This document shows positions 1 through 64,000 of a DNA stretch of 64,000 nt, piece by piece. Within the stretch, counting starts at the first letter, position 1; every line of letters begins with the position of its first letter. This DNA comes from Streptosporangiaceae bacterium (lineage in GTDB: Bacteria; Actinomycetota; Actinomycetes; Streptosporangiales; Streptosporangiaceae), in NCBI GenBank assembly GCA_025964695.1, contig JAOPYK010000173.1, positions 52,264-116,263 of the forward strand. The letters run 5' to 3'. Position numbers and translations under genes: made by a program. The notes under the pieces were generated by a model. The model had not been told where the DNA came from and did not search any database. It was given only the letters and a program-made list of their open reading frames with translations.

Positions 1-463
1 GAAGCACCGCGGCACCGCCGAGCCCGATGCCCAGGCACGCGGCTAGTCCGGCCCAGGCGCTCAGATGGAAGCCGCTGGCGTGGTCGGCCGACGCCCGTCC
101 GCCGCCGCTGATCGCCGTGGCCGAGAGAACGACGGCGATCATCAGCACGTACTCGTAACCGTTGCGGAAGATGAAGAATCCGTGGGTGCGATGCTCGATG
201 ACGCCTGCCACCGCCATCGTGCCGAGCAGTGCTCCGGCGGCCAGCGGGGTGAGGAAGCCGATGGCGAGTGCGAGCCCGCAGCCGACCTCGGTGAGAACGC
301 TCATCCAGGCGTGGGCGCATCCCGGGCGTAGCCCCAGGCTCTCGAACCAGCGGGCAGTCCCCGCGATCTTGCCGCCGCCGAATGCGTGATTCCAGCCGTG
401 GATCACCATGGTGAGCCCGACGATCAGCCGGATGATCAGCAGCGAAGTGTCGTTCGCGTGCAT
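1..463 (-). CDS. DoxX family membrane protein (3' end outside window)
   Basis: The minus-strand frame opens with ATG at 463 and runs off the left edge, so the C-terminus is missing. The translation has an N-terminal hydrophobic helix (LLIIRLIVGLTMVIHGW), then the DoxX-type stretch with a GGKIAGTARWFESLG segment and further membrane helices (GCGLALAIGFLTPLAAGALL, YVLMIAVVLSATAI). DoxX proteins are small four-helix membrane proteins, some linked to redox or thiol stress. The gene lies 105 bp downstream of the amidohydrolase on the same strand and may be co-transcribed with it. The family call is firm; the substrate is unknown. Confidence 0.85.
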   Translation of the reverse strand, partial: MHANDTSLLIIRLIVGLTMVIHGWNHAFGGGKIAGTARWFESLGLRPGCAHAWMSVLTEVGCGLALAIGFLTPLAAGALLGTMAVAGVIEHRTHGFFIFRNGYEYVLMIAVVLSATAISGGGRASADHASGFHLSAWAGLAACLGIGLGGAAVL

Positions 464-568
464 GCGTCGGTCTCCGTTCGCGTCAGCCGGGCACCGGCGG
501 CGAGGGCGCCGTCTGCCGGTGCACGGTCTTCGTGGGTGCCCTTCGCCGGGCCGCCCAGAGCAGCGGGG

Positions 569-1696
569 CTATGCCGGGAAGTGGTAGAGGGCGCGCGCGT
601 TGAGCTCGACGATCTTGCGCGCCTCGTCGTCCGGCACATCGGCCAGATGTTCGGCGAGCAACTTGCGCGTGTGCGGCCAGTTCGAGTCCGAGTGCGGGTA
701 GTCGCTCTCGAACAGGATGTTGTCGACCCCGATGCGGTGACGCTGCTCGAGGCCGGACTGGTCGGAGATGAAGCACCCATAGATGTGCTCCCGGAACAGC
801 TCCGAGGGGCGCTTGTCCTTGTTGATGTTGCTCCAGTACTTGTGCCGCCCCCAGGAGTAGTCGACCCGCTCCAGCAGGTAGGGCATCCAGCCGATGCCTC
901 CCTCGGAGAGGGCGACCTTCAGGTTCGGGAACTTGTAGAACACGTCGGAGATGAGCAGGTCGACGGTGGTGATCATCGAGTTCAGCCCGAACAGCGCGAT
1001 GCTGATGAACAAGTCACCGTCGGGCGCGAGCCCCTTTGGCATGCCGCCCGAACCGAAGTGCATCGACAGCGGGAGTTGCGCTTCCTCGCAGATGCGCAGG
1101 ATCGGGTCCCAGTGGTCGGTGTGGTACGACGGCAGGTCCAGCTTGTGCGGCGCCTCGACGAACGAGATCGATTTCGCGCCCTTGGCAGCGGTCCGCTCGA
1201 TCTCCTTCACCGACGCCTCGACGTCCCAGTACGGCACCATCATCAACGGGATCTGGCGGTCCGGTGCGTAGGCGCACCACTCGTCGAGGATGAAATCGTT
1301 GTAGGCGCTGATGCACAGTTTCGCCAGCTCCTTGTCCTTTGCGGCGAAGAACGTGCTGCCGGCGAACCCGCCGAAGTTGGGGAAGCACAGCTGGGCCCAG
1401 ACGCCCTCGATGTCCATGTCCTTGATGCGGTCCTCGATGCGGTGGCACCCGGGCAGCATGTCGTCGTAGCTGCGCGGGTCCAGCCCGAACTCGCGAGGGT
1501 GCTTGCCCGCGACGGCGTTGAGCGCGAAGTTGCCGGACTGTGCGCCTTCGTAGAGCCAGGTGTCGTTGCCATCCGGGAGCTTGACGATGCGCGGTGCCAC
1601 GTCCGCGTACTTGGCGGGAAGCCGATCCAGCCAGACTCGAGGATGTTCGATCACGTGGTCGTCGACAGAGATGATCTTGGCGTCGTCGGGCAGCAT
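569..1696 (-). CDS. Amidohydrolase family 2 (ACMSD-like TIM-barrel metal hydrolase)
   Basis: 375 aa from ATG 1696, which is preceded by a strong AGGAGGTAAT ribosome-binding site; the frame stays open to 1900 but that part is leader. The protein begins MLPDDAKIISVDDHVIEHP, giving the D-x-H metal motif expected at strand 1. Later come a conserved His (PLSMHFGSGG), SEGGIGWMPYLLERVDY and ESDYPHSDSNWPHT, all typical of amidohydrolase_2 (ACMSD/decarboxylase-like) enzymes. These act on C-C or C-N bonds of carboxylated substrates with a bound metal; the substrate here is unknown. Its leader and first residues (MLPDDxK) are duplicated at the P450 gene on the other side of the mce operon, suggesting a shared lipid or steroid-type regulon. 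That link is inference. Confidence 0.88.
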   Translation of the reverse strand: MLPDDAKIISVDDHVIEHPRVWLDRLPAKYADVAPRIVKLPDGNDTWLYEGAQSGNFALNAVAGKHPREFGLDPRSYDDMLPGCHRIEDRIKDMDIEGVWAQLCFPNFGGFAGSTFFAAKDKELAKLCISAYNDFILDEWCAYAPDRQIPLMMVPYWDVEASVKEIERTAAKGAKSISFVEAPHKLDLPSYHTDHWDPILRICEEAQLPLSMHFGSGGMPKGLAPDGDLFISIALFGLNSMITTVDLLISDVFYKFPNLKVALSEGGIGWMPYLLERVDYSWGRHKYWSNINKDKRPSELFREHIYGCFISDQSGLEQRHRIGVDNILFESDYPHSDSNWPHTRKLLAEHLADVPDDEARKIVELNARALYHFPA

Positions 1697-1867
1697 ACGG
1701 ATTACCTCCTGGTTTCGAACGGCAGCCGCTCGTCGGACCGGCAGCCCTTCCCGCGTTGGAGATCGCCGATGGCCGCTTCGAGAGACGCACGGCGAGTTGA
1801 AATTTCTCATGCTGGAAACGAACGACCTGCTCTCCCTAGAGTAGAACATGACTTGCGTTAGTAGCAA
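1697..1867 (-). promoter_or_regulatory. Leader copy 1, duplicated upstream of the P450
   Basis: The roughly 170 bp upstream of the amidohydrolase start are almost identical to 13189-13360 upstream of the P450. About 110 bp next to the start differ at only about ten positions, and the likeness extends into the first seven codons. At the distal end lies a dyad TTGC-N7-GCAA (1853-1867) next to TAGAACAT; both elements recur in copy 2. The TAGAAC half resembles a half-site of KstR-type lipid regulators (TnnAACnnGTTnnA), but the second half does not match. I read it as a shared promoter/operator with an unusually conserved 5' UTR. Confidence 0.7.
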
Positions 1868-1910
1868 CGTTGGATTTCCCAGGATCGACGGGCTCGTCAC
1901 GACAATGACG

Positions 1911-1945
1911 TGACCCGGTCGGCCTGCGGCAGGCCGACCGGGTCA
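1911..1945. terminator. Strong hairpin ending the mce operon
   Basis: A perfect 17-bp inverted repeat (left arm TGACCCGGTCGGCCTGC, one-base centre) lies 58 bp after the last gene of the mce operon and upstream of the amidohydrolase leader. The outer bases GACGT/ACGTC extend it with one bulge. There is no U-tract, as is common in actinomycetes. It separates the mce transcript from the amidohydrolase promoter. Confidence 0.75.
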
Positions 1946-2002
1946 ACGTCCCAAGGCGGAGATGGCGGCTGCGCCGACCAGCCACGGCGTCATGGGCGGC
2001 GT

Positions 2003-2905
2003 TCAGTGACCGGGCGAGGGGGAAGGGGAGGGGCTGGCACCCGCACCCGGGAGGCCACCGGTCGAGGGCGGACTGATCGGCTTCCCGGCCGGGTCGGTGT
2101 ATGACTGCCGGCCGGAACTCACCAAGGTGATGTTGTCGGCGAGCCATATGTGCTTGACCCGTTTCATATTGATCAGGAGGGTGGCACCGGTATTGGTCTG
2201 GATCGAGGCCGACGTCGTCACCCTGGTGTCCACCACGGCCAGCACGGTCGCGTCGTCACCCCGGATGACGCCGGGGTAGATTCCGCTGAGCCGGGCGGTG
2301 GAGGCGGTCTTGTTGGTGGTGAAGTAGGAGGTGAGTGCCGCTTCGGTGGGCTTGATCGCGTTGGCTGCGGAGCTGGTCAGCAGGGCGTACTTCGCGGCGA
2401 AGGACTGCTGCATGTGCTGGTAGTCCCAGTTGAAGAACGTCGCGGCGACCTTGCCCGCGTTCTGCTGGAGGGCCTGGCGCTGCGCCTTGTCGGCCGAGAG
2501 GTCGCTGTTATGGCGCCACAGCAGGACCATGATGGTGCTGACCGCCGCCAGCGCGATGACCAGCAGCGAGCTGATGAGGCTATGTGCGGATAGCCGGCCC
2601 GATGTCCATTTTAGAGCGGTACGCTGCGACCCTGCGGCCGGGCGTTCGGCCGTGCCCTCGTCCCCAGCATCGGCTTCGGCTTCCGTACCAGCGTCACCTT
2701 CGGCTTCGGCTTCCGTACCAGCGCCGGCTTCGGCTTCGGCTTCCGTACCAGCGCCGGCTTCGGCTTCGGCTCCCGTACCAGCGCCGGCTTCAGGTTCGGT
2801 GCAGGCCAACTGGTCGGGAGCAAGATCGTAGATGTAGACGGTCTTGGCGGAATCCGCCTGTGCGCTCGCGCCGGTGGCCGACGCCGTGGTCTTGTCGGTG
2901 GCCAT
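2003..2905 (-). CDS. Mce-associated membrane protein with repeat-rich acidic N-terminus
   Basis: 300 aa, starting at ATG 2905, one base after the MceF stop. Layout: a Thr/Ala-rich start, a low-complexity Glu/Ala/Gly/Thr tract (about residues 36-80, from the 30-bp DNA repeat), one membrane helix (about 110-128, SLISSLLVIALAAVSTIMVL), then a soluble domain of the Mce-associated (Mam) type with ATFFNWDYQHMQQSFAAKYA. It ends in a Pro/Ser tail (GASPSPSPSPGH). Mam proteins are thought to stabilise Mce complexes from the outer face of the membrane. The acidic repeat tract lies on the predicted cytoplasmic side, which is unusual. It is the last gene of the operon and is followed by the 1911-1945 hairpin. 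Confidence 0.8.
   Translation of the reverse strand: MATDKTTASATGASAQADSAKTVYIYDLAPDQLACTEPEAGAGTGAEAEAGAGTEAEAEAGAGTEAEAEGDAGTEAEADAGDEGTAERPAAGSQRTALKWTSGRLSAHSLISSLLVIALAAVSTIMVLLWRHNSDLSADKAQRQALQQNAGKVAATFFNWDYQHMQQSFAAKYALLTSSAANAIKPTEAALTSYFTTNKTASTARLSGIYPGVIRGDDATVLAVVDTRVTTSASIQTNTGATLLINMKRVKHIWLADNITLVSSGRQSYTDPAGKPISPPSTGGLPGAGASPSPSPSPGH
2671..2790. repeat. Four tandem 30-bp repeats inside the Mam gene
   Basis: Four head-to-tail copies of a 30-bp unit (2671, 2701, 2731, 2761) with only a few substitutions. Each encodes a ten-residue unit close to TEAEAEAGAG. The unit is a multiple of three, so copy-number change would keep the frame. It is an in-frame coding minisatellite, not CRISPR: there are no spacers. 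Confidence 0.9.
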
Positions 2906-2906
2906 G

Positions 2907-4217
2907 TCACTCTCCTCCGCTTGGGCGTTTCTTGGTCGCACGGCGTCGTCGCCACACGACGGGCACCGCGTACCACAGGACTCTGCCGAGAACCGCGGCT
3001 GCGATCAGCGGCGGAATGTAGATGAGCCACGAGGGTGGGCCGCCGGCTTCTCCGTTCGCGGCGTTCTTTACCGGGATCGGAGATGCTGCGGGGGAGGTGC
3101 CGGAGGCCGCCGTCTTGGCAGCCTGCCTGGACGCGGGCGCGGTGGGGATCTGCTGGGTGGGAAGTGACACACCTGGGCAGGTCGGGATACGCGGGATGGA
3201 AGGAAGTGGCCGCAGGCTCTTGTACTCCACCGGGCCCTTGGCCGATCTCGACGGTTGGAAGGTGAAGACGAAGTCCAGGTTCAGGTTGGGCTTACCGTTG
3301 ATCGGCGGGGTCGCTCCGGTCAGTGCGTTCACGAGCGCCGGGGACTGACGAAAGCTGATCGCCAGATCGTCGAGGCTGGTGGACGAGAGCAGCGTCGGAA
3401 GGGTGGCGTCGAGCGCGCTGATCAGACACTGGTCGGAGGCCTTCGACTTGGTCAGGATCCCGTTGACCCGGGTAAGAAGATCGGGTGTTCGCTGACGCAG
3501 TTGAGTGATCTCGGTGCTGACCGAGGCCAGCGAGTCGGTGACGGCGGCGACGTTGTCGATGCTGCTGCCGATCTGGTCGCGATGGGCGACGAGTACGCCG
3601 GTGACGTTCGTGAGATTCGAGATCAGGTTGTCGAGCAACTGCGTGTTGTGTGCGAAGGTCCCGGTGATCTGGCTGCCGTTGTCGATCACTTGACGCAACG
3701 AGTCGCCGCGGCCGTCCAATCCTGCGGCCAGTTCGTGGGTCACGGTGTGAAGGTCATCGGGATTCAGCCCGTTGACGGCCTTGTTCACGGCCTCGAACAG
3801 GTCGCCGTAACTCTCCGGCACGCTCGTACGGGAGATCGGGATCACCTCGCCGGCACGCATCGCAGTGGCGTCCCCGCCACCAGGACCCGGCTCCAGGTCG
3901 ATGTAAGGCTCGCCGATGGCGGACTTCCGGCCTGCCGCGGCTGTCATTCCCTCAGGGAGGTGAACGCCCTTGTCAATGTTGAGCGTCGCGATGACCCGAT
4001 CCCCGCTGAGGCGCACCGACTTTATCTTCCCGACGGCCACCCCCAGGTAGGTGACGTCGAAGTTCGGCTGGAGTCCAGGCGAGGACGAGAACTCCGCGGT
4101 GATGCGGTAGGGGTGGGTCAGCGCGTCGAACCTGATGACGTCCTTCAGCGCCCATCCGGTCATGACCACGCCGAGCACCGCGAATACGACCAGGTTGAGC
4201 AGGATGCGGCGGGTCAT
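2907..4217 (-). CDS. mceF: MceF, MCE-domain lipid-transport protein
   Basis: 436 aa; ATG 4217 overlaps the MceE stop by four bases (ATGA). One N-terminal membrane helix (about 5-25) is followed by the MCE/MlaD domain (about 38-115: YRITAEFSSSPGLQPNFDVTYLGVAVGKI...), then a long helical region that builds the periplasmic-type channel. The C-terminus carries a Pro/Ala/Ser linker and a second hydrophobic helix (WLIYIPPLIAAAVLGRVLWYAV) ending in RRRRATKKR. A C-terminal anchor is not part of the basic Mce plan. It is the sixth Mce subunit, expected to form the hexameric lipid conduit with MceA-E. Confidence 0.88.
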   Translation of the reverse strand: MTRRILLNLVVFAVLGVVMTGWALKDVIRFDALTHPYRITAEFSSSPGLQPNFDVTYLGVAVGKIKSVRLSGDRVIATLNIDKGVHLPEGMTAAAGRKSAIGEPYIDLEPGPGGGDATAMRAGEVIPISRTSVPESYGDLFEAVNKAVNGLNPDDLHTVTHELAAGLDGRGDSLRQVIDNGSQITGTFAHNTQLLDNLISNLTNVTGVLVAHRDQIGSSIDNVAAVTDSLASVSTEITQLRQRTPDLLTRVNGILTKSKASDQCLISALDATLPTLLSSTSLDDLAISFRQSPALVNALTGATPPINGKPNLNLDFVFTFQPSRSAKGPVEYKSLRPLPSIPRIPTCPGVSLPTQQIPTAPASRQAAKTAASGTSPAASPIPVKNAANGEAGGPPSWLIYIPPLIAAAVLGRVLWYAVPVVWRRRRATKKRPSGGE

Positions 4218-5260
4218 TGCGCGTGCTCCAACAGGGTTTTGAGGCTGGCGAGGATGTCCGGGCGCGCACCCGCTGCCGAACCTCCCTGAGATGTGGAGCC
4301 GCCGGTGGAATCGGGCCCGACGAGTTGCAGCACCGGGAATGCCAGCAGCTGACCGTTGTACACGGCTCTGGGAAGCACCTTGACGAAGTTCGTGAGGGTG
4401 GTGACGAGCTGGCCAAGATTGGTCTTGTCGCTCGCCAGCGTCCCGATTGACGGTCCGAGTCGCTCGATCAGCTTGCGGAGCTGGTCGGTACGGCGCACGA
4501 GGACCGTGTCATTGATGGTCTTTGCCAGGCTCGACAGGCCTTGCACCGCGCTAAGGATCTTGTCTCGGTCGTTGGCCAGCATCCGCGTCGTCTTGGCGAG
4601 GTTGTCGGGGAGCGCGCTCAGTTGCCGCTGCCCCTTCGCCAGCTGGCCGCCCAGCCGGGCGAGGTCGTCGACGGCGCCGGCCAGTTGCTCTCGCTGTGCG
4701 GTGAACATCACGAGAAGCTGGTTGGACTGCTTGATCATTGTGTTGAGCTGCTGCCCTTTACCGCCGAACGCCGTCGCACCGGCATCGACGATCCCGGCGA
4801 CGTCGTTGCCCGACACGGCGCTCAGCAGGGGACCTGCCTTACCGACGACCTCCTCGAACGCCGGTGCCACGCTCGTACTGGTGATCTGCGCGTGATTGGC
4901 GAGCATGGGCCCACCTGCCACCAGTGAACCCGGCGGCGGAGCGAGCCGGACGTAGTTCTCCCCGAGCAGCGAGGTGATCGACAGCTCGGCGCTGGTACCG
5001 GCGGGCACCTTCACGCCGTTCTTGATCGACATGGTGACCTGGGAGCGGTAGCCGGTTCCGGACCCGATCAGTTTGATCCCGGTAACCGATCCCACCGGCA
5101 CGTCAGAGATCTTCACGGCGTGACCGACGACGAGGTTCTGGACGTCGTCGAAGTCGGCGGTCAGGGTGAGATCTCCCTTGGGTGCTCCCAAGGTCTGCAA
5201 TGAGCAGCCCGAGAGCGTGACACTGAGGGCGAGCATCGCAGTCATCAGCAAACGTCTCAT
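4214..5260 (-). CDS. mceE: MceE, lipoprotein MCE-domain subunit
   Basis: 348 aa from ATG 5260, eight bases after the MceD stop. The N-terminus is a lipoprotein signal (MRRLLMTAMLALSVTLSGC, lipobox LSGC) followed by the MCE domain (about 30-110: GDLTLTADFDDVQNLVVGHAVKISDVPVGSV). The remainder is helical with a Ser/Gly-rich tail. A lipoprotein at the fifth position matches mycobacterial LprK/MceE. The open frame extends to 5977 upstream, but that part overlaps MceD and lacks the signal peptide. Confidence 0.88.
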   Translation of the reverse strand: MRRLLMTAMLALSVTLSGCSLQTLGAPKGDLTLTADFDDVQNLVVGHAVKISDVPVGSVTGIKLIGSGTGYRSQVTMSIKNGVKVPAGTSAELSITSLLGENYVRLAPPPGSLVAGGPMLANHAQITSTSVAPAFEEVVGKAGPLLSAVSGNDVAGIVDAGATAFGGKGQQLNTMIKQSNQLLVMFTAQREQLAGAVDDLARLGGQLAKGQRQLSALPDNLAKTTRMLANDRDKILSAVQGLSSLAKTINDTVLVRRTDQLRKLIERLGPSIGTLASDKTNLGQLVTTLTNFVKVLPRAVYNGQLLAFPVLQLVGPDSTGGSTSQGGSAAGARPDILASLKTLLEHAQ

Positions 5261-5268
5261 GTGACTTC

Positions 5269-6327
5269 CTACTGGCAATTGGAATAGGGAGGCGGAAGCG
5301 GGCACGGGACGTTCGGGTTGACGTTGGGCTGCTTGAGAAGCGCCGCCAGATACGAGCGGAGAAAATTGTCCATCGAGATTCGCGAGACGATCGAATGATG
5401 CTTCGGATTGTAGGCATTGATGAACGTGTAGTTCAGATCTGGCAGCGATTGCACGAAGGTCGCCAGCCTGCTCGCGTTGCCTTTCATGATGAGGGCGACC
5501 TGGGCGAACCTGGCAAGGTCTTCGGGCAGTTGTTGCTGGTAGGCCTTGACGAGCGCCCCGCCCTGGTTGACGAGGTGGGCGCTTCCTGCCACGAGGTCCC
5601 GGATGTTCTGGCGCTCGTCGGCGGCCATCTGGCTGGCCTGTGAGAAGTCGCTGATCAGTGAGCCGAGAAGGCGTTCGCGTCCGCGGACCACCCCGGCGAC
5701 CTGATTCAGATTCTGAGCGACCTGGAGCAGTTGGTCGTCTTGCGCGGCGATGTTGCCGGTGAGCGTTGCGGTCTGCTGCAACGCGGCGTTGAAGAGTTGT
5801 CCGTTGCCCCGAAGCGTTCCGGCGGTCTTGTGCAGGATGGTGTTGGCCTGTGCTGGGTCGAAGGAGTCGAGAAGCTTGCTGAACGATTTGAGCGCGTCGT
5901 CGACCTCCACCGGCGTGTGCGTACGGTCCTGCCGGATCACCGCGGAGTCGGGGAGCTTGGCGTCTCCAGGCTTCCACGGCGGGGAGAGGGTGAGGGTGCG
6001 CTCTCCGATGAGGCTGAGTGGCACGATGGAGGCGCTTACATTGGCCGGGAGTGGGACCTTCCGGTCGATCGACGCTTCGACCCGTACCTGACCGTTGACC
6101 GGCGTGACCGAGTCGATGGTACCGACCTGAACTCCCATGACCTGGACTTGCGAGCCGGCATAAAATGAGACGGCCCTCGCAAAATAGGCCGTTATATGGT
6201 ATTTCCCGGCCACGGACACCTGAAGGTTTTCAGGCACGAGTGAACACGCGCTGAGAGCCCAGGCCAACAACACGCCTAGGAGCGCCGCAGTGGCGCGAAC
6301 TCTCCGGACCGTCCAAGCGTCACCCAT
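5269..6327 (-). CDS. mceD: MceD, MCE-domain subunit with its own lipobox
   Basis: 352 aa from ATG 6327, overlapping the MceC end by eight bases. The N-terminus (VRATAALLGVLLAWALSACS) contains a lipobox LSAC, so this fourth subunit also appears to be a lipoprotein; in the mycobacterial operons I know of, only MceE is. The MCE domain follows (about 40-115: KYHITAYFARAVSFYAGSQVQVMGVQVGTI), then the helical channel region, ending in a Pro-rich PCPLPPPYSNCQ. It belongs to the predicted lipid-import complex. Confidence 0.87.
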   Translation of the reverse strand: MGDAWTVRRVRATAALLGVLLAWALSACSLVPENLQVSVAGKYHITAYFARAVSFYAGSQVQVMGVQVGTIDSVTPVNGQVRVEASIDRKVPLPANVSASIVPLSLIGERTLTLSPPWKPGDAKLPDSAVIRQDRTHTPVEVDDALKSFSKLLDSFDPAQANTILHKTAGTLRGNGQLFNAALQQTATLTGNIAAQDDQLLQVAQNLNQVAGVVRGRERLLGSLISDFSQASQMAADERQNIRDLVAGSAHLVNQGGALVKAYQQQLPEDLARFAQVALIMKGNASRLATFVQSLPDLNYTFINAYNPKHHSIVSRISMDNFLRSYLAALLKQPNVNPNVPCPLPPPYSNCQ

Positions 6328-7381
6328 TCGGAACTCCCGTGGGCACCATCGGATAATTGGGGGGATTGAAATTCGGCTGCGGTCCGGCCAGGCTCGGCTG
6401 TACGGGGCCCACACCGATGAAGTCGCCCTCGAGGAACCGTCCGGGTCCGTGAATCTGGGACAGCCCGTTGAACGTGGGACCGAACCAGGCGAGCGCGGCG
6501 TTGAGTGAGGGCAGGTTGCCTCCGGTGAGAGTCCGTGAAGCAAGGTCGAAATCGGCCAGGATCGTGTTGAGCTGTGCCTGGTGCCGGCTCACCACTTGAT
6601 CCAGAGTGCGGATCACTTGGCTGCCCTTCCCTAGGGCCGCGGTGAGTTCGGCTTTCCGCTTGACCAGTTCGTTGAGCAGGCTTTCCCCGTACGTGAGCAG
6701 TTGCGCCAGTTGCTGATCCTTCGACGCGAGGGCGGCGGTGAGCCCCTTGCTGTTGGCAATGATCGCGGTGATCTGCGGCGAATCCCGGTTGAGCGTCGAG
6801 GTCAGGTTCTGCAGGTTCGCGAGCATGACGCTGAGCTGCTTCTGAGTCGGCGGGTTGATGCCGGCGGCGGCCTTGAGGATCCGGTCGACTGATTGGGTGT
6901 CGAGCCTGCCGGCCAGGTCCGTGGTGGTGTTGAGTGCCTGGTTGAGCGTGTACGGGATGCTGGTGCGAGGCAGCGGGATGCGCCGCCCGTCAGCCGACAG
7001 GGAATCGGCATAGGGCCTGACCACCGGACCGGACAACTTGATGTACTGGCCACCGAGCAGGTTCGCCAGCTCGATGTCGGCGTGGGTCTGCGGGCCGAGT
7101 TTGATACCGTCGTCGACCTTCCAGCTGATGACGACGTTGCCGTGGGTGAAGTCGGGGCTGATGCCGGTCACGGTGCCGACCTTGACTCCGGCGAGCTGAA
7201 CCTCGCTCCCTACCTGCACCCCGCCGGTAGCGGCGAAGACCCCGCTCATCGAGTAGCCGCCCCGCCCGAGACCGAGGGTACCGAAGGAGAAGGCCAGAAA
7301 GATGAGGGCACCGATCACGGGGATGGAGACGGCTGCGACGGCCCGGGGGCTGCGGTCACGGAACGACGTGATCATCATCAT
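6320..7381 (-). CDS. mceC: MceC, MCE-domain subunit
   Basis: 353 aa from ATG 7381, sharing ATGA with the MceB stop. An N-terminal anchor helix (about 15-38, AVAAVSIPVIGALIFLAFSFG) precedes the MCE domain (about 45-125: GVFAATGGVQVGSEVQLAGVKVGTVTGI), which contains the conserved LLGGQYIKLSGP stretch. A long coiled-coil-like region follows, with a short Pro/Asn tail. No lipobox is visible. It is the third Mce subunit of the operon. Confidence 0.88.
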   Translation of the reverse strand: MMMITSFRDRSPRAVAAVSIPVIGALIFLAFSFGTLGLGRGGYSMSGVFAATGGVQVGSEVQLAGVKVGTVTGISPDFTHGNVVISWKVDDGIKLGPQTHADIELANLLGGQYIKLSGPVVRPYADSLSADGRRIPLPRTSIPYTLNQALNTTTDLAGRLDTQSVDRILKAAAGINPPTQKQLSVMLANLQNLTSTLNRDSPQITAIIANSKGLTAALASKDQQLAQLLTYGESLLNELVKRKAELTAALGKGSQVIRTLDQVVSRHQAQLNTILADFDLASRTLTGGNLPSLNAALAWFGPTFNGLSQIHGPGRFLEGDFIGVGPVQPSLAGPQPNFNPPNYPMVPTGVPNG

Positions 7382-8511
7382 TGCCCCTTGATCTGAGTGC
7401 CCAGCAGGAACAGGCTCGCCATCCGCTGGAAGGACGTCTGCTGTGCGGGGGTGAGCGGACGGCTGCCGCTTCCGGATCCCCCTTGGACCTGCGGCGGGGG
7501 CGGGAGGGTCTCCGGGAATCGGCAGACATCTGTCTGAACGACGTCGATGCAGAGCACAGTGCCTCGCACGAAGTGACCGCCGTCCATGGTCGTGAGCAGA
7601 GCCTGCAAAGCGGCCGGAAGGCCCCTGAGCAGCCCGGAAAGCTGGGAGACGTTACGGTGCGCGATCTCCAGAAGCGCCGCGGTGCTTTCGACGACGTTGC
7701 CGAGCTGAGGACCCTGGCCGCCCAGAACCGTGTTCAGGTTGGCGGTGAGTCCGCGGAGCTGGACGGTCGCGCCGTCCAGGACCGCCCGGTTGTCGGCAAA
7801 GGCCCGGGTGAGCGTTTGCAGGTTCTGCACCGTCTCCGCGATCTGCTGATCGCGCGTCGCCACGGCGTCGGTGACGGTCTTGTAGTTCGCGATCATCTGG
7901 TGGATGGTGCCGCTCCGGGAGCCGAAGACCTGCAAAAGAATGGAGAGATTGGTTGTGATCTGAGTGATGTTTCCTTCGTTTCCACTCAAGGCCACCGCGA
8001 AGGACTGCAGGATCTGGTTGATCTCGTTGGGGTCGAGGCTGCCGGTCAGCGGGCCCAGACTGTTGATCACCTCGCCGAGATCGACCGCGGACTGGGTTTG
8101 GCTCACGTGGGCCCCGTCGTGCAGCACCGCGTTGCTCGTGCCGGGTATGAGATAGACCTCGCGCTGACCGATGAGATTGCGCCACCGGATGGCGGCTCGT
8201 GAGTCCACCGGTATCCGGATGTTCCGGTTGACGTCCATGTCGACCGCCGCCCTGCCGTCGACGACTTTGACCCCCGTCACGCGTCCGACCGGTGTCCCCG
8301 CGACCTTGACCAGATCGCCCGTGGCCAGCCCGCTCACGTCGTCGAAGGTCGCGGCGACCCGGTAGGTGGGATGGAGATCGCTGCCCACGATGGCGTAGGC
8401 CATGTAGAGGGTGAGCGAGATCGTCACGATCGCGAAGAGCAGAAACTTGATCGCCGTGCTGCGTCCAGGGCCGCGGCGGCTGCGGCCGTGCGCTGACGTC
8501 CGGGCCATCAT
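7378..8511 (-). CDS. mceB: MceB, MCE-domain subunit
   Basis: 377 aa from ATG 8511; a second ATG follows directly at 8508, and both overlap the MceA stop. A GGAAAGGG ribosome-binding site lies just upstream. It has a basic N-terminus, a membrane helix (TAIKFLLFAIVTISLTLYMAYA), the MCE domain (YRVAATFDDVSGLATGDLVKVAGTPVGRV, about 45-125), a helical region and a C-terminal segment with two Cys (CIDVVQTDVC). It is the second Mce subunit. Confidence 0.88.
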   Translation of the reverse strand: MMARTSAHGRSRRGPGRSTAIKFLLFAIVTISLTLYMAYAIVGSDLHPTYRVAATFDDVSGLATGDLVKVAGTPVGRVTGVKVVDGRAAVDMDVNRNIRIPVDSRAAIRWRNLIGQREVYLIPGTSNAVLHDGAHVSQTQSAVDLGEVINSLGPLTGSLDPNEINQILQSFAVALSGNEGNITQITTNLSILLQVFGSRSGTIHQMIANYKTVTDAVATRDQQIAETVQNLQTLTRAFADNRAVLDGATVQLRGLTANLNTVLGGQGPQLGNVVESTAALLEIAHRNVSQLSGLLRGLPAALQALLTTMDGGHFVRGTVLCIDVVQTDVCRFPETLPPPPQVQGGSGSGSRPLTPAQQTSFQRMASLFLLGTQIKGQ

Positions 8512-9560
8512 TTCCCTTTCCTGGGAAGCGGGAGCGCTGGGGCCGGAGGCCCGCACAGGCCAAGGAACGTCCCGCAGAGTGCCTCGTTCACCCGTACCTG
8601 GGAGGTGGTCCGAGTCATGAGCGTGTTGTGCGGACCCGGCACCCGGACGATGTTGGCCACTTCCTGGAGGTCGGCGGCGACAGCGGCGATGAGCACCGGT
8701 ATGTATCTGCGGTTGGCATATAGCGTGTCGACCGTGGGGACGGCGCGGTCGAGGATGTGTCCGACCGCGCCTGGGGTGGCCAGCAGAAGTGTGTTCAGCA
8801 TCTGAGCCGTCCGTGTACTACCGTCCAGCAGCGCACTGATCTGCGCGGGGTCTCCGGCGATCGGTCCGGCGAGTGCGTTGAGGTTGCCCGCCATATCCAC
8901 GAGCCGATCTCCATGGGAAGCCGAGGCGCGCGCCAGGACGCTGCCATTGCCGATCAGTTGCCGGAGATTCGTGATGTTCTGAGAGCTGAGGTCCAGCAAC
9001 CGGCCGGCGTTGCCGATCGTGTCCGACAGTTCCTGGCCGCGGCCGCTGACGCCTCGGCTCAACGAACGCAGAATGGCGGCGACGTCCTGCGGATCGACGG
9101 CGCCCAACAGGCGATCGGCCGGCCTGGCGATATCGGCCAGGTCCTGCGGATCCTGGGTCTTGGTGACGGCGGCGCCGTCGGCCAGATACGGCCCGGTCCG
9201 TTCGCCGGAGCCCGGGACGAGGTCGATGAACTTGGGGCCGAACACCGACAGCGGCTGGACGACCGCCGTCGTCGTCACAGGTGCCTTCACGCCCTTGTTC
9301 AGGCGGATACGGACCCGTACCCGCCAGTTCGAGTCGAGCCGTATCGAGGATACGGTCCCCACATTGATGCCACGGATCTTGACGGCCGACTGGTCGTCCA
9401 GTCCTTCGCCAGATCGTCCGAACGTCGCCATCACATAGGTGGAGCCCGGATGGTTGTCCTGAATCCCGAGGTAGGCGGTGAACGCTCCCACGGCGAAGAG
9501 GCCGGCTCCGATGAGACCGAACATCCGGCGAGATCGTCGCGACAGATCTGAGTTGATCAT
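8508..9560 (-). CDS. mceA: MceA, MCE-domain subunit
   Basis: 350 aa from ATG 9560, sharing ATGA with the YrbE-B stop. The anchor helix (MFGLIGAGLFAVGAFTAYLG) is followed by the MCE domain (about 35-115: YVMATFGRSGEGLDDQSAVKIRGINVGTV) and a long helical segment, with a Pro-rich tail after a Cys pair (CGTFLGLCGPP). It is the first Mce subunit after the permease pair, the canonical order. The longer open frame to 9929 is an antisense-like extension into YrbE-B and is not used. Confidence 0.88.
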   Translation of the reverse strand: MINSDLSRRSRRMFGLIGAGLFAVGAFTAYLGIQDNHPGSTYVMATFGRSGEGLDDQSAVKIRGINVGTVSSIRLDSNWRVRVRIRLNKGVKAPVTTTAVVQPLSVFGPKFIDLVPGSGERTGPYLADGAAVTKTQDPQDLADIARPADRLLGAVDPQDVAAILRSLSRGVSGRGQELSDTIGNAGRLLDLSSQNITNLRQLIGNGSVLARASASHGDRLVDMAGNLNALAGPIAGDPAQISALLDGSTRTAQMLNTLLLATPGAVGHILDRAVPTVDTLYANRRYIPVLIAAVAADLQEVANIVRVPGPHNTLMTRTTSQVRVNEALCGTFLGLCGPPAPALPLPRKGK

Positions 9561-10408
9561 CCGGTCAGGCTCACTGTTCCTCCGTGCCCCCAGAAGATGT
9601 ACGAGAGCAGCAGGTTCACCATGATGATCGACACCATGGACTCGCGGATCGCCTGCCCGGTGGCGTGCCCGACGCCCACCGGGCCACCGACGGCCTGAAA
9701 GCCCCGATAGCAATGGACGATCACGATGATGAAGGCGAACACCACGACCTTGACAACGCTGTAGAAGACGTCGATCGGTGGCAGATAAAGGTGGAAGTAG
9801 TAGTCGTAGACGCCGGGTGAGATCCCGAAGAACTGGACGGATATCAGCCGGGTGGCGAAGAAGCTGGAGAACAGCGCGATCAGATAGAGCGGGATCAACG
9901 CGGCCAGCGTGGCGACCAGCCGGGTGCACACGAGGTAGGCCAGCGCGTTGATGCCCATGACCTCCAGCGCATCGATTTCCTCAGAGATCCTCATTGCGCC
10001 GATCTCCGCGGTGAAGGATGCCCCGAGCTGGAAGACCAGGGCGATTCCCGCGATGATCGGGGTGATCTCCCGGACGTTGGCGTAGCTGGCGATGAGACCC
10101 GCCAGGCTCTGCGCACCGATGCGCTGCAGGCCGGGGATGGCCTGTAGCCCGACCGTGGTCCCGGTGAAGAACGACATGAAAAAGATCACGAAGACCATGC
10201 CGAGCCCGACCACGATCGCGCCGACCCCCGCGACGATGTCGCTGATCTGCCGCAGAACGGTCCGGAAGTACCTGCCCCGCGCGATGTCGGTGACCAGGTG
10301 GTAGAAGACGCGCCCCACGAAGACGGCCAAGTCGGCCGCGCCCGATCCCGGGGTCCATCGCCATCGAACGGCATGGCGCAGCACACGTCCCGGCGAGATG
10401 GCAGCCAT
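9557..10408 (-). CDS. yrbEB: YrbE-B, MlaE-family ABC permease of the Mce system
   Basis: 283 aa from ATG 10408, which shares one base with the YrbE-A stop (TGATG). It is an MlaE/permease-domain protein: an N-terminal amphipathic region, then five to six membrane helices, with the conserved cytoplasmic motif ISEEIDALEVMGINALAYLV (about 135-155) that contacts the ATPase. It pairs with YrbE-A to form the inner-membrane permease. No MceG/Mkl-type ATPase gene is nearby; in actinobacteria it usually lies elsewhere. Confidence 0.9.
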   Translation of the reverse strand: MAAISPGRVLRHAVRWRWTPGSGAADLAVFVGRVFYHLVTDIARGRYFRTVLRQISDIVAGVGAIVVGLGMVFVIFFMSFFTGTTVGLQAIPGLQRIGAQSLAGLIASYANVREITPIIAGIALVFQLGASFTAEIGAMRISEEIDALEVMGINALAYLVCTRLVATLAALIPLYLIALFSSFFATRLISVQFFGISPGVYDYYFHLYLPPIDVFYSVVKVVVFAFIIVIVHCYRGFQAVGGPVGVGHATGQAIRESMVSIIMVNLLLSYIFWGHGGTVSLTG

Positions 10409-11223
10409 CAGATCCTCGGGGGGAACAGGGCGTAGTCCAGTGCGGACAGCACGTAATTGGCGGCGAACACCAGCATGGCGGAGATGACCGCCGCCTGGTT
10501 CACCGCCCTGCCCACCCCGCTCGGCCCGTAGTCGCAGTTCATGCCCTTCCAGCAGGCCACCGCGGCGGCGATGAACCCGAAGATCCAGGCTTTGATCAGG
10601 GTCGCCAGCAGGTCGGGAAGGGTCAGCAGCGAGGTCGCGCCGTCGAAGTACGACCCCGGGGTGACGCCCTCCTGGATGACGTTGAAGTAGTAACCCCCGA
10701 CGATGCCGGCCAGGATGATGAGGGAACAGAGCATCACCCCCACCGTGCTCGCGGCCCACAGCCGTGGGGTGACGAGGCGGTGCACCGGGTTGATGGCCAG
10801 GACCTCCATCGCGTCCAGCTCATCGCGGATCCGCCGCGAACCCATGTCCGACGTCATGGCCGAGCCACCCGCACCGGAGATCAGCAAGGAGGCGGCCACC
10901 GGCGCGACCTGTGTGACGAGTGCCTGCACGACACTGGCGCCCGTACCTGACTGAGCACCGATCTGCCGGACGATCTGCCCTACCTGCAGCGCGATGGTCC
11001 CGCCCAGCGGTATCGCGACGAGCATCACCGGGACGCTGGTGACCCGGGCCAGAAACCAGCACTGCTCGATGTACTCACCCCACCATCGGCGGACGTCCCA
11101 GGTCTTGCGGAACCCCTCGAGCGTGGTGATGAACAGCAGACCGCTCTGGTCGAAAAAGGCGCCGACCCTGCTTCCCACCGCCTGCGTGCCCGCAAGCACG
11201 CCGCGGTTCACGCCGCCGGCCAT
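10408..11223 (-). CDS. yrbEA: YrbE-A, MlaE-family ABC permease, first gene of the mce operon
   Basis: 271 aa from ATG 11223, preceded eight bases away by GGAGGG. A TTG at 11286 would add 21 hydrophilic residues but has a poorer context. The MlaE permease domain is clear, with the coupling motif RIRDELDAMEVLAINPVHRL (about 132-151) and hydrophobic helices either side. It is the first gene of a nine-gene operon, yrbEA-yrbEB-mceABCDEF-mam, in which nearly all junctions are translationally coupled. The system imports lipids in characterised relatives (for example sterols by Mce4); the substrate here is not determined by sequence. Confidence 0.9.
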   Translation of the reverse strand: MAGGVNRGVLAGTQAVGSRVGAFFDQSGLLFITTLEGFRKTWDVRRWWGEYIEQCWFLARVTSVPVMLVAIPLGGTIALQVGQIVRQIGAQSGTGASVVQALVTQVAPVAASLLISGAGGSAMTSDMGSRRIRDELDAMEVLAINPVHRLVTPRLWAASTVGVMLCSLIILAGIVGGYYFNVIQEGVTPGSYFDGATSLLTLPDLLATLIKAWIFGFIAAAVACWKGMNCDYGPSGVGRAVNQAAVISAMLVFAANYVLSALDYALFPPRI

Positions 11224-11261
11224 TCGGGCAACCCTCCGCTCGGGATCGCGGGACCGCTCAT
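11208..11261 (-). CDS. Possible 17-codon leader ORF overlapping the yrbEA start
   Basis: An ATG at 11261 follows a very strong GGAGGAGG site at good spacing and opens a 17-residue frame (MSGPAIPSGGLPEWPAA) that stops at 11208, 16 bases inside yrbEA. The downstream gene starts within it in another frame. This arrangement would couple yrbEA translation to the leader. It may instead be chance in GC-rich DNA; no family similarity is possible at this size. Confidence 0.3.
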   Translation of the reverse strand: MSGPAIPSGGLPEWPAA

Positions 11262-12006
11262 CCAGGCCTCCTCCTTCACCGGACAACCGGCGTCAGTCAC
11301 GTGTAGCTGGGCTGTCCGGTCTGTGATGGGGCACAGCAACCAGTCAGAAAAGCGAGCATTGATTGCCTTATTAATTGCTTGACTCTGCGTAACGATCCAT
11401 CGACCACGCGCCCCGGCAGCGCCGGGAGACGCGATCGCCGACGAGCGCGATGGCGTGTGGGGCCGCCCTGACGAATGACACGTGTGCCACTATGCATTGC
11501 ACAGCCCCCTCGTCTAGATGGCAATCCCAACTTCCACAGAAGTAGAGTGCAATGAGCGTACAGCGAGAATCACATTCGTCAAGTGCCTTCGGGACGGGCC
11601 GACCTCGGCCACATAGGCCCCCGGACACCCGTGCGGCGCAGCCAAACCGCCCCGGAGCCAGACGCCGGCGTATGCATGTCAGGCGAAAGACCGCAGAGGG
11701 TGGTGACGTGGAGTTAGGCCGGTCATACCGAGAATCAATTGGTCGGTTTTAACTTGTGCCCCCTACCGGCTCGGCCCCCTCCAGGAAGCCTGGCGCGTCA
11801 CGTCCGCGCACCTCGCCCCGGAGCACGGCACGGATGAGCGCCAGCCGTCCGCCGGGGCTGGAGGGGCCTACAGCCACACGACTCGACACCGCCGCGGCAA
11901 GGCTGCGGGTGCCATGTCGACGACACAGGCCGAAGAGACCGCTGAGCAAGGGGCTTGCGGCCCCGCTCAGGCCCGGCTCACCACGCCGGTCAGGGAACGA
12001 GGCCGG
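11262..12006. other. Intergenic region upstream of the mce operon
   Basis: No convincing gene. It should hold the mce promoter. The best candidate reads on the minus strand: TTGACG (11577-11582), 16-bp spacer, TACGCT (11555-11560), which would leave a 5' leader of over 300 nt. The stretch 11340-11400 is locally AT-richer. A minus-strand open frame at 11749-11949, just downstream of the P450, shows no recognisable domain and lacks a convincing ribosome-binding site. Confidence 0.35.
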
Positions 12007-13188
12007 TCAGGGGGTGAGGACGACGGGCAGGCGTTTGATACCGCGGATCATCGTGGAGCGGAGCCGCTCGGCCGGCCCGACCACGCTCCAGTGCCCGAAC
12101 CGATCAACGAGCTCCTCGAACAACACCCGGGCTTCGACCCGGGCGAGAGCGGCACCGAGACAGAAATGCTCACCGAACCCGAAAGCCAGGTGCGGATTGG
12201 GGTCACGGGCCACGTCGAGGTCCCCGGCGCTCGCACCGAAGACCCGCTCGTCACGGTTGGCGGACCCGTACAGCATGACGACCTGGTCGCCAGGCACCAG
12301 GTGCCGCCCGCCCAGCTCGGTGTCGGTGGTCACCGTGCGCGCCTGATGGACGAGCGGGCTCACCCAGCGCAACAACTCCTCGGTGGCACGCCCCACCTCG
12401 CGCTCCTCACGCAGACGCGCCTGCTGGTCGAGATGGCTCGTCAACCCGACCAAACCGTGGGTGATGAGATTGCGGGTCGTCTCGTTCCCCGCGCCCAGAA
12501 GCAGAAAACACAGCATGCTCAGATCCTGAGCCGAAAAGTCATCGTGCTCGGCCTCTGCCTCGATGAGCGCGCTGATCAGGTCGTCACCGGGGTCGGCCCG
12601 GCGCCGCCCGAAGATGTCCTCGAAATAGGCGAACTGCTCGGCCATGGCGGTGTCCTGCAGATGAGCGAAATCCGGATCCGCGTTCCCGACCGAGGCGTTG
12701 GTCCACTCGATGAACTTGTCCCGATCCTCCACCGGGACACCCAGCATCTCCGCGATGACGATGACGGGCACCCGGGCGGCGACGGTCTCCACGAAGTCGA
12801 ACGGCTCACCGACCGGGACCTCATCGAGCGCCTCCCGGACGATGCCGCGAATACGGGGCGCCAGCCTGGCCACCGCCCCCACGGTGAACGAACGATTGAT
12901 GAACCGCCGCTGAGAAGCATGACGCGGAGGATCGGTGCTGATCAAAGGCACTCCCCCAGGCACCATCATCTCGCCCCCCCGCATGGCTATGCCCTGACCG
13001 CTGCAGAACGTGACGGGGTCCCTCGAGACGGCCAGGACATCCTCGTGCCGGGTCAAAGCGAAGAACCCGCCCGAGGCACACCAGTACACCGGGCTCTCAT
13101 CGCGGAGCCGCCGGAAGGTGTCGAAGGGATCGGACGCATAGAACGCCGGATCGTTGAGCGGCAGGTTCTTAGTGTCATCAGGCAGCAT
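12007..13188 (-). CDS. Cytochrome P450
   Basis: 393 aa from ATG 13188 with an AGGAGGTAAT ribosome-binding site, the same context as the amidohydrolase at 1696. All P450 signatures are present: I-helix GAGNETT (232-238), the K-helix E271-LL-R274, and heme-binding FGFGEHFCLG with Cys343 as thiolate ligand. Length and soluble form fit the bacterial class I type needing ferredoxin and reductase, neither of which is adjacent. Relatives beside mce operons include steroid and fatty-acid hydroxylases, but the substrate cannot be assigned. The shared leader implies co-regulation with the amidohydrolase. Confidence 0.93.
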   Translation of the reverse strand: MLPDDTKNLPLNDPAFYASDPFDTFRRLRDESPVYWCASGGFFALTRHEDVLAVSRDPVTFCSGQGIAMRGGEMMVPGGVPLISTDPPRHASQRRFINRSFTVGAVARLAPRIRGIVREALDEVPVGEPFDFVETVAARVPVIVIAEMLGVPVEDRDKFIEWTNASVGNADPDFAHLQDTAMAEQFAYFEDIFGRRRADPGDDLISALIEAEAEHDDFSAQDLSMLCFLLLGAGNETTRNLITHGLVGLTSHLDQQARLREEREVGRATEELLRWVSPLVHQARTVTTDTELGGRHLVPGDQVVMLYGSANRDERVFGASAGDLDVARDPNPHLAFGFGEHFCLGAALARVEARVLFEELVDRFGHWSVVGPAERLRSTMIRGIKRLPVVLTP

Positions 13189-13360
13189 GCGGATTACCTC
13201 CTGGTTTTCGAACGGCAGCCGCTCGTCGGACCGGCAGCCCTTCCCTCGTTGGAAATCGCCGATGGCCGCTTCGAGAGACGCGCGGCAAGTTGAGACTCCT
13301 CATACTGGAAACGAACAATGCGCTCTCAGCAAGGTAGAACATTACTTGCACATGTTGCAA
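13189..13360 (-). promoter_or_regulatory. Leader copy 2, duplicated upstream of the amidohydrolase
   Basis: Second copy of the leader seen at 1697-1867. The dyad is better formed here: TTGCACATGTTGCAA (13346-13360) has 5-bp perfect arms, and the neighbouring TAGAACAT element is also kept. Compared with copy 1 there is a one-base insertion just before the ribosome-binding site, so the leader is not conserved as an in-frame N-terminal extension. That favours a regulatory DNA or RNA role over coding. Confidence 0.7.
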
Positions 13361-14593
13361 CGCCTGATTCACCCGTGCCACCACGCCGCCACTCCGCTGC
13401 AGCCCCGGTGGGCAACTGAGCAGACCCTGTGGGCTGCTCGTACAGTCGCGGGATCATCGAGGGCGAACCCCAGGAGATGTTCGGCGCTCGTACGACCCGG
13501 CCTGGAGGTCCGGGATGGAACTCGCGCTCCGAGGCCATCTTCTCCTCAGCGCAGAACACGCTCAGGATCACCCGGCGACAGCACGGCCGACGCGCCCCCT
13601 CGCCCCCGCACCTGATCAAGGTCAGCGCACCCCGGCACATCGACAGCAATCAACACCTCGCCGCCGGACCCGCACGAATGCGCAAGACATCGGCGTTCGA
13701 CATCAACGTTTATTAAGAGACAGGAACCCTCGCGCCCATTACGCTTCCCCGTAGGTGCCAGAAACCACCCTCACGCACACTATTCATCTCTCTCAGCGGC
13801 CCACAGTGAATCTGCCCACAATTAAGTCGACCGCCATCCGCTAGGGAAGAGCTTTGGTGGATCAAATACCGCGCGCTGCCGACGACCGCAGAAATAGAAA
13901 ACGACAGCCCCGCGGAAATCAGAAAAGCACTCCCGAATTCTCGGGTCATGCGCATTTCGAGAATTCCGAGAACCTGCGACTCCCTGGATACGCTCGCTAC
14001 ACACTTCCGGATCAAGAGGATCCGATACAACCTACCTGTGCATTCGTCACGCAGACACTTCTGCAATGGGATGTGGGGCATCTGCGAGAGCAGATCGTTC
14101 CCACCCTGGCCGAGCTCATCCACGACGCCATGACGGTCAACCCCCGCTGGCTGGCACAGGAACGGGCATCCCAGCTCATCATGCTCAAACACCAACACTT
14201 GCTGGCCTGCGCTATCACTCGTCTCCGCGACGAGACGGCGACACTGAGCGCGCTGGAACTCGACCCATCATCAAGGGTTTCCAGTCCGCCTTGGGGCTGG
14301 ATCTCACGTGGCACCCGGGAGCAAGATATCTGGCTCGTCTTCTCGAGCTCACAGTGAACCTGTGGCGGGTCGTAACGGTCAGATGGGCGCAACCCGGCGT
14401 AGTGCCCTTGTATCGGGTGAGGTAGGCGGCTTCTCGCCGGGGTCGAGTAGACGGCAGTTGGCGGGATACTGGTCTTCATCGGTGCCCCTCCGCGAACTTA
14501 CCGCTCGATGGTAAGGCCGAGATCCGACAGCCGTATCGGGGAAGGGAGAGCGCTGCTGGTACCGGTGTCCTCTGGTGCGGTCATGAGCGATCC
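13361..14593. other. Decayed intergenic stretch
   Basis: About 1.2 kb between the P450 leader and the metal ATPase with no intact gene. 13361-13850 shows only short overlapping frames without recognisable domains. 13854-14357 holds a possible ATP-binding-protein relic, listed separately. 14358-14593 shows nothing identifiable. Base composition is more mixed than in neighbouring genes, as expected for DNA under weak selection. Confidence 0.5.
13854..14357 (+). pseudogene. Possible relic of a histidine-kinase-like ATPase (anti-sigma type)
   Basis: The frame from TTG 13854 contains LRLPGYARYTLPDQEDPI...AFVTQTLLQWDVGHLREQIVPTLAELIHDAM. Its pattern resembles the N-terminal half of the small HATPase_c_2 proteins abundant in filamentous actinomycetes (R-x-F-V-x-x-x-L-x-x-W-x-x-x-x-L ... 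L-V-x-E-L-V-T-N-A). The N-box Asn is replaced (LIHDAM), and no G1/G2 ATP-lid glycines follow. It therefore looks non-functional or very diverged. Confidence 0.3.
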
Positions 14594-16579
14594 TCATTCC
14601 TGTGCGGGTGTCCCGCGGCGCCATGCGGCGACGCGCAGCAGCCGCAGGCCGTTGAGGCCGACGATGACGGTGGAGCCCTCGTGCCCGGCGACGCCCAGCG
14701 GCAGGGGAAGGTGCCCGGCCAGGTCCCAGATCACCAGAACCGTGATGAACGCCGCGGCGATGGCCAGGTTGACGATGACCACCCGTCGGGCGCGGCGGGA
14801 CAGGGCGATGACGGCGGGAATGGTGGCCAGGTCGTCGCGCACGATGACGGCGTCGGCGGTGTCCAGGGCCAGGTCAGATCCGGCGCGCCCCATGGCGATG
14901 CCGGTGTTGGCGGCGGCCAGGGCGGGCGCGTCGTTGACGCCGTCGCCGACCAGCAGCACCCGCCGGCCGGCCTGCTCGAGGTCGCGTACGGCCTCGACCT
15001 TGCCCTGGGGCAGCAGCCCGGCGCGTACGTCGCTGATACCGACCTGCTGGGCGAGCCGTGTGGCGGCGCGGACGTTGTCGCCTGTGAGCAACACCGGGGC
15101 GATCCCGGTCAGGGCGGTGATGGCGGCGACGGTGTTCGCGCCGCCGGGACGTAGCCGGTCGGCGATGCCCAGCAACCCCGCCGGGACGCCGTCGACGGCG
15201 ACCAACACGACGGTCTGCCCCGACTCCTCCAACTCAGCGATGAGCACTGCTGCCGGATGTGAACTTGCGCCTTCGGCGAGCAGGCGGGCAGGGCTGCCGA
15301 TCTCCACCAGGCGCCCGGCGATCCGGGCGGTGATCCCGCGCCCGGGTGTGGAGGCGAAGTCCTCCGCGTAGGCCAGCTCCAGCCCGGCCTGACGGGCGGC
15401 GGTGACCACGGCCCGGGCCAGTGGGTGCTCGGAGGGATGCTCGGCGGCTGCGGCGAGGGCGAGGAGCTCCTTGTCCTCCATGTTCGCGCCCGGCAGTACA
15501 CGAAGGTCGGCCAGGTGGGGGGTGCCCTGGGTGAGGGTGCCGGTCTTATCGAAGGCGACGGCGGTGATCTGCCCGAGCTGTTCCATGACCACCGCAGATT
15601 TCACCAGCACTCCATGCCGGCTGGCGCTTGCCATCGCGGCCAGCAACGGCGGCATGGTGGCCAACACGACCGCGCACGGAGAGGCAACGATCATGAAGGT
15701 CATCGCGCGCAGCAGCGTCGGCTGCAGGTCGGCGCCGAAGAGCAGCGGGCCGGCGAACAGGGCCAGGGTCGCAGCGACCATGACGACCGAGTACCGCTGC
15801 TCGACCTTCTCGATGAACAGCTGGGTCTTGGCCTTGGTTTCCGATGCCTGCTCCACCATTGCCACGATGCGCGCGATCACCGTCTCGGCCGCGGGCCGGT
15901 CCACCCGCACCCGCAAGAAGCCGGTGCCGTTGGAGGTCCCGGCGAACACCGCATCACCGATGGACTTGGCGACCGGCAGCCCTTCGCCGGTGATGGTGGC
16001 CTGATCCACGTCGCTGACCCCCACCACCACCTCGCCGTCGGCGCCGATCCGCTCGCCGGGACGCACCAGGATCACATCACCCACCTGCAATGCTGCTGTC
16101 TCCACCCGCTCCTCGCCCGTGCCGGCGAGCCGGGTCGCGGTATCCGGGGCCAGATCCAGCAGGCCGCGCACCGAGTCGGCGGTGCGCTGGGTGGCCACCG
16201 CCTCCAGCGCGCCGGAGGTGGCGAAGATGACGATCAGCAAACCGCCGTCGGTGACCTGCCCGATCGCCGCCGCCCCGATCGCCGCCACGACCATCAGCAG
16301 ATCCACATCCAGGGTCTTGTCCTTCAGTGCCCGCAGCCCCGCCAGGCCCGGCTCCCAGCCGCCCGTCACATAGCAGGCCAGATACAGCGCCCACCACAAC
16401 CAGGCCGGGCCGCCCGCGAACTGGGCCAAAAGTCCGAGGCCGAACAGGACCGTGGCCGCCGCCGCCCAGCGAACCTCCGCCAACGACCACGCCCGAGTCC
16501 GGCGCGGGGCCCCAGCCGCTGCCCGGGGTACGGCAGTGGCGGGGTCGCTCAGCGTGGTGGTCACCGAGAACTCCTTCAT
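14594..16579 (-). CDS. ctpJ: P1B-4-type metal-exporting ATPase (CtpJ/CtpD-like, Co/Ni/Fe/Zn)
   Basis: 661 aa from ATG 16579. It carries the actuator TGEG (197-200), the phosphorylation motif DKTGTLT (344-350), the P1B HP motif (SEHPLARAV) and the hinge GDGVNDAP. In place of CPx it has the membrane motif SPC (300-302), and near the C-terminus HEGST in the last helix; together these are the signature of P1B-4 ATPases, which export Co2+ and related ions. There is no N-terminal metal-binding domain. It is divergent from the NmtR-type sensor at 16658 with a dyad between them, the same pairing as M. tuberculosis ctpJ-nmtR. Only the metal preference is uncertain. Confidence 0.9.
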   Translation of the reverse strand: MKEFSVTTTLSDPATAVPRAAAGAPRRTRAWSLAEVRWAAAATVLFGLGLLAQFAGGPAWLWWALYLACYVTGGWEPGLAGLRALKDKTLDVDLLMVVAAIGAAAIGQVTDGGLLIVIFATSGALEAVATQRTADSVRGLLDLAPDTATRLAGTGEERVETAALQVGDVILVRPGERIGADGEVVVGVSDVDQATITGEGLPVAKSIGDAVFAGTSNGTGFLRVRVDRPAAETVIARIVAMVEQASETKAKTQLFIEKVEQRYSVVMVAATLALFAGPLLFGADLQPTLLRAMTFMIVASPCAVVLATMPPLLAAMASASRHGVLVKSAVVMEQLGQITAVAFDKTGTLTQGTPHLADLRVLPGANMEDKELLALAAAAEHPSEHPLARAVVTAARQAGLELAYAEDFASTPGRGITARIAGRLVEIGSPARLLAEGASSHPAAVLIAELEESGQTVVLVAVDGVPAGLLGIADRLRPGGANTVAAITALTGIAPVLLTGDNVRAATRLAQQVGISDVRAGLLPQGKVEAVRDLEQAGRRVLLVGDGVNDAPALAAANTGIAMGRAGSDLALDTADAVIVRDDLATIPAVIALSRRARRVVIVNLAIAAAFITVLVIWDLAGHLPLPLGVAGHEGSTVIVGLNGLRLLRVAAWRRGTPAQE

Positions 16580-16615
16580 CTTGGATCGATACAACTCCCA
16601 CACCTTACAGGAAAT

Positions 16616-16633
16616 TATGAAGAGGTGTTCATA
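16616..16633. promoter_or_regulatory. NmtR/ArsR-type operator
   Basis: The dyad TATGAA-N6-TTCATA lies between the divergent ATPase (start 16579) and regulator (start 16658). It has the size and AT-rich arms of ArsR/SmtB operators. It is the only palindrome of this quality in the 78-bp gap, so one site could control both genes. It is expected to be released by metal binding. Confidence 0.75.
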
Positions 16634-16657
16634 TGCGCATCGCGATAGGATGCGGTC

Positions 16658-17026
16658 ATGGGTCATGGAGTGGACGGCCGCGACACCCCGCCCGCGGTGC
16701 TGGACGCCGACACCGCCGCGGCGGTGGCCGCCACGCTGCAAGCCCTGGCCACCCCGAGCCGGTTGCTGATCCTGGCCCGGCTACGGCAGAGCCCGTGCCC
16801 GGTCACCGAACTCGCCGAAGCGGTCGGCATGGAACAGTCGGCTGTCTCCCACCAGCTACGGCTGCTGCGCAACCTCGGCCTGGTCGTCGGCAAACGCACA
16901 GGACAACGCATCATCTACGGCCTCTACGACAACCACGTCGCCATGCTCCTGGACGAGGCCGTCTACCACAGCGAGCACCTACGCCTGGGCGTCCGCGACA
17001 CCGGCCCCATCGACGCCACCGCCTGA
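16658..17026 (+). CDS. nmtR: NmtR-type ArsR-family Ni/Co sensor repressor
   Basis: 122 aa, beginning MGHGVDGRDTPP and strongly resembling M. tuberculosis NmtR along its whole length. The winged helix (about 27-90) contains TELAEAVGMEQSAVSHQLRL. The known metal ligands are conserved at the same numbers: Asp91, His93, His104 and His107, plus the N-terminal Gly2-His3. Residue 109, His in NmtR, is Arg here, and the C-terminal His116 is absent, so the outer ligand set differs. It represses the adjacent exporter until Ni2+ or Co2+ binds. Identity is confident; exact metal affinity is not. Confidence 0.92.
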   Translation: MGHGVDGRDTPPAVLDADTAAAVAATLQALATPSRLLILARLRQSPCPVTELAEAVGMEQSAVSHQLRLLRNLGLVVGKRTGQRIIYGLYDNHVAMLLDEAVYHSEHLRLGVRDTGPIDATA

Positions 17027-17167
17027 CCGGCCGAGACTCGGACTGCCCATCGCTCGCGACATCGCCATCGCCCATCACGCCTCACTCACCCCGCACGGAA
17101 GGCGGCGAGGCTGTTCTGAGCGGCGATCTCACGTTTCGCCGGTCCGGGGCGTTTACAAAGTGTGACC

Positions 17168-17659
17168 ATGCAACCTTTCGAGCAGGTCGTGACCGACTAC
17201 GGCCCCGTGGTGCTGCGCGTGTGCCGGGCTGTCCTCGGGCCCCAGGACGCCGAAGACGCCTGGTCCGAGACCTTCCTCTCGGCGCTGAAGGCATATCCGG
17301 ACCTACCGCCCGACGCGACTATCGAGGCGTGGCTGGTGACGATCGCCCACCGCAAAGCCATCGACGTCATCCGCGTCGCCGCCCGCAGGCCCACTCCGGT
17401 GGAGGCACTGCCGGAGCGTCCTAGTCACACCGGCCGGCCGGAGGACTGGGACGGCGACTTGTGGCAGGTGCTCAGGGCACTGCCCACCCGGCAGCGCCAG
17501 GCGGTGGCCTACCACTATCTGGCCGGGCTGCCCTACAAGGAGATCGCCGCCCTGTGCGGCGGCAGTACGGATGCCGCACGCAGGGCAGCGGCCGACGGCA
17601 TCAAGACCCTGCGCACCACCTATCCGAGACCTACCGATCAGAGGGGAGTGGTCCGATGA
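17168..17659 (+). CDS. ECF RNA polymerase sigma factor
   Basis: 163 aa from ATG 17168; a GTG at 17162 is equally possible. Region 2 (about 8-75) contains AEDAWSETFLSALKAYPDL and WLVTIAHRKAIDVIRVAARR. Region 4 (about 105-150) contains LPTRQRQAVAYHYLAGLPYKEIAALCGGSTDAARR. No anti-sigma gene is adjacent. It overlaps the alkyltransferase start by ATGA, so the pair is co-translated, suggesting control of a DNA-alkylation response. The 130-bp gap upstream should hold its promoter. Confidence 0.9.
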   Translation: MQPFEQVVTDYGPVVLRVCRAVLGPQDAEDAWSETFLSALKAYPDLPPDATIEAWLVTIAHRKAIDVIRVAARRPTPVEALPERPSHTGRPEDWDGDLWQVLRALPTRQRQAVAYHYLAGLPYKEIAALCGGSTDAARRAAADGIKTLRTTYPRPTDQRGVVR

Positions 17660-18276
17660 TGAACGCATCCGACCCGCAGCCCGGGCGGCTGTTCGCGGCG
17701 CTTCCCACCCAGGACGCACCCGCGATGGCCCGGCTGCACAAACGGCTCCTGGACCAGGCGCAGCGCGAGGGGATCCTCGATGTCGCCTACCGCACGCTGG
17801 AGACACCGGTCGGGAAGCTCTTGCTGGCCGCCACCGGCCAGGGCCTGGTGAAAGTCGCCTACGCCGTCCAAGATCACGACGCCGTCCTGCAGCAGCTCGC
17901 CGACAGCATCAGCCCCCGCATCCTGACCGCCCCGGCCCGCCTGGACGAGACGAGCCGGCAGATCGAGGAGTACTTCGCCGGTCATCGGACCCGTTTCGAC
18001 CTTCCGCTGGACTGGCGCCTGTCGAAGGGATTCCGCCGCGAGGTGCTGACGCACCTGCGTGACATCGGCTACGGCCACACCGAGAGCTACGCCCAGGTCG
18101 CCGCCGCCTCCGGCAGCCCCCGGGCGGTCCGCGCGGTCGGCACCGCCTGCGCCACCAACCCGCTCCCGGTCGTCGTGCCCTGCCACCGGGTGGTGCGCTC
18201 TGACGGCAGCGCCGGGGGGTATGTCGGCGGCGCCGACGCCAAGCACACCCTGTTGACCTTGGAGGCAGCATCATGA
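17656..18276 (+). CDS. ogt: Methylated-DNA-protein cysteine methyltransferase (O6-alkylguanine repair)
   Basis: 206 aa from ATG 17656, overlapping the sigma stop. The active-site motif PCHRV (175-179) places the acceptor Cys at 176; the DNA-binding helix-turn-helix segment SYAQVAAASGSPRAVRAVG precedes it. The N-terminal RNase-H-like domain begins near DVAYRTLETPVGKLLLA. It has about 40 extra N-terminal residues relative to a minimal Ogt. It removes alkyl groups from O6-guanine by suicide transfer in the cytoplasm. Confidence 0.93.
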   Translation: MMNASDPQPGRLFAALPTQDAPAMARLHKRLLDQAQREGILDVAYRTLETPVGKLLLAATGQGLVKVAYAVQDHDAVLQQLADSISPRILTAPARLDETSRQIEEYFAGHRTRFDLPLDWRLSKGFRREVLTHLRDIGYGHTESYAQVAAASGSPRAVRAVGTACATNPLPVVVPCHRVVRSDGSAGGYVGGADAKHTLLTLEAAS

Positions 18277-18443
18277 CCTCCATCAGCACGACCGCGACGA
18301 AGAAGACCGCTACCGAGCCTGGCAAGGACACGTTCGCTGCACCGGCCAGCTCATCCGAGCAAGCGCTCTCGCTCCTGGCAAGTATCGCGGCCGACCAGCA
18401 CCGCTTGGACGCGCGGGTAAGCAGGGCCAACGCTGGGAGCTGA
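18273..18443 (+). CDS. Small ORF (56 aa) coupled to ogt
   Basis: ATG 18273 overlaps the ogt stop by ATGA and opens a 56-residue frame (MTSISTTATKKTATEPGKDT...) rich in Thr, Ala and Ser, ending in SRANAGS. It has no recognisable domain. The coupling argues for translation; it may be the truncated start of a longer third gene, since the tail (LLASIAADQHRLDARV) looks like the beginning of a helical domain cut off by a stop. Confidence 0.5.
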   Translation: MTSISTTATKKTATEPGKDTFAAPASSSEQALSLLASIAADQHRLDARVSRANAGS

Positions 18444-18456
18444 CGACCTCGCCCGT

Positions 18457-18485
18457 CGCCAAGATCAGCTCTAGCATCTTGGGCG
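18457..18485. terminator. Possible bidirectional hairpin
   Basis: Inverted repeat CCAAGAT...ATCTTGG with a 10-base loop, lying between the convergent ends of the sigma/ogt operon and the lipoprotein gene at 18543. The stem is short and lacks a U-tract; the call rests mainly on position. Confidence 0.4.
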
Positions 18486-18542
18486 GTGCGGTGACCAGCA
18501 GCGCGCGCAGTTGGTTGCCGTGACGCGACCGGCGGGGCCGTG

Positions 18543-18974
18543 TCAGCGGACCGTGATGGTGATCTTGAATGTGCGGAGTGGTCCGCAGGCCACGCCTGGC
18601 GCTGAAGTGCCACAGGGGCGCCGAGCCGAGCTGAGGTGGACGGTCCCGGCGTGGTCGGCGATGAAGAACCCTCCGGTGACGCCGAGGGCGAGGATTCCTT
18701 TGCCGCTGGCGACACGGCGGAGCGCATCGCCGTCCAGGGTGATCGGCGGCCAGCGGTCCTGCGCAGTGCCGTGCAGGTAGACCTCGAGATGTGCGGAGCG
18801 GGTGAGGCAGTACGTGCGGCCGTTGTCGGCTTCGGTGACGGTGGCCGTCGCCGGGCAGACCGCGGACTGCACCGGGGTGCCGGCCGGTGCGGTGGTGTGT
18901 GCCGTCCGCCCGCAGCCTGCAGAGGTGAGGAGGGCCGCGGACGCGATGAGCCGTAGGGCTGTGTGACGGGTCAT
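18543..18974 (-). CDS. Putative lipoprotein of unknown function
   Basis: 143 aa from ATG 18974. The signal peptide MTRHTALRLIASAALLTSAGC has a lipobox with acceptor Cys21. The mature part has paired Cys (VCPATATV...YCLTRS; RRPCGTSAPGVACG) that could form disulfides, and a beta-rich pattern (LEVYLHGTAQDRW, GGFFIADHAGTVHL). I do not recognise the family. It is divergent from the secreted protein at 19144 and shares its 170-bp upstream region. Confidence 0.7.
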   Translation of the reverse strand: MTRHTALRLIASAALLTSAGCGRTAHTTAPAGTPVQSAVCPATATVTEADNGRTYCLTRSAHLEVYLHGTAQDRWPPITLDGDALRRVASGKGILALGVTGGFFIADHAGTVHLSSARRPCGTSAPGVACGPLRTFKITITVR

Positions 18975-19044
18975 ACCGGTTGGACGAGCCGAGCCGGTGA
19001 CCCCGTTCCACATTTCTACAGCCCTGTCGAGTCTAGGGATTCCC

Positions 19045-19058
19045 CTACATCTCTGTAG
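19045..19058. promoter_or_regulatory. Small inverted repeat between divergent genes
   Basis: CTACA-TCTC-TGTAG, with a further TTCTACAG about 30 bp upstream, lies between the lipoprotein (start 18974, minus) and the secreted protein (start 19144, plus). It could be an operator serving both. The arms are only five bases, so chance is possible. Confidence 0.3.
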
Positions 19059-19143
19059 AGAGAATTGATCGCGCTGGTCGGCGATGTCACGTTCCTTGCG
19101 CAGAGACGGTCGATTCTCGGCTGGCTCCCGCGAGAGGAGAATG

Positions 19144-21006
19144 ATGTCCGCCCTACCCCCCACCCGGAGACGGGTATCTCGTACCTGCCTGACCTTGCTC
19201 AGCGCCCTGGCCCTGGCGGCCGCCACGCTGGTCAGCGCCACCAGTGCGCAAGCGTCCACCGGTCCGCGTCCCAAGAACCCCTATTCGCCCGCCTACCAGC
19301 ACCCGTACCGCCAGGGTGTCGTCCCGACTCGGGAAACGTACTCCAAGATGCGTGGCTGGCAGCGCACGCACCCGGCCGCCGCCCTCGCGACCAACGACCT
19401 CAACTACGGCGGTGGTGTCGACGGCATCGGCGTGACCACCGGCCACCCCAAGGTGTACCTGGTGTTCTGGGGCTCGCAATGGGGCAGCGCGAGCACCAAC
19501 GGCAGCGGCGACACCGTCTTCTCCAGCGACTCGGTCGGCGAGGCCGCCAAGCTCCAGGAAATGTTCAAGGGACTGGGCACCAACAACGAGCTGTGGTCCG
19601 GTGTGAACACTCAGTACTGCGAGGGCATCGCCACCGGGTCGCAGACCTGCCCATCCAACTCCGCGCACGTCGGCTACCCCAGTGGCGGGGCTCTCTCGGG
19701 GGTGTGGGCTGACAACGCCGCGGCTCAGCCCGCGTCGCCGACCGCGACTCAGCTCGGTCAGGAGGCCGTCAAGGCGGCGAGCCACTTCGGCAACACCAAC
19801 GCCGCCGCCAACCGCAACGCCCAGTACGTCATCTTGTCGGCGTCCGGCACCCACCCCGACGGCTTCCCCAGCGGCGGCTGGTGCGCATGGCACGACTGGA
19901 ACGGCGACGTCAGCGCGAGCTCCTCGGTCGGCGACATCGCCTTCACCAACATGCCCTACGTGCATGACCAGGGCACCAGCTGCGGCCAGAACTTCGTCAA
20001 CTCCGGCAGCGCCGGCGCCACCGATGGCGTGACCATGGTCGAGGGACACGAGTACTCAGAGACCATCACCGACCAGAACCCGGCCGGTGGATGGACCGAC
20101 TCCTCAGGCCAGGAGAACATGGACAAATGTGCCTGGGTGGCACCCGGCAACACCGGCGGCGCCGCCAACCTGGCGGTGGCCACCGGCTCGTTCGCGATGC
20201 AGGGCACCTGGTCCAACGAGGCGCATGGATGCGCGTTCACCCATCCCATCGTCGGCGGCGGCGGGACCGGCAACACCGTCACCGTCACCTCACCAGGTAA
20301 CCAGACCAGCACGGTCGGCACCGCGGTCAGCCTGCAGATCCACGCCAGCGACTCCGCTTCTGGAACGACCCTCACCTACGCCGCCACCGGGCTCCCGGCC
20401 GGCGTCTCGATCAACTCCTCGACCGGTCTGATCTCCGGTACCCCGACCACCGCCGGCAGCTCCACCACCACCGTCACCGTCACCGACAACACCGGCGTCT
20501 CCGGCACGGCCTCGTTCACCTGGGTGGTCAACCCGGTGGGCGGCGGCTGCTCCACGCCGGGTGAGAAGGTCGGCAACGGCGGGTTCGAAAGCGGTACCGC
20601 CCCGTGGACCACGAGCAGCGGCGTCGTGTCGGCCAACGGCGCCGGGGAGACCGCCCACACCGGCACCCACTTCGCCTGGCTGGACGGCTACGGCAGCACC
20701 CACACCGACACGGCCACCCAGTCGGTGACGATCCCCGCCGGCTGCCACGCCAGCCTGTCGTTCTGGCTGCACATCGACACCGCCGAGACCACCACCTCGA
20801 CCCAGTACGACAAGCTCACGGTGAAGGCCGGCAGCACGACCCTGGCGACCTACTCCAACCTCAACAAGAACACCGGCTACGCGCAGAAGACCTTCGATCT
20901 GTCGTCCTTCGCGGGTCAGACGGTCACCCTCTCCTTCAGCGGCGTGGAGGACTCCGGCCTGCAGACCAGCTTCGTGGTCGATGACGTCTCGCTGAACGCC
21001 TCCTGA
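19144..21006 (+). CDS. Large secreted protein: HEYxE-motif domain, Ig-like domain, C-terminal jelly-roll-like domain
   Basis: 620 aa from ATG 19144 (AGGAG upstream; ATG 19141 is also possible). The Sec signal peptide ends near residue 36 (SATSAQAS). About residues 80-370 form a domain common in actinomycete secretomes, with [45 protein letters not shown] (His302, Glu303) and paired Cys. The GHEYxE motif resembles a metalloprotease zinc site, but I cannot confirm activity. About 378-463 is a putative Ig fold ([22 protein letters not shown]). About 466-620 is a beta-rich domain (GNGGFESG...[12 protein letters not shown]) like carbohydrate-binding or protease-tail modules. Followed by a clear terminator. 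Confidence 0.75.
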
Positions 21007-21021
21007 AGGGAGCTACCCGGT

Positions 21022-21056
21022 CCCGGGCGCGGTCCCTCCCACGGGCCGCGCCCGGG
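21022..21056 (+). terminator. Rho-independent-type hairpin after the secreted protein
   Basis: A perfect 11-bp GC stem (CCCGGGCGCGG / CCGCGCCCGGG) with a 13-base loop starts 16 bases after the stop codon at 21006. It lacks a U-tract, as is usual in high-GC actinomycetes. Confidence 0.8.
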
Positions 21057-21482
21057 CAGCTCAGGCATCCACGGTTGAACTTGAGCTTCTCCGCGCGCGG
21101 CCGAGTTCTTCGCCGACAGAGTGGCCCCGCCTTGTTCAGGGTGGGGCGGTGCCGCCATGCTGCGGGCATGAGGCGGCTCGGCCTGCTTTGCCCCGGTGGG
21201 ATTGGCGTCGTTCATCGCCGGGAAGTAACGCGGCAGGTCGCCCGGTTCCGGCAGAGGGCGCGCAGTCGCTCGGCCGGCAGGTCCACTGCCACGGATTAGT
21301 CGCAGGTCACCATCGCTGCCGTTGTTCCGCCGCGTGAAGGTGCGACGGAACGGCCTCGCTCCGCGCAGTCGGGCCGGAAGTCCTGCAGGGCACGCCTGGC
21401 GTCAACCTCTGGCAGGCAGGGTGGCCGGCGGAGTAAGGACGACGAGCTGGAATGACGGGGACGGCGGGGAAGGGAGCAGCGG
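21057..21482. other. Intergenic region before the carotenoid cluster
   Basis: About 425 bp with no gene I can support. Short frames on both strands have biased composition and no domain. It should contain the promoter for the Rieske gene at 21483. Confidence 0.45.
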
Positions 21483-22505
21483 GTGGCAGACCACGTCGAC
21501 CAGGCCCGGCGCCCGGCTCGGTGGCCGGCTCGGTGGCCGCTGCAGCCGGTGCCGCGCTCACGGTGGTCCGCACAGGCCGCCACGGTGGGGCAGGCTGATC
21601 CGGCCCTGATCGCGGCGGCGGTGAAGCGTGCGCAGGCGCGGGCGTCGGGGAACTGGTTCGCGGTCGCGGCCGGCAGTGACGTGCGGGCGGATCGGCCGTT
21701 CGGTATCCGGGTGGCGGGACGGGAGCTGGTCGCGTGGCGGGACCAGGCCGGGGCGCTGGTGGTCGGGCCGGGCGTGTGTCCGCATCTGGGTGCTCCGCTG
21801 GCCCGCGGCCGCGTGGTGTGCGGGGGTCTGGTGTGCCGGTGGCACGGGTTGCGCCTGCCCGCGGAGGGCACGATGGGGTGGCGCCCGCTTCCCTGCCATG
21901 ACGACGGGGTGCTGGTGTGGGTGCGGCTCGATGGCGCCGACGGTGAGCCGCCCTTGCCCAGGCCGGTGCTGGCGGACCGGCCGCCGCCGGCGGGCCGTGT
22001 CTGCGCGGTGACTCGCCTGGTGGGAGTGTGCGAGCCGGTTGATGTGGTCGCCAACCGGCTGGACCCGTGGCACGGCGCCTGGTTTCACCCGTATGCGTTC
22101 ACCCGGCTGCGTGTCGTGGAGGCGCCTGGCCTGAATGCCGGGGAGGCTGATGACCGATTCGTGGTGGAGGTGACGTTCCGGGTCGGGCCGCGGCTGGGAG
22201 TGCCGGTGCTCGCGGAGTTCACCTGCCCGGACCCGCGCACGGTGGTGATGCGCATCCTCGCCGGGGAGGGTACGGGCAGCGTGGTGGAAACCCACGCCAC
22301 GCCGCTGGGGCCCGGCCGGGACGGCCGGCCCCGCACGGCGGTGGTCGAGGCGACACTCGCCACGTCCGCGCGGCCCGGGTTCGCGGTGGCGCGGTTGGCG
22401 GCGCCGCTGCTGCGCCCGGTGATGCGGCGCGCGGCGGCCCGGTTGTGGCGCGACGATCTGGCCTACGCCGAACGCCGCTACGCCGTACGCACCGGCGCGG
22501 TGTGA
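21483..22505 (+). CDS. Rieske [2Fe-2S] protein of carotenoid clusters (DUF5914-like)
   Basis: 340 aa from GTG 21483 with GGAAGGGAG upstream. The Rieske cluster ligands are Cys99-x-His101 (CPHLGAPL) and Cys118-x2-His121 (CRWHG). The C-terminal 200 residues resemble the DUF5914 domain found beside carotenoid genes in streptomycetes. The oxidase iron-binding triad of true Rieske oxygenases is not obvious, apart from NRLDPWHGAWFHP (about 184-196), which could supply His ligands. It probably oxidises a carotenoid end group. It converges on crtU with a four-base gap. Confidence 0.8.
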   Translation: MADHVDQARRPARWPARWPLQPVPRSRWSAQAATVGQADPALIAAAVKRAQARASGNWFAVAAGSDVRADRPFGIRVAGRELVAWRDQAGALVVGPGVCPHLGAPLARGRVVCGGLVCRWHGLRLPAEGTMGWRPLPCHDDGVLVWVRLDGADGEPPLPRPVLADRPPPAGRVCAVTRLVGVCEPVDVVANRLDPWHGAWFHPYAFTRLRVVEAPGLNAGEADDRFVVEVTFRVGPRLGVPVLAEFTCPDPRTVVMRILAGEGTGSVVETHATPLGPGRDGRPRTAVVEATLATSARPGFAVARLAAPLLRPVMRRAAARLWRDDLAYAERRYAVRTGAV

Positions 22506-22509
22506 CAGA

Positions 22510-24021
22510 TCACCGCCGCGCGGCCAGCCGGCGCAGCAGAGCGAGGCGGCCACGCAACGGCACGGTGGTCAGCGGATGCCCGGCCAGGCCCCAGCGGGAC
22601 AGCAGTTGATTGGCGGCGTGCCAGCCGGTCGTCGCTGCGCGTTCCATCAGCGCGACCGGCAGGTCGATGCGGATGCCGTCGCCGGCCAGCACCAGCCCCG
22701 GCATCGGGCCGGCCACGGCCGGCCTGCGGTGGTACGTGCCGGGTGCGAACAGCGGGCAGTCGTGCCGCCATTCGGCGAGGTCACCGACCAGGCGGGCGCC
22801 CGTGGTCTCGGGATACACCTCGTACAGGCGCCGCAGGAGACGGCCGGAGGTCTCGTCGTGGGGGGTGGTGACGGCGTACGCGTGCAGTTCCACCACCGCC
22901 CCGCCGGTGGCGTGCGCCCAGGCGGCGGCCTCGTCGTCGTATCGGTCCAGCACGCTGATGTTGTCCAGCGGCGCCAGCCCACCGGTGCCCAGGAACGCCG
23001 GCCGGTGTGCGGCGACGGGCCGGTCCAGCCACAGCCGCCGGACCAGGAACGGCGGCGCGGTGGCCAGTGCGGCGATCTGCCGTCGCCACCCCGGGGTGCC
23101 GAGCCGGGGCGAGGCCGCGACGAGGTCACGCAGACCTGGGGTGTCGAGTGCGAGGACGACCGCGTCCGCGTGGATGGTGTGGCCTTCGGTGTGGACGGTG
23201 AAACCGTACGGATCCGGGCGGATGGCGGTGACGGGGGTTCCCGCGCACAGCCGGACGCCCAGGCCGGTCAGGTAGTCGGCCGTCGGAGCCCAGAGGCAGG
23301 ACAGGGGGTCGCGGGGTACGTCGAAGAGCAGCCCTTCAGAGGAACCGAGGAAGTACAGGTGGAACATCACCGCCAGCTCCGCCGCGGACAGCCGGTGGGG
23401 TGGGGCGAAGAAGCTCCGAGAGAACACCTCGAATGCCAGATGCCGCGCGGCGGCCGGGAAGCGCAGCCGGGCCAGGAACTCCTCGGCATTCAGGTGGTCC
23501 AGTTGCCGGTAGACGCCGGGCACGGTCACGTTCACCAGGGGCAGCGCCGCGCGTGCGTTCAGGCGCAACAGGTCCCCGATGGCGAAGGTCGGGCTGCGGG
23601 CGGCGAAGGCGAGGGCGTTCCAGGGTGGTGTGCGGGGCAGACCGCGGAAGGTGTCGGTACGCCCCGCCGCGTCGACCAGCGGATAGTCCTGGACGGGCAT
23701 CAGCCGATCGAGGCCGGGATCGGTGCGCCGCAGCAGCGTGCGCAGGTTGTAGTACTGGCGGAAGAAGGCGTGGAAACCGCGGCTCATTCCCACGCGTGTG
23801 CCGTCGGGCAGGGTGGCCGCCCAGCCGCCGACGCGGCCGCCGAGATGGTCCTCGCGTTCGTACAGCTGGACGGCGATGCCGCGTTCGGCCAGTGCGGTCG
23901 CTGCCGTGAGCCCGGCGATACCGCCCCCGACCACGATCGTGCTCGGACGGCTGGACAGGAGGCGGGCATGGGATCGCCCGGGTGGCTGCGGGTGGTGCAC
24001 CCGCTTGCGGTCGCGGCTCAT
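22510..24021 (-). CDS. crtU: CrtU-like FAD-dependent carotene desaturase/methyltransferase
   Basis: 503 aa from ATG 24021, overlapping the methyltransferase stop by ATGA. The N-terminal FAD-binding motif is VVGGGIAGLTAATALAERG (about 31-49), followed by YEREDHLGGRVGGW; the C-terminal FAD segment is GLVLAGDGIRIDLPVALMERA. The overall pattern matches CrtU of actinomycete isorenieratene clusters, which aromatises beta-ionone rings with methyl migration. It is last in the crtI-B-Yc-Yd-T-U order, which mirrors the streptomycete crtYTU arrangement. The product assignment is by context. Confidence 0.8.
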   Translation of the reverse strand: MSRDRKRVHHPQPPGRSHARLLSSRPSTIVVGGGIAGLTAATALAERGIAVQLYEREDHLGGRVGGWAATLPDGTRVGMSRGFHAFFRQYYNLRTLLRRTDPGLDRLMPVQDYPLVDAAGRTDTFRGLPRTPPWNALAFAARSPTFAIGDLLRLNARAALPLVNVTVPGVYRQLDHLNAEEFLARLRFPAAARHLAFEVFSRSFFAPPHRLSAAELAVMFHLYFLGSSEGLLFDVPRDPLSCLWAPTADYLTGLGVRLCAGTPVTAIRPDPYGFTVHTEGHTIHADAVVLALDTPGLRDLVAASPRLGTPGWRRQIAALATAPPFLVRRLWLDRPVAAHRPAFLGTGGLAPLDNISVLDRYDDEAAAWAHATGGAVVELHAYAVTTPHDETSGRLLRRLYEVYPETTGARLVGDLAEWRHDCPLFAPGTYHRRPAVAGPMPGLVLAGDGIRIDLPVALMERAATTGWHAANQLLSRWGLAGHPLTTVPLRGRLALLRRLAARR

Positions 24022-24746
24022 GCCCTCTCCAGCCACCGGGTGGCGCGGAAGGTGTGCACGATGCCGCGTTGCCAGCCGGTGACGGTGCTGGTGTGGATGT
24101 CGGTGAAGCCGATGCGGCGCAGCCGGTCGGCGAACCCGCGTGCACCGTCGAAGTCGAGGACGCTGCGCCACAGATACCGGTACAGGTCCGCGTCGCCGGT
24201 GGTCAGCCACCCGGCCGGAATGATGACGCTCCAGCACACCGCGTGCCACACCAAGCGGCCGATCAGGCTGTCGCGCACCGTGTAGTCGTGCACCACCAGG
24301 ACGCCGCCAGGGCGCAGCAACGCGCACAGCGATGCGAGGCCGGTGTCGGGGTCCGGGAGGTTGCGGATGAGGTAGGCGGCGAAGATCGCGTCGAACGGCC
24401 CGGCGATGCCGGCTTCGGCGAGTTCTTCAATGCGGCTGTGCACGAACTGGACGGTGGCAGGCCAGTGTTTGGCGCGGGCCTGGGCGAGCATGCCGGGTGA
24501 GGCATCCACGCCGACGATCTCGGCGCGGGGCGCAGCGGCCACCAGGGCAGCGGTGGAGGCGCCGGTGCCGCACCCGGCATCGAGCAGCCGCGACCCCGCA
24601 CCGCGCGCGGGCAGGGAGAGTTCGCGGGCCGAGCGCCGCAGGTGGGCGTGGTAGCCAGGATTGACGCTGACGAGCCGGTCGTACGCTGCGGCGCCGCGAT
24701 CGAATGCGGCGGGCACCTGGTGGCGGGGCAGGCGGTCGCCGGTCAT
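24018..24746 (-). CDS. crtT: SAM-dependent methyltransferase of carotenoid cluster (CrtT-like)
   Basis: 242 aa from ATG 24746, overlapping the crtYd stop. SAM motif I is LLDAGCGTGASTAALV (about 52-67), motif II FDAIFAAYLIRNLPD, motif III LRPGGVLVVHDY. This is the UbiE-like class I fold. Its position between the lycopene cyclase genes and crtU matches crtT of Streptomyces clusters. Its exact substrate in these pathways is not settled. Confidence 0.82.
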   Translation of the reverse strand: MTGDRLPRHQVPAAFDRGAAAYDRLVSVNPGYHAHLRRSARELSLPARGAGSRLLDAGCGTGASTAALVAAAPRAEIVGVDASPGMLAQARAKHWPATVQFVHSRIEELAEAGIAGPFDAIFAAYLIRNLPDPDTGLASLCALLRPGGVLVVHDYTVRDSLIGRLVWHAVCWSVIIPAGWLTTGDADLYRYLWRSVLDFDGARGFADRLRRIGFTDIHTSTVTGWQRGIVHTFRATRWLERA

Positions 24747-25066
24747 CGCGGCGCGTCCCGGCGCCGGAGCGGGTGGTGCCAGCCGAGCAGGGTCGCGGTG
24801 ATGAGGGCGAAGCCGAACAGGAAGTCTTCGACCGGGATGTCGAAGGGGTAGCGCACGCCGCTGATGTGGTCGGGGTCGTAGACGACGATGGGGGCTGAGA
24901 GTTTGGTCAGCCAGCCGTCGACCGCGATCTGGAAGCCGACCACGATCAGCATCGTGATCCAGTAGGTGGCGCGGCGGAACAGCCCCGTGCGCAGCCAGCT
25001 CAGTTCGAGCGCCACCACGGCCGGCACCGAGGCGAGGGCCGGGAGTGTGTACCCCAGCCCGGTCAC
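24743..25066 (-). CDS. crtYd: Lycopene cyclase subunit CrtYd
   Basis: 107 aa from GTG 25066, sharing GTGA with the crtYc stop. It has three membrane helices (LPALASVPAVVALELSWL; YWITMLIVVGFQIAVDGWL; DFLFGFALITATLLGW) and the conserved segment PIVVYDPDHISGVRYPFDIPVEDF of the heterodimeric actinobacterial lycopene cyclases, where PxEDF/PxEE motifs are catalytic. It works with CrtYc to cyclise lycopene ends. Confidence 0.87.
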   Translation of the reverse strand: MTGLGYTLPALASVPAVVALELSWLRTGLFRRATYWITMLIVVGFQIAVDGWLTKLSAPIVVYDPDHISGVRYPFDIPVEDFLFGFALITATLLGWHHPLRRRDAPR

Positions 25067-25389
25067 CGCATGTCCCGCTGCCCACCCCGTGACAGCCGCT
25101 GCACGGTCTCGAAAGTCAGCACCGCGCACACGGGGATGACGAGGAAGAACAACGCTTCTTCCAGGGGCAGCGACAACGGCAGGGTGAGCCCGATGACGTA
25201 GCGGGGGTTGTAGCGCCACGCGCCGCCGGCGATGGCCAGGATGTCCCATGCCACGAAAACGGCGGCCACGGGCAGCACGGCGCGGCCCAGCCGACCGGGT
25301 CGCCGGTAGACGCGGGCACCGGACAGCTCCAGGGGCAGCGTGACCGCCAGGCATCCGGCCAGTAAGAGCAGATACTGCAGATGGTCCAT
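25063..25389 (-). CDS. crtYc: Lycopene cyclase subunit CrtYc
   Basis: 108 aa from ATG 25389, one base after the crtB stop. It has three membrane helices and the motif LPLSLPLEEALFFLVIPVCAVLTFE (PLEE about 74-77), the hallmark of the split cyclase family. MDHLQYLLLLAGCLAVTLPLE at the start is also typical. It partners CrtYd; both halves are present and intact, so ring formation is expected. Confidence 0.88.
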   Translation of the reverse strand: MDHLQYLLLLAGCLAVTLPLELSGARVYRRPGRLGRAVLPVAAVFVAWDILAIAGGAWRYNPRYVIGLTLPLSLPLEEALFFLVIPVCAVLTFETVQRLSRGGQRDMR

Positions 25390-25390
25390 G

Positions 25391-26353
25391 TCAGTCCTTC
25401 CTGGTCGGTCGTTCGCGATCGATCCGGCCGTGGCGGGTCCAGACGACGCGCATGAAGGCCGCCCCGGCGAGGGTCAGTCGCTGGCGGGTTCCGACGGTGA
25501 CCCGGCCGGCGAACACGTTGTGACCGCACGCTTCGATCTGGTCCAGGATGCGGGCGTAAAGGGCGTAGGCGGTGGCCACGCAGGGCCGCGAGCCCGGGTG
25601 CAGCAGGGGTATGCCAGGGCGGGCTCGCCGGTACACGGCGCGGGTGCAGGCGATCTGATCAGCCAGGGCGCGCCGTACCCGCGCGTCGAGCCGGCGGGTG
25701 CTCCGGCACCACGCGAGCAGGTCGCGGTCGACCCCGTGCGCGGCGAGCTCGTCGGCGGGCAGGTACACGCGGCCCCGGTCCAGGTCCTCGGCCACATCGC
25801 GCAGGAAGTTGGTCAGCTGGAATGCCTGTCCGAGGGCGGCGGCATGCGGGGCGGCTTCGGCCGGATCGCACACCGTGCCGAGCACCGGCAGCAGCTGCAG
25901 GCCGATCACCTCGGCCGAGCCGTGCACGTAGTCCAGCAGCCCGGCGCGCGTCGGGTAGCCGGTGACGGTGAGGTCCATCCGCATCGAGCGCAGGAAATCG
26001 GCGAACAACGCGTCGTCGATGCCGAACCGGGTGGCGGTGTCGACGACCGCGGCCAGCACCGGATGGGCAGTGTGGCCTGCGCGCAGCCCGGCGTCGAGTG
26101 CGGCGGCGATGCCGTCGAGCCGGGCTGCGATCTGGTCAGGACGGTGATGGGGTGCGGGTTCGTCGACGAGGTCGTCGGCGTGCCGGGCGAAACCGTAAAG
26201 GGCGTGGATCGCAGGTCGCTGGCGTGGGTGCAGCAGCCGGGTGGCCAGGAAGTAGGTGCGGCCACGCCCCGCATTGATCTCCCGGCACCGGGTGTAGGCG
26301 GCCCGCAACCGCGGGTCGGAGATTCCTGCGGCATCCAGTTCACGATGGGTCAT
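25391..26353 (-). CDS. crtB: Phytoene synthase CrtB
   Basis: 320 aa from ATG 26353, overlapping the crtI stop by ATGA. The two aspartate-rich motifs of head-to-head prenyl synthases are visible: ALYGFARHADDLVDE (about 52-66) and QLTNFLRDVAEDLDRGRVYL (about 179-198). It joins two GGPP molecules to phytoene. No GGPP synthase (crtE) gene is in the window, so the substrate must come from elsewhere in the genome. Confidence 0.93.
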   Translation of the reverse strand: MTHRELDAAGISDPRLRAAYTRCREINAGRGRTYFLATRLLHPRQRPAIHALYGFARHADDLVDEPAPHHRPDQIAARLDGIAAALDAGLRAGHTAHPVLAAVVDTATRFGIDDALFADFLRSMRMDLTVTGYPTRAGLLDYVHGSAEVIGLQLLPVLGTVCDPAEAAPHAAALGQAFQLTNFLRDVAEDLDRGRVYLPADELAAHGVDRDLLAWCRSTRRLDARVRRALADQIACTRAVYRRARPGIPLLHPGSRPCVATAYALYARILDQIEACGHNVFAGRVTVGTRQRLTLAGAAFMRVVWTRHGRIDRERPTRKD

Positions 26354-27876
26354 CGGCCTCTCCCCGCGCCGTCCACGATGCGGCGCGCGCGGCCGGTCCG
26401 GACACCGGTGATGCGATCGGCGGCCAGCCTGCCCGAGAGCAGGGCGGTGGGGATGCCGACACCGGGCACGGTGCCGCAGCCGGCCAGCACCGCGTTGTCC
26501 ACCGCACCTGGCAGGTTGGCGGGACGGAACGGCCCGGACTGAGGAAAGGTGTGCGCCAGGCTGAAGGGGGTCCCGGCGACCAGGCCCAAGCGCCCCCAGT
26601 CGGCCGGTGTCATGATCTCCAGCGTCTCGACCGTGCCGGACAGGCCGGGCAGCCTGCCGGCCACCACGTCGAGGAGTTCGCGGGCGTAGGCCGGGCCGGC
26701 GCGGTCCCAGTCGATGCGGCTCTGCCGCAGGTTCGGGGCGGGGGCGAGCAGCGACAGCAGCTGGCGTCCGGGCGGGGCCAGCTGCGCATCGGTGGCGGTG
26801 GGGCGGGTCAGCAGCAGCGATGGGTCCCGCATCAGGCGGCCGTCGCGGATCAGATCGGTGAAGGTGGTCCGCCAGGCGTGGCCGAACACCAGATTGTGGT
26901 GTGCCGTGCCCGGCCAGTCGCCGCGTACGCCCAGGTGCAGGACCACCGCCGAGGGTGCGGGCCGTAACGGCCAGGGACGGCGGGGGGTGCGGCTCAGCAG
27001 CCGATAAGACTCCCCCAGCTCACAGCTCAGCACGACCGCGTCGCACCCGATCCGATCGCCGCCAGTGGTGTGCAGGGCGGTGACGCACCGGCCACGGCGT
27101 TCGAGCGCCGACACCGTGCTGTCGTAGCGGAAGGTGACGCCGGCGTCCGCGGCGGCGCCGGCCAGGGCATCGGGCAGTGCACGCATCCCGCCGCGGGGAA
27201 AGTAGACGCCGCCGACGGTGTCCATGTAGGCGATCACCGCGTACAACGCCAGGGCCCGCTGCGGCGACAGGCCCGCGTACAGAGCCTGGAAAGTGAAGAC
27301 CCGCCGCAGCCGCTCATCGCGAAGGAACCCGCCGACGGCGCGGTCCCAGCGGCGGAACCCGCCCAGCGCCGCCAGCCGCGCGAGCTGCGGGGTCAGCAGA
27401 CCGAGCGGTGAGTCGACGTTGGCGGCGATGAACCGCGTGTACTCCACGTGGTACAGCCGGGTCAGCCAGTCCCGCAGCCGCTGGTATCCGGCCGCCTCAC
27501 CGGGCCCTGCGAAGGCGCGGACCGTCTCGGTCATGGCCTCGGCGTCGGTGCGCACGCCCAGGACGGAGCCGTCGGCGAAGTGCGCCCGGTACGCCGGATC
27601 GAGCCGCGTCAGCTGAAGCCGGTCGGACAGGGACTCCCCCACCGCAGCCAGCGTGTCCCGCACGATGTCGGGCATCGTGAGCACCGACGGGCCGGTGTCC
27701 ATTCGGTATCCGTCCAGGTCGTGGCGCCCGGCCCGGCCCCCGGGGACCGCGCACCGCTCCAGCACGGTCACCGCCCGGCCCCGCCCGGCCAGATGCAGCG
27801 CCGCGGCCAGCCCGGCCAGCCCGGCCCCGACCACCACCACGTGGTCGGGCCTACCGGCGACGGTGCGCATGCTCAT
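26350..27876 (-). CDS. crtI: Phytoene desaturase CrtI
   Basis: 508 aa from ATG 27876 (ATG 27870 also possible). The N-terminal dinucleotide motif VVVVGAGLAGLAAALHLAGRG (about 13-33) is followed by RCAVPGGRAG; the C-terminal motif VLAGCGTVPGVGIPTALLSGRL is the CrtI bacterial-type desaturase signature. It converts phytoene to lycopene in four desaturation steps at the membrane. It is the first gene of the six-gene crt operon, with a perfect dyad 44 bp upstream. Confidence 0.93.
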   Translation of the reverse strand: MSMRTVAGRPDHVVVVGAGLAGLAAALHLAGRGRAVTVLERCAVPGGRAGRHDLDGYRMDTGPSVLTMPDIVRDTLAAVGESLSDRLQLTRLDPAYRAHFADGSVLGVRTDAEAMTETVRAFAGPGEAAGYQRLRDWLTRLYHVEYTRFIAANVDSPLGLLTPQLARLAALGGFRRWDRAVGGFLRDERLRRVFTFQALYAGLSPQRALALYAVIAYMDTVGGVYFPRGGMRALPDALAGAAADAGVTFRYDSTVSALERRGRCVTALHTTGGDRIGCDAVVLSCELGESYRLLSRTPRRPWPLRPAPSAVVLHLGVRGDWPGTAHHNLVFGHAWRTTFTDLIRDGRLMRDPSLLLTRPTATDAQLAPPGRQLLSLLAPAPNLRQSRIDWDRAGPAYARELLDVVAGRLPGLSGTVETLEIMTPADWGRLGLVAGTPFSLAHTFPQSGPFRPANLPGAVDNAVLAGCGTVPGVGIPTALLSGRLAADRITGVRTGRARRIVDGAGRGR

Positions 27877-27919
27877 CCGGGCTGGTCTCGTCGCCAGGTG
27901 TGGTCTGCTCGCCCTCCAG

Positions 27920-27941
27920 CCGATGCGTCATACCGCATCGG
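27920..27941. promoter_or_regulatory. Perfect 8-bp-arm dyad between citrate synthase end and crtI start
   Basis: CCGATGCG-N6-CGCATCGG lies 38 bp after the citrate synthase stop and 44 bp before the crtI start, both on the minus strand. It may be a terminator hairpin for the citrate synthase, an operator for the crt operon, or both. The arms are moderately GC-rich and the loop (TCATAC) fits either role. No carotenoid regulator gene is adjacent. Confidence 0.6.
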
Positions 27942-27978
27942 TTACCCTGGATCACGGAAAGTGATGCCCGGCATACGC

Positions 27979-29205
27979 TCACGAGGTGATGGGCGGGGGC
28001 CCGGTGTAGACGGCACGAGGACGAAGCGGCGAGCGGCGCTCGTACTCCTCCAGGGCGTGGGCCAGCCAGCCGGCCGTACGGGCCACTGCGAAGATCGCTT
28101 CTCCGGCGCCAGTGACCATGCCGGTCACGGCCGCGAGGGTGGCCACCGCGAAGTCGATGTTGGGCTCGGGCAGCCTGCGTGCGCGTAGCTCGGCGAGCAG
28201 CGCCTCGGCGGCGGCGAGCCGCTCGTGGCCGGGCACAGCACTCCGGATCAGGTCGAAGAGAAAGGTGCCGCGCGCGTCACCGGACTTGTAGACGCTGTGG
28301 CCGGCGCCTGGGATGCGATCGCCCTGGCGGAGGCGTTCACCGATCACCCGCGGTGCCTGCGCCGGGTCATGGGTCTCCGCGAGCATCCGCTCCACTCCAA
28401 GGGACGCTCCGCCGTGCATCGGACCGCTGAGCACCCCGAGGCCGGCGGCGACGACGGCGTACGGATCGGCCTTCACCGAGGCGGCCACCCGCGCGGCCAG
28501 CGTTGAGGCGGCCAGCTCATGGTCGGCGAGCAGGATCAGTGCCGCCTCCAGGGCCTTGAGCAGATCCGGCTCCGGTTCGGACGCGGGTGACAGCCTGCCC
28601 CACAGCCGCCCCGCGATCGTGTCCCCGGCCGAGACCGCCGGGGAGGAGACCGCAGGAAGTGCGTCGACCATCCCGGCGACCAGAGTCTGACCGGTGGCGA
28701 TGACGGCGCCCGGGTCGAGATGGAAGCGCATGGGGTCGGTGACCCCGAGCGTGGTCACGATGATCTGCAGGCGATCGATGGGCAGCGCGTCGCCGGGCAG
28801 CCCCGACTGTGCGGTGACGGCCGCCCGCACCGCCGCCGGCAACGATCGCCATGGCTCCTCGTGGACGTCGGGCCGGCCCGTCCAGAGCCATTCGGCGACG
28901 GACTCGTAGCTGTGTGATCCGACCAGTTCGAGGGCGTCGCGTCCCCGGTAGTACGGCCGGTCCTTCCCGAGGTCGGTGAGCTTCGACTCGATGGACAGCT
29001 CCTCCGGGCCGGGCCGGTGGCGGGGTCTGCCCCGGCGGGCCAGATCCTCGACCTCTGCGGCGTCGAAGAGGCTCCGGCGCCCATCGGCTCCATGTCTGCG
29101 GCGCAGTACACCCCGGCTTACGTAGGCGTACAAAGTGGCGGGCTTCACACCGAGCCGTTCCGCCGCCGCGGTGGAGTCGATCCACGTCCGTGCCTGCTCT
29201 TCCAT
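27979..29205 (-). CDS. Citrate synthase with N-terminal helix-turn-helix (CitA-like)
   Basis: 408 aa from ATG 29205 (GTG 29211 also possible). Residues about 8-60 form a MerR-like DNA-binding fold (STAAAERLGVKPATLYAYVSRGVLRRR). The rest is citrate synthase with the catalytic His in GPMHGGAS, the second His in IPGAGHSVYKSGDARG and the Asp in NIDFAV. This HTH fusion occurs in some actinobacterial citrate synthase paralogues; whether the HTH binds DNA is unknown. It would condense acetyl-CoA (or propionyl-CoA) with oxaloacetate. The palindrome at 29234-29247, just upstream, is a possible autoregulatory site. Confidence 0.87.
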   Translation of the reverse strand: MEEQARTWIDSTAAAERLGVKPATLYAYVSRGVLRRRHGADGRRSLFDAAEVEDLARRGRPRHRPGPEELSIESKLTDLGKDRPYYRGRDALELVGSHSYESVAEWLWTGRPDVHEEPWRSLPAAVRAAVTAQSGLPGDALPIDRLQIIVTTLGVTDPMRFHLDPGAVIATGQTLVAGMVDALPAVSSPAVSAGDTIAGRLWGRLSPASEPEPDLLKALEAALILLADHELAASTLAARVAASVKADPYAVVAAGLGVLSGPMHGGASLGVERMLAETHDPAQAPRVIGERLRQGDRIPGAGHSVYKSGDARGTFLFDLIRSAVPGHERLAAAEALLAELRARRLPEPNIDFAVATLAAVTGMVTGAGEAIFAVARTAGWLAHALEEYERRSPLRPRAVYTGPPPITS

Positions 29206-29233
29206 ATCCACCCGCGACTCTTTAGTTGATTAT

Positions 29234-29247
29234 GATCAATATTGATC
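29234..29247. promoter_or_regulatory. Perfect 14-bp palindrome upstream of citrate synthase
   Basis: GATCAATATTGATC, in a short AT-rich island (29220-29255) that stands out from the GC-rich surroundings. It lies 29 bp upstream of the citrate synthase start on the minus strand, and 54 bp upstream of the small plus-strand gene at 29301. It is a good candidate operator overlapping the promoter. Confidence 0.6.
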
Positions 29248-29300
29248 TATGTGTATGGCGCTGTCAACCTTGGAAGCACGTTCGCAGAGGAGACCGCACC

Positions 29301-29504
29301 GTGCCCGGCGGCAAGGCCGGATTCCGGCACGTCATGGACGGCCTCGGCCTGGAGATACCGGCTGCCGACGAGGACCTGGCCTTCCAGCTCGTCCAGCTCT
29401 GCAACGCGATGACGAGCCGTCCTCTCACAGACGACGAATTGCGCCTCATGGCCGGCTACCCACGCCCGCTCGCCCTGCTCTTCCCCGGGCTGCTCGACCA
29501 CTGA
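29301..29504 (+). CDS. Small hypothetical protein (67 aa)
   Basis: GTG 29301 follows an AGAGGAGA site by eight bases and opens a 67-residue frame (MPGGKAGFRHVMDGLGLEIP...LLFPGLLDH). It is mixed helical with no membrane helix. I do not recognise the family. It lies directly before the sigma-J-like fragment and is divergent from citrate synthase, so it may itself be the start of a disrupted gene. Confidence 0.45.
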   Translation: MPGGKAGFRHVMDGLGLEIPAADEDLAFQLVQLCNAMTSRPLTDDELRLMAGYPRPLALLFPGLLDH

Positions 29505-29647
29505 TCCGAGAGGTCAACGGCGAACCGGCCGTCTACGCGGTCATGGGCGGCCAGGAGCAACTCGCCACGATCAGCGTCCGTGATGGCAGGGTCCACGACA
29601 TCTTCGCCGTACTCAACCCCGACAAGCTCACCCGCATCCACCTATGA
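29501..29647 (+). pseudogene. C-terminal fragment of a sigma-J-like ECF factor or SnoaL domain
   Basis: The frame reads LIREVNGEPAVYAVMGGQEQ...ISVRDGRVHDIFAVLNPDKL and ends at TGA 29647. VNGEPA...DGR(V/I)...VLNPDKL is the typical end of sigma-J (ECF41)-type proteins, whose C-terminal SnoaL-like domain follows sigma regions 2 and 4. No start codon or upstream sigma domain exists here, so it is a remnant. Confidence 0.6.
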
Positions 29648-29809
29648 CCTTCGCGATGTGCGGCGCCATCGTGGTGTACGCGCATCGCTACGGGAGACTG
29701 GCGGTTGTGCTCTCGCCCGGCTGCCGGGCCGGATGAGAGCAGAGGGTCGCTCACCCGCGATCCTCGGGCGCTGTGAGACCTCCGAGGTCACGCGATCGCC
29801 CTGAGTAGG

Positions 29810-30250
29810 TCAATGCTCGTCGGCGCAGGCATCATCGTCGGCGGAGGCCTTGACGCGGGCGAGCAGACCTTGCAGCGCGGTGATCTCGGCGGCGTCGAGA
29901 TCGGCGAAGAGTTCCGCCTCGACGGCGGCAATGACGCGGTGGACGTCGGCGACCAGCCTCGTGCCGCGCGCGGAGATCTCGACGATGTGACGGCGCCGGT
30001 CCGCCGGGTCGCGGCGGCGTCCGGCCAGCCCGTCGCATTCCAGGTCGTTGAGCACGGCGACCAGCACGCTCGGATCCACGCCGAAGGCTTCGCCGAGGGC
30101 TTGCTGGCTCGTCGCTCCTTCGTCGGACAGCAGCATGAGCACGTGACCATGGAGAGGTTTGAGGCCGTGCACCGCCAGCGCCTTCTTGATACGCGCGTTG
30201 GCGATCTGACCCGAGTAGGCCAGCGCCAGGCCAGGACGGTCCGCGATCAC
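29810..30250 (-). CDS. MarR-family transcriptional regulator
   Basis: 146 aa from GTG 30250. It is a winged-helix MarR fold with TSQQALGEAFGVDPSVLVAVLNDLECDGLAGRRRDPADRRRHIVEIS (about 48-94), including the wing DPADRRRH. The C-terminal helix supports dimerisation. It is divergent from the DoxX-like gene at 30360, with a 26-bp dyad between them that is the obvious operator. The ligand is unknown, possibly a phenolic or thiol stressor. Confidence 0.9.
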   Translation of the reverse strand: MIADRPGLALAYSGQIANARIKKALAVHGLKPLHGHVLMLLSDEGATSQQALGEAFGVDPSVLVAVLNDLECDGLAGRRRDPADRRRHIVEISARGTRLVADVHRVIAAVEAELFADLDAAEITALQGLLARVKASADDDACADEH

Positions 30251-30288
30251 AAGGCAACCTTACCAGCCCACACACAGTCAAGATCATG

Positions 30289-30314
30289 AGATAGTTGAAA
30301 AATTTCAACTATCT
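30289..30314. promoter_or_regulatory. 26-bp perfect dyad, predicted MarR operator
   Basis: Two perfect 12-bp arms (AGATAGTTGAAA and its complement) flank a 2-bp AA centre, 38 bp upstream of the MarR start and 45 bp upstream of the DoxX-like start. Length and AT-content fit MarR sites, and it probably overlaps both promoters. Confidence 0.85.
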
Positions 30315-30359
30315 GCTAGCCTCCACGATATTCGCCTCTCAAGTATCTGGAGCCCCGCC

Positions 30360-30710
30360 TTGTTCATCGCGTATGCCGTAACCGGGGTCCTGCTGGCCCT
30401 GCTGGTGGTCGTCTCCGCCCGCGCCAAGCTCACCCGTGACAAGCGCCTCGTCGACGGCCTCACCGGCATCGGTGTTCCGCTCGGCATGTTCCCGTTTCTG
30501 GCCGTCTGCGAGATCGCCGGCGCGGCAGGCCTGCTGGTCGGGCTCTGGTACGCCCCGCTGGGTATCGCGGCCGCCATCGGCCTCGTGCTCTACTTCGTCG
30601 GTGCGGTCGGCACCCACCTGCGCAAGCGCGACTTCAAGGGCCTCCCGCCCGCCCTGGTGATCCTGATTTTCGCGGCCGTGGTCCTGTCCCTGCGCGCCGG
30701 CTCCTTGTGA
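30360..30710 (+). CDS. DoxX-like membrane protein
   Basis: 116 aa, starting at TTG 30360; no ATG or GTG precedes the first helix. Four hydrophobic helices (FIAYAVTGVLLALLVVVSA; FPFLAVCEIAGAAGLLVGL; IAAAIGLVLYFVGAV; LVILIFAAVVLSL) and the KLTRDKRLVDGLTGIGVP loop match the DoxX-like family. It is under divergent control of the MarR regulator at 29810. Confidence 0.82.
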   Translation: MFIAYAVTGVLLALLVVVSARAKLTRDKRLVDGLTGIGVPLGMFPFLAVCEIAGAAGLLVGLWYAPLGIAAAIGLVLYFVGAVGTHLRKRDFKGLPPALVILIFAAVVLSLRAGSL

Positions 30711-30753
30711 CCAGCGGCCAGCAGTATCGGGCCCGGAGGGGGCACCATCTCCG

Positions 30754-30950
30754 CTACTCACCAACCTTGACCCCCAAGGAGCCGACGCCGCTCAAGTCCT
30801 GGTCCTCCACAAGGGCCAGGAGCCGGTCGAACGCCGCTGTTCCGCGGAAGCCGTACGTGGCCGGTAGCGATCCCGCCGCGCTGACCAGCGTGTCGACGTC
30901 GGCGGCCTCGAACGCCTGGATGTAGCGGTCCAGAGCTCTGAGTCCGCGCC
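30754..30950 (-). pseudogene. Fragment of a SnoaL-like or sigma-factor C-terminal domain
   Basis: The minus frame reads LRALDRYIQAFEAADVDTLVSAAGSL...GFRGTAAFDRLLALVEDQDLSGVGSLGVKVGE then TAG. RYxxAFExADVDxLV is typical of SnoaL-like domains appended to ECF sigma factors. No start codon or complete domain is present. It is a decayed fragment. Confidence 0.5.
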
Positions 30951-31070
30951 GTCAGCGAGAACCCGATCGATACCTCGGACCTGCCCGGCTATGCCGGACG
31001 GATCTTCCACAGTTACGGGGAACGCCCCGGGATTCCGCGGCTGGTGAGCTGGTATCGCCAGGTGAGCGCT
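30951..31070 (+). pseudogene. Fragment of a TetR-family regulator
   Basis: The plus frame reads VSENPIDTSDLPGYAGRIFHSYGERPGIPRLVSWY. D-L-P-G-Y-A-G-R-x-F-x-x-x-x-x-x-P-x-x-x-R-L is characteristic of the middle of TetR regulators just after the HTH. It is neither preceded by an HTH nor followed by the C-terminal helices; the frame runs into the end of the convergent MFS gene. Confidence 0.5.
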
Positions 31071-31072
31071 CG

Positions 31073-32347
31073 TCAGCTGGCTGATCCGAGTTCTTCGGCG
31101 AGGGCATCATCTTGGAGTCTGTCCAGCGTGTCCTTCTGGCCGTGCGCTGCCTGGACACGTTCGGCGTCGGCGAGCAGGGAGTGCCCGGTGGCCAGGACCC
31201 CGATGGCCACGACGACGGCGGCCGCGCCGATGTAGAAGGGCACGTGGACGTTGTAGTGCTCGGCCAGTTTGCCCGCGGCGTATGGGGCGAGGCCGCCGCC
31301 GATGAAGCGGATGAAGCCGTACGCCGCTGAGGCGATCGGGCGCTCGACCGGGGAGACGGTCATCACCGCCTGGGTGGTGATGGTGTTGTTGATGCCGATG
31401 AAGGCGCCGGCCACGATGACCGCGGTGATCAGGATCGCCTGGGAGGTCGTGAACAGGGCGATCACGAGAATGTCCAGGGCGAACAGTGCCAGGTTGAAGT
31501 AGAGCGTGCGGGCTATGCCGAAGCGGGCCTGCAGTCTTGGGGCTGCAAAGACCGAGAAGAGGGCGACCAGCAGGCCCCAGCCGGTGAAGACGTAGCCGAG
31601 TTGGTGAGTGCCCAGATTCATCGGGAAGGGCGCGTAGCCGAGAACGGTGAAGAAGCCCCAGTTGTAGCACAGCGCGGTCAGCCCCATGGTGAGCAGTCCA
31701 CGGTGGCGCAGCGCCCTGATCGGGTCCAGGAGGGAGGTGCGGTGTACGGGCACGGGGGTCGGCTGCACGAGAGTCATGGTGGCGATCAGCGCGATGGCCA
31801 TCAGGACGGCGACGCCGAAGAAGGGGCCTCGCCAGCTGATGCCGCCGAGCTCGCCGCCCAGCAGCGGTCCCAACGCGATGCCGATGCCGAGAGCGGTCTC
31901 GTACAAGATGATCGCGCCGGCGAAGCCGCCACTCGCGGAACCGACGATGACGGCGAGGGAGGTGGCGATGAACAGCGCGTTGCCGAGGCCCCAGCCGGCG
32001 CGAAAGCCGACGATGCCGGTGATGCCGCCGGAGGCCCCGGCCAATGCGCTGAAGACCACGATCAGGACCAAACCGGCGATCAGGGTGCGCTTGGCGCCGA
32101 TCCGGCTGGACACGAAGCCGGTGACCAGCATGGCGACGGAGGTCACCACCAGGTAGCTGGTGAACAGCAGCGTCACCTGGCTCGGGGTGGCGTGCAACTT
32201 GCTGGACAGGGAAGGCAGGATCGGGTCGACCAGGCCGATGCCCATGAAGGAGATCACGCAGGCGAAGGCCACCGCCCATACGGCCTTCGGCTGACGAAAC
32301 GGGCTGGGTACATCCGAGGTCGTACTCGCGTGGGGGTGAGCGGACAA
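31073..32347 (-). CDS. MFS drug-type efflux transporter
   Basis: 424 aa from TTG 32347 with AAGGGAG eight bases upstream; there is no ATG before the first helix. It has twelve predicted helices. Motif A-like SSRIGAKRTLIAG follows helix 2, and LYETALGIGIALGPLLGGELG in helix 5 matches the antiporter motif C of the 12/14-TMS drug exporters. It lies 30 bp downstream of the MarR gene at 32378 on the same strand, so a MarR-controlled efflux operon is likely. Confidence 0.88.
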   Translation of the reverse strand: MSAHPHASTTSDVPSPFRQPKAVWAVAFACVISFMGIGLVDPILPSLSSKLHATPSQVTLLFTSYLVVTSVAMLVTGFVSSRIGAKRTLIAGLVLIVVFSALAGASGGITGIVGFRAGWGLGNALFIATSLAVIVGSASGGFAGAIILYETALGIGIALGPLLGGELGGISWRGPFFGVAVLMAIALIATMTLVQPTPVPVHRTSLLDPIRALRHRGLLTMGLTALCYNWGFFTVLGYAPFPMNLGTHQLGYVFTGWGLLVALFSVFAAPRLQARFGIARTLYFNLALFALDILVIALFTTSQAILITAVIVAGAFIGINNTITTQAVMTVSPVERPIASAAYGFIRFIGGGLAPYAAGKLAEHYNVHVPFYIGAAAVVVAIGVLATGHSLLADAERVQAAHGQKDTLDRLQDDALAEELGSAS

Positions 32348-32377
32348 CAGGGGGCTCCCTTCAGGCTTTTGGGGTCA

Positions 32378-32869
32378 TCACCCAGCGGTAGCGGGCGACG
32401 CGGCGTTCTGGATCAGTCTGCGAACAGCGGGCAGGGCGGCGTGCGCGGCGGTGGTCAACGCCTGTTCGTCCTGCTCGGAGAGGGCTGCCAGCAGCGCCGT
32501 CAGCTGCTCGAGGCGCGCCCGTCGCCGCTGATCCACTAGTTCCCGCCCAGCATCGGTGATCGCCACGAGGACTACGCGGCCGTCGCTGGGATCGGCCACG
32601 CGGGCCGCCAGCCCCTGCCGTTCCAGGCGCTGGACCAACTGCGTCATTGACGGCTGAGTCACGCCCTCTTCGGTCGCCAGCGAGGTCAGCCGCACCGGAC
32701 CCTGCCGGCGCAGCCTGCCCAGCGTGGAGGCGGCAGTGAGGCTGAGCCCCTGGTGCGTGGTCAGATGCCGTACGACGAGAACGGCGACCTCCTCCAGCAG
32801 CTCCGCGACCTCCTCGAAACTGGCACTGCTCACGTCCGCTTCGCCGGTCCTGTCGGGCGCACTATGCAT
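32378..32869 (-). CDS. MarR-family transcriptional regulator of the MFS gene
   Basis: 163 aa from ATG 32869. The winged helix (about 55-110) shows VRLTSLATEEGVTQPSMTQLVQRLERQGLAARVADPSDGRVVLVAIT. It is the first gene of the regulator-MFS pair. Its upstream DNA (32876-32900) is an AT-rich stretch with an imperfect dyad around CATATG, a plausible autoregulatory site. Confidence 0.9.
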   Translation of the reverse strand: MHSAPDRTGEADVSSASFEEVAELLEEVAVLVVRHLTTHQGLSLTAASTLGRLRRQGPVRLTSLATEEGVTQPSMTQLVQRLERQGLAARVADPSDGRVVLVAITDAGRELVDQRRRARLEQLTALLAALSEQDEQALTTAAHAALPAVRRLIQNAASPATAG

Positions 32870-32940
32870 GTGGCATTTATATCATATGTCTATATAGGTG
32901 CCCTATGGGACTGAGCGTCGCGACCCTCGGCACCGTCTAG

Positions 32941-33087
32941 GCGCTTCGGCCGGTTCGGGCTGCCCCAGAAGGACTGCCGGTCTCGGTCATGGGCTTCACG
33001 GTCAGGCACGGGAAGATCATCGAAATCTACATCCTCGCCGACCCCGACCGCCTCCGCCGGCTCGACCTGGCGGTCTTCGACGACTAA
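32941..33087 (+). pseudogene. C-terminal fragment of an ECF sigma factor (SnoaL tail)
   Basis: The frame 32941-33087 ends VSVMGFTVRHGKIIEIYILADPDRLRRLDLAVFDD. The pattern V-x-x-G-(R/K)-I-x-E-I-x-(V/I)-L-A-D-P-x-R-L is the typical end of sigma-J-like or sigma-K-like ECF proteins. A TAG stop lies immediately upstream in frame and no sigma domains precede it. It is the third such remnant within 3.6 kb. Confidence 0.6.
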
Positions 33088-33207
33088 GCAGCCCCCCACC
33101 CGAATACTCCAGTTCGCATAGGGGCGGCGCTGGGATGGTCCGGATCAGGGGCACCCGAAAGGCAGGCGGGGCCGCGGCCGGAGGACCGTCAGTGCTTAAT
33201 TCAAGTC

Positions 33208-33234
33208 TTGACTATAGCTCTGGCTCGCTACACA
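33208..33234 (+). promoter_or_regulatory. Candidate promoter of the GH16 gene
   Basis: TTGACT (33208-33213) and TACACA (33229-33234) with a short 15-bp spacer, about 90 bp upstream of the GTG start. The operator at 33244 would cover the transcription start. The -35 is strong and the -10 weak. Confidence 0.45.
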
Positions 33235-33243
33235 CTCCGGTGC

Positions 33244-33255
33244 GAGAGCGCTCTC
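33244..33255. promoter_or_regulatory. LacI/CebR-type operator
   Basis: Perfect palindrome GAGAGCGCTCTC just downstream of the candidate promoter. The AGCGCT core is shared with CebR sites (TGGGAGCGCTCCCA) that repress cellulose and glucan utilisation genes in streptomycetes. It fits repression of a secreted glucanase by a LacI-family sugar sensor. No such regulator is adjacent. Confidence 0.65.
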
Positions 33256-33322
33256 CCGGAGGGACCCCGGCGCATTTGCCGCCGGCATGGTCCCGCCTGT
33301 TCCCACCCCACAGGAGATGCCC

Positions 33323-34708
33323 GTGCGACTCGAACCCCGCCACACACGCCGTCCAGCCGGCCTCTGGACCGCCCTCATCCTGCTGGCCGCCACGCTGGTC
33401 CCCACGACCGCCGCACACGCCGCCGAACCCCTGCTGGCGCCGAGCAAGTCGGCCCTGACCAGGGCGGGCGCGGCGAGTCCCGCCGCCATACCGGCCCCGC
33501 CTCCCGGCTTCAGCCTCACTTGGAGCGATGACTTCACCGGCGCAGCCGGCACCGGCCTGAACACCGGAACCTACAAGTACGACACGGGTCCGGGCAGCAG
33601 CTTCGGCACCGGCGAGATCGAGACGATGACCAACAGCACGGCCAACGTCTATCAGGACGGTGCCGGGCATCTGGTTCTCAGGGCACTTCATTCGGGCACT
33701 GACCCGCGCTCGGGGTGGACCTCCGGCCGGGTCGAGACGCAGAGCGCGACGTTCGGGGCGCCTGCAGGCGGCGTGGTGATGATGCAGGCGTCGATCCAGC
33801 AGCCGAACGTGACCACCGCGAACGGCGCGGGATACTGGCCGGCCTTCTGGATGCTCGGCTCGACTCTGCGTACCGGCACCCCCTGGCCCACCTCCGGTGA
33901 AGTCGACATCCTCGAGGACATCAACGGCCGGAGCTCGGTGTTCGGGACCCTGCACTGCGGCACCAACCCGGGTGGTCCCTGCAACGAATCCACCGGCCTC
34001 GGCAGCGGCGAGCGCGCGTGCACAGGCTGCCAGACCGGCTACCACACCTACGCGGTACAGATCGACCGGTCCGTCTCGCCCGAGCAGATCCGCTGGTACC
34101 TCGACGGCGCCAACTACTTCACGCTCTCGGCGAACCGGGTGGACGCCACCACCTGGGCGAACGCGGTCGATCACCCCTTCTTCATCATCTTCGACCTGGC
34201 GATGGGCGGCGGATTCCCCGACGCCTTCGGGGGCGGTCCCAACGCCGCAACCGTCTCCGGCGGACAGATGAACATCGACAACGTCGCCGTCTACAACAAA
34301 CCGCCGGGCGGTGCCGGCGGCGGGACGAACCTCTCCCAGGGCAAGCCGACGACCGCGTCCTCCATCGAGGCTGTCGGCACTCCCGCCGCGAGTGCGACCG
34401 ACGGCAACACCGGGACCCGGTGGTCCAGCGCGTTCAGTGACCCGCAGTGGCTCCGGGTGGACCTCGGCGCGGTGCACCCCATCAACCACATCCTGCTGAA
34501 CTGGGAAGCCGCCTACGGAAAGGCGTTCCAGCTCCAGACATCCAACGACGGCTCGGCCTGGACGACCATCTACTCGACGACCAACGGGGCCGGCGGCGTC
34601 CAGGACCTGTCCGTCTCCGGCTCCGGACGGTACGTGCGGATGAACGGGACCCAGCGGGCGACCCCGTACGGCTACTCGCTCTGGGAGTTCCAGGTCTACG
34701 GCTCGTGA
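33323..34708 (+). CDS. Secreted GH16 glycoside hydrolase (beta-1,3-glucanase type) with F5/8C carbohydrate-binding domain
   Basis: 461 aa from GTG 33323, six bases after AGGAG; ATG 33317 is too close to that site. The signal peptide ends near AHA (about residue 33). The GH16 domain (about 62-305) holds the catalytic motif EVDILE: Glu193 nucleophile, Asp195, Glu198 acid/base, with upstream GYWPAFWMLG. About 325-461 is a discoidin/F5/8C module (NLSQGKPTTASS...DLGAVHPINHILLNWE...YSLWEFQVYG) for glycan binding. It likely cleaves laminarin-type glucans outside the cell. Confidence 0.92.
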   Translation: MRLEPRHTRRPAGLWTALILLAATLVPTTAAHAAEPLLAPSKSALTRAGAASPAAIPAPPPGFSLTWSDDFTGAAGTGLNTGTYKYDTGPGSSFGTGEIETMTNSTANVYQDGAGHLVLRALHSGTDPRSGWTSGRVETQSATFGAPAGGVVMMQASIQQPNVTTANGAGYWPAFWMLGSTLRTGTPWPTSGEVDILEDINGRSSVFGTLHCGTNPGGPCNESTGLGSGERACTGCQTGYHTYAVQIDRSVSPEQIRWYLDGANYFTLSANRVDATTWANAVDHPFFIIFDLAMGGGFPDAFGGGPNAATVSGGQMNIDNVAVYNKPPGGAGGGTNLSQGKPTTASSIEAVGTPAASATDGNTGTRWSSAFSDPQWLRVDLGAVHPINHILLNWEAAYGKAFQLQTSNDGSAWTTIYSTTNGAGGVQDLSVSGSGRYVRMNGTQRATPYGYSLWEFQVYGS

Positions 34709-34856
34709 GCATGTGAGGGATGCGCGCAAGACCCTGTCGGCACCGAACGCCAGGTCATCCTGAGCGGCCGACGGGGTCTTCGCTCACCGGACGAATCGAT
34801 CGCGCCCGTGACCACCGCGCCGCTCCCGGGCGTCGTCGCCATGCGTGGATCTCGCG

Positions 34857-35441
34857 TCATGGCGCGGCGGCGGCGCGGTAGCGCAGGCCGTCCATCAGCA
34901 GGTCGAGCACGCGGCGTGCCTGGTCGCGTTGCGCCGGCTCGCCGGCGGCGAGGGATACGCCGCTCAGGCTCGTGAGCACGTCGCCCGGTTCGATGTCCGA
35001 CCGTACGGTCCCGGCGGCGGCGCCGGCGTGCAGCAGCGCCGTGATCGCGGCGATGAGCCGGTCGCGACTGTGTGCGTAGGGGTTCCCGCCGGACGCGATG
35101 ACCGCGCGCAGCGCGTCGGCCATGCCGCGCTTGGTCGTCATGTAGTCGACGAAGCGGTCCATCCAGGTGCGCGTGGCCTCGTCCGGCGCCATGGTCTCCA
35201 GGAGGTCCGCCGCGGCGTCGCACAGCCTGGCGAGCTCATTGCGGTACGTCGCCTCGATGAGCGCCTCCCGGGTGGGGAAGTGGCGGTACAGCGTGCCGAT
35301 GCCGACGCCCGCGTCCTTCGCGATCGCATCGAGCGTCACCTCCGGCCCGTCCCGCGAGAACGCGCGCACGGCGGCGGCGAGCAGCCGGTCGCGGTTGCGC
35401 TGTGCGTCGGCGCGCAGGGGCCGGGGGCCGGTGGCCGGCAC
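34857..35441 (-). CDS. TetR-family transcriptional regulator
   Basis: 194 aa from GTG 35441 with AGGAGGAG upstream. The N-terminal HTH (about 17-62) contains LLAAAVRAFSRDGPEVTLDAIAKDAGVGIGTLYRHFPTREALIEATY. The C-terminal ligand domain is of the TetR_C (SbtR-like) type. It is divergent from the SDR gene at 35625; two dyads sit in the gap. Confidence 0.93.
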   Translation of the reverse strand: MPATGPRPLRADAQRNRDRLLAAAVRAFSRDGPEVTLDAIAKDAGVGIGTLYRHFPTREALIEATYRNELARLCDAAADLLETMAPDEATRTWMDRFVDYMTTKRGMADALRAVIASGGNPYAHSRDRLIAAITALLHAGAAAGTVRSDIEPGDVLTSLSGVSLAAGEPAQRDQARRVLDLLMDGLRYRAAAAP

Positions 35442-35517
35442 GGCTCCTCCTTGTCGGTCGGTCTTGTCGGTCGGTTCGGATGGCGTGGCTCACTATCCGG
35501 CTTCGGGGTGCGATTTG

Positions 35518-35541
35518 CTAAGCGGAGGAAACTCCGCTTAG
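35518..35541. promoter_or_regulatory. Predicted TetR operator 1
   Basis: Perfect 10-bp arms (CTAAGCGGAG and complement) around a 4-bp GAAA centre, between the divergent TetR (start 35441) and SDR (start 35625) genes. Size and symmetry fit a TetR dimer-of-dimers site controlling both. Confidence 0.8.
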
Positions 35542-35553
35542 TCTCGTCGTAGT

Positions 35554-35565
35554 GGAGGATCCTCC
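35554..35565. promoter_or_regulatory. Predicted TetR operator 2
   Basis: Perfect 12-bp palindrome GGAGGATCCTCC, 12 bp after operator 1 and followed by GTTTCGG. It shares the GGAG/CTCC inner halves with operator 1, suggesting a second, weaker site for the same regulator nearer the SDR gene. Confidence 0.55.
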
Positions 35566-35624
35566 GTTTCGGATTGTAGCGGTCGGCCTCCCGGTCCGCA
35601 TCATCGAGCGAGACAGGAAAGATC

Positions 35625-36569
35625 ATGGCTGCTACCCCACCCATCACCACGCCGTTCACCGCCGAGTCCACCGCCGCCGAGGTCGTGGACGGTATCGACC
35701 TCACCGGCCGCCGGGTCATCGTGACCGGCGGGGCTTCCGGCATCGGCATCGAGACCGCCCGGGCGCTGGCCGGCGCCGGCGCGGAGGTGACCCTGGCCGT
35801 CCGCAACCTCGAGGCGGGCGCGCACACCGCCGAGGACATCGTCGCGACCACCGGCAACAAGCAGGTCCTCGTCGCGCCGCTGGACCTCGCCGACCAGGCG
35901 TCCGTCGCGTCGTTCGTCGCCGGGTGGGACGGCCCGCTGCACATTCTCGTCAACAACGCCGGCGTGATGGCCTCACCCGAGATGCGTACGCCGGAGGGCT
36001 GGGAGATGCAGTTCGCCACCAACCACCTCGGCCACTTCGCGCTCGCCACGGGACTGCACGGGGCGCTGGCGGCGGCCGGCGGAGCCCGCGTCGTGTCGGT
36101 GAGTTCAAGCGCGCACCTGCGCTCGCCGGTCGTCTTCGAGGACATCCACTTCGGGCAGCGAGCGTACGAGCCGTGGGCCGCGTACGGGCAGTCCAAGACG
36201 GCCAACGTCCTGTTCGCGGTCGAGGCGACGAAGCGCTGGGCCGGCGAGGGCATCACCGTCAATGCGCTGATGCCCGGCGGGATCCGGACCAAGCTGCAGC
36301 GGTACGTCACCGATGAGGACCTCGCCCGGCTGCGCGCCCAGAGCGGCGGCGGCGGCCCGGCATGGAAGACACCCGAGCAGGGCGCCGCCACGTCCGCGCT
36401 GGTCGCGACCTCACCTGCGCTCGAGGGCATCGGCGGCCGGTACTTCGAGGACTGCAACGAGGCAGCGCTGAACGAGCCCGGTTCACGCCGGGGCGTCGCG
36501 GCGTACGCGCTCGACCCCGAAGCGGCCGCGCGGCTCTGGCACGTCTCCGTCGAGACGCTGGCCTCGTAA
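35625..36569 (+). CDS. Short-chain dehydrogenase/reductase
   Basis: 314 aa from ATG 35625. The Rossmann motif TGGASGIG (about 34-41), NNAGVM (about 109-114), a catalytic Ser in VSVSSSAH and the YGQSK tetrad element are all present, so it should be active. Length and sequence are close to the WWOX/retinol-dehydrogenase-like branch of actinomycete SDRs. Regulated by the divergent TetR. Substrate unknown. Confidence 0.92.
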   Translation: MAATPPITTPFTAESTAAEVVDGIDLTGRRVIVTGGASGIGIETARALAGAGAEVTLAVRNLEAGAHTAEDIVATTGNKQVLVAPLDLADQASVASFVAGWDGPLHILVNNAGVMASPEMRTPEGWEMQFATNHLGHFALATGLHGALAAAGGARVVSVSSSAHLRSPVVFEDIHFGQRAYEPWAAYGQSKTANVLFAVEATKRWAGEGITVNALMPGGIRTKLQRYVTDEDLARLRAQSGGGGPAWKTPEQGAATSALVATSPALEGIGGRYFEDCNEAALNEPGSRRGVAAYALDPEAAARLWHVSVETLAS

Positions 36570-36605
36570 CCGGCCCCGCCAGAGGTACCCGAAGGATCAC
36601 CGGCC

Positions 36606-36928
36606 GTGTGGCTGGAGCGCGCCGGGCCGGCCGGCGCCACGGACGCGATGATCCTCGAGCGGCTCGCGGCAGCCGTACGCGTCGTGCTGGACCGGACCAG
36701 GGGCCGGGCTTCGGCCAATCATCCCTTCCCGGCCCCGCCTCGGTCGAGGAGGTACTGGACGCCTCCGTTCCGGAGGAGGCCCGCCTGCACGCGGCCCGCC
36801 GCCTCGGTCTGGACGCCGCCGTGCCGGCCCGCGCGGTCGCGCTGCCGGGTGGCCGAGACCTGCCCGGTGAACACGCGAAAGTCCCGCGCCGTCACGGTCC
36901 CGCCGAGCAAGGCGCTGACCTGGTGTAA
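36606..36928 (+). pseudogene. Frameshifted fragment of a PucR-like regulator
   Basis: Frame 1 from GTG 36606 reads ATDAMILERLAAAVRVVLDRTRGRA. After about 36710 the likeness continues in another frame as VEEVLDASVPEEARLHAARRLGLDAAVPARAVALPGGR. Together they match the segment of PucR/CdaR-type regulators before the GGDEF-like and HTH parts, which are missing. A frameshift or sequencing error around 36700-36720 plus truncation explains this. Confidence 0.45.
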
Positions 36929-37053
36929 GAGGGCGCCGAGCGGGCAGGACAGGCATTTGCGGGGAGAGCGCGCCCTGGTTCCCGGCAGCGAGCACAGCCG
37001 AGATCGGGGCGAAGGGGCCGGCAGCCGCACAGCGTGCACGAGATGGGGGAAAG

Positions 37054-37425
37054 ATGATGACGGAAGGCCCGGACACGGGGCTCGTGGTGCATGTGGGTTC
37101 GCTGGACATCGACGTCCCGCGCTCGGCGGGTTTCTACGGTGGTGTGGCCCTCGCGGTCGCCGTCGGTCTCATCGATCCTCCGCTGGGCCTGTTCATCGCG
37201 GCGGTGCCGCTGCTGAAGATGCTCACCAGCTCTCGCTTCCCGACGCCGGTCCGGTTCGTCGGGCAGTTCCTGGAGGGCAGCGCGAAGCCCGTCGGAGGGG
37301 ACGCGGAAGGCACCGTCCGGCTCCAGGGGCCCGGGAAGGCCAACGGAAAGGCCAACGGGAAGGCCAAAGCCCGGCCGGCCAGAGCCCACGAGAAGCGGCC
37401 ACGCCCCTCCCGGTCGGCGCATTAG
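37054..37425 (+). CDS. Small membrane protein with Lys/Gly/Ala repeat tail
   Basis: 123 aa from ATG 37054 with GGGGGAAAG upstream. One or two hydrophobic segments (FYGGVALAVAVGLI; GLFIAAVPLLKML, about 28-56) are followed by a basic tail containing GKANGKANGKAKA. Similar short anchored proteins with basic tails are common in actinomycetes; no function is assigned. It stands alone between the PucR relic and pirin. Confidence 0.7.
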   Translation: MMTEGPDTGLVVHVGSLDIDVPRSAGFYGGVALAVAVGLIDPPLGLFIAAVPLLKMLTSSRFPTPVRFVGQFLEGSAKPVGGDAEGTVRLQGPGKANGKANGKAKARPARAHEKRPRPSRSAH

Positions 37426-37593
37426 CCGATCCGGCCTGCCACGGGCTACGCCCGGCCAGCACGGCCGCGGCGATGCTCGGCGCGCCGTGAATCGGTACGG
37501 GCCGGGGACGGCGGCTCTGGAGCGGGGGGATCGCACCTTCACATCCTCGTACAGTGAGGGGTGACCGGTCCGTGCCCTCCGGAGGAAGACAGC

Positions 37594-38562
37594 ATGAGCG
37601 ATCTGGACCTGAGGCCCGACCCGGCCGTGTGCGGTGGCCGAGAGGGCGTCCCCGGCGGGCCCGTGCGCGAACTGCTGACCGGGCGGCAGGTGCCGCTCGG
37701 CGAGAGCACCCAGGTACGCCGCCTGCTGCCGAACCTGGGACGGCGGATGATCGGCGCCTGGTGCTTCATCGACCACTACGGCCCTGATGACATCGTCGCG
37801 GGGCCGGGCATGCGGGTGCCGCCGCATCCGCACACGGGGCTGCAGACGGTGAGCTGGCTGCACGACGGCGAGGTGCTGCACCGCGACAGCTTGGGCAGCC
37901 TGCAGGCGGTACGGCCCCGGGAGCTGGGGCTCATGACCTCAGGGCGGGCGATCGCGCACTCTGAGGAGTCGCCCGCGGACCATCCGGCGATCCTGCACGG
38001 AGCGCAGCTGTGGGTGGCGCTCCCCGAGGAGCACCGCCACGTCGCCCCGGCCTTCGAGCACCACGCGGAGCTGCCCGTGGTCGCCGCCCCGGGCCTGCGG
38101 GCGACCGTGCTCATGGGCGAACTGGACGGGGCGGCCTCGCCCGGCACGGTGTACTCGCCGCTGATGGGCGCCGACCTGGCGCTGGCCGAGGGGCCCGAGG
38201 TCCGGTTACCGCTCGAGCCGGACTTCGAGCACGCGGTGCTGGCCATGTCGGGCGCCGTGGACGTCGACGGGGTGCGCGTGGTGCCGGGCTCGCTGCTCTA
38301 CCTCGGCTGCGGCCGCTCCGAGCTGCGGCTGCGGGCCGGGACGGCAGCCGGCCTGATGCTGCTGGGCGGTGAGCCGTTCGCGGAGAAGCTCGTGATGTGG
38401 TGGAACTTCGTCGGCCGCACCGGCGAGGAGATCGCGGAGTTCCGCGCCGCCTGGAACGACGGCGACGAGCGGTTCGGCACCGTCCACGGCTACGACGGCC
38501 CCCGGCTGGCCGCCCCCGTCCTGCCCGCCACTCCCCTCCTGCCCCGCGGCCGTACCCGCTGA
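37594..38562 (+). CDS. Pirin family protein
   Basis: 322 aa from ATG 37594, preceded by GGAGGAAGA. The N-terminal cupin contains the metal ligands of pirins: HPHTGLQTVSWLHDGEVLHRDSLG (about 79-102) and the later SEESP motif (HSEESPADHP). A second cupin follows (VDVDGVRVVPGSLLYLGCG) and a C-terminal LVMWWNFVGRTGEEI typical of pirins. Pirins act as quercetinases or redox-linked iron proteins; the role here is open. Confidence 0.9.
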   Translation: MSDLDLRPDPAVCGGREGVPGGPVRELLTGRQVPLGESTQVRRLLPNLGRRMIGAWCFIDHYGPDDIVAGPGMRVPPHPHTGLQTVSWLHDGEVLHRDSLGSLQAVRPRELGLMTSGRAIAHSEESPADHPAILHGAQLWVALPEEHRHVAPAFEHHAELPVVAAPGLRATVLMGELDGAASPGTVYSPLMGADLALAEGPEVRLPLEPDFEHAVLAMSGAVDVDGVRVVPGSLLYLGCGRSELRLRAGTAAGLMLLGGEPFAEKLVMWWNFVGRTGEEIAEFRAAWNDGDERFGTVHGYDGPRLAAPVLPATPLLPRGRTR

Positions 38563-38580
38563 GCTGAGGCGTTCCTCGCG

Positions 38581-38604
38581 GCGGTCACCCGGCATGGTGA
38601 CCGC
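38581..38604. terminator. Bidirectional terminator
   Basis: Perfect 9-bp stem GCGGTCACC / GGTGACCGC with a 6-base loop, between the convergent pirin (end 38562) and TPR (end 38621) genes. Confidence 0.75.
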
Positions 38605-38620
38605 ACCGAACACCGTCCGA

Positions 38621-38971
38621 TCAGGCCTCGGCGAGGTCCGCCGAGACGTCGATCCCTTCCGTCAACTCCGCGCCCATCGCATGGGCGAGCTTGCGGTAAC
38701 GCCGGGCCTCACCGGCTCGGTTCCGGCGCTCCAGGGTGCGGGCCAGTGCCTCGTACGCCCAGCCGTTCGCCGGGTCCATCTCGATCAGCCGTACGAAGGT
38801 CGCCTCGGCGCGGCCAAGCTGCGCGCTGTGGAAATAGGCCCGGCCGAGCAGCTCGACGGCCGCGCGGTTGGCCGGCTCCCGCTCGACGATCGGAGCCAGG
38901 ATGCGTCCAGCCTGCGCATAGTCCTTGAAGTCGAAGAACATGCTCGCGCGCTGAAATTCGCTGTAGGTCAT
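38621..38971 (-). CDS. Tetratricopeptide-repeat protein
   Basis: 116 aa from ATG 38971 with AAAGGAG upstream. It has two to three TPR units: YAQAGRILAPIVEREPANRAAVELLGRAYFHSAQLGRAEATFVRLIEMDPANGWAYEALARTLERRNRAGEA spans about residues 18-90. It is a small soluble scaffold typical of actinomycetes. Partner unknown; it is monocistronic. Confidence 0.85.
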   Translation of the reverse strand: MTYSEFQRASMFFDFKDYAQAGRILAPIVEREPANRAAVELLGRAYFHSAQLGRAEATFVRLIEMDPANGWAYEALARTLERRNRAGEARRYRKLAHAMGAELTEGIDVSADLAEA

Positions 38972-39233
38972 GGGGTCGGCTCCTTTCCGGGGCCTTGCGC
39001 GAAGACTCGCTTCACGGTCCCCTGTAACCCGGCCGGGGCACCGGTTGTTCCCCGGGCCGCCAGGGGCCGGTGAGCGGCCTCGCCCCCGCGTCCCGGGCGG
39101 TCCGGACGGACCGCGCAGGGGCGGAAGATCCATCATGAAGTACATGCGAGGTGGCGTCCAAGCACCCCGTCGCCAGGTTCGGGACGACCGAGGTACGGCC
39201 GTTCTGGCAGGAGTGACGGACTCGGCCGGCGGT

Positions 39234-40016
39234 TCAGGGAAGCGTGACGAAGCCGCCCAGGAAATGCCGCGCCGAGGGGCTGTCCAGGCGGTAGTCGAAG
39301 TTGGTCGCCTTGCAGGCGTCGTCGTCTCCGCTGATGGTCGTTGCAACGAGCAGATCATCCGATCCGGTCCCTTCCAGGAAGTTGGGGCCTCCGGAGTCGC
39401 CGTAGCAGGTTCCGCCGTCGCCACGGGAGCGGTTCAGTGACAGCTGGAGCCATGATCGGGTGAGGGCGTTGAAGGAGATCGACGTGCGGTTACGGGTGTC
39501 GCTGTAGGTGAACTTTCCGCCGTGCGGCCCCTTGATCGGGGCCAGCGAGCCGTAGCCCACAGGGGTGAATCGCGCCGTCTTCAGGCTGCCGTCGGCCTTG
39601 AGGCGGTCCAGCATGTCCGCGGCGGGGAGCCTGGCGGGCTTGATGCCCGGGATCGCGGTGCTGAACACGACGACTGCGATGTCATAGAGGTCGGACTTGC
39701 TGGCCTTGTATCGCGAGTCGGCCACGTAGCGGCCCTGGTAGACAGGTGCCCCGGACTGGTAGTGGCTGGAGAACGAGACCCGGGCGGTCTTCTGCTTCGC
39801 CTGCCCGCAGTGCGCGGCGGTGAGGAAGACGGTCGGCGAGATGAGCGTGCCGGTGCAGTACGACCAGGTGCCGTCGGGATAGGGCTTGGCGGCGATGAGA
39901 GCCCCCACCTCCGGGTGGGCGGTTCCGTCGGGGGACCCGTTGGTGATGGCCCATGCAGGAGAGGCGATCCCTGCCATCAGAACAGCAAGAATTACGACAA
40001 AGGGGACAAAACGCAT
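39234..40016 (-). CDS. Secreted S1-family serine protease
   Basis: 260 aa from ATG 40016. Signal peptide MRFVPFVVILAVLMAGIASPAWA. The catalytic triad is visible: His69 (LTAAHC), Asp112 (LYDIAVV) and Ser208 (GDSGGP). The residue six before Ser208, which sets S1 specificity, is Gly rather than Asp, so trypsin-like cleavage after Arg/Lys is not expected. There is no long propeptide. Monocistronic. Confidence 0.9.
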   Translation of the reverse strand: MRFVPFVVILAVLMAGIASPAWAITNGSPDGTAHPEVGALIAAKPYPDGTWSYCTGTLISPTVFLTAAHCGQAKQKTARVSFSSHYQSGAPVYQGRYVADSRYKASKSDLYDIAVVVFSTAIPGIKPARLPAADMLDRLKADGSLKTARFTPVGYGSLAPIKGPHGGKFTYSDTRNRTSISFNALTRSWLQLSLNRSRGDGGTCYGDSGGPNFLEGTGSDDLLVATTISGDDDACKATNFDYRLDSPSARHFLGGFVTLP

Positions 40017-40153
40017 GCCAGCACTTTAGCCGCCCATGACACTATTTGAAAAAGATCGCAAAAGATCTACCCGGGCGCTGACCAGGCAAGACAAGCAACC
40101 GCACCCCCACGTCCCGGGCGGAACGGCACCATCGGCGGCACCCAGACCACGCC

Positions 40154-40182
40154 TTGACCACAACCGAACATGGTTCTAGTGT
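40154..40182 (+). promoter_or_regulatory. Promoter with embedded operator upstream of the acyl-CoA ligase
   Basis: TTGACC (40154-40159) and TAGTGT (40177-40182) are separated by the ideal 17 bp. The spacer ends in a dyad GAAC-ATG-GTTC (40166-40176), nested with AACC/GGTT. A repressor bound there would block polymerase. The dyad resembles TetR-family lipid-regulator sites such as KstR (AACnnGTT) but has a three-base centre. About 94 nt of 5' UTR follows. Confidence 0.6.
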
Positions 40183-40275
40183 CCGTGGAGATCGGGCAGG
40201 TAAGTCCTGCGACGACGGCTGCCATGCCGGGCCCCCGCCGCCCGGCGGCACTCCGGCCGAGGAGGTCTGCTGCTC

Positions 40276-41820
40276 ATGCATCTGGGATCCGTGGCCGCCG
40301 AGCACCCTGACAGGCCAGCGGTGATCATGGCCGGTTCGGGGAGGTCCGTCAGCTACGCCGAGCTGGACGCCGCCGCCAACCGGCTCGCGCACGTGCTGTT
40401 CGATGCCGGACTCCGGCCGGGTGACCACATCGCGTTCATGCTGGAGAACCGGTGGGAGTTCCTGGCCATCGCATGGGCGGCCCAGCGGTCCGGGCTCTAC
40501 TACACGCCGGTCGGCTCCCGGCTCCAGGCCGACGAGCTCGCCTACATCGTCGACAACTGCGAGGCCCGGGTCTTCATCGCCTCGGCCGCGGTCGCCGACG
40601 TCGCGGCGAAGATCACGGCCGACACCCCGCGGGTCGGCCTGCGGCTGATGCTGGACGGCACGGCGGACGGCTTCACCTCCTACCAGGACAGGACTTCTGC
40701 CGCGCCTGCCACGCCTCTCCCCGATGAGGTGGAGGGCATGGACATGCTGTACTCATCCGGCACCACGGGGCGCCCCAAGGGCGTGAAGCCGGCACTGCCG
40801 CTGGCGCCGATGGGCACGTCGAACCCACTCACCCAGCTGATCGCGCTGTTGTTCCCGCCCGACGGCACCTCGGTCTACCTCTCCCCGGCACCGCTGTACC
40901 ACGCCGCTCCCCTGCGCTACTGCATGAGCTTCCTGCGGTTCGGCGCGACCATCGTCATCATGGAACGGTTCGATCCCGAGCAGGCCCTCCAGGCGATCGA
41001 AACCCACCGGGTGACCCACAGCCAGTGGGTACCCACCATGTTCATCCGGATGCTCAAGCTCCCCGCCGAGATCCGCGAGCGGTACGACCTGTCCAGCCTG
41101 CGGTACGCCGTCCACGCCGCCGCCCCCTGCCCCATCCCGGTCAAGGAGCAGATGATCGAGTGGTGGGGGCCCGTGCTGCACGAGTACTACGCCGGAACGG
41201 AGGGCAACTGCTTCGTCTACACCGGCTCCGCCGACTGGCTGGCGCACAAGGGCACCGTGGGGCGCCCGCTCCTGGGCGTCGTCCACGTGTGCGACGAGGG
41301 CGGATCCGAGCTGCCCGCCGGCGACGTGGGCACGCTGTACTTCTCCGACGGCCCGACCTTCGAATATCACGGCGACGCGGCCAAGACCGCCTCCTCGCGC
41401 GACCCGAAGGGCAGGGGCTGGACGACTCTGGGGGACGTCGGCTACGTCGACGCCGATGGCTTCCTGTTCCTCACCGACCGCCTGTCGCACATGATCATCA
41501 GCGGTGGGGTGAACATCTACCCTCAGGAGGCCGAGAACATCCTGGCCGTCCATCCCAAGGTCGTCGACGTGGCGGTCATCGGGGTGCCGGATCCGGAGAT
41601 GGGCGAGCAGGTCAAGGCCGTGGTACAGCCTGCAGGCGAGGCAGGGCCGCCGCTGGAGCGGGAACTGATCGCGTACTGCCGGGAGCACCTCGCCCACTAC
41701 AAGTGCCCGAAGTCGATCGACTTCCGGGACGAACTCCCCCGCCAGCCCACCGGCAAGCTGCTCAAGCGGGTGCTCCGTGACGAGTACGCCGCGGCGGCAC
41801 GGCAGGAGGCCTCCCGGTAG
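40276..41820 (+). CDS. Acyl-CoA synthetase (AMP-forming, FadD type)
   Basis: 514 aa from ATG 40276. The P-loop-like YSSGTTGRPKG (159-169), the EYYAGTEG adenylate motif, TLGDVGYVDADGFLFLTDR and the C-terminal catalytic Lys in PTGKLLKR are all present. Sequence style is that of actinomycete FadD-like ligases (bile-acid or fatty-acyl-CoA ligase branch). It activates a carboxylic acid to its CoA thioester. It is monocistronic, bounded by a terminator at 41828. Confidence 0.9.
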   Translation: MHLGSVAAEHPDRPAVIMAGSGRSVSYAELDAAANRLAHVLFDAGLRPGDHIAFMLENRWEFLAIAWAAQRSGLYYTPVGSRLQADELAYIVDNCEARVFIASAAVADVAAKITADTPRVGLRLMLDGTADGFTSYQDRTSAAPATPLPDEVEGMDMLYSSGTTGRPKGVKPALPLAPMGTSNPLTQLIALLFPPDGTSVYLSPAPLYHAAPLRYCMSFLRFGATIVIMERFDPEQALQAIETHRVTHSQWVPTMFIRMLKLPAEIRERYDLSSLRYAVHAAAPCPIPVKEQMIEWWGPVLHEYYAGTEGNCFVYTGSADWLAHKGTVGRPLLGVVHVCDEGGSELPAGDVGTLYFSDGPTFEYHGDAAKTASSRDPKGRGWTTLGDVGYVDADGFLFLTDRLSHMIISGGVNIYPQEAENILAVHPKVVDVAVIGVPDPEMGEQVKAVVQPAGEAGPPLERELIAYCREHLAHYKCPKSIDFRDELPRQPTGKLLKRVLRDEYAAAARQEASR

Positions 41821-41827
41821 CAGCATG

Positions 41828-41862
41828 GCAACGGTCCCGTACCTCCGCACGGGAACCGTTGC
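41828..41862. terminator. Bidirectional terminator
   Basis: Inverted repeat with arms GCAACGGT-CCCGT and ACGGGA-ACCGTTGC (13 bp with one bulge, 8-base loop) between the convergent acyl-CoA ligase and DUF2795 genes. Confidence 0.75.
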
Positions 41863-41874
41863 GATCGCTGCGGG

Positions 41875-42066
41875 TCAGGACTTGGCTACGGCCTGGCTGA
41901 CCTCGTTGGGCCCGTCGTATCGGCGGTCGGGGATGCTCTGCAGCGCCTGCAGCGCATCCCGGTCGGCACTCTTCTGCTTGGCGTGCTCGACGAGCTGGTC
42001 CTTGCTGGCGGGGTAGTCCACCCCGGACAGGTACTTCTGGACCTTGACGAATTCGGCCTGAGCCAT
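41875..42066 (-). CDS. DUF2795 small protein
   Basis: 63 aa from ATG 42066. The sequence MAQAEFVKVQKYLSGVDYPASKDQLVEHAKQ...ALQSIPDRRYDGPNEVSQAVAK matches DUF2795, a small helical family frequent in actinomycetes and cyanobacteria with no known function. It lies 112 bp downstream of the SPW gene on the same strand and may be co-transcribed. Confidence 0.85.
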   Translation of the reverse strand: MAQAEFVKVQKYLSGVDYPASKDQLVEHAKQKSADRDALQALQSIPDRRYDGPNEVSQAVAKS

Positions 42067-42178
42067 GGTGCCCCTCCTCTCGCTGAACTTCGGAACTCTC
42101 CTTTTGTCCCCTACCCCCGCCGCACGACGAACGACGTCGAGCCGGGATAGATCTCCTCAGGCAGTCCTCGGCCGGTGC

Positions 42179-42616
42179 CTACTTCCGGCGCTCCCCCATG
42201 CCACGGGGCATGCCGAGGCTCGTGGTGACCAGCCCCAGGATGAGGATCAACGCACCGACCAGCACGTTGTTCCAGATGGTCCTGGTGGTGGCGACGTTGC
42301 CGCTGATGACCCACGGGGCGATGATGGTCCACGCGCCGAGGACGGCCGGCACCCAGGCGATTCCGTGGGTGCGGCCGAACGCCGAGCTGAACCCCAGCGC
42401 CAGGGCCGCGACCGCGAGCCCGGTGATGAGGTTGTTCATCGTGATCGTGCCGCGGTTGGCGAATCCCACGATCCACGGGGAGATCGCGAGGTAGATCCCG
42501 CTGAGCAGCGTTAAGCCCTCCGCCAGCTGGGCGATCGGGCTTTCCGCAGCGATCTCGTACCGGGCGCGCATCGACACCAGGTCAGGATGCCGCTCGATGT
42601 CTGCGGGGTGGGTCAT
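42179..42616 (-). CDS. SPW-repeat membrane protein
   Basis: 145 aa from ATG 42616. It has two SPW-type repeats, each two helices with the signature ISPWIVGF (first) and IAPWVISG (second), separated by NNLITGLAVAALAL. The SPW family is a four-helix membrane protein of unknown function. An inverted repeat lies 28-48 bp upstream. Confidence 0.85.
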   Translation of the reverse strand: MTHPADIERHPDLVSMRARYEIAAESPIAQLAEGLTLLSGIYLAISPWIVGFANRGTITMNNLITGLAVAALALGFSSAFGRTHGIAWVPAVLGAWTIIAPWVISGNVATTRTIWNNVLVGALILILGLVTTSLGMPRGMGERRK

Positions 42617-42643
42617 GATCACACCACCTTCCAGGTGGACAGT

Positions 42644-42664
42644 GGACGGGACCTTCACCCGTCC
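42644..42664. promoter_or_regulatory. Inverted repeat between SPW and PPC genes
   Basis: GGACGGG-N7-CCCGTCC lies between the divergent SPW (start 42616) and PPC-domain (start 42785) genes. The GGGAC/GTCCC half-sites recall DevR (dormancy) boxes, but the spacing is longer than in the canonical box, so the regulator is not assigned. Confidence 0.4.
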
Positions 42665-42784
42665 CGGTCCTGTTTTCCCCGCCGAATGCACCGACACACT
42701 GACATGTCGGTCAAATGTCGATATGCGCCGTACGGACCCCTGCCGCTGGTGGATGACCGGCCAGGATCTGGGCACGGATGATCC

Positions 42785-43228
42785 ATGCGAGTTAAACGCC
42801 TGGCAATGGGCGAGGAACGGACGTACGCCGTCATTCTCGATCGGGGCGACGAGGCCATCGAGTCGTTGACCGACTGGGCCACCCGGGCGGAGATACGTGC
42901 GGCGCGGCTGACCGGAATCGGCGGATTCCGGCGCGTCACGCTGGGCTTCTTCGACCCGCCCCGGCGGGGCTACCTGGAGATCCCGGTCGACGAGCAGGCC
43001 GAGGTCGTGGCGCTTATGGGTGATATCGCGATGGCAGACGGCGGGCCGCAGGTGCACGCGCAGGTGGTGGTGGCCCTGTCCGACGGCATGACCCGCGGCG
43101 GGCACCTGTTACGCGCGGAGGTCTGGCCGACGCTGGAGGTGCTCGTGACGCAGTCGCCCGCCTACCTGGCCAGACGGGTCGATGCGGAGACCGGCCTCCC
43201 CTTGATCGACCTCGACGCCGACATCTGA
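42785..43228 (+). CDS. PPC/DUF296-domain protein
   Basis: 147 aa from ATG 42785. The PPC fold is shown by YAVILDRGDEAIESLTDWA, the RAARLTGIGGFRRVTLGFFD strand pair, and GGHLLRAEVWPTLEVLV near the C-terminus, which is the DUF296 signature. Plant relatives are AT-hook DNA-binding proteins; bacterial single-domain members form trimers of unknown function. Confidence 0.88.
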   Translation: MRVKRLAMGEERTYAVILDRGDEAIESLTDWATRAEIRAARLTGIGGFRRVTLGFFDPPRRGYLEIPVDEQAEVVALMGDIAMADGGPQVHAQVVVALSDGMTRGGHLLRAEVWPTLEVLVTQSPAYLARRVDAETGLPLIDLDADI

Positions 43229-43277
43229 TCCCCGGCTCCCCACCCCGGCTCTGGGCGGGACGGGCCCGCCGGTCGCG

Positions 43278-43994
43278 TCATTGCAGCACGCTCACCGCGC
43301 GGGCGATGACGAGCAGCGAGGTCAGCAGCGCCGCCACACTCTCCACCGACATCAGGCACTTCGCCCTGGCCGACAGCGGCATGGTGTCGGTGGGGCTGAA
43401 CGCGGTGGAGTTGGTGACCGACACGTAGAGGTAGTCCACCAGGGTCGGGACCCAGTCGGCCTTCTTGCTCGCTCCGTCGGCGACCTCTTCGATCGCGTCG
43501 TCGTTTTCGTCCTGGGAGAATCGGAAGTCCGCCAGCGGCAGTTCGCCCCGCGGCAGCTGGGTCCGGCTGACAGGGCCGCCCCGGTCGAGTTCCCAGAAGG
43601 CCAGGCCGAACGCGATGACGTTGGTGAGCCATACCTGCAACGCCGCCAGCAGCAAGGACTTGCCGTCTTTCGCGCTGGAGGTGACCAGGGCGTGGATGAG
43701 CATTCCCAGCGCGAACAGGTTTCCGGCCGCGATCAGGAATACCAGGCCCAGGGCCAGGGTCCGCGACGTACGCGTCTGCCGGGTCATCCGCCTGGGGTTG
43801 ATCGCCACGAGCGAGATGAGCAGCAGGAACTCCAGAGCCGGCAGGACGTACCGCGGGCCGATCAGGAGCCGCTGCGGCAACGCCAGATACAGCAGGATGG
43901 CGATGAGCGTCGCCACGGCCGCGGGAAACCTGACTTCTCCCCTGCGCTCGTGGCGCGGATGACGTGTGCGAGCTCGTTCACGGCTCGAGGTCAT
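43278..43994 (-). CDS. DUF1345-like membrane protein with ion-channel-like motif
   Basis: 238 aa from ATG 43994. It has about five membrane helices (LIAILLYLALPQ; LEFLLLISLVAI; LALGLVFLIAAGNLFALGMLI; VWLTNVIAFGLAFWEL; ALLTSLLVIARAVSVL) and the conserved YLYVSVTNSTAFSPTDTMPLSARAK before the last helix. That Thr/Ser-rich loop resembles a two-TM potassium-channel pore loop, though no GYG is present. Transport function is unproven. Confidence 0.75.
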   Translation of the reverse strand: MTSSRERARTRHPRHERRGEVRFPAAVATLIAILLYLALPQRLLIGPRYVLPALEFLLLISLVAINPRRMTRQTRTSRTLALGLVFLIAAGNLFALGMLIHALVTSSAKDGKSLLLAALQVWLTNVIAFGLAFWELDRGGPVSRTQLPRGELPLADFRFSQDENDDAIEEVADGASKKADWVPTLVDYLYVSVTNSTAFSPTDTMPLSARAKCLMSVESVAALLTSLLVIARAVSVLQ

Positions 43995-44216
43995 CGGACT
44001 TCTCGTCGACAGGTCCACCTGACTCCTCGTCGAAACCTGGACGGGAGGGCCCCGTCGCCATCCGCGTATGCCCACGCCAACGCGCCTTGAACATGGATAG
44101 AACGCCGTAAGCAGGGTATGAGCGGACCCCATGTCCGGCGGCGGGCCCGCCGGCGCCCCCTGCCCTCCTGCCCACGACCGACCCGCACGCACCCTCACCC
44201 CTGAACGGGAGAACCC

Positions 44217-44594
44217 ATGGACTTCGCCGTCGATCATCGTCTCACCGGAAAACTCACCATCGTCACCGTGAGCGGCGAACTGGACGTGTTCACCAGCCCG
44301 AGACTGCGAGAGACCCTCCTGGACGTCGTCGAGGACGGGGCACTGCACCTCATCGTGGATCTCAGCGGCGTGGAGTTCCTCGACTCGACCGGCCTCGGCG
44401 TCCTGGTCGGCATCCACCACCGCCTCCAGGCCCACGACGGCACCATGAGCTTCGTCGGCGCCAGCGAACGCCTGCGCCGCGTCTTCCATATCACCCGGCT
44501 CGACAAACTCTTCACGATTCACCCGACCCTGGACGACGCACTGCGGCACGCCGCCGGCGACTCCGTGGAGCCACCCGCGTCGGCCGGCACCTGA
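44217..44594 (+). CDS. STAS-domain anti-sigma-factor antagonist
   Basis: 125 aa from ATG 44217 with GGGAGAA upstream. It is a single STAS domain with the phosphorylation motif LDSTGLGVLVG (Ser57), as in RsbV/BldG/SpoIIAA. When unphosphorylated it would bind an anti-sigma kinase and free a sigma factor. No anti-sigma gene is adjacent, so the partner is elsewhere; filamentous actinomycetes have many. Confidence 0.92.
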   Translation: MDFAVDHRLTGKLTIVTVSGELDVFTSPRLRETLLDVVEDGALHLIVDLSGVEFLDSTGLGVLVGIHHRLQAHDGTMSFVGASERLRRVFHITRLDKLFTIHPTLDDALRHAAGDSVEPPASAGT

Positions 44595-44667
44595 CGGCCA
44601 GGCCGGCGGCGGCCTCAGCGGTGGGGCCGGCCCGGCCGGGCATGAAATCGGCTCAGCGGGGAGAACA

Positions 44668-46128
44668 GTGCTCATGAGCACAGTTGAAACGGACATCCCC
44701 GCCCGGCTGGACCGGCTGCCCTGGGCACGATGGCACTGGCTGATAGTGGCGGGGCTCGGCACCGTCTGGATCCTCGACGGCCTCGAGGTCAACGTCGTCG
44801 GTGTGATCGGGCCCAGATTGACGGACAAGTCCGGTGGCCTGGGGCTGACCGACTCGCAGGTGGGACTGGCCGCCTCGATCTACGTGACCGGAGCCTGCCT
44901 CGGCGCGCTGCTGTTCGGCTATCTCACGGACCGGTTCGGCCGCAAAAGGCTCTTCCTGGTCACTCTGGCGCTCTATCTGACGGCCACCGTGGCGACCGCG
45001 TTCTCGATGAACCCGCTGTGGTTCTACGCCTGCCGATTCCTCACCGGTGCCGGCATCGGCGGTGAGTACGCCGCGGTCAACTCCGCCATCGACGAGCTCA
45101 TTCCGGCCCGGGTACGCGGCCGCGTCGACATCTTCATCAATGGCTCCTTCTGGATCGGCACCGTGTTCGCCGCGGCTCTCTCGCTGCCGATCCTCAATTC
45201 CGCCCTGCTCCCGGCCGATCTCGGCTGGCGCGCCATGTTCGCGCTCGGTGCCGTACTCGGCCTCGGCGTGCTGTTCGTCCGGCGGGCCGTTCCGGAGAGC
45301 CCGCGCTGGCTGTTCATCCACGGCCGGCAGGACGCGGCCGAGGACATCGTCAAGAGCATCGAGCGTGAGGTGGAAAAGGAGACCGGCGAGAGCCTGGAGA
45401 CCCCCGAGGGCAGGATCACGATCCATCAGCGTCACACCATCGGCTTCGAGACCATCGTCAAGACGATGTTCCGTGACCATCCCCACCGGTCGCTGCTCGG
45501 CCTGGCGCTCTTCGTCGGCCAGGCCTTCCTCTACAACGCGGTCTACTTCACCTACGCTCTCGTGCTCGCGAAGTTCTTCAAGGTCCCCGACGGCCGGGTC
45601 GGCCTCTACCTCATCCCCATCGGGCTGGGGAACTTCGTCGGCGCTCTCGTCCTCGGCCGGCTCTTCGACTCCATCGGCCGCCGGACCATGATCGCGGGGA
45701 CGTACATCATCTCCGGGGTACTGCTGATCGGCACCGGTGTCCTCTTCCGGCACGGGTCACTGTCGGCGGGCACCCTGACGGCCTGCTGGTGCGTGGTGTT
45801 CTTCTTCGCGTCCGCGGGCGCGAGCTCGGCCTATCTGACGGTCAGTGAGATCTTCCCGATGGAGACACGGGCCATGGCGATCGCGTTCTTCTACGCGGTC
45901 GGCACGGGACTCGGCGGCATCATCGGGCCCACGCTGTTCGGCCGGCTGGTGGACACCGGCAAGGTCTCCGTGGTGACCAACGGCTACTTCCTGGGCGCCG
46001 GGCTGATGATCGCGGCCGGCCTCGTCGAAGTGTTCATCGGGGTGGAGGCGGCGGGACGCTCCCTGGAGGACATCGCCCCGCCCCTGTCCTCCCGGCAGGA
46101 GTACGCCCACGCCGGCGGAACGGGCTGA
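44668..46128 (+). CDS. MFS transporter (sugar-porter/AAHS-like)
   Basis: 486 aa from GTG 44668 (GGGGAG four bases upstream; ATG 44674 alternative). It has twelve helices; DRFGRKRL (motif A, about 90), PESPRWLFIHGR after helix 6 and a long central loop (residues about 215-265) are typical of the sugar-porter and aromatic-acid/H+ symporter branches. Substrate undetermined. Its 3' end overlaps the convergent gene at 46034 by 95 bp. Confidence 0.88.
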   Translation: MLMSTVETDIPARLDRLPWARWHWLIVAGLGTVWILDGLEVNVVGVIGPRLTDKSGGLGLTDSQVGLAASIYVTGACLGALLFGYLTDRFGRKRLFLVTLALYLTATVATAFSMNPLWFYACRFLTGAGIGGEYAAVNSAIDELIPARVRGRVDIFINGSFWIGTVFAAALSLPILNSALLPADLGWRAMFALGAVLGLGVLFVRRAVPESPRWLFIHGRQDAAEDIVKSIEREVEKETGESLETPEGRITIHQRHTIGFETIVKTMFRDHPHRSLLGLALFVGQAFLYNAVYFTYALVLAKFFKVPDGRVGLYLIPIGLGNFVGALVLGRLFDSIGRRTMIAGTYIISGVLLIGTGVLFRHGSLSAGTLTACWCVVFFFASAGASSAYLTVSEIFPMETRAMAIAFFYAVGTGLGGIIGPTLFGRLVDTGKVSVVTNGYFLGAGLMIAAGLVEVFIGVEAAGRSLEDIAPPLSSRQEYAHAGGTG

Positions 46129-46477
46129 GGCGGGAAGCGGGCGCCGGAACGCAGCTGAGCGCGAAGCCGGCCGCGGCGACACCGTCGACCAGGCCCGGCC
46201 TGCGCCAGCGCGGAAGGAACGCCGCGGCGCCCGCACAGGTCGCCGCGTGCAGCAGATCAACGGCGGCGCCGACTCCCAGCACGGCGGGCGTCGGCCTGGC
46301 CGTCGTGATCGCGGCCTGCGCGAGGTGCCGGGTCCCGAGCACCCGCAGCACCCACCGGTCCCGGGTCGTGGCGGGGCGGCCGGCCACCGTGGTGAACACC
46401 GTGCCCGGGACAGCGACCAGCAGGCCGCCCCAGCCTGTGCGCGCCGCCGTGACGAACGTCAGAGGTGACCCGCTCAT
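46034..46477 (-). CDS. Hypothetical membrane protein, overlapping the MFS gene end
   Basis: 147 aa from ATG 46477. It has hydrophobic segments (WGGLLVAVPGTVFTTVAG; VLGVGAAVDLLHAATCAGAAAF; LVDGVAAAGFALSCV) around RDRWVLRVLGTRHLAQAAI, a pattern seen in short actinomycete membrane proteins. The last 45 residues are Pro/Arg-rich and lie over the MFS gene on the opposite strand. Either this is a true convergent overlap or an ancestral stop was lost. Family not recognised. Confidence 0.55.
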   Translation of the reverse strand: MSGSPLTFVTAARTGWGGLLVAVPGTVFTTVAGRPATTRDRWVLRVLGTRHLAQAAITTARPTPAVLGVGAAVDLLHAATCAGAAAFLPRWRRPGLVDGVAAAGFALSCVPAPASRLSPFRRRGRTPAGRTGAGRCPPGSVPPPPPR

Positions 46478-46709
46478 CGCCGCAGCAGCCGCAGCGCGGC
46501 GAGGGCCGCCAGCGCGGTCCCCGCGGCCGCGACGAGCCCGCGGTGCTGGGTTCTCTGCGTTCAGGAACGTCACCCCTGAGACCTGGATCTGAGAACTGGA
46601 TCGCTGTTGCTCCAGGGCGCCTACCCGCCCTCGCCGCCTTCATCCTCGCGACGGGGCGCGATGGGCGGCGGCGGAGGGCCGGCCGCCGACTCTGCGGGCC
46701 CCGACCCGG

Positions 46710-46994
46710 TCAGACCACCGGCATCGCGTTGCGCGAGCGCTCCCTCATCTCGCTGAACTCCTCGTGCTGGCCGCGCGGCCCCCACTGCTCCTCCAGGCGC
46801 ATGGCCGTGCCCAGTGCGAAGAACGCGGGCGCCCACTCCCCCACGAAGATGCCCCACCGGTCGGCGCGGTCCGTGCCCGCCGCCTCCATCCGCTGGGAAA
46901 GAGTCCACGACGCGACCGACATGGCGATCGATCCGAAACCCATGACGTAGAGCACATCAGACGAAATGCCCATCTTGCGGATCATGCCGAGCAT
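46710..46994 (-). CDS. Small hypothetical membrane-associated protein (94 aa)
   Basis: ATG 46994, preceded by GGGGG. The sequence MLGMIRKMGISSDVLYVMGFGSIAMSVASW...FVGEWAPAFFALGTAMRLEEQ has two hydrophobic segments and an amphipathic C-terminus. Such short proteins are widespread in actinomycetes without assigned function. The gap 46478-46709 upstream of the previous gene holds only a short frame resembling a DUF3618-type membrane tail (HRGLVAAAGTALAALAALRL) with no start. Confidence 0.6.
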   Translation of the reverse strand: MLGMIRKMGISSDVLYVMGFGSIAMSVASWTLSQRMEAAGTDRADRWGIFVGEWAPAFFALGTAMRLEEQWGPRGQHEEFSEMRERSRNAMPVV

Positions 46995-47088
46995 GGCAAC
47001 CCCCGTTGTTCGTGACTGACGTGGCCTTGTAGGCGGTACCCGGGAGATCCTTTGGCTAAGTCAAGAGATCAGCCAAGACTGTCGCCCG

Positions 47089-47811
47089 TCAGCAGGGGCC
47101 GGCCACCGCGCCGTGTTCGAGCCGGGCGAGGAAATGCCCGAAGCCACCCGGCGCCCGGGTGTCGCGGCGCGCCGAGGTCACCACGGTCACGTCGGTGGTG
47201 CGCAGCACCCGCCTGCCGGCCGACTCCAGCGCCTGGACCAGGGCGTGGTCCTCGGCGGTCCGCAGCGCGTCGAACCCGCCCGCCGCGAGATAGGCGGCCG
47301 CGGTGACGCCGAGGTTCGCGCCGTGCACATGGGGGTGCCACCCCGCCACGTCCGGCAGCCGCGCGCCGGTGGTGTACCACTCGGCGAATGCGGCCTGGAC
47401 CTGCGGGGAGTACCCGGTCCAGTCGGTCACCTTCACCGTGCCGACGACGGCCTCCCAGCCTCGTGCCGCGTGCCTGAGCTGGCGGCTGAGCCAGCATGGC
47501 GGGACGAGGGTGTCGGCGTCGGTGGTGGCCACCCAGACGGCGGCGGGATCGAGGTCGCCGGTGTGCCGCAGCAGCTCTCGCACGCCCGCCAGGCGCGCCT
47601 GTCCGACGTTGCCGACGGTTACCTCCACGACGGCGGCGCCCGCCTGCGCGGCGAGCGACGCCGTACGGTCGCGGCACGAGTCGGCGACCACGATCATGTG
47701 CACCGCGACGCCGGGAGTCATCCGACCGGCCAAATCCACCGTGGCCAGGCAGGAGGGCAGGAGGTCCTCTTCGTCGTGGGCGGGCACCACGACTCCGGCG
47801 ACTCGGATCAC
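47089..47811 (-). CDS. GT2-family glycosyltransferase
   Basis: 240 aa from GTG 47811, sharing GTGA with the methyltransferase stop. The GT-A fold is shown by VVVPAHDEEDLLPSCL at the start, the DxD motif TTDADTLVPP (about 96-105), GANLGVTAAAYLAAGGF and the catalytic-base region RTAEDHALVQAL. There are no membrane helices, so it is soluble or peripherally bound. It is the last gene of the four-gene operon 50181-47089 and would attach a sugar to the product made by its neighbours. Confidence 0.88.
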   Translation of the reverse strand: MIRVAGVVVPAHDEEDLLPSCLATVDLAGRMTPGVAVHMIVVADSCRDRTASLAAQAGAAVVEVTVGNVGQARLAGVRELLRHTGDLDPAAVWVATTDADTLVPPCWLSRQLRHAARGWEAVVGTVKVTDWTGYSPQVQAAFAEWYTTGARLPDVAGWHPHVHGANLGVTAAAYLAAGGFDALRTAEDHALVQALESAGRRVLRTTDVTVVTSARRDTRAPGGFGHFLARLEHGAVAGPC

Positions 47812-48434
47812 AAAAGGCCTTCGGTCTCGGCCACCGAGGCTGCGATTGAACCGCGCAGATAGACCTCGGCGATGAAGTCCGGTTCACGGTGATCGACGAG
47901 GCGGGTCAGCCCGGCACGGCCGCCGAGGGCGTCGTGCACCTCTTCGCCGCCGCACGGGTATTCGGCGACGGGATGCCTCCAGTGCACGGCGAGCAGGGTG
48001 CCGCCCGGGCGAAGTGCCGAGATCGTGAGCTCGAGCATCCGGTCCAGGTCCGTGCCGCCGAAGTAGTAGAGCACCTCGGACAGCACGATGAGGTCGAATC
48101 CGCCGGCCTGCCGCGGCCAGTCCCCGGGCATCGTCCGCCGTTCCACTCGCACGTGCGGGTGACAGGCGGTGCGCTCGGCGGCCGCCGCGACGGCGACCGG
48201 AGACAGGTCGCAGGCCAGCAGCCGGTCACAACGCGGGGCGAGCTCAGCGGTGAACACCCCGATGGAGCAGCCGGCCTCGAAGGCGTTCTGGTAGCGGCGG
48301 GAGGGCAGCAGCGCGGCACTGATGGCGTACTTGCGCTGTTCGTACCAGCGGGAGCTGAATCCCCATGGGTCCGGCGAGGCCGAGTACATCCGCTCGAAGT
48401 ACTCCGCGCCGAGGGTCGGTGTCCCTGCCGTCAT
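47808..48434 (-). CDS. NodS-like SAM-dependent N-methyltransferase
   Basis: 208 aa from ATG 48434, overlapping the PIG-L stop by ATGA. EYFERMYSASPDPWGFSSRWYEQRKY is the NodS-type N-terminus. SAM motif I is FEAGCSIGVFTAELAP (about 53-68), followed by FDLIVLSEVLYYF and LRPGGTLLAVHW. NodS methylates the amino group of a deacetylated chitooligosaccharide in rhizobia. Here it follows a PIG-L deacetylase, which would supply a free amine, so N-methylation of an amino sugar is a reasonable inference. Confidence 0.85.
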   Translation of the reverse strand: MTAGTPTLGAEYFERMYSASPDPWGFSSRWYEQRKYAISAALLPSRRYQNAFEAGCSIGVFTAELAPRCDRLLACDLSPVAVAAAAERTACHPHVRVERRTMPGDWPRQAGGFDLIVLSEVLYYFGGTDLDRMLELTISALRPGGTLLAVHWRHPVAEYPCGGEEVHDALGGRAGLTRLVDHREPDFIAEVYLRGSIAASVAETEGLL

Positions 48435-49204
48435 CGGAAGATCACCTCTTGTTCCCGGGTGAAGTGGGCGACGATGCCGGGTGGGAGCACGGCGTCCAGG
48501 CCGGCGTCCCGGGGCTCCAGCTGGCTGGCGAAACATTCGATGGCCGCGCGCTTGCGGGCCAGGGTCCGCGGCGGCAGGGGGATCCGCCGGGCGCGGCCCC
48601 AAGGGAGCCGCGGGTCGGCCGGGCGGGCCCAGTGCCAGGTCCAGATCGGATAGAAGTACGGCTGAAGTCCCGCCGCGACGGCGGCCCGGCCGGTGGCCTC
48701 GTGATCGGCGTGCACGTCGCGCTCCCACGGGGCGAGGCACACCTCGAACCCGGCGGCCGCCTCTTTCAGCGCCGCGCCGAGTTCGCCCTCACGGGCTGCC
48801 AGCCCCGTGTCGCGCATCCGCAGCCGTACGATCTCGGTGGCGTGCGCCCCGAGGGCGTCCAGCGCGGACTCGGTCTCACTCACCCGCCGCGCCGTCAGTG
48901 CGGTGACGTCGGCGATGCCCGGGTGGGACGCCTCCCCGTCGGTGACGGCGACCAGGCGAAGCCGTACGCCCTCGGCCGCCAGCAGCGACATCAGCCCGCC
49001 CACGCCGAGGACCTCGTCGTCGGGATGAGCGGCGATCACCACCGCGCTCCGCCAGCCGCCGTGGTCGAGCGGAGGAAGCATGCCGAGCCCAGGCCAGGCA
49101 CGCCACTCGGCCTCCTCGGTCCCCGGTGCGTCAATGGGGTTGGGGACGACGGGGTTGGGGACGACGGGGTTGGGGACGATCCGGCCCGCCTGTTCCGCGC
49201 TCAC
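48431..49204 (-). CDS. PIG-L/LmbE-family deacetylase
   Basis: 257 aa from GTG 49204, sharing GTGA with the acyl-CoA dehydrogenase stop. The zinc motif AHPDDE (59-64) and the distal HADHEATG give the His-Asp-Asp/His ligand set of the family (MshB, PIG-L), which removes N-acetyl groups from GlcNAc-type sugars. The N-terminal 25 residues contain three VPNP(V/I) units from a 15-bp repeat. It probably deacetylates an amino-sugar intermediate for the next enzyme. Confidence 0.9.
   Translation of the reverse strand: MSAEQAGRIVPNPVVPNPVVPNPIDAPGTEEAEWRAWPGLGMLPPLDHGGWRSAVVIAAHPDDEVLGVGGLMSLLAAEGVRLRLVAVTDGEASHPGIADVTALTARRVSETESALDALGAHATEIVRLRMRDTGLAAREGELGAALKEAAAGFEVCLAPWERDVHADHEATGRAAVAAGLQPYFYPIWTWHWARPADPRLPWGRARRIPLPPRTLARKRAAIECFASQLEPRDAGLDAVLPPGIVAHFTREQEVIFR
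49136..49180. repeat. Three tandem 15-bp repeats in the PIG-L gene
   Basis: Three copies of a 15-bp unit (GGGGTTGGGGACGAC) at 49136, 49151 and 49166, encoding PVVPN-like pentapeptides at the N-terminus of the deacetylase. In-frame expansion of a flexible linker is likely. Confidence 0.85.
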
Positions 49205-50181
49205 CAGCCTGCCCCCTTCGCCGCGACCAGCGACCCCAGCGCGGCGAGATCCCGCTCGGCGTGATGCTGCCGCAGGTAGACCGTCAGGTCGGCGACCCTG
49301 CGCCCGTGCGCGAGGTCGTGGGCGAGCGGCCCAGCGCCCAGCGCCCTGCCCACCCGGCCCATGACCTCGGTGGCCACGGCCTCCACCAGGGCCCGCACAC
49401 GCAGCGAGCGCAGCCTCCCGCTGTTCTTGCGATCACAGGGGTCGGCGTCGATCTCGTCGGCCGACTCGTCCAGGGCGGCCCGGGCGGCCCGTAGCGCCAC
49501 GTCGACCGCACCCAGGTGGGCCAGGGCGTGCGGCCCGAGGTCCCGCTCACCGGCGGCGGTGAGCAACGTCTGCGCCACTCCCCTGGCCCCGCCGTACCAG
49601 CAGGCGGCGACACCCACTCCGCCATGGTGGAAACCGGGTCGTTCCACGTAGCCGCCCGGCGGCCCGATCGATTCGGCCGGGACATCGTCGAAGCGGACGT
49701 CGAGTGTGTCGCTGGCCGCCATGCCGGTCGCCGGCCAGCTGCCCGCCACCGGGTCCAGGCCTTCGACGGGGACGGCGAACATGCGGGGCCCGTCCGGCGC
49801 CTCGGCGGTCACCAGGGCATCGGTGCACACTCGTGCCCCCGAGCAGTACTGCTTGGTCCCCCGCAGCCGCCACCCGTCGCCCTCCTGAACCGCCGTCAGA
49901 CAGGGACCAGGGGGCTGCGCCGCCCACACGCCCCACCGGCTGCCCGGGGAGGGGCCGCGCCCGGCGAGTTCGGAGAGGATCGCGACGGCGTCGGCGTGCC
50001 CCTCGCACAGCCGCACCAGCGACAGATCCTGCTGCGCCAGCGCGGCCAACGCCTCCCAACGCTGCCTGGTCCGCCCCGCACCGGGCAGCGGGAGATCCAG
50101 CCGCCCCGACTCGACCGCGCCGACGAAATCCCGCTCGACTTCGCCGCGCCACCTGGGCGTATTCCGTCGCTCCCCGCTCAT
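49201..50181 (-). CDS. Acyl-CoA dehydrogenase-like protein
   Basis: 326 aa from ATG 50181 (TTG 50202 possible). It has the middle beta-domain segment WRLRGTKQYCSGARVCTDALVTA and LDVRFDDVPAESIGPPGGY of the acyl-CoA dehydrogenase fold, then a helical C-terminal domain. At 326 residues it is shorter than typical members (about 380), and the usual catalytic Glu region is not obvious, so activity may differ. It is first in the operon with PIG-L, NodS-like and GT2 genes, an odd partner for sugar enzymes. Confidence 0.78.
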   Translation of the reverse strand: MSGERRNTPRWRGEVERDFVGAVESGRLDLPLPGAGRTRQRWEALAALAQQDLSLVRLCEGHADAVAILSELAGRGPSPGSRWGVWAAQPPGPCLTAVQEGDGWRLRGTKQYCSGARVCTDALVTAEAPDGPRMFAVPVEGLDPVAGSWPATGMAASDTLDVRFDDVPAESIGPPGGYVERPGFHHGGVGVAACWYGGARGVAQTLLTAAGERDLGPHALAHLGAVDVALRAARAALDESADEIDADPCDRKNSGRLRSLRVRALVEAVATEVMGRVGRALGAGPLAHDLAHGRRVADLTVYLRQHHAERDLAALGSLVAAKGAGW

Positions 50182-50655
50182 AGGCCGTGCATTACCCAGC
50201 AAGACCCGCTCCTACCATCCCCCTTCGGACGGTCCCGTCAGAACACGGCGAAGGCGTACCTATCCAGCAGACCGTCGTCTCCGCGGAGCACGGCGCGCGG
50301 GAGATCCTCCAGCCAGGCACGCAGGTCGGCGTCCTGCTCGGGGCCTGAACTCACGCTTTGAGTCGGGCATAGACCAAGCACGACGAATTCGACCGCCCGC
50401 GCGGATCGCGGTCGAGCTTCACCCCGTACCGATTCCCGCGCCACCCCCCGATCCCGCGCCACCTCCCGATCCGTCTCCCCGCTCTCCCTTACGACTGGAA
50501 CGTCTCGACCGGCCGGCGGGCGGCGTCGAGGAGGACGGTGACCGCGGGATGTCAGGACGGCCGGGCAGGGGCATGCGGGCTACGACGTCCGCAAGTCGGC
50601 GCGGGGTCACGGCCGGCGCGATGGCGGTGGCGCCACCGCAGCGGCCGACGGCCCG
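50182..50655. other. Intergenic region upstream of the four-gene operon
   Basis: No firm gene. A minus-strand frame 50238-50462 (74 aa, ending DADLRAWLEDLPRAVLRGDDGLLDRYAFAVF) has protein-like composition, but its GTG start sits directly on the only purine-rich site, and I recognise no family. 50434-50469 is a tandem 18-bp duplication. The operon promoter should lie near 50185-50240. Confidence 0.4.
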
Positions 50656-51042
50656 CTAGCAGTCGACGAGTTCGGGCTGCTGGTTGAGGATCTGCGCGCG
50701 CGGCGTGGTGAACTCCCGCAGGGCGTCCTCGGCGTCCGGCAGGAAGAGGGCGACCCGGTGGCAGTTCTGGAAGGCCAGGCGCACGCCGTAATGCCGTTCG
50801 ACGGTGTTGCGCATCGCGTCGCTGGCCAGCAGGCGCAGCAGTTGCCCGCGTGCGGCCTCGTCAGGTGGCGGGGTCTGGTTGTCGGCGAACTCCGCGGTGC
50901 TCGTTCGCAGGCGCTCGGCGAGCCCGGAGATGAGGTTCCAGGCGTATGGAAGGGATTCGCGGATGCAGGCCAGGAACGCCTGCTCATCCACGTCGCCGGT
51001 TTCGGCCTGCCGGACGAGCTGCGGGGACACGGTCAAGGACAT
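50656..51042 (-). CDS. Conserved actinobacterial small protein (SCO5191-like)
   Basis: 128 aa from ATG 51042. The sequence MSLTVSPQLVRQAETGDVDEQAFLACIRESLPYAWNLIS...PPPDEAARGQLLRLLASDAMRNTVERHYGVRLAFQNCHRVALF is very like a family I know from Streptomyces with no assigned function. It is mostly helical and soluble. A perfect 22-bp palindrome lies 27 bp upstream, so transcription is probably controlled by a dimeric repressor. Confidence 0.75.
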   Translation of the reverse strand: MSLTVSPQLVRQAETGDVDEQAFLACIRESLPYAWNLISGLAERLRTSTAEFADNQTPPPDEAARGQLLRLLASDAMRNTVERHYGVRLAFQNCHRVALFLPDAEDALREFTTPRAQILNQQPELVDC

Positions 51043-51068
51043 GCGAACTCCTGCCTGTTCACCTGTGT

Positions 51069-51090
51069 TCATCCGTGACGTCACGGATGA
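51069..51090. promoter_or_regulatory. Perfect 22-bp palindrome upstream of the 50656 gene
   Basis: An uninterrupted palindrome with half-site TCATCCGTGAC, containing TGACGTCA at its centre. It lies 27 bp upstream of the ATG at 51042. Length and perfection far exceed chance, and position fits an operator over the promoter or leader of the small conserved protein. A partial copy (GATCCGTAG) follows at 51090-51098. Confidence 0.8.
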
Positions 51091-51320
51091 TCCGTAGTTC
51101 TTTGCCTCACGTTAGGAGGAACAGGCAGAAAAGTGTCAGTAGCGTCGCGGCGACAGCGATGTCTCCCCGAAGAAACCCCGGAAGCCTCACATGATGTTCG
51201 ACTCGCCAGTGCGGCGGGCGGTTCCAGCGTCCGCATCCGGACACGTATCCCCTTGCGCGATCCGCAGCTGCTTAGTATCCCTTTTGAGCGTCTTTGCGCT
51301 ACTTCGGGGTCGGGGGCAGA

Positions 51321-52751
51321 ATGAGCGAACCACCGGCGGTAGCGCATGCCTGTGCGCTGGATCCGCGCCTCCCGACGGATCTGCTGGAGGATCTTCGCGC
51401 GACCGAGTACGGCTACCTCGACACGGACGGTCACCTCTATCTGGACTACACCGGCGCGGGCCTGCCCGCCGACGCCCAACTCCGGGCGCACGCGGACCGC
51501 ATGCGGGGCGCCTGCTTCGGCAATCCGCACACCGAGAGCCCTACGTCGAGGGCCTCGACCGAGCTCGTGGAGCAGACCAGGGCGGCGGTCCTGGCCTTCT
51601 TCAACGCCAGCCCGCAGGAGTACGCGGTCATCTTCACCGCCAACGCGACGGGAGCCTGCAGGCTCGTCGGTGAGGCCTACCCGTTCCACCGGGGCTCGCG
51701 GCTGGTACTGACCCTCGACAACCACAACTCGGTGAACGGGATCCGGGAGTTCGCCCGGGCCCGCCGCGCGGCCGTCGAATACGTTCCGGTCGAGCCGGCC
51801 GAACTGCGTGCCGACGAGGCACGGCTGCGAACCGCCCTGGCCCGGCGGCGGCGCGGACGCGGCCTGTTCGTCTATCCGGCGCAGAGCAACTTCACCGGCG
51901 TGCAGCATCCGCTGGACTGGATCGAGCTGGCCCATGAGCACGGTTACGACGTGCTGCTCGATGCCGCCGCCTATGTCCCCTCCAACCGGCTGGACCTCTC
52001 ACAGGTACATCCCGACTTCGTGCCGGTCAGCTGGTACAAGGTGTTCGGCTACCCGACCGGGGTCGGCTGCCTGATCGCCCGCCGCGAGGCGCTGTCCCGG
52101 CTCACCCGGCCCTGGTTCGCCGGCGGGACCATCGTCGCGGCCAGCGCGCTGGGCGACTGGCATGTGATGGCCGCCGACGAGAGCGCCTTCGAGGACGGCA
52201 CCCTCAATTTCCTGGCCATCCCCGACGTTCGGACCGGCCTGTCCTGGATCGACGGCATCGGCATCGACGTCGTCCACCAGCACGTCACCGGCCTCACCGC
52301 CCGGCTCCTCGGCGCGCTCGGGCAGCTGCGGCACAGCGACCACACCCCGATGATCCGCCTGTACGGGCCGGGTCACACCGATCGGCGGGGCGGCACGGTG
52401 ACGTTCAACGTCCTCGACGCCCGTGGGGCCCTCATCGACGAACGGGTGATCGCCCGTGACACGGCGGCCCGGCGGATCTCGATCCGCACCGGATGCTTCT
52501 GCAACCCCGGCGCGGGCGAGAGCGCCTTGGCCATCGCGCACCGGACGCTCACCGGCCGCGCCCGCGCCGCCGCCCGTACCCTCGACGACTATCTGGGCCT
52601 GCTCGGGCTCCCGACCGGCGGTGCCGTCCGCGCCTCCCTCGGGGTGGCCTCCAACGGCACCGACGTGGAACGTTTCACCGCCTTCATCGAGGAGACCTAC
52701 CGCGACTGCGTCGCCGACACCGCCGGGCTGGCCCCGCGGGAGCGGTGCTGA
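51321..52751 (+). CDS. Class V aminotransferase / cysteine-desulfurase-like PLP enzyme
   Basis: 476 aa from ATG 51321. It is a fold-type I PLP enzyme: the Schiff-base Lys is Lys240 in VSWYKVFGYPTG, the cofactor-ring Asp is Asp214 (LLDAAAY), and the TGAGLPA start matches the molybdenum-cofactor-sulfurase branch. RTGCFCNPGAGE near the C-terminus provides a candidate sulfur-accepting Cys, as in MoCo sulfurases. The MOSC domain of eukaryotic MoCo sulfurases is absent. Substrate uncertain; it stands alone. Confidence 0.85.
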   Translation: MSEPPAVAHACALDPRLPTDLLEDLRATEYGYLDTDGHLYLDYTGAGLPADAQLRAHADRMRGACFGNPHTESPTSRASTELVEQTRAAVLAFFNASPQEYAVIFTANATGACRLVGEAYPFHRGSRLVLTLDNHNSVNGIREFARARRAAVEYVPVEPAELRADEARLRTALARRRRGRGLFVYPAQSNFTGVQHPLDWIELAHEHGYDVLLDAAAYVPSNRLDLSQVHPDFVPVSWYKVFGYPTGVGCLIARREALSRLTRPWFAGGTIVAASALGDWHVMAADESAFEDGTLNFLAIPDVRTGLSWIDGIGIDVVHQHVTGLTARLLGALGQLRHSDHTPMIRLYGPGHTDRRGGTVTFNVLDARGALIDERVIARDTAARRISIRTGCFCNPGAGESALAIAHRTLTGRARAAARTLDDYLGLLGLPTGGAVRASLGVASNGTDVERFTAFIEETYRDCVADTAGLAPRERC

Positions 52752-53081
52752 GTCCTGCGCGCCACCACCGCACAGGCGGCCGCCAGCGACAGCGCCGCGA
52801 AAGCCGCCAGCCGCCATCGTGCCCGACCACCACATCACGGCCAAGGGCGCTCGCGGATGCCGTTTCCCCATCCTCACTCGCACCCGACCCGGCACAGGAC
52901 CTGGTACGGGACCTGGTACGGCGGGCTCTGGTGGGCCTGGGACTGTGGCGAACTCAAGATCACCACTGATCGCCCTGTCAACCCGGCGCGCCTCATGGGG
53001 CATCGATTCCTCTCAGTTGGGGGATGTCCGGAATGTGGGGGGCGCGAACCCTGACAGAAGACCGCAGGGAGGTTCGTCAGC
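52752..53081. other. Intergenic region before the baeRF gene
   Basis: About 330 bp without a gene I can support. Short frames on both strands give low-complexity Ala/Arg/Pro sequence. The last 30 bases hold the GGGAGG ribosome-binding site of the next gene. Confidence 0.45.
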
Positions 53082-54239
53082 ATGATCACTAAGGACTTGA
53101 TCGACGGCATCCTCGCCTTCGACGGAGGCGGGCTGCCCGTGGTGTCTTTGTATCTGGGCCTGGATCCCGCCGATCGTCGTGGCGTGATCACCACGCGGAC
53201 CAAGAGCCTGCTGCAGGAGGCCCATCCGCTGGCCGAGGACCGATCCGCCGCGCATGAGGTCCGGTTATCGGTACGCGGCGACATCCAGCGCATCGAGGAC
53301 GCCTCGGCCCATTACCGGGGCGAGGGCGGTGCGGTCGCGTGGTTCTCCTGCAGTGGAGCCGGCTTCTTCACCGCGATCACCCTGCCCCGGAGCGTACGGG
53401 ACCGGATGGTCACGGACATGACTCCGTGGGTCCGGCCGATGCTCGCGGTGCTGGACGAGTACCACCGCTCGTGCGTCGTGGTGATCGACAAGCGTGAGGC
53501 GAGCCTGTGGGAGCTCTACCAGAACGAGATACGCCGGATCGAGAACGTCAGGGACCGCACCCTGCGCAAGCCGGACTACGGCGGCTGGGCGGGCCTCAAG
53601 GAGTACCGCGTGCGCAACAAGGCCGACACCCTCATGAAAGGGCATTTCCGCCGCACGGCGACGCTGCTGGACGAGCTGTTCCGGTCCGACGGGTATGAGC
53701 TGCTGATCATCGGAGGTCATGAGGAGGAGGTCCCGATCTTCGGGGAGTTCCTGCCCAAGGACCTCCAACCCAGGCTCGCCGGCACCTTCCCGATCGACAC
53801 CTCCTCGGCCGGCCACGCCGAGATCCGGAGCAAGGCCCAGGAGATCGTCGACCGGTACGAACGCGAGGAGGAAAGCCGGCAGGTCGCCGAGGTCCTCGAG
53901 AGGGCGGCGATGGGCGGGTTCACCGCCGTCGGAGTGGAGGACTGCCTGTGGGCCGGATCGGTGGCCGCCGTCCAGCATCTGCTCGTCCAGGAGGGCGTCC
54001 AGATGGCCGGGGTGGTGTGCGACGAGTCCGGCTGGCTCGCCCTGGCCGGCAAGACCTGCCCGCTGTGCGGACGCCCGACACGATCGACAACGGACGTCCT
54101 CGACGAACTCGCCGAGACCGTGATCGAAGAGGGCGGATCGGTCAAGCACGTCGAGGCCGAAACGGACCTGCGCAAGCACCGGGTGGCCGCCTTCCTGCGG
54201 TTCCCGCTGCCGCCGATGCCGCAGGAGGCCAGGATCTGA
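53082..54239 (+). CDS. baeRF-family protein (bacterial eRF1-like, Rv2629 type)
   Basis: 385 aa from ATG 53082. Sequence and layout match the actinobacterial baeRF family: an N-terminal domain (VVSLYLGLDPADRRG...), a middle domain with LDEYHRSCVVVIDKREASLWEL, and an eRF1/L7Ae-like C-terminal domain (about 230-340, GGFTAVGVEDCLWAGSVAAVQHLLVQEGVQMAGVVCDESGWLA). This is followed by CPLCGRPTRSTTDVLDELAETVIEEGGSVKHVEAETDL. The family is distantly related to release factor eRF1/Pelota/Vms1 and may act on stalled ribosomes or tRNA; direct evidence is limited. Confidence 0.82.
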   Translation: MITKDLIDGILAFDGGGLPVVSLYLGLDPADRRGVITTRTKSLLQEAHPLAEDRSAAHEVRLSVRGDIQRIEDASAHYRGEGGAVAWFSCSGAGFFTAITLPRSVRDRMVTDMTPWVRPMLAVLDEYHRSCVVVIDKREASLWELYQNEIRRIENVRDRTLRKPDYGGWAGLKEYRVRNKADTLMKGHFRRTATLLDELFRSDGYELLIIGGHEEEVPIFGEFLPKDLQPRLAGTFPIDTSSAGHAEIRSKAQEIVDRYEREEESRQVAEVLERAAMGGFTAVGVEDCLWAGSVAAVQHLLVQEGVQMAGVVCDESGWLALAGKTCPLCGRPTRSTTDVLDELAETVIEEGGSVKHVEAETDLRKHRVAAFLRFPLPPMPQEARI

Positions 54240-54290
54240 GCGTCCTCTCCGGCAGACCGGCCCTCCGGTGGAATCCACCGGGCTGCCCGC

Positions 54291-55646
54291 TCAGGTGACG
54301 CCGGAACGGGCGGGGTTTCTGAAGGAGGACGACCTGAGAGCCGCCTCGGCCGGCAACGCCCTGCGGTCTGTGATCTCCGTACGCCTGGTCACGCCCGCGG
54401 GGCGCCGCGGGACCGAGAGCCGGCGCGGGGCCCGGACGCGGTGGACCGCCGGGCGCCGCGATTCCGGGTGGCGCCGCTGCGGGCCCTCCGTCCGGTGCTC
54501 GGCCCGCAGCCCGTCCAGCAGCCGGTCCAGGTGCACCAGCAGTTCTCCGTGCAGCGGCCAGTGCCCGGGGTCCTCACGCAACAGCCGTCCCAGCTCGTCG
54601 CGGTAGCGCCGCCCCTCGGACAGATGCCTGTCCACGTTGGCGCGTACCCGCCCGGGGTCGTCGGCGGAGTCGGCACTGCCGTAGAACCTCGCGGCGGCGG
54701 CCAGTTCGTGGAGCACCGCGGCGAGCCGGTCACGTACGTCGGCCTCCCACATCTCCGCGCCCAGCCCCGCGCTGTCGGCCATCACCAGAGCGGTACGGTC
54801 GACCAGCGACCGCGCCAGCCCGCGGATGGTCACCGTGGCGTGCTCCAAAGCCTCCAGCCGGCCCCGCAGTACGAGACCCGGGGATACCAGCCCGCGGGCC
54901 CGTGGGTTGAGCCGGACGCTGTCCTCGGCGGCACCGAGTTCGTCGTCCACCCGCTGGATCTTCTTGCCGAGCCGACGGGAACGTTCCAGCCAGCTCTCGA
55001 CCGTCCGTTTGTCCGGCTCGGTGCTCAGGCCGTCCGCGATGCCGTCGAGCAGGGACCCCATCGAGCGGCCGAGCTCGGCGATCGCCTCCTCGGCGGGCTG
55101 GACCCGTACCGGGGACGCGATCAGGCCTGCCAGCAGGCCGACCCCGGCTCCGATGATCGTCTCCAGGATCCGGTCGGTCGCGGCAGTCTCGGTGCCCAGT
55201 TGCAGCACGAGCATCGCGCTGATCGGCACCTCGAGGATGTGGCCGCCGAGCCGTAGTGCGTACCCGACCACCAGCGCGGCGCCGATGGTCACGGCCAGGC
55301 TCCACCAGGTGAACCCGAGGGTCGCGACCAGCAGCACGGCCACCATCACCCCGGCGATCACGCTGATGACCCGCTGGCCGGCGTGCTTGATCGTCTGATA
55401 AAGCGAGGCCTGGACGACCAGGAGCGCGGTGAGCGGGGCCAGCAGCGGCGCCGGGTTGCTCTGCAGGCCGAGCGCGATCACGTAGGCCGCAACAGCGGTG
55501 ATCACCAACCGGACGATGAACATCGCCGTCGGCCGGGTACGCCGCCGGACCAGCCGGAGCTGCTCCGGAGAGGTGGCGGCACGGACGCGCTCGGGCACAC
55601 GGGAACGCGAGAACACCTGAAACAAGGACAAGGAGAAATCGCTCAA
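54291..55646 (-). CDS. FUSC/aromatic acid exporter family membrane protein
   Basis: 451 aa if started at TTG 55646; GTG 55616 is another candidate and neither has a clear ribosome-binding site. Six membrane helices lie in about 40-180 (LVITAVAAYVIALGL; APLTALLVVQASLYQTIKHAGQRVISVIAGVMVAVLL; GAALVVGYALRLGGH). LVVQASLYQTIKHAGQR is the FUSC signature. A long cytoplasmic helical domain and an Arg/Pro-rich tail follow. It is a likely efflux protein for aromatic or hydroxycinnamic acids. Confidence 0.85.
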   Translation of the reverse strand: MSDFSLSLFQVFSRSRVPERVRAATSPEQLRLVRRRTRPTAMFIVRLVITAVAAYVIALGLQSNPAPLLAPLTALLVVQASLYQTIKHAGQRVISVIAGVMVAVLLVATLGFTWWSLAVTIGAALVVGYALRLGGHILEVPISAMLVLQLGTETAATDRILETIIGAGVGLLAGLIASPVRVQPAEEAIAELGRSMGSLLDGIADGLSTEPDKRTVESWLERSRRLGKKIQRVDDELGAAEDSVRLNPRARGLVSPGLVLRGRLEALEHATVTIRGLARSLVDRTALVMADSAGLGAEMWEADVRDRLAAVLHELAAAARFYGSADSADDPGRVRANVDRHLSEGRRYRDELGRLLREDPGHWPLHGELLVHLDRLLDGLRAEHRTEGPQRRHPESRRPAVHRVRAPRRLSVPRRPAGVTRRTEITDRRALPAEAALRSSSFRNPARSGVT

Positions 55647-56079
55647 TCGACTAGAGCATGGACTGGATCACGGAAGAGGGGCGGCAGTCACACTCGCGCC
55701 ATGGACGCACGCCGCCACAGCGGTCTCAGCGGACGCCCGTCTGGGCCCCGTCTGTGCAATCAACGGCCCCGTGGCGATATTCCCCCTTGCCGCCTGCCTT
55801 TCCGCTCCTTTTGCCGCTGACGCCCCAGAGGTCTCACCGGGCGCTTCACCCCTGCCGCGTACCGGGGCCGCCGCCGCGGCGGTAATGGGTTGCGGATACG
55901 CCGCTGCACCGCCACGCCGGCCCGGCTGAACGCAGAAGCGAGCACCGATGACGGGCAACGCCGCCGAATCCGGGCTCCGGGTCACCGCGGTACATCCCGC
56001 GGACACCCTGTCCATCGTCGAACTGACGGCCCTCTGACCGGTCAGGACCGGGGGCCGGCCACCGGGCGGGGGGCGGCGG
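55647..56079. other. Intergenic region upstream of the FUSC gene
   Basis: About 430 bp with no supported gene. A small plus frame (55949-56038, MTGNAAESGLRVTAVHPADTLSIVELTAL) lacks a good ribosome-binding site. It should hold the FUSC promoter and the end of the fucose operon transcript (last gene ends at 56080). Confidence 0.4.
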
Positions 56080-57039
56080 CTAACAGGCCGAGGTCGGCCA
56101 ACAGGCCAGCTCGGCCCAGAGGGCCTCGGGGACAGGCCGCTGGAACATGTCGACGTTGTCGTCGACCTCCTCGGGAGTGCGGCAACCGGGCAGAACGGCG
56201 GCCACCGCCGCGTGCCGGAGCGGGAACTGAAGGGCTGCGGCGCGCAGCGGCACCCCGTACGACTCGCAGAGCTCACGCAGCGCCAGCGCGCGGGCCAGCA
56301 GCCGGGAATCGGCCGGGGCGTAGTCGTAGGTGGCGCCGGGCCGGGGGTCGGCGAGCAACCCCGAGTTGTAGACGCCACCGATCACGGCCGAGGTCCCCGC
56401 CTCCAGGCACGCGGGCAGCAGTTCATCGGCCGCCGAGCGGTCCAGCAGGCTGTAACGCCCGGCGCACAGCACCACGTCGGGGGAGAGCCGCCGGACGAAG
56501 CGGGTGAGCATCGCGGTCTGGTTCATCCCGGCCCCGATGGCCCCGACGACGCCCTCGTCCCGCAACTCCGCCAGCGCGGGGAACGCGTCGCGGTAGACCA
56601 GCTCCTCGTGGTCGTCCGGGTCGTGCAGATAGACGATGTCCACCCGGTCGAGGCCGAGCCGTTCCAGGGACTCGGAGAGCGAGCGCCGGATGCCGTCCCG
56701 GCTCCAGTCCCAGACCCGCCGCAACGGCGGAGGATCGGCGAAGCCCTCCGGCTCGGCGGCCTCGCCCGGGCCGAGGGGGACCAGCCGGCGCCCGACCTTG
56801 GTGGAGACCGTGTACGGACCCGGGCCCGCCAGCGCCCGGCCCAGGTGAGACTCCGATCGCCCGGCCCCATAGTGCGGTGCCGTGTCGAAGTAGCGCACTC
56901 CCCGCTGCAGGGCGCGCCGTACGGTCGCCGCCGCCTGCTCGGCCGACACCGGCTGGAACAGCCCGCCGATGGCGGCCCCGCCGAAGGACAGCTCGGTGAC
57001 CTCGACCGGGGTACGCCCGAGAGCCCGTGAAGCGATCAC
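56080..57039 (-). CDS. Aldo/keto reductase, likely L-fucose (D-threo-aldose) dehydrogenase
   Basis: 319 aa from GTG 57039, sharing GTGA with the permease stop. The AKR catalytic tetrad is visible: Asp/Tyr in FDTAPHYGAGRSE, Lys in VSTKVGRRLVP, His in YLHDPDDHEE. The sequence, with LGRTPVEVTELSFGGAAIGGL, matches the D-threo-aldose 1-dehydrogenase group that oxidises L-fucose to the lactone. It is last in the operon after fuconate dehydratase and a sugar transporter, which supports that role. Confidence 0.85.
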   Translation of the reverse strand: MIASRALGRTPVEVTELSFGGAAIGGLFQPVSAEQAAATVRRALQRGVRYFDTAPHYGAGRSESHLGRALAGPGPYTVSTKVGRRLVPLGPGEAAEPEGFADPPPLRRVWDWSRDGIRRSLSESLERLGLDRVDIVYLHDPDDHEELVYRDAFPALAELRDEGVVGAIGAGMNQTAMLTRFVRRLSPDVVLCAGRYSLLDRSAADELLPACLEAGTSAVIGGVYNSGLLADPRPGATYDYAPADSRLLARALALRELCESYGVPLRAAALQFPLRHAAVAAVLPGCRTPEEVDDNVDMFQRPVPEALWAELACWPTSAC

Positions 57040-58061
57040 TCTTGTGCCTGCCCCGAGGTGATGCGGGCCAGCATCAGCGCGACCAGGATGATCGCGCCGT
57101 TCAGCGCGCCGATCCACTGTGCGGGGACCCCTGCCAGGGTCAGCACGTTCTGAATCAGATAGAGCAGGAGAATGCCGGTGAAGGCGCCGAAGATCGTGCC
57201 GCGTCCGCCGTTGAGCGAGACGCCGCCGATGACCGCTGCCGCGAAGACCGTGAAGATCGCGCCGCTGCCCTGCGCGGCGGCGACCGAGGCGAGCCGTCCG
57301 GTGAGCAGCAGGCCGCCCAGCGCGGCGAGCAGCCCGGCGACGATCAGCGTGATCCACAGCACCCGGTCGACCCGGATGCCCGCCGCCCTGGCCGCGTCCG
57401 CGTTGCCGCCGATGGCGTAGAGCGAACGCCCGAACCGGGTGTGGCCGGTCACCAGGATCGCCACTGCGTACAGGGCCAGGCAGATCCAGATCGAGGCGGG
57501 CAGCCCCAGCCACAGGGCGTTGCCCAGGTAGAGAAAGGACGAGGGCAGGTTGAAGAACGTCTTGCCACCGGTGATCCCGGTGAGCAGGCCGCGCAGCACG
57601 ATCAGCATGCCCAGCGTGACGATGAACCCGTTGAGGCGGAACTTCACGATGAGCAGGCCGTTCAGCGCTCCGATGAGCACGCCGACCGCGAGGGTCAGGG
57701 GGATCGACCAGCCGCCGGGAAACCAGCCGAGGCCGTTGGTGAGTCCGGGGGCGAGCACCAGCAGGGCCGCGACGCCGGGAGCCAGGCCGAACGTCGACTC
57801 CAGCGACAGATCCATCCGGCCGCAGATCAGCACCAGCGCCTCGGCCAGCACCAGAAGCGAGATCTCCGACTGCTGCTGGAGCACGTTCACCAGGTTCTCC
57901 CAGTGCAGGAAGACCGGGTTGACCAGATATCCGACGATCATGATGGCGGCGATCGCCGGCACCAGCGCCAGGTCCCGGAGGCTGGCGACCCGCAGGCCGC
58001 CGAGACGCCGTACGGCCGGCGCGGCGCCGGGCCCCGCGCCCATGGTCTTGGTGGTGCTCAC
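57036..58061 (-). CDS. Sugar ABC transporter permease (RbsC type)
   Basis: 341 aa from GTG 58061, sharing GTGA with the ATPase stop. It has eight to ten helices with the RbsC-family signature NGLLIVKFRLNGFIVTLGMLIVLRGL and GRSLYAIGGNADAARAAGIRV (the EAA-like coupling loop). The open frame extends 15 codons upstream without a better start. It forms the membrane channel of the carbohydrate importer encoded with 58058 and 59590. Confidence 0.9.
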   Translation of the reverse strand: MSTTKTMGAGPGAAPAVRRLGGLRVASLRDLALVPAIAAIMIVGYLVNPVFLHWENLVNVLQQQSEISLLVLAEALVLICGRMDLSLESTFGLAPGVAALLVLAPGLTNGLGWFPGGWSIPLTLAVGVLIGALNGLLIVKFRLNGFIVTLGMLIVLRGLLTGITGGKTFFNLPSSFLYLGNALWLGLPASIWICLALYAVAILVTGHTRFGRSLYAIGGNADAARAAGIRVDRVLWITLIVAGLLAALGGLLLTGRLASVAAAQGSGAIFTVFAAAVIGGVSLNGGRGTIFGAFTGILLLYLIQNVLTLAGVPAQWIGALNGAIILVALMLARITSGQAQE

Positions 58062-59593
58062 CGTGAGACTCCTTCCATCGCCGCGATGAGATCGTGATCG
58101 TGCCATCCCCGCGGCTTCTCCTCGACGACGGCGCCCTTGAACAGGATGATCACCCGATCGCAGGGCCGGAGGTCGTCGAGCTCGTCCGAGACGATCAGTA
58201 CGCCCGCTCCCCCGCGGGCCGCGTCCTCGGCCGCGCCTATCAGCGTCTCCTTGGCGCGTACGTCCACCCCCGCCGTCGGCTGCATCAGCACGAGTGCCTT
58301 CGGCTCCCCGGCCAGCGCTCGGGCCATGACGACCTTCTGCTGGTTGCCGCCGGACAGGGCGGACACCGGCTGTTCCGGGCCGCTCGCCTTGATCGTCAGC
58401 TGTTCGATGGCGTCCGCGCCGAGGGCCGCCCGCCGCCGCGTGCTCACCAGGCCGAAGGATCCGAGCCTGTCGGGCACGGTGAGCGTGGCGTTCTCGGCGA
58501 TGGACAGGTCCGGAACCAGGCCTTCGCGATGCCGGTCCTGCGGGACGAAACCGGCTCCCGCCCGCAGCGCGGCCGGCACGCTGGCGGGCCGGGGCCGTAC
58601 GCCCGCGATCTCGATCGAGCCGGTCGCGGCACGGCGCAGCCCGACGATGGACTCGGCGATGGCCATCTTGCCAGAGCCGCCCGCCCCGGCCAGTCCGACG
58701 ATCTCCCCGGGCAGCACCGTGAACGAGACGTCCTGGAACTCACCGGGCAGGCCGAGGCCGGCGACGCGCAGCGCGGGCGTGCGGTCCGCCGCCGGTGCCG
58801 GCCGGTCGGCGGCGGGTGCGATCAGGCCCGTCGCCTCACCGGTCATCGCGGCCACCAGATCCTGCTTGGGCAGTTCCGCGACCGGCGCGGTGACGATGTG
58901 CCGGGCGTCGCGCATGACCGTCACGACGTCACAGCCGTGGTAGACCTCGTCGAGGTGGTGGCTGATGAACAGGAAGGTCACGCCCTGTTCCCGCAGTGAT
59001 CGCATCCGGCTGAACAGCCGCTCGATGGCCTGTGCGTCGAGCTGGGCGGTCGGTTCGTCGAGGATGATGAACCGTGAGCCGTGCGACAGCGCCCGGGCGA
59101 TCTCGACGAGCTGGACCTGCTCGACGGTGAGTTCACCGGCCGGCCGGCGTACGTCGACGTCGACATCCCAGGCGTCCAGGAGCTCACCTGCGGCGCGCCG
59201 TACCGACGTCCACGAGATCAGCCCGCCACGGCGGCGCGGCTGGGCGTTGAGGAACAGATTCTCGGCGACCGACAGCGACGGGATCACCGTCGACTTCTGG
59301 TAGACGCAGGCCACCCGGCGCCGCCACGCCTGCCGGTCGGCGATCGGCGGGGCGGGTTCGCCGGCGAGGAGCACCCGCCCGGAGTCGGGGGCCTGCAGGC
59401 CGGTCAGCAGGGACACCAGGGTGGACTTGCCGGCGCCGTTCCGGCCGACGAGGGCATGGATCCGCCCCTCCTCGACCTCGATCGACACCTCGTCCAGCGC
59501 CACCGTCACACCGAAGCGCTTGGACACGCTCACGGCCGTCGCGGCCGGCCGGGGGTCCACCCGGCCGGCCGCGGGCTCGGTCATCGCGTTCAC
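58058..59593 (-). CDS. Sugar ABC transporter ATP-binding protein (RbsA/MglA type)
   Basis: 511 aa from GTG 59593 (ATG 59584 possible). It has two fused ATPase halves. The first has Walker A GRNGAGKST and Walker B FIILDEPTA, but an atypical ABC signature (AGELTVEQVQLVEIARAL in place of LSxGQ). The second has GAGGSGK, SALSGGNQQKVVMARAL and ALVLMQPTAGVDV, where Glu-Pro is replaced by Gln-Pro as in many MglA C-halves. It powers uptake of the sugar. Confidence 0.92.
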   Translation of the reverse strand: MNAMTEPAAGRVDPRPAATAVSVSKRFGVTVALDEVSIEVEEGRIHALVGRNGAGKSTLVSLLTGLQAPDSGRVLLAGEPAPPIADRQAWRRRVACVYQKSTVIPSLSVAENLFLNAQPRRRGGLISWTSVRRAAGELLDAWDVDVDVRRPAGELTVEQVQLVEIARALSHGSRFIILDEPTAQLDAQAIERLFSRMRSLREQGVTFLFISHHLDEVYHGCDVVTVMRDARHIVTAPVAELPKQDLVAAMTGEATGLIAPAADRPAPAADRTPALRVAGLGLPGEFQDVSFTVLPGEIVGLAGAGGSGKMAIAESIVGLRRAATGSIEIAGVRPRPASVPAALRAGAGFVPQDRHREGLVPDLSIAENATLTVPDRLGSFGLVSTRRRAALGADAIEQLTIKASGPEQPVSALSGGNQQKVVMARALAGEPKALVLMQPTAGVDVRAKETLIGAAEDAARGGAGVLIVSDELDDLRPCDRVIILFKGAVVEEKPRGWHDHDLIAAMEGVSR

Positions 59594-60645
59594 TTGATCT
59601 GGTTACCCCACAGCTGGGGGTCGTCGGCCTTGGTGGAACCGCTGAACGACCCGTCCTTGGTGACCAGCGGCGCGGGCAGCTGGTCCTCGAGCAGGCCCGG
59701 CCTGACCTGCACGATGGTGGAGCCGTGATCGGTCTTGCCCGGCTGGAAGGTCTTACCGTCGATCGCGGCCTTGACGTAGAACAGCGCGTACTTGGCGTAC
59801 AGGTCCGCCGGCTGCGACACCGTCGCGTCGATCTGGCCGGCCTGGATCGCCTTGAGCTCCTGGGGGATCCCATCGTTGGACACGATGAAAACGTGCTTGG
59901 GGTCGGTGGGCGGCACCAGCAGGTTCTTCTGCTTGAGCAGCTGGATGGTGGGCGCGAGGAACACCCCGCCCGCCTGCATGTAGATCCCGTTGATGTCGGG
60001 GTTGGCGGCGAGCACCGTCTGCAGCTTGTTGGCGGCGACGTCGCCCTTCCACTCGGTCGCCTCACCGAAGACCTTGATGTTGGGGTACTTGCTCTGCATG
60101 CACTGGTTGAAGGCCTCGGTGCGGTCCCGGCCGTTGACCGAGGCGAGGTCGCCCTCGAACATGACGACCTTGCCCTTGCCCTTGAGCTGCTCGCCGAGGA
60201 ACAGGCACGCCTTCTCGCCGTACGCGCGGTTGTCGGCCCGCACGACCATGAAGACGTCACCCTTGTCCGGCCGGGTGTCCACGGTCACCACCGGGATCTT
60301 CTTCGCCTTGAGCTGGTCGAGCGTGGGCGCGATCGCCGCCGTGTCCTGCGGCGCCATCACGACGCCCTTGACCCCCTGGCCGGTGAGCGCCTGGACGTTC
60401 GCGGTCAGCTTGGCGATGTCGTTCTCGGAGTTGGAGGTCTTGAGGTCGAGCTTGTACTGGGTCCCGTACTGCGGGACGTACTTGATGTAGGAGTTCCAGA
60501 AGTCGGAGTCGGACCTGGGATAGTCGACGCCCACGACCGACGAGCCGCCACCGCTGGTGCCCTTGGTGCCGCTGCTGCCGCAGCCGGCCACCAGTGCCAC
60601 GATCCCGGCCAGCGCCGTGGCGGTCGCGAGTGTCCTGCGTTTCAT
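59590..60645 (-). CDS. Sugar ABC transporter substrate-binding lipoprotein
   Basis: 351 aa from ATG 60645 with GAAGGAG upstream. The lipoprotein signal MKRRTLATATALAGIVALVAGC is followed by a periplasmic-binding-protein-like I fold (VVGVDYPRSDSDFWNSYIKYV..., GVKGVVMAPQDTAAIAPTLDQLKAKKIPVVTVD), as in RbsB/XylF. The frame is open for another 42 codons back to ATG 60771, a separately listed leader. It captures the sugar at the outer membrane face. Confidence 0.92.
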   Translation of the reverse strand: MKRRTLATATALAGIVALVAGCGSSGTKGTSGGGSSVVGVDYPRSDSDFWNSYIKYVPQYGTQYKLDLKTSNSENDIAKLTANVQALTGQGVKGVVMAPQDTAAIAPTLDQLKAKKIPVVTVDTRPDKGDVFMVVRADNRAYGEKACLFLGEQLKGKGKVVMFEGDLASVNGRDRTEAFNQCMQSKYPNIKVFGEATEWKGDVAANKLQTVLAANPDINGIYMQAGGVFLAPTIQLLKQKNLLVPPTDPKHVFIVSNDGIPQELKAIQAGQIDATVSQPADLYAKYALFYVKAAIDGKTFQPGKTDHGSTIVQVRPGLLEDQLPAPLVTKDGSFSGSTKADDPQLWGNQIK

Positions 60646-60771
60646 TTCTGCTCCTTCAGTGACTGTTCCGGTGTCCAGCGCCACGCGCCTTACTCCGCTG
60701 AACCTGACACCCATGAACGTGACGCCCCAGAACGTGCCGCCCATGAACTTGACACCCCTGAACCCGCTCAT
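60646..60771 (-). other. In-frame pentapeptide-like leader coupled to fuconate dehydratase
   Basis: ATG 60771 overlaps the fuconate dehydratase stop (ATGA) and opens 42 codons in frame with the binding-protein gene. They encode FRGVKFMGGTFWGVTFMGVRFSGV, about four degenerate 15-bp repeats with F every fifth residue, like a pentapeptide repeat. If used, it would prepend 42 residues to the lipoprotein signal and spoil export. More likely it is a translated linker that couples translation, with internal re-initiation at 60645. Confidence 0.45.
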
Positions 60772-62054
60772 GTCGTCCTCCAGACCGAGCCACCGGGGTA
60801 GGTGTGCTCGGCCAGCGACACCGGCAGCATCTCAGCGGACATCCCGGGCAGGGTGGGGGCCAGGTAACGTCCTCCCCGAATCCGCGCCGGATCGGCGAAG
60901 TGCTCATGCAGGTGGTCGATGTACTCGATCACGCGGTTCTCGGTGGTGCCGCTGACCGCGAGATAGTCGAACATCGCCAGGTGCTGGACGACCTCGCACA
61001 GCCCGACCCCGCCGGCGTGCGGGCAGACCGGCACGCCGTACGCCGCGGCGAGCAGCAGGATCGCGACGTTCTCGGTGACTCCGCCGACCCGGCAGGCGTC
61101 GAGCTGCAGGACGTCGATGGCGTCCGCCTGCAGCAACTGCTTGAACATGACCCGGTTGTGGACGTGCTCTCCGGTGGCCACCTTGACCGGGGCGACCGCC
61201 CTGCGGATCGCGGCGTGCCCCAGCACGTCGTCCGGGCTCGTGGGCTCCTCGATCCACCAGGGGTCGTACGGCTTGAGCTGGTCGACCCACGCGATGGCGT
61301 CCGGGACGTCCCAGCGCTGGTTGGCGTCGATCGCGATCCGGATGTCGGGGCCGACGGCCTCGCGGGCGAGGCGCAGCCGCCGTACGTCCTCGGCCAGGTC
61401 CGCTCCGACCTTGAGCTTGATCTGGGTGAAGCCTTCGGCGACGGCCTCACGAGCGAGCCTGACCAGCTTGTCGTCGGTGTAGCCGAGCCAGCCCGGCGTC
61501 GTGGTGTAGGCCGGATAGCCCGAGGCCCGCAGCGTGGCCTCCCGTTCGGCCCTGCCGTCAGCGGCGGCGTGCAGCAGCTGCACAGCGTCACTGGGAGTGA
61601 GAGCGTCCGTGAGGTAGCGCCAGTCGGCCAGATCGACGATCTGCTCGGGTGACATGTCCGCCAGCAGCTTCCAGACCGGGGTGCCCGCCACCTTCCCGGC
61701 CAGGTCGAACGCGGCGTTGATGATGGCCGCCGCCGCCATGTGGACCACGCCCTTCTCGGGGCCGAGCCAGCGCAGCTGCGAATCGTGGCCGAGCCTGCGG
61801 GCGAACTCGCCGAGGTCGCCCAGATCGACATCGCGGCCGGTCACCAGCGGGGCGTAGGCGTTCAGCGCCGCGACGCAGACCTCGTTGCCCCGGCCGATGG
61901 TGAAGCAGAATCCGTGTCCTTCGGCTCCCCCGTCGGTACGCAGCACCACATAGGCCGCCGAGTAGTCGGGATCGGGGTTCATGGCGTCCGAGCCGTCCAG
62001 CCGGCGGGAGGTCGGGAACCGGACGTCGTAGGCCTCCATAGCAGTGATCTTCAT
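60768..62054 (-). CDS. L-fuconate dehydratase (enolase superfamily)
   Basis: 428 aa from ATG 62054. The start [32 protein letters not shown] is diagnostic for L-fuconate dehydratase. All catalytic residues known from the Xanthomonas enzyme occur at a constant offset of minus five: Lys213 and Lys215 (IKLKVG), metal ligands Asp243, Glu269 and Glu296, His346 (CPHAGG) and Glu377. It converts L-fuconate to 2-keto-3-deoxy-L-fuconate in the oxidative L-fucose pathway. It is first in a five-gene coupled operon with a sugar transporter and an aldose dehydrogenase. The lactonase and the downstream enzyme are not in the window. Confidence 0.94.
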
Positions 62055-62190
62055 GCTTGGCCGACCGTCCGGCGCCGCGCTCCGAGCCCGGCCGAGAGCG
62101 CCGCCGGTTCGGAGCCCGCCGGTCCATGGAGGTGCTTCACGGCCTCGTACTCACTCCCTCGCATCGAGTTGCGGTCCGATCTCTCAAGAA

Positions 62191-62202
62191 TTCATCCGAT
62201 CA
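62191..62202. promoter_or_regulatory. Fucose-operon operator copy 1
   Basis: TTCATCCGATCA. Its complement TGATCGGATGAA matches the copy at 62278-62289 in 11 of 12 positions, in opposite orientation. Each is itself an imperfect palindrome (TGATC-G-GATGA), as in FadR-type GntR operators. It lies about 137 bp upstream of the dehydratase start. Confidence 0.55.
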
Positions 62203-62232
62203 CTGACGTGACCCATGACACAGGAACCACGT

Positions 62233-62267
62233 TGTAACTGGCAATAGCCCGCAACTCATTCGTTACA
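62233..62267. promoter_or_regulatory. Wide dyad between the two operator copies
   Basis: TGTAAC-N23-GTTACA, with GCAATA just inside the left arm and again after the right arm. It sits between the two TGATCGGATGA elements and may be part of the promoter or a second regulator site. Confidence 0.35.
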
Positions 62268-62277
62268 TAGCAATAAT

Positions 62278-62289
62278 TGATCGGATGAT
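62278..62289. promoter_or_regulatory. Fucose-operon operator copy 2
   Basis: TGATCGGATGAT, the inverted partner of 62191-62202, with centres 87 bp apart. Two such sites could allow DNA looping by a GntR-family repressor responding to a sugar acid. No regulator gene is visible nearby. Confidence 0.55.
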
Positions 62290-62503
62290 TCGGGGAGAGA
62301 CCGGTGCTCATGCAGATGGATGCGCGAGCCCGCGACGGGATGAGCTACCGGCGCGCTCGGACGGCCCGCCCGTTCAGCCACAGCGCATACTGCACGTGCA
62401 GTCGTACGTGCAGATTCCCTTGCATCGCGATCAGCGATGGAGCAGCATGGAGGACGATCGTAGAACTCCACTCAGCTTTGGCCGATGGAGAGGACGGTTG
62501 GAA

Positions 62504-62884
62504 ATGACGACCTTCTGGTACCGGCCGGACGGGCGACCCGCCACCCGTCAGGAAGCTCAGCACCTGCTCAGCGACGCAGGGCTCCGGTTGCTGGCTCAGG
62601 ACACCCTCCACGCTGATGGGGAGATCGTGGTCATCTCCACCTGGTTCACGGTGTTCGACCATGCGCCGCCCGACTATGGACGCCCCCTGCTCTGGGAGAC
62701 GGTCGTCTCGGACGGCCGCATGCACACCGACATCGCGCACTACAGCACTCGCGCGCAGGCGAGCCGAGGTCACGCCGACGCAGTGATGTTGATCGACCAC
62801 CGGCTACGCGAGCTGTCCACGTCGGCGCCGGTCCAGCCCGACCGCACCCGCTATGCCGTGCCGCTACCCGATCCGGGCTACTGA
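62504..62884 (+). CDS. Hypothetical protein (126 aa)
   Basis: ATG 62504 with GGAGAGG upstream. The sequence MTTFWYRPDGRPATRQEAQHLLSDAGLRLLAQDTL...TVFDHAPPDYGRPLLWETVVSDGRMHTDIAHYSTRAQASRGHADAV is acidic and soluble. Its YGRPLLWETVV...HYSTRAQAxxGH segment looks like a family of short actinomycete proteins of unknown function, sometimes near phage or conjugative genes. Upstream ATG 62449 is less well placed. Confidence 0.65.
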   Translation: MTTFWYRPDGRPATRQEAQHLLSDAGLRLLAQDTLHADGEIVVISTWFTVFDHAPPDYGRPLLWETVVSDGRMHTDIAHYSTRAQASRGHADAVMLIDHRLRELSTSAPVQPDRTRYAVPLPDPGY

Positions 62885-62914
62885 GCCGGCCGACCCGGCC
62901 ACCCGCTCGCCCAC

Positions 62915-62962
62915 TTCGCCTTGCCAGCGCCCAACGTGTTCGCCTTGCCAACGCCCAACGTG
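62915..62962. repeat. Two tandem 24-bp repeats
   Basis: TTCGCCTTGCCAGCGCCCAA... at 62915-62938 and 62939-62962 differ at one of 24 positions. They lie 31 bp after the 62504 gene, in non-coding DNA. No function is evident. Confidence 0.85.
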
Positions 62963-63093
62963 ACGGCATCCGGGTTTGTGCCGTTCCTCACGCGGCCGCG
63001 CGGACACACTCGCGAAATATGGCCGTCACATAATGCCCATAACTTATTGCCGTCCACCGGGGGGTGACGAAGACACAGGAGCAGTGAGACGCG

Positions 63094-64000
63094 TTGAGCA
63101 ATCTGAAGAGGCGTGGCTTCATTGGTGCCGTGGGCGCGGTTGGCGCGCTCGGCATCGTGGGTGGGGCGGGAAATCTGGCCTTCGCGCAAGGGACGGCCAT
63201 CCCCCAAGCGGCGACCGCTACGTCCGGGCCGCGGTCCCGGAAGGGCAGCTTCGAGCTGATGGAGGCGACCATCGCCGACATTCACGATGCGTACCACCAT
63301 GGTCGGCTCACCTGCCGGGAGCTGGTGCAGCAATACCTCGACCGGATCGCCGCCTACGACAAGCAAGGGCCGACCCTGAAGGCGATCATCACCCTTAACC
63401 CGCACGCGCTCGAGGTCGCCGACCAACTGGACCGCCAGTACCAGCGCTCTGGCCTGACCGGCCCGCTGCACGGCATCCCGATCATATTGAAAGACAACTA
63501 CGACACCTTCGACATGCCGACCACCGGCGGCAACACCGCCATGCGCAACTCCGTGCCGCCGGCCGACGCGTTCACGGTCAACAAGATGCGCAAGGCGGGG
63601 GCGCTCATCCTCGCCAAGGCCAACCTGCAGGAGTTCGCCCGGGGCGGCAACTCGCTCAGTTCGCTGGGCGGGCAGGTCCTCAACCCCTACGACCTCACCC
63701 GCACACCGGGCGGATCCAGCGGCGGGACCGGGGCGGCGATCGCGTCCAACTTCGCCGTCCTGGGCACCGGCAGTGACACCGGTCAGTCCGTCCGCTCCCC
63801 TGCCTCCGCCAACAACCTCGTCGGCGTACGCTCCACCAGGGGCCTGATCAGCCGTAGCGGCGTCATACCGGCCAGCATCACACAGGACGAGCTCGGACCC
63901 ATCACCCGCACGGTGGAGGACGCGGCTCGGCTGCTCGACGTCATGGTGGGCTTCGACCCGACTGACCCCGTCACGGGATACGGCGTCGGCCGCGCTCCGC
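63094..64000 (+). CDS. Tat-exported amidase (3' end outside window)
   Basis: Starts at TTG 63094, the only start before the signal peptide, with AGGAG 12 bases upstream, and runs off the right edge (over 300 residues visible). The N-terminus LKRRGFIGAVGAVGALG has a twin-arginine motif and an A-F-A-type cleavage region. The amidase-signature triad is visible: Lys in HGIPIILKDNYD, cis-Ser in TPGGSSGGTGAAIA and nucleophile Ser in GSDTGQSVRSPAS. It hydrolyses amides or peptides outside the membrane; the secreted Tat form suggests a peptide amidase role. Substrate unproven. Confidence 0.9.
   Translation, partial: MSNLKRRGFIGAVGAVGALGIVGGAGNLAFAQGTAIPQAATATSGPRSRKGSFELMEATIADIHDAYHHGRLTCRELVQQYLDRIAAYDKQGPTLKAIITLNPHALEVADQLDRQYQRSGLTGPLHGIPIILKDNYDTFDMPTTGGNTAMRNSVPPADAFTVNKMRKAGALILAKANLQEFARGGNSLSSLGGQVLNPYDLTRTPGGSSGGTGAAIASNFAVLGTGSDTGQSVRSPASANNLVGVRSTRGLISRSGVIPASITQDELGPITRTVEDAARLLDVMVGFDPTDPVTGYGVGRAP

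Follow-up and report, generated by a model that had tools for sequence, protein, structure and literature searches.

The window analysed here, a stretch of 64,000 nucleotides from a Streptosporangiaceae bacterium (GCA_025964695.1, contig JAOPYK010000173.1, positions 52,264 to 116,263), holds an amidohydrolase gene and a cytochrome P450 gene that belong to different Pfam families, run on the minus strand from ATG codons at 1696 and 13188, and are preceded by two copies of the same upstream segment lying 11.5 kb apart, with an mce operon between them (Table 1). A DoxX-family membrane protein (window 1-463, minus strand) follows the amidohydrolase in the same direction, an arrangement seen both in this species and in the genus relative described below.

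Table 1. Genes, leaders and promoter elements of the duplicated region, in window coordinates.
Feature	Position	Strand	Basis
Amidohydrolase gene (Amidohydro_2, 375 aa), putative donor	569..1696	-	PF04909, E 3.5e-37
First seven codons of the amidohydrolase (MLPDDAK), putative donor	1676..1696	-	sequence comparison
Amidohydrolase leader with RBS AGGAGGT, common only to the P450 leader	1697..1806	-	blastn and alignment
Predicted early transcribed region, amidohydrolase; partly common to the DHDPS-family gene leader at C323:32296 (21/33)	1807..1840	-	
Class I core, amidohydrolase; predicted -35 TTGCTA (1862-1867) and -10 TACTCT (1838-1843), 18-bp spacer	1841..1867	-	exact pattern match
mce operon between the two copies (two MlaE/YrbE permeases, MlaD/Mce proteins)	2907..11223	-	Pfam; starts from own gene caller
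Class II promoter upstream of the mce operon, TTGACGAA-N5-YTCTC-N2-TGTACGCTC-N4-CAYTCTACT, 42 bp	11541..11582	-	pattern match
Cytochrome P450 gene (393 aa), putative recipient	12007..13188	-	PF00067, E 1.2e-24
First seven codons of the P450 (MLPDDTK)	13168..13188	-	sequence comparison
P450 leader with RBS, putative copy	13189..13299	-	blastn and alignment
Predicted early transcribed region, P450; 23/33 as in the amidohydrolase leader, 18/33 as in C323:32296	13300..13333	-	
Class I core, P450; predicted -35 TTGCAA and -10 TACCTT	13334..13360	-	exact pattern match

In an alignment that begins 2 bp before the TTGC of the predicted -35 box and takes in the first seven codons, the two copies agree at 166 of 195 columns, and there is a single one-base indel, which falls inside the A-run before the ribosome-binding site (RBS). 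The initial annotation had drawn attention to near-identical upstream DNA, RBS and first seven codons in front of unrelated genes, at coordinates that prove correct, and its figure of about ten differing sites in some 110 bp compares well with our count of 9 differences, indel included, over the 112 columns that adjoin the start codons (position 60 onward). The likeness is uneven along the segment: when positions are counted from the first T of TTGC, 16 of 60 differ in the promoter and early transcript versus 13 of 133 downstream (Fisher p = 0.004). The segment has two layers: a promoter core, and a leader of about 110 bp together with its RBS and first codons, the second layer being common to these two genes only. 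Given the divergence of the promoter parts, a single event does not account for both layers unless that part evolves faster, and faster change, instead of greater age, may be the cause of its divergence.

Pairwise scoring of the 180-bp regions upstream of the 55 genes that our own gene caller predicts within the contig's first 70 kb (1,485 pairs) places the amidohydrolase and the P450 on top with 123, the runner-up scoring 37; the latter pair consists of two class II leaders, scores of 29 and 27 come from pairs that include a third class I leader, and a further pair scores 28. The initial annotation had proposed a search of the genome and its relatives, which yields two copies and no third in the 7.66 Mb genome by blastn and, for the leader, no blastn match in the genus relative. 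Across 100 genomes (its own included, with at most eight candidates scored in each), short matches of 38 and 45 bp turn up in two others; these lie in other genera, within frames that run for 845 and 395 codons without a stop, and are probably due to chance.

The promoter layer is built on a 27-bp class I core, TTGC-N7-GCAAGT-N4-TTCTAC, whose exact form has six sites, spread over two of 341 genomes of the family: four lie here and two in the genus relative G001, all in the same catabolic cluster; the reversed-pattern control finds no site in the same 341 genomes. The pattern was written from sites already seen, and its informative part is the absence elsewhere together with two further sites that it located here, at C323:9763 and C323:32270 (C323 being the contig of the window); with two mismatches allowed the control matches too, so that weaker sites are given no weight. 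In layout the core resembles a sigma-A-type promoter (TTGCnn, 18 bp, TACYYT), and an inverted repeat lies over its -35 box. This predicted -35/-10 assignment, read from the motifs themselves, fits five of the six sites, which have TACYYT at a distance of 18 bp from TTGCnn; the sixth, C323:9763, has a poor -10 (TACCAC) and stands 313 bp ahead of the gene assigned to it by our caller. The repeat TTGC-N7-GCAA occurs four times on the 116-kb contig (1.01 expected) and three times on the 61-kb contig of the relative (0.56 expected), and every occurrence on both is a class I or class-I-like site. A collection-wide scan returned 12 stretches, two of them the relative's sites and ten in other bacteria (cyanobacteria, Bacteroidales and others), the ten being taken as chance. 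The regulon-wide leader that the initial annotation had entertained is thus supported for the 27-bp core, with its sites confined to one cluster, and not for the 110-bp leader.

Our comparison covers one genus relative, G001, whose contig C471 (60,762 bp) carries a related cluster in which 45 of 51 predicted genes match the contig of the window (E <= 1e-8, not all one-to-one). Gene order is rearranged between the two species, the relative's P450 lying downstream of its mce operon and its amidohydrolase being inverted, and the proteins are 91% (amidohydrolase) and 80% (P450) identical; among 345 order-level genomes, the amidohydrolase was found at E <= 1e-205 in this genome and the relative and in no others. 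Both orthologues of the relative have a class I core about 100 bp before their start codons. Beyond the core, its two leaders align neither with one another nor with those of the window, apart from the part adjoining the start of the amidohydrolase, and its amidohydrolase leader is 72 bp shorter than that of the window. Since the relative has the core before both orthologues and quite different leaders, the core is probably the older layer and the copied leader the younger one.

The direction of copying can be approached through the protein starts. The window P450 begins MLPDDTKN-LPLNDP, and 53 of the 92 listed P450 homologues (E <= 1e-120; eight of the 92 are shorter than 380 aa) have an LPLNDP-type anchor that can be aligned near the start, the residues preceding it being variable. 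D-T-K-N before the anchor is found in one of these 53 alone, P0004, which shares 392 of 393 residues with the window P450 and belongs to a cluster with a longest contig of 19,555 bp; in the 52 others, D-T-K (codons 5-7 of the P450) has no counterpart. This holds for every alignable start among the P450s of 77-85% identity (P0005-P0021, P0016 being the relative's). The amidohydrolase start, for its part, is broadly kept: among 120 listed homologues of 382 found, 86 begin with MLP, 109 fit [MV](x)LPx[DE] and 112 fit a looser pattern. The relative's proteins start with MRSSGKDPLPD-LPLTDP (P450) and MLPDDAKI (amidohydrolase). The two window genes differ at 4 of the 21 nucleotides of their first seven codons, after which the P450 continues in sequence common to that of the relative. 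Since D-T-K follows the amidohydrolase start (MLPDDAK) and is absent from the 52 other P450s, the amidohydrolase is the most likely source of these codons and, because the leader is continuous with them, of the leader as well. Yet 12 of those 52, the relative included, have L-P-D immediately ahead of the anchor, so that codons 2-4 are no proof of capture, the direction rests on D-T-K and the continuity of the leader, and the window P450's own L-P-D may be ancestral; the donor could also have been another, since lost, gene of the amidohydrolase family. These observations support the copied promoter cassette that the initial annotation had listed among its explanations, and they give it a probable direction from amidohydrolase to P450.

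As to timing, synonymous divergence between the two species amounts to 0.58 for the amidohydrolase, 0.59 for the P450 and 0.71 for a yrbE gene. Because these values are several-fold higher than the divergence of about 8% (9/112) between the two leaders, the comparison suggests that the copying took place after the species split, provided that the leader is roughly neutral.

We put at roughly three in four the probability that the leader of the amidohydrolase, with its RBS and start codons, was copied onto the P450 and replaced the leader and start that the P450 had of its own. Recombination or gene conversion could have been the route: recombination between two class I promoters, whose similarity possibly served as the anchor, would have run on through the amidohydrolase leader and stopped soon after the start of the gene, perhaps with the help of the L-P-D codons present in both families, and the P450 would thereby have received the amidohydrolase leader, RBS and first codons. 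The change was possibly harmless to the P450, because P450 homologues vary before LPLNDP, and would be expected, as far as the sequence allows one to judge, to give both genes the same initiation of transcription and translation. A stronger RBS was considered as the gain from such a capture and dismissed, the duplex energies being alike (-12.1 and -11.7 here, -11.0 and -11.2 in the relative).

Full-length leader copies found only here, together with a divergence of 9/112 that fits a young neutral copy, would also suit a passive duplication, that is, a chance recombination copy with no common regulatory role whose likeness merely reflects recency. We consider this unlikely, inasmuch as the copied piece stops just inside the gene with RBS and start intact, and the core stands on both genes here and before both orthologues of the relative despite leaders that cannot be aligned. 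Less probable still is a regulon-wide leader of ancestral origin that selection has maintained here and that the relative has lost. In its favour one may cite the DHDPS-family leader at C323:32296: it has the core and, over the early transcript (positions 27-60), agrees with the amidohydrolase leader at 21/33 positions and with the P450 leader at 18/33, compared with 23/33 between the latter two and 5-16/33 in the remaining 25 site pairs. Past position 60, however, the likeness ends, with agreement at just 14/50 with either leader, and the D-T-K-N that precedes LPLNDP in the P450 looks derived.

A structured 5' UTR, in which a ligand- or protein-binding RNA fold would have kept the 110 bp alike, had also been suggested in the initial annotation, and a leader predicted to be about 130 nt long, which hardly differs between the copies and can form the same hairpin before the RBS in each, might seem to lend itself to such a role. 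Yet the fold energies are no better than those of shuffled sequences (z 0.18, 0.26, -0.60 and 0.14), no Rfam family reaches its gathering score in window 1-15000, none of 32 pairs is changed on both sides (a weak test of covariation with two sequences) and the relative lacks a match to the leader, so that the suggestion finds no support in any of the checks and a riboregulator appears very improbable. We give even less credence to a conserved short upstream reading frame or N-terminal extension: the two leaders do have an ATG at a matching position, in the reading frame of the amidohydrolase, but five of the seven codon differences in that frame alter the amino acid and the one-base indel disrupts it in the copy before the P450, a point on which the initial annotation had rightly excluded a conserved in-frame extension.

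The mce operon that lies between the two copies has a promoter of its own, and the earlier description of the leaders as bracketing it is accurate by position and not otherwise. This class II promoter is unlike the class I leaders and is likewise cluster-specific, with further sites at C323:34671 and C323:39568 here and at C471:51970 and C471:54905 in the relative. The pattern, which was written from these five sites (three here, two in G001), has with up to three mismatches no further site in the two genomes or in the genome G018 (control 0), and none before the relative's own mce operon; with up to two mismatches it is found in 2 of 100 relatives. A 17-bp intergenic palindrome, GTAGAR-N5-YTCTAC, occurs once here (C323:16599-16615) and twice in G001 (C471:17467-17483 and 36160-36176), is confined to the cluster in both genomes (the control matches one place in G001) and is absent from G018 and G002. 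The YTCTAC half is common to class I, class II and the palindrome. A TetR gene (PF00440, C323:32749-33456) and a PucR-type gene (PF13556, C323:37445-38656) are conserved in both clusters with 69-71% identity; the class I core is the predicted target of a cluster-encoded regulator, for which these two are natural candidates, and one or the other may co-regulate the amidohydrolase and the P450. The three cluster-specific promoter/operator classes make the regulator of this uncharacterised mce/P450 catabolic cluster directly testable. A broader proposal, which we advance tentatively and with the odds somewhat against it, is that a plug-in expression module passes from operon to operon within the cluster: an older promoter module would by now precede three or four transcription units, and a younger one, complete with early transcript, leader, RBS, start codon and first codons, would have overwritten the start of an unrelated enzyme, whereby the initiation of transcription and of translation would be standardised in one step.

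When unrelated genes of a genome have almost the same upstream DNA, one speaks of a mobile promoter, the outcome of promoter propagation, and such cases in prokaryotes have reportedly been described by Matus-Garcia et al. in 2012 and by van Passel et al. in 2014. Promoter propagation and mobile promoters in prokaryotes are also mentioned, with citations, in PMC8049555. The likeness lies in an upstream segment repeated almost unchanged before unrelated genes of the same genome, which this pair displays, whereas here two full copies and four promoter cores all sit in one cluster, the copied piece includes the RBS and first codons and likely gives a chimeric N-terminus, and the promoter, predicted from its -35 and -10, has a core that belongs to a cluster-specific family. 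Promoter propagation is the nearest known kind, and the captured, partly readable start codons are the unusual part. Copied upstream DNA rarely reveals its donor; here the codons carried along point to one, the genus relative displays the state without the copied leader, and the case offers a roughly datable example of how a gene may join a regulon or tighten its place in it.

Two known repressors invite comparison with the predicted control of the cluster. KstR of mycobacteria is a TetR repressor whose 14-bp palindrome, TAGAAC-N2-GTTCTA, partly overlaps the -10 (PMC1995591). The cluster resembles the KstR regulon in its lipid-type catabolic genes, its TTCTA half-site at the -10 and its TetR genes, and differs in that the class I sites read GCAAGT-N4-TTCTAC instead and that the palindrome GTAGAR-N5-YTCTAC has one more base between its TAGA and TCTA arms. 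TAGAACNNGTTCTA was found on neither contig. Of the KstR operator, TAGAAC-N2-GTTCTA (core TnnAACnnGTTnnA), the strict form is likewise absent from both contigs, and the loose form occurs once, at C323:5576, away from these leaders. Mce3R, a double TetR repressor of mce3, has asymmetric sites (PMC11667970). The resemblance consists in control near an mce operon, in the asymmetry of the class I core as a whole, and in one TetR of the relative's cluster that resembles part of Mce3R (E 2.9e-15); that TetR, however, is single, 198 aa long, and has its best match in the genome of the window on another contig, at 61%. The four TetR genes examined, one here and three in the relative (a subset of contig genes was scanned), encode 198-253 aa with one TetR_N stretch each and thus differ in architecture from the double-TetR Mce3R.

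The relative's cluster also has features of its own. A NIT-domain sensor histidine kinase (C471:21796-23817), with no match on the contig of the window, lies directly upstream of its P450 promoter, and the cluster TetR gene is present in two copies (C471:15800-16561 and 50278-50985) versus one on the contig of the window.
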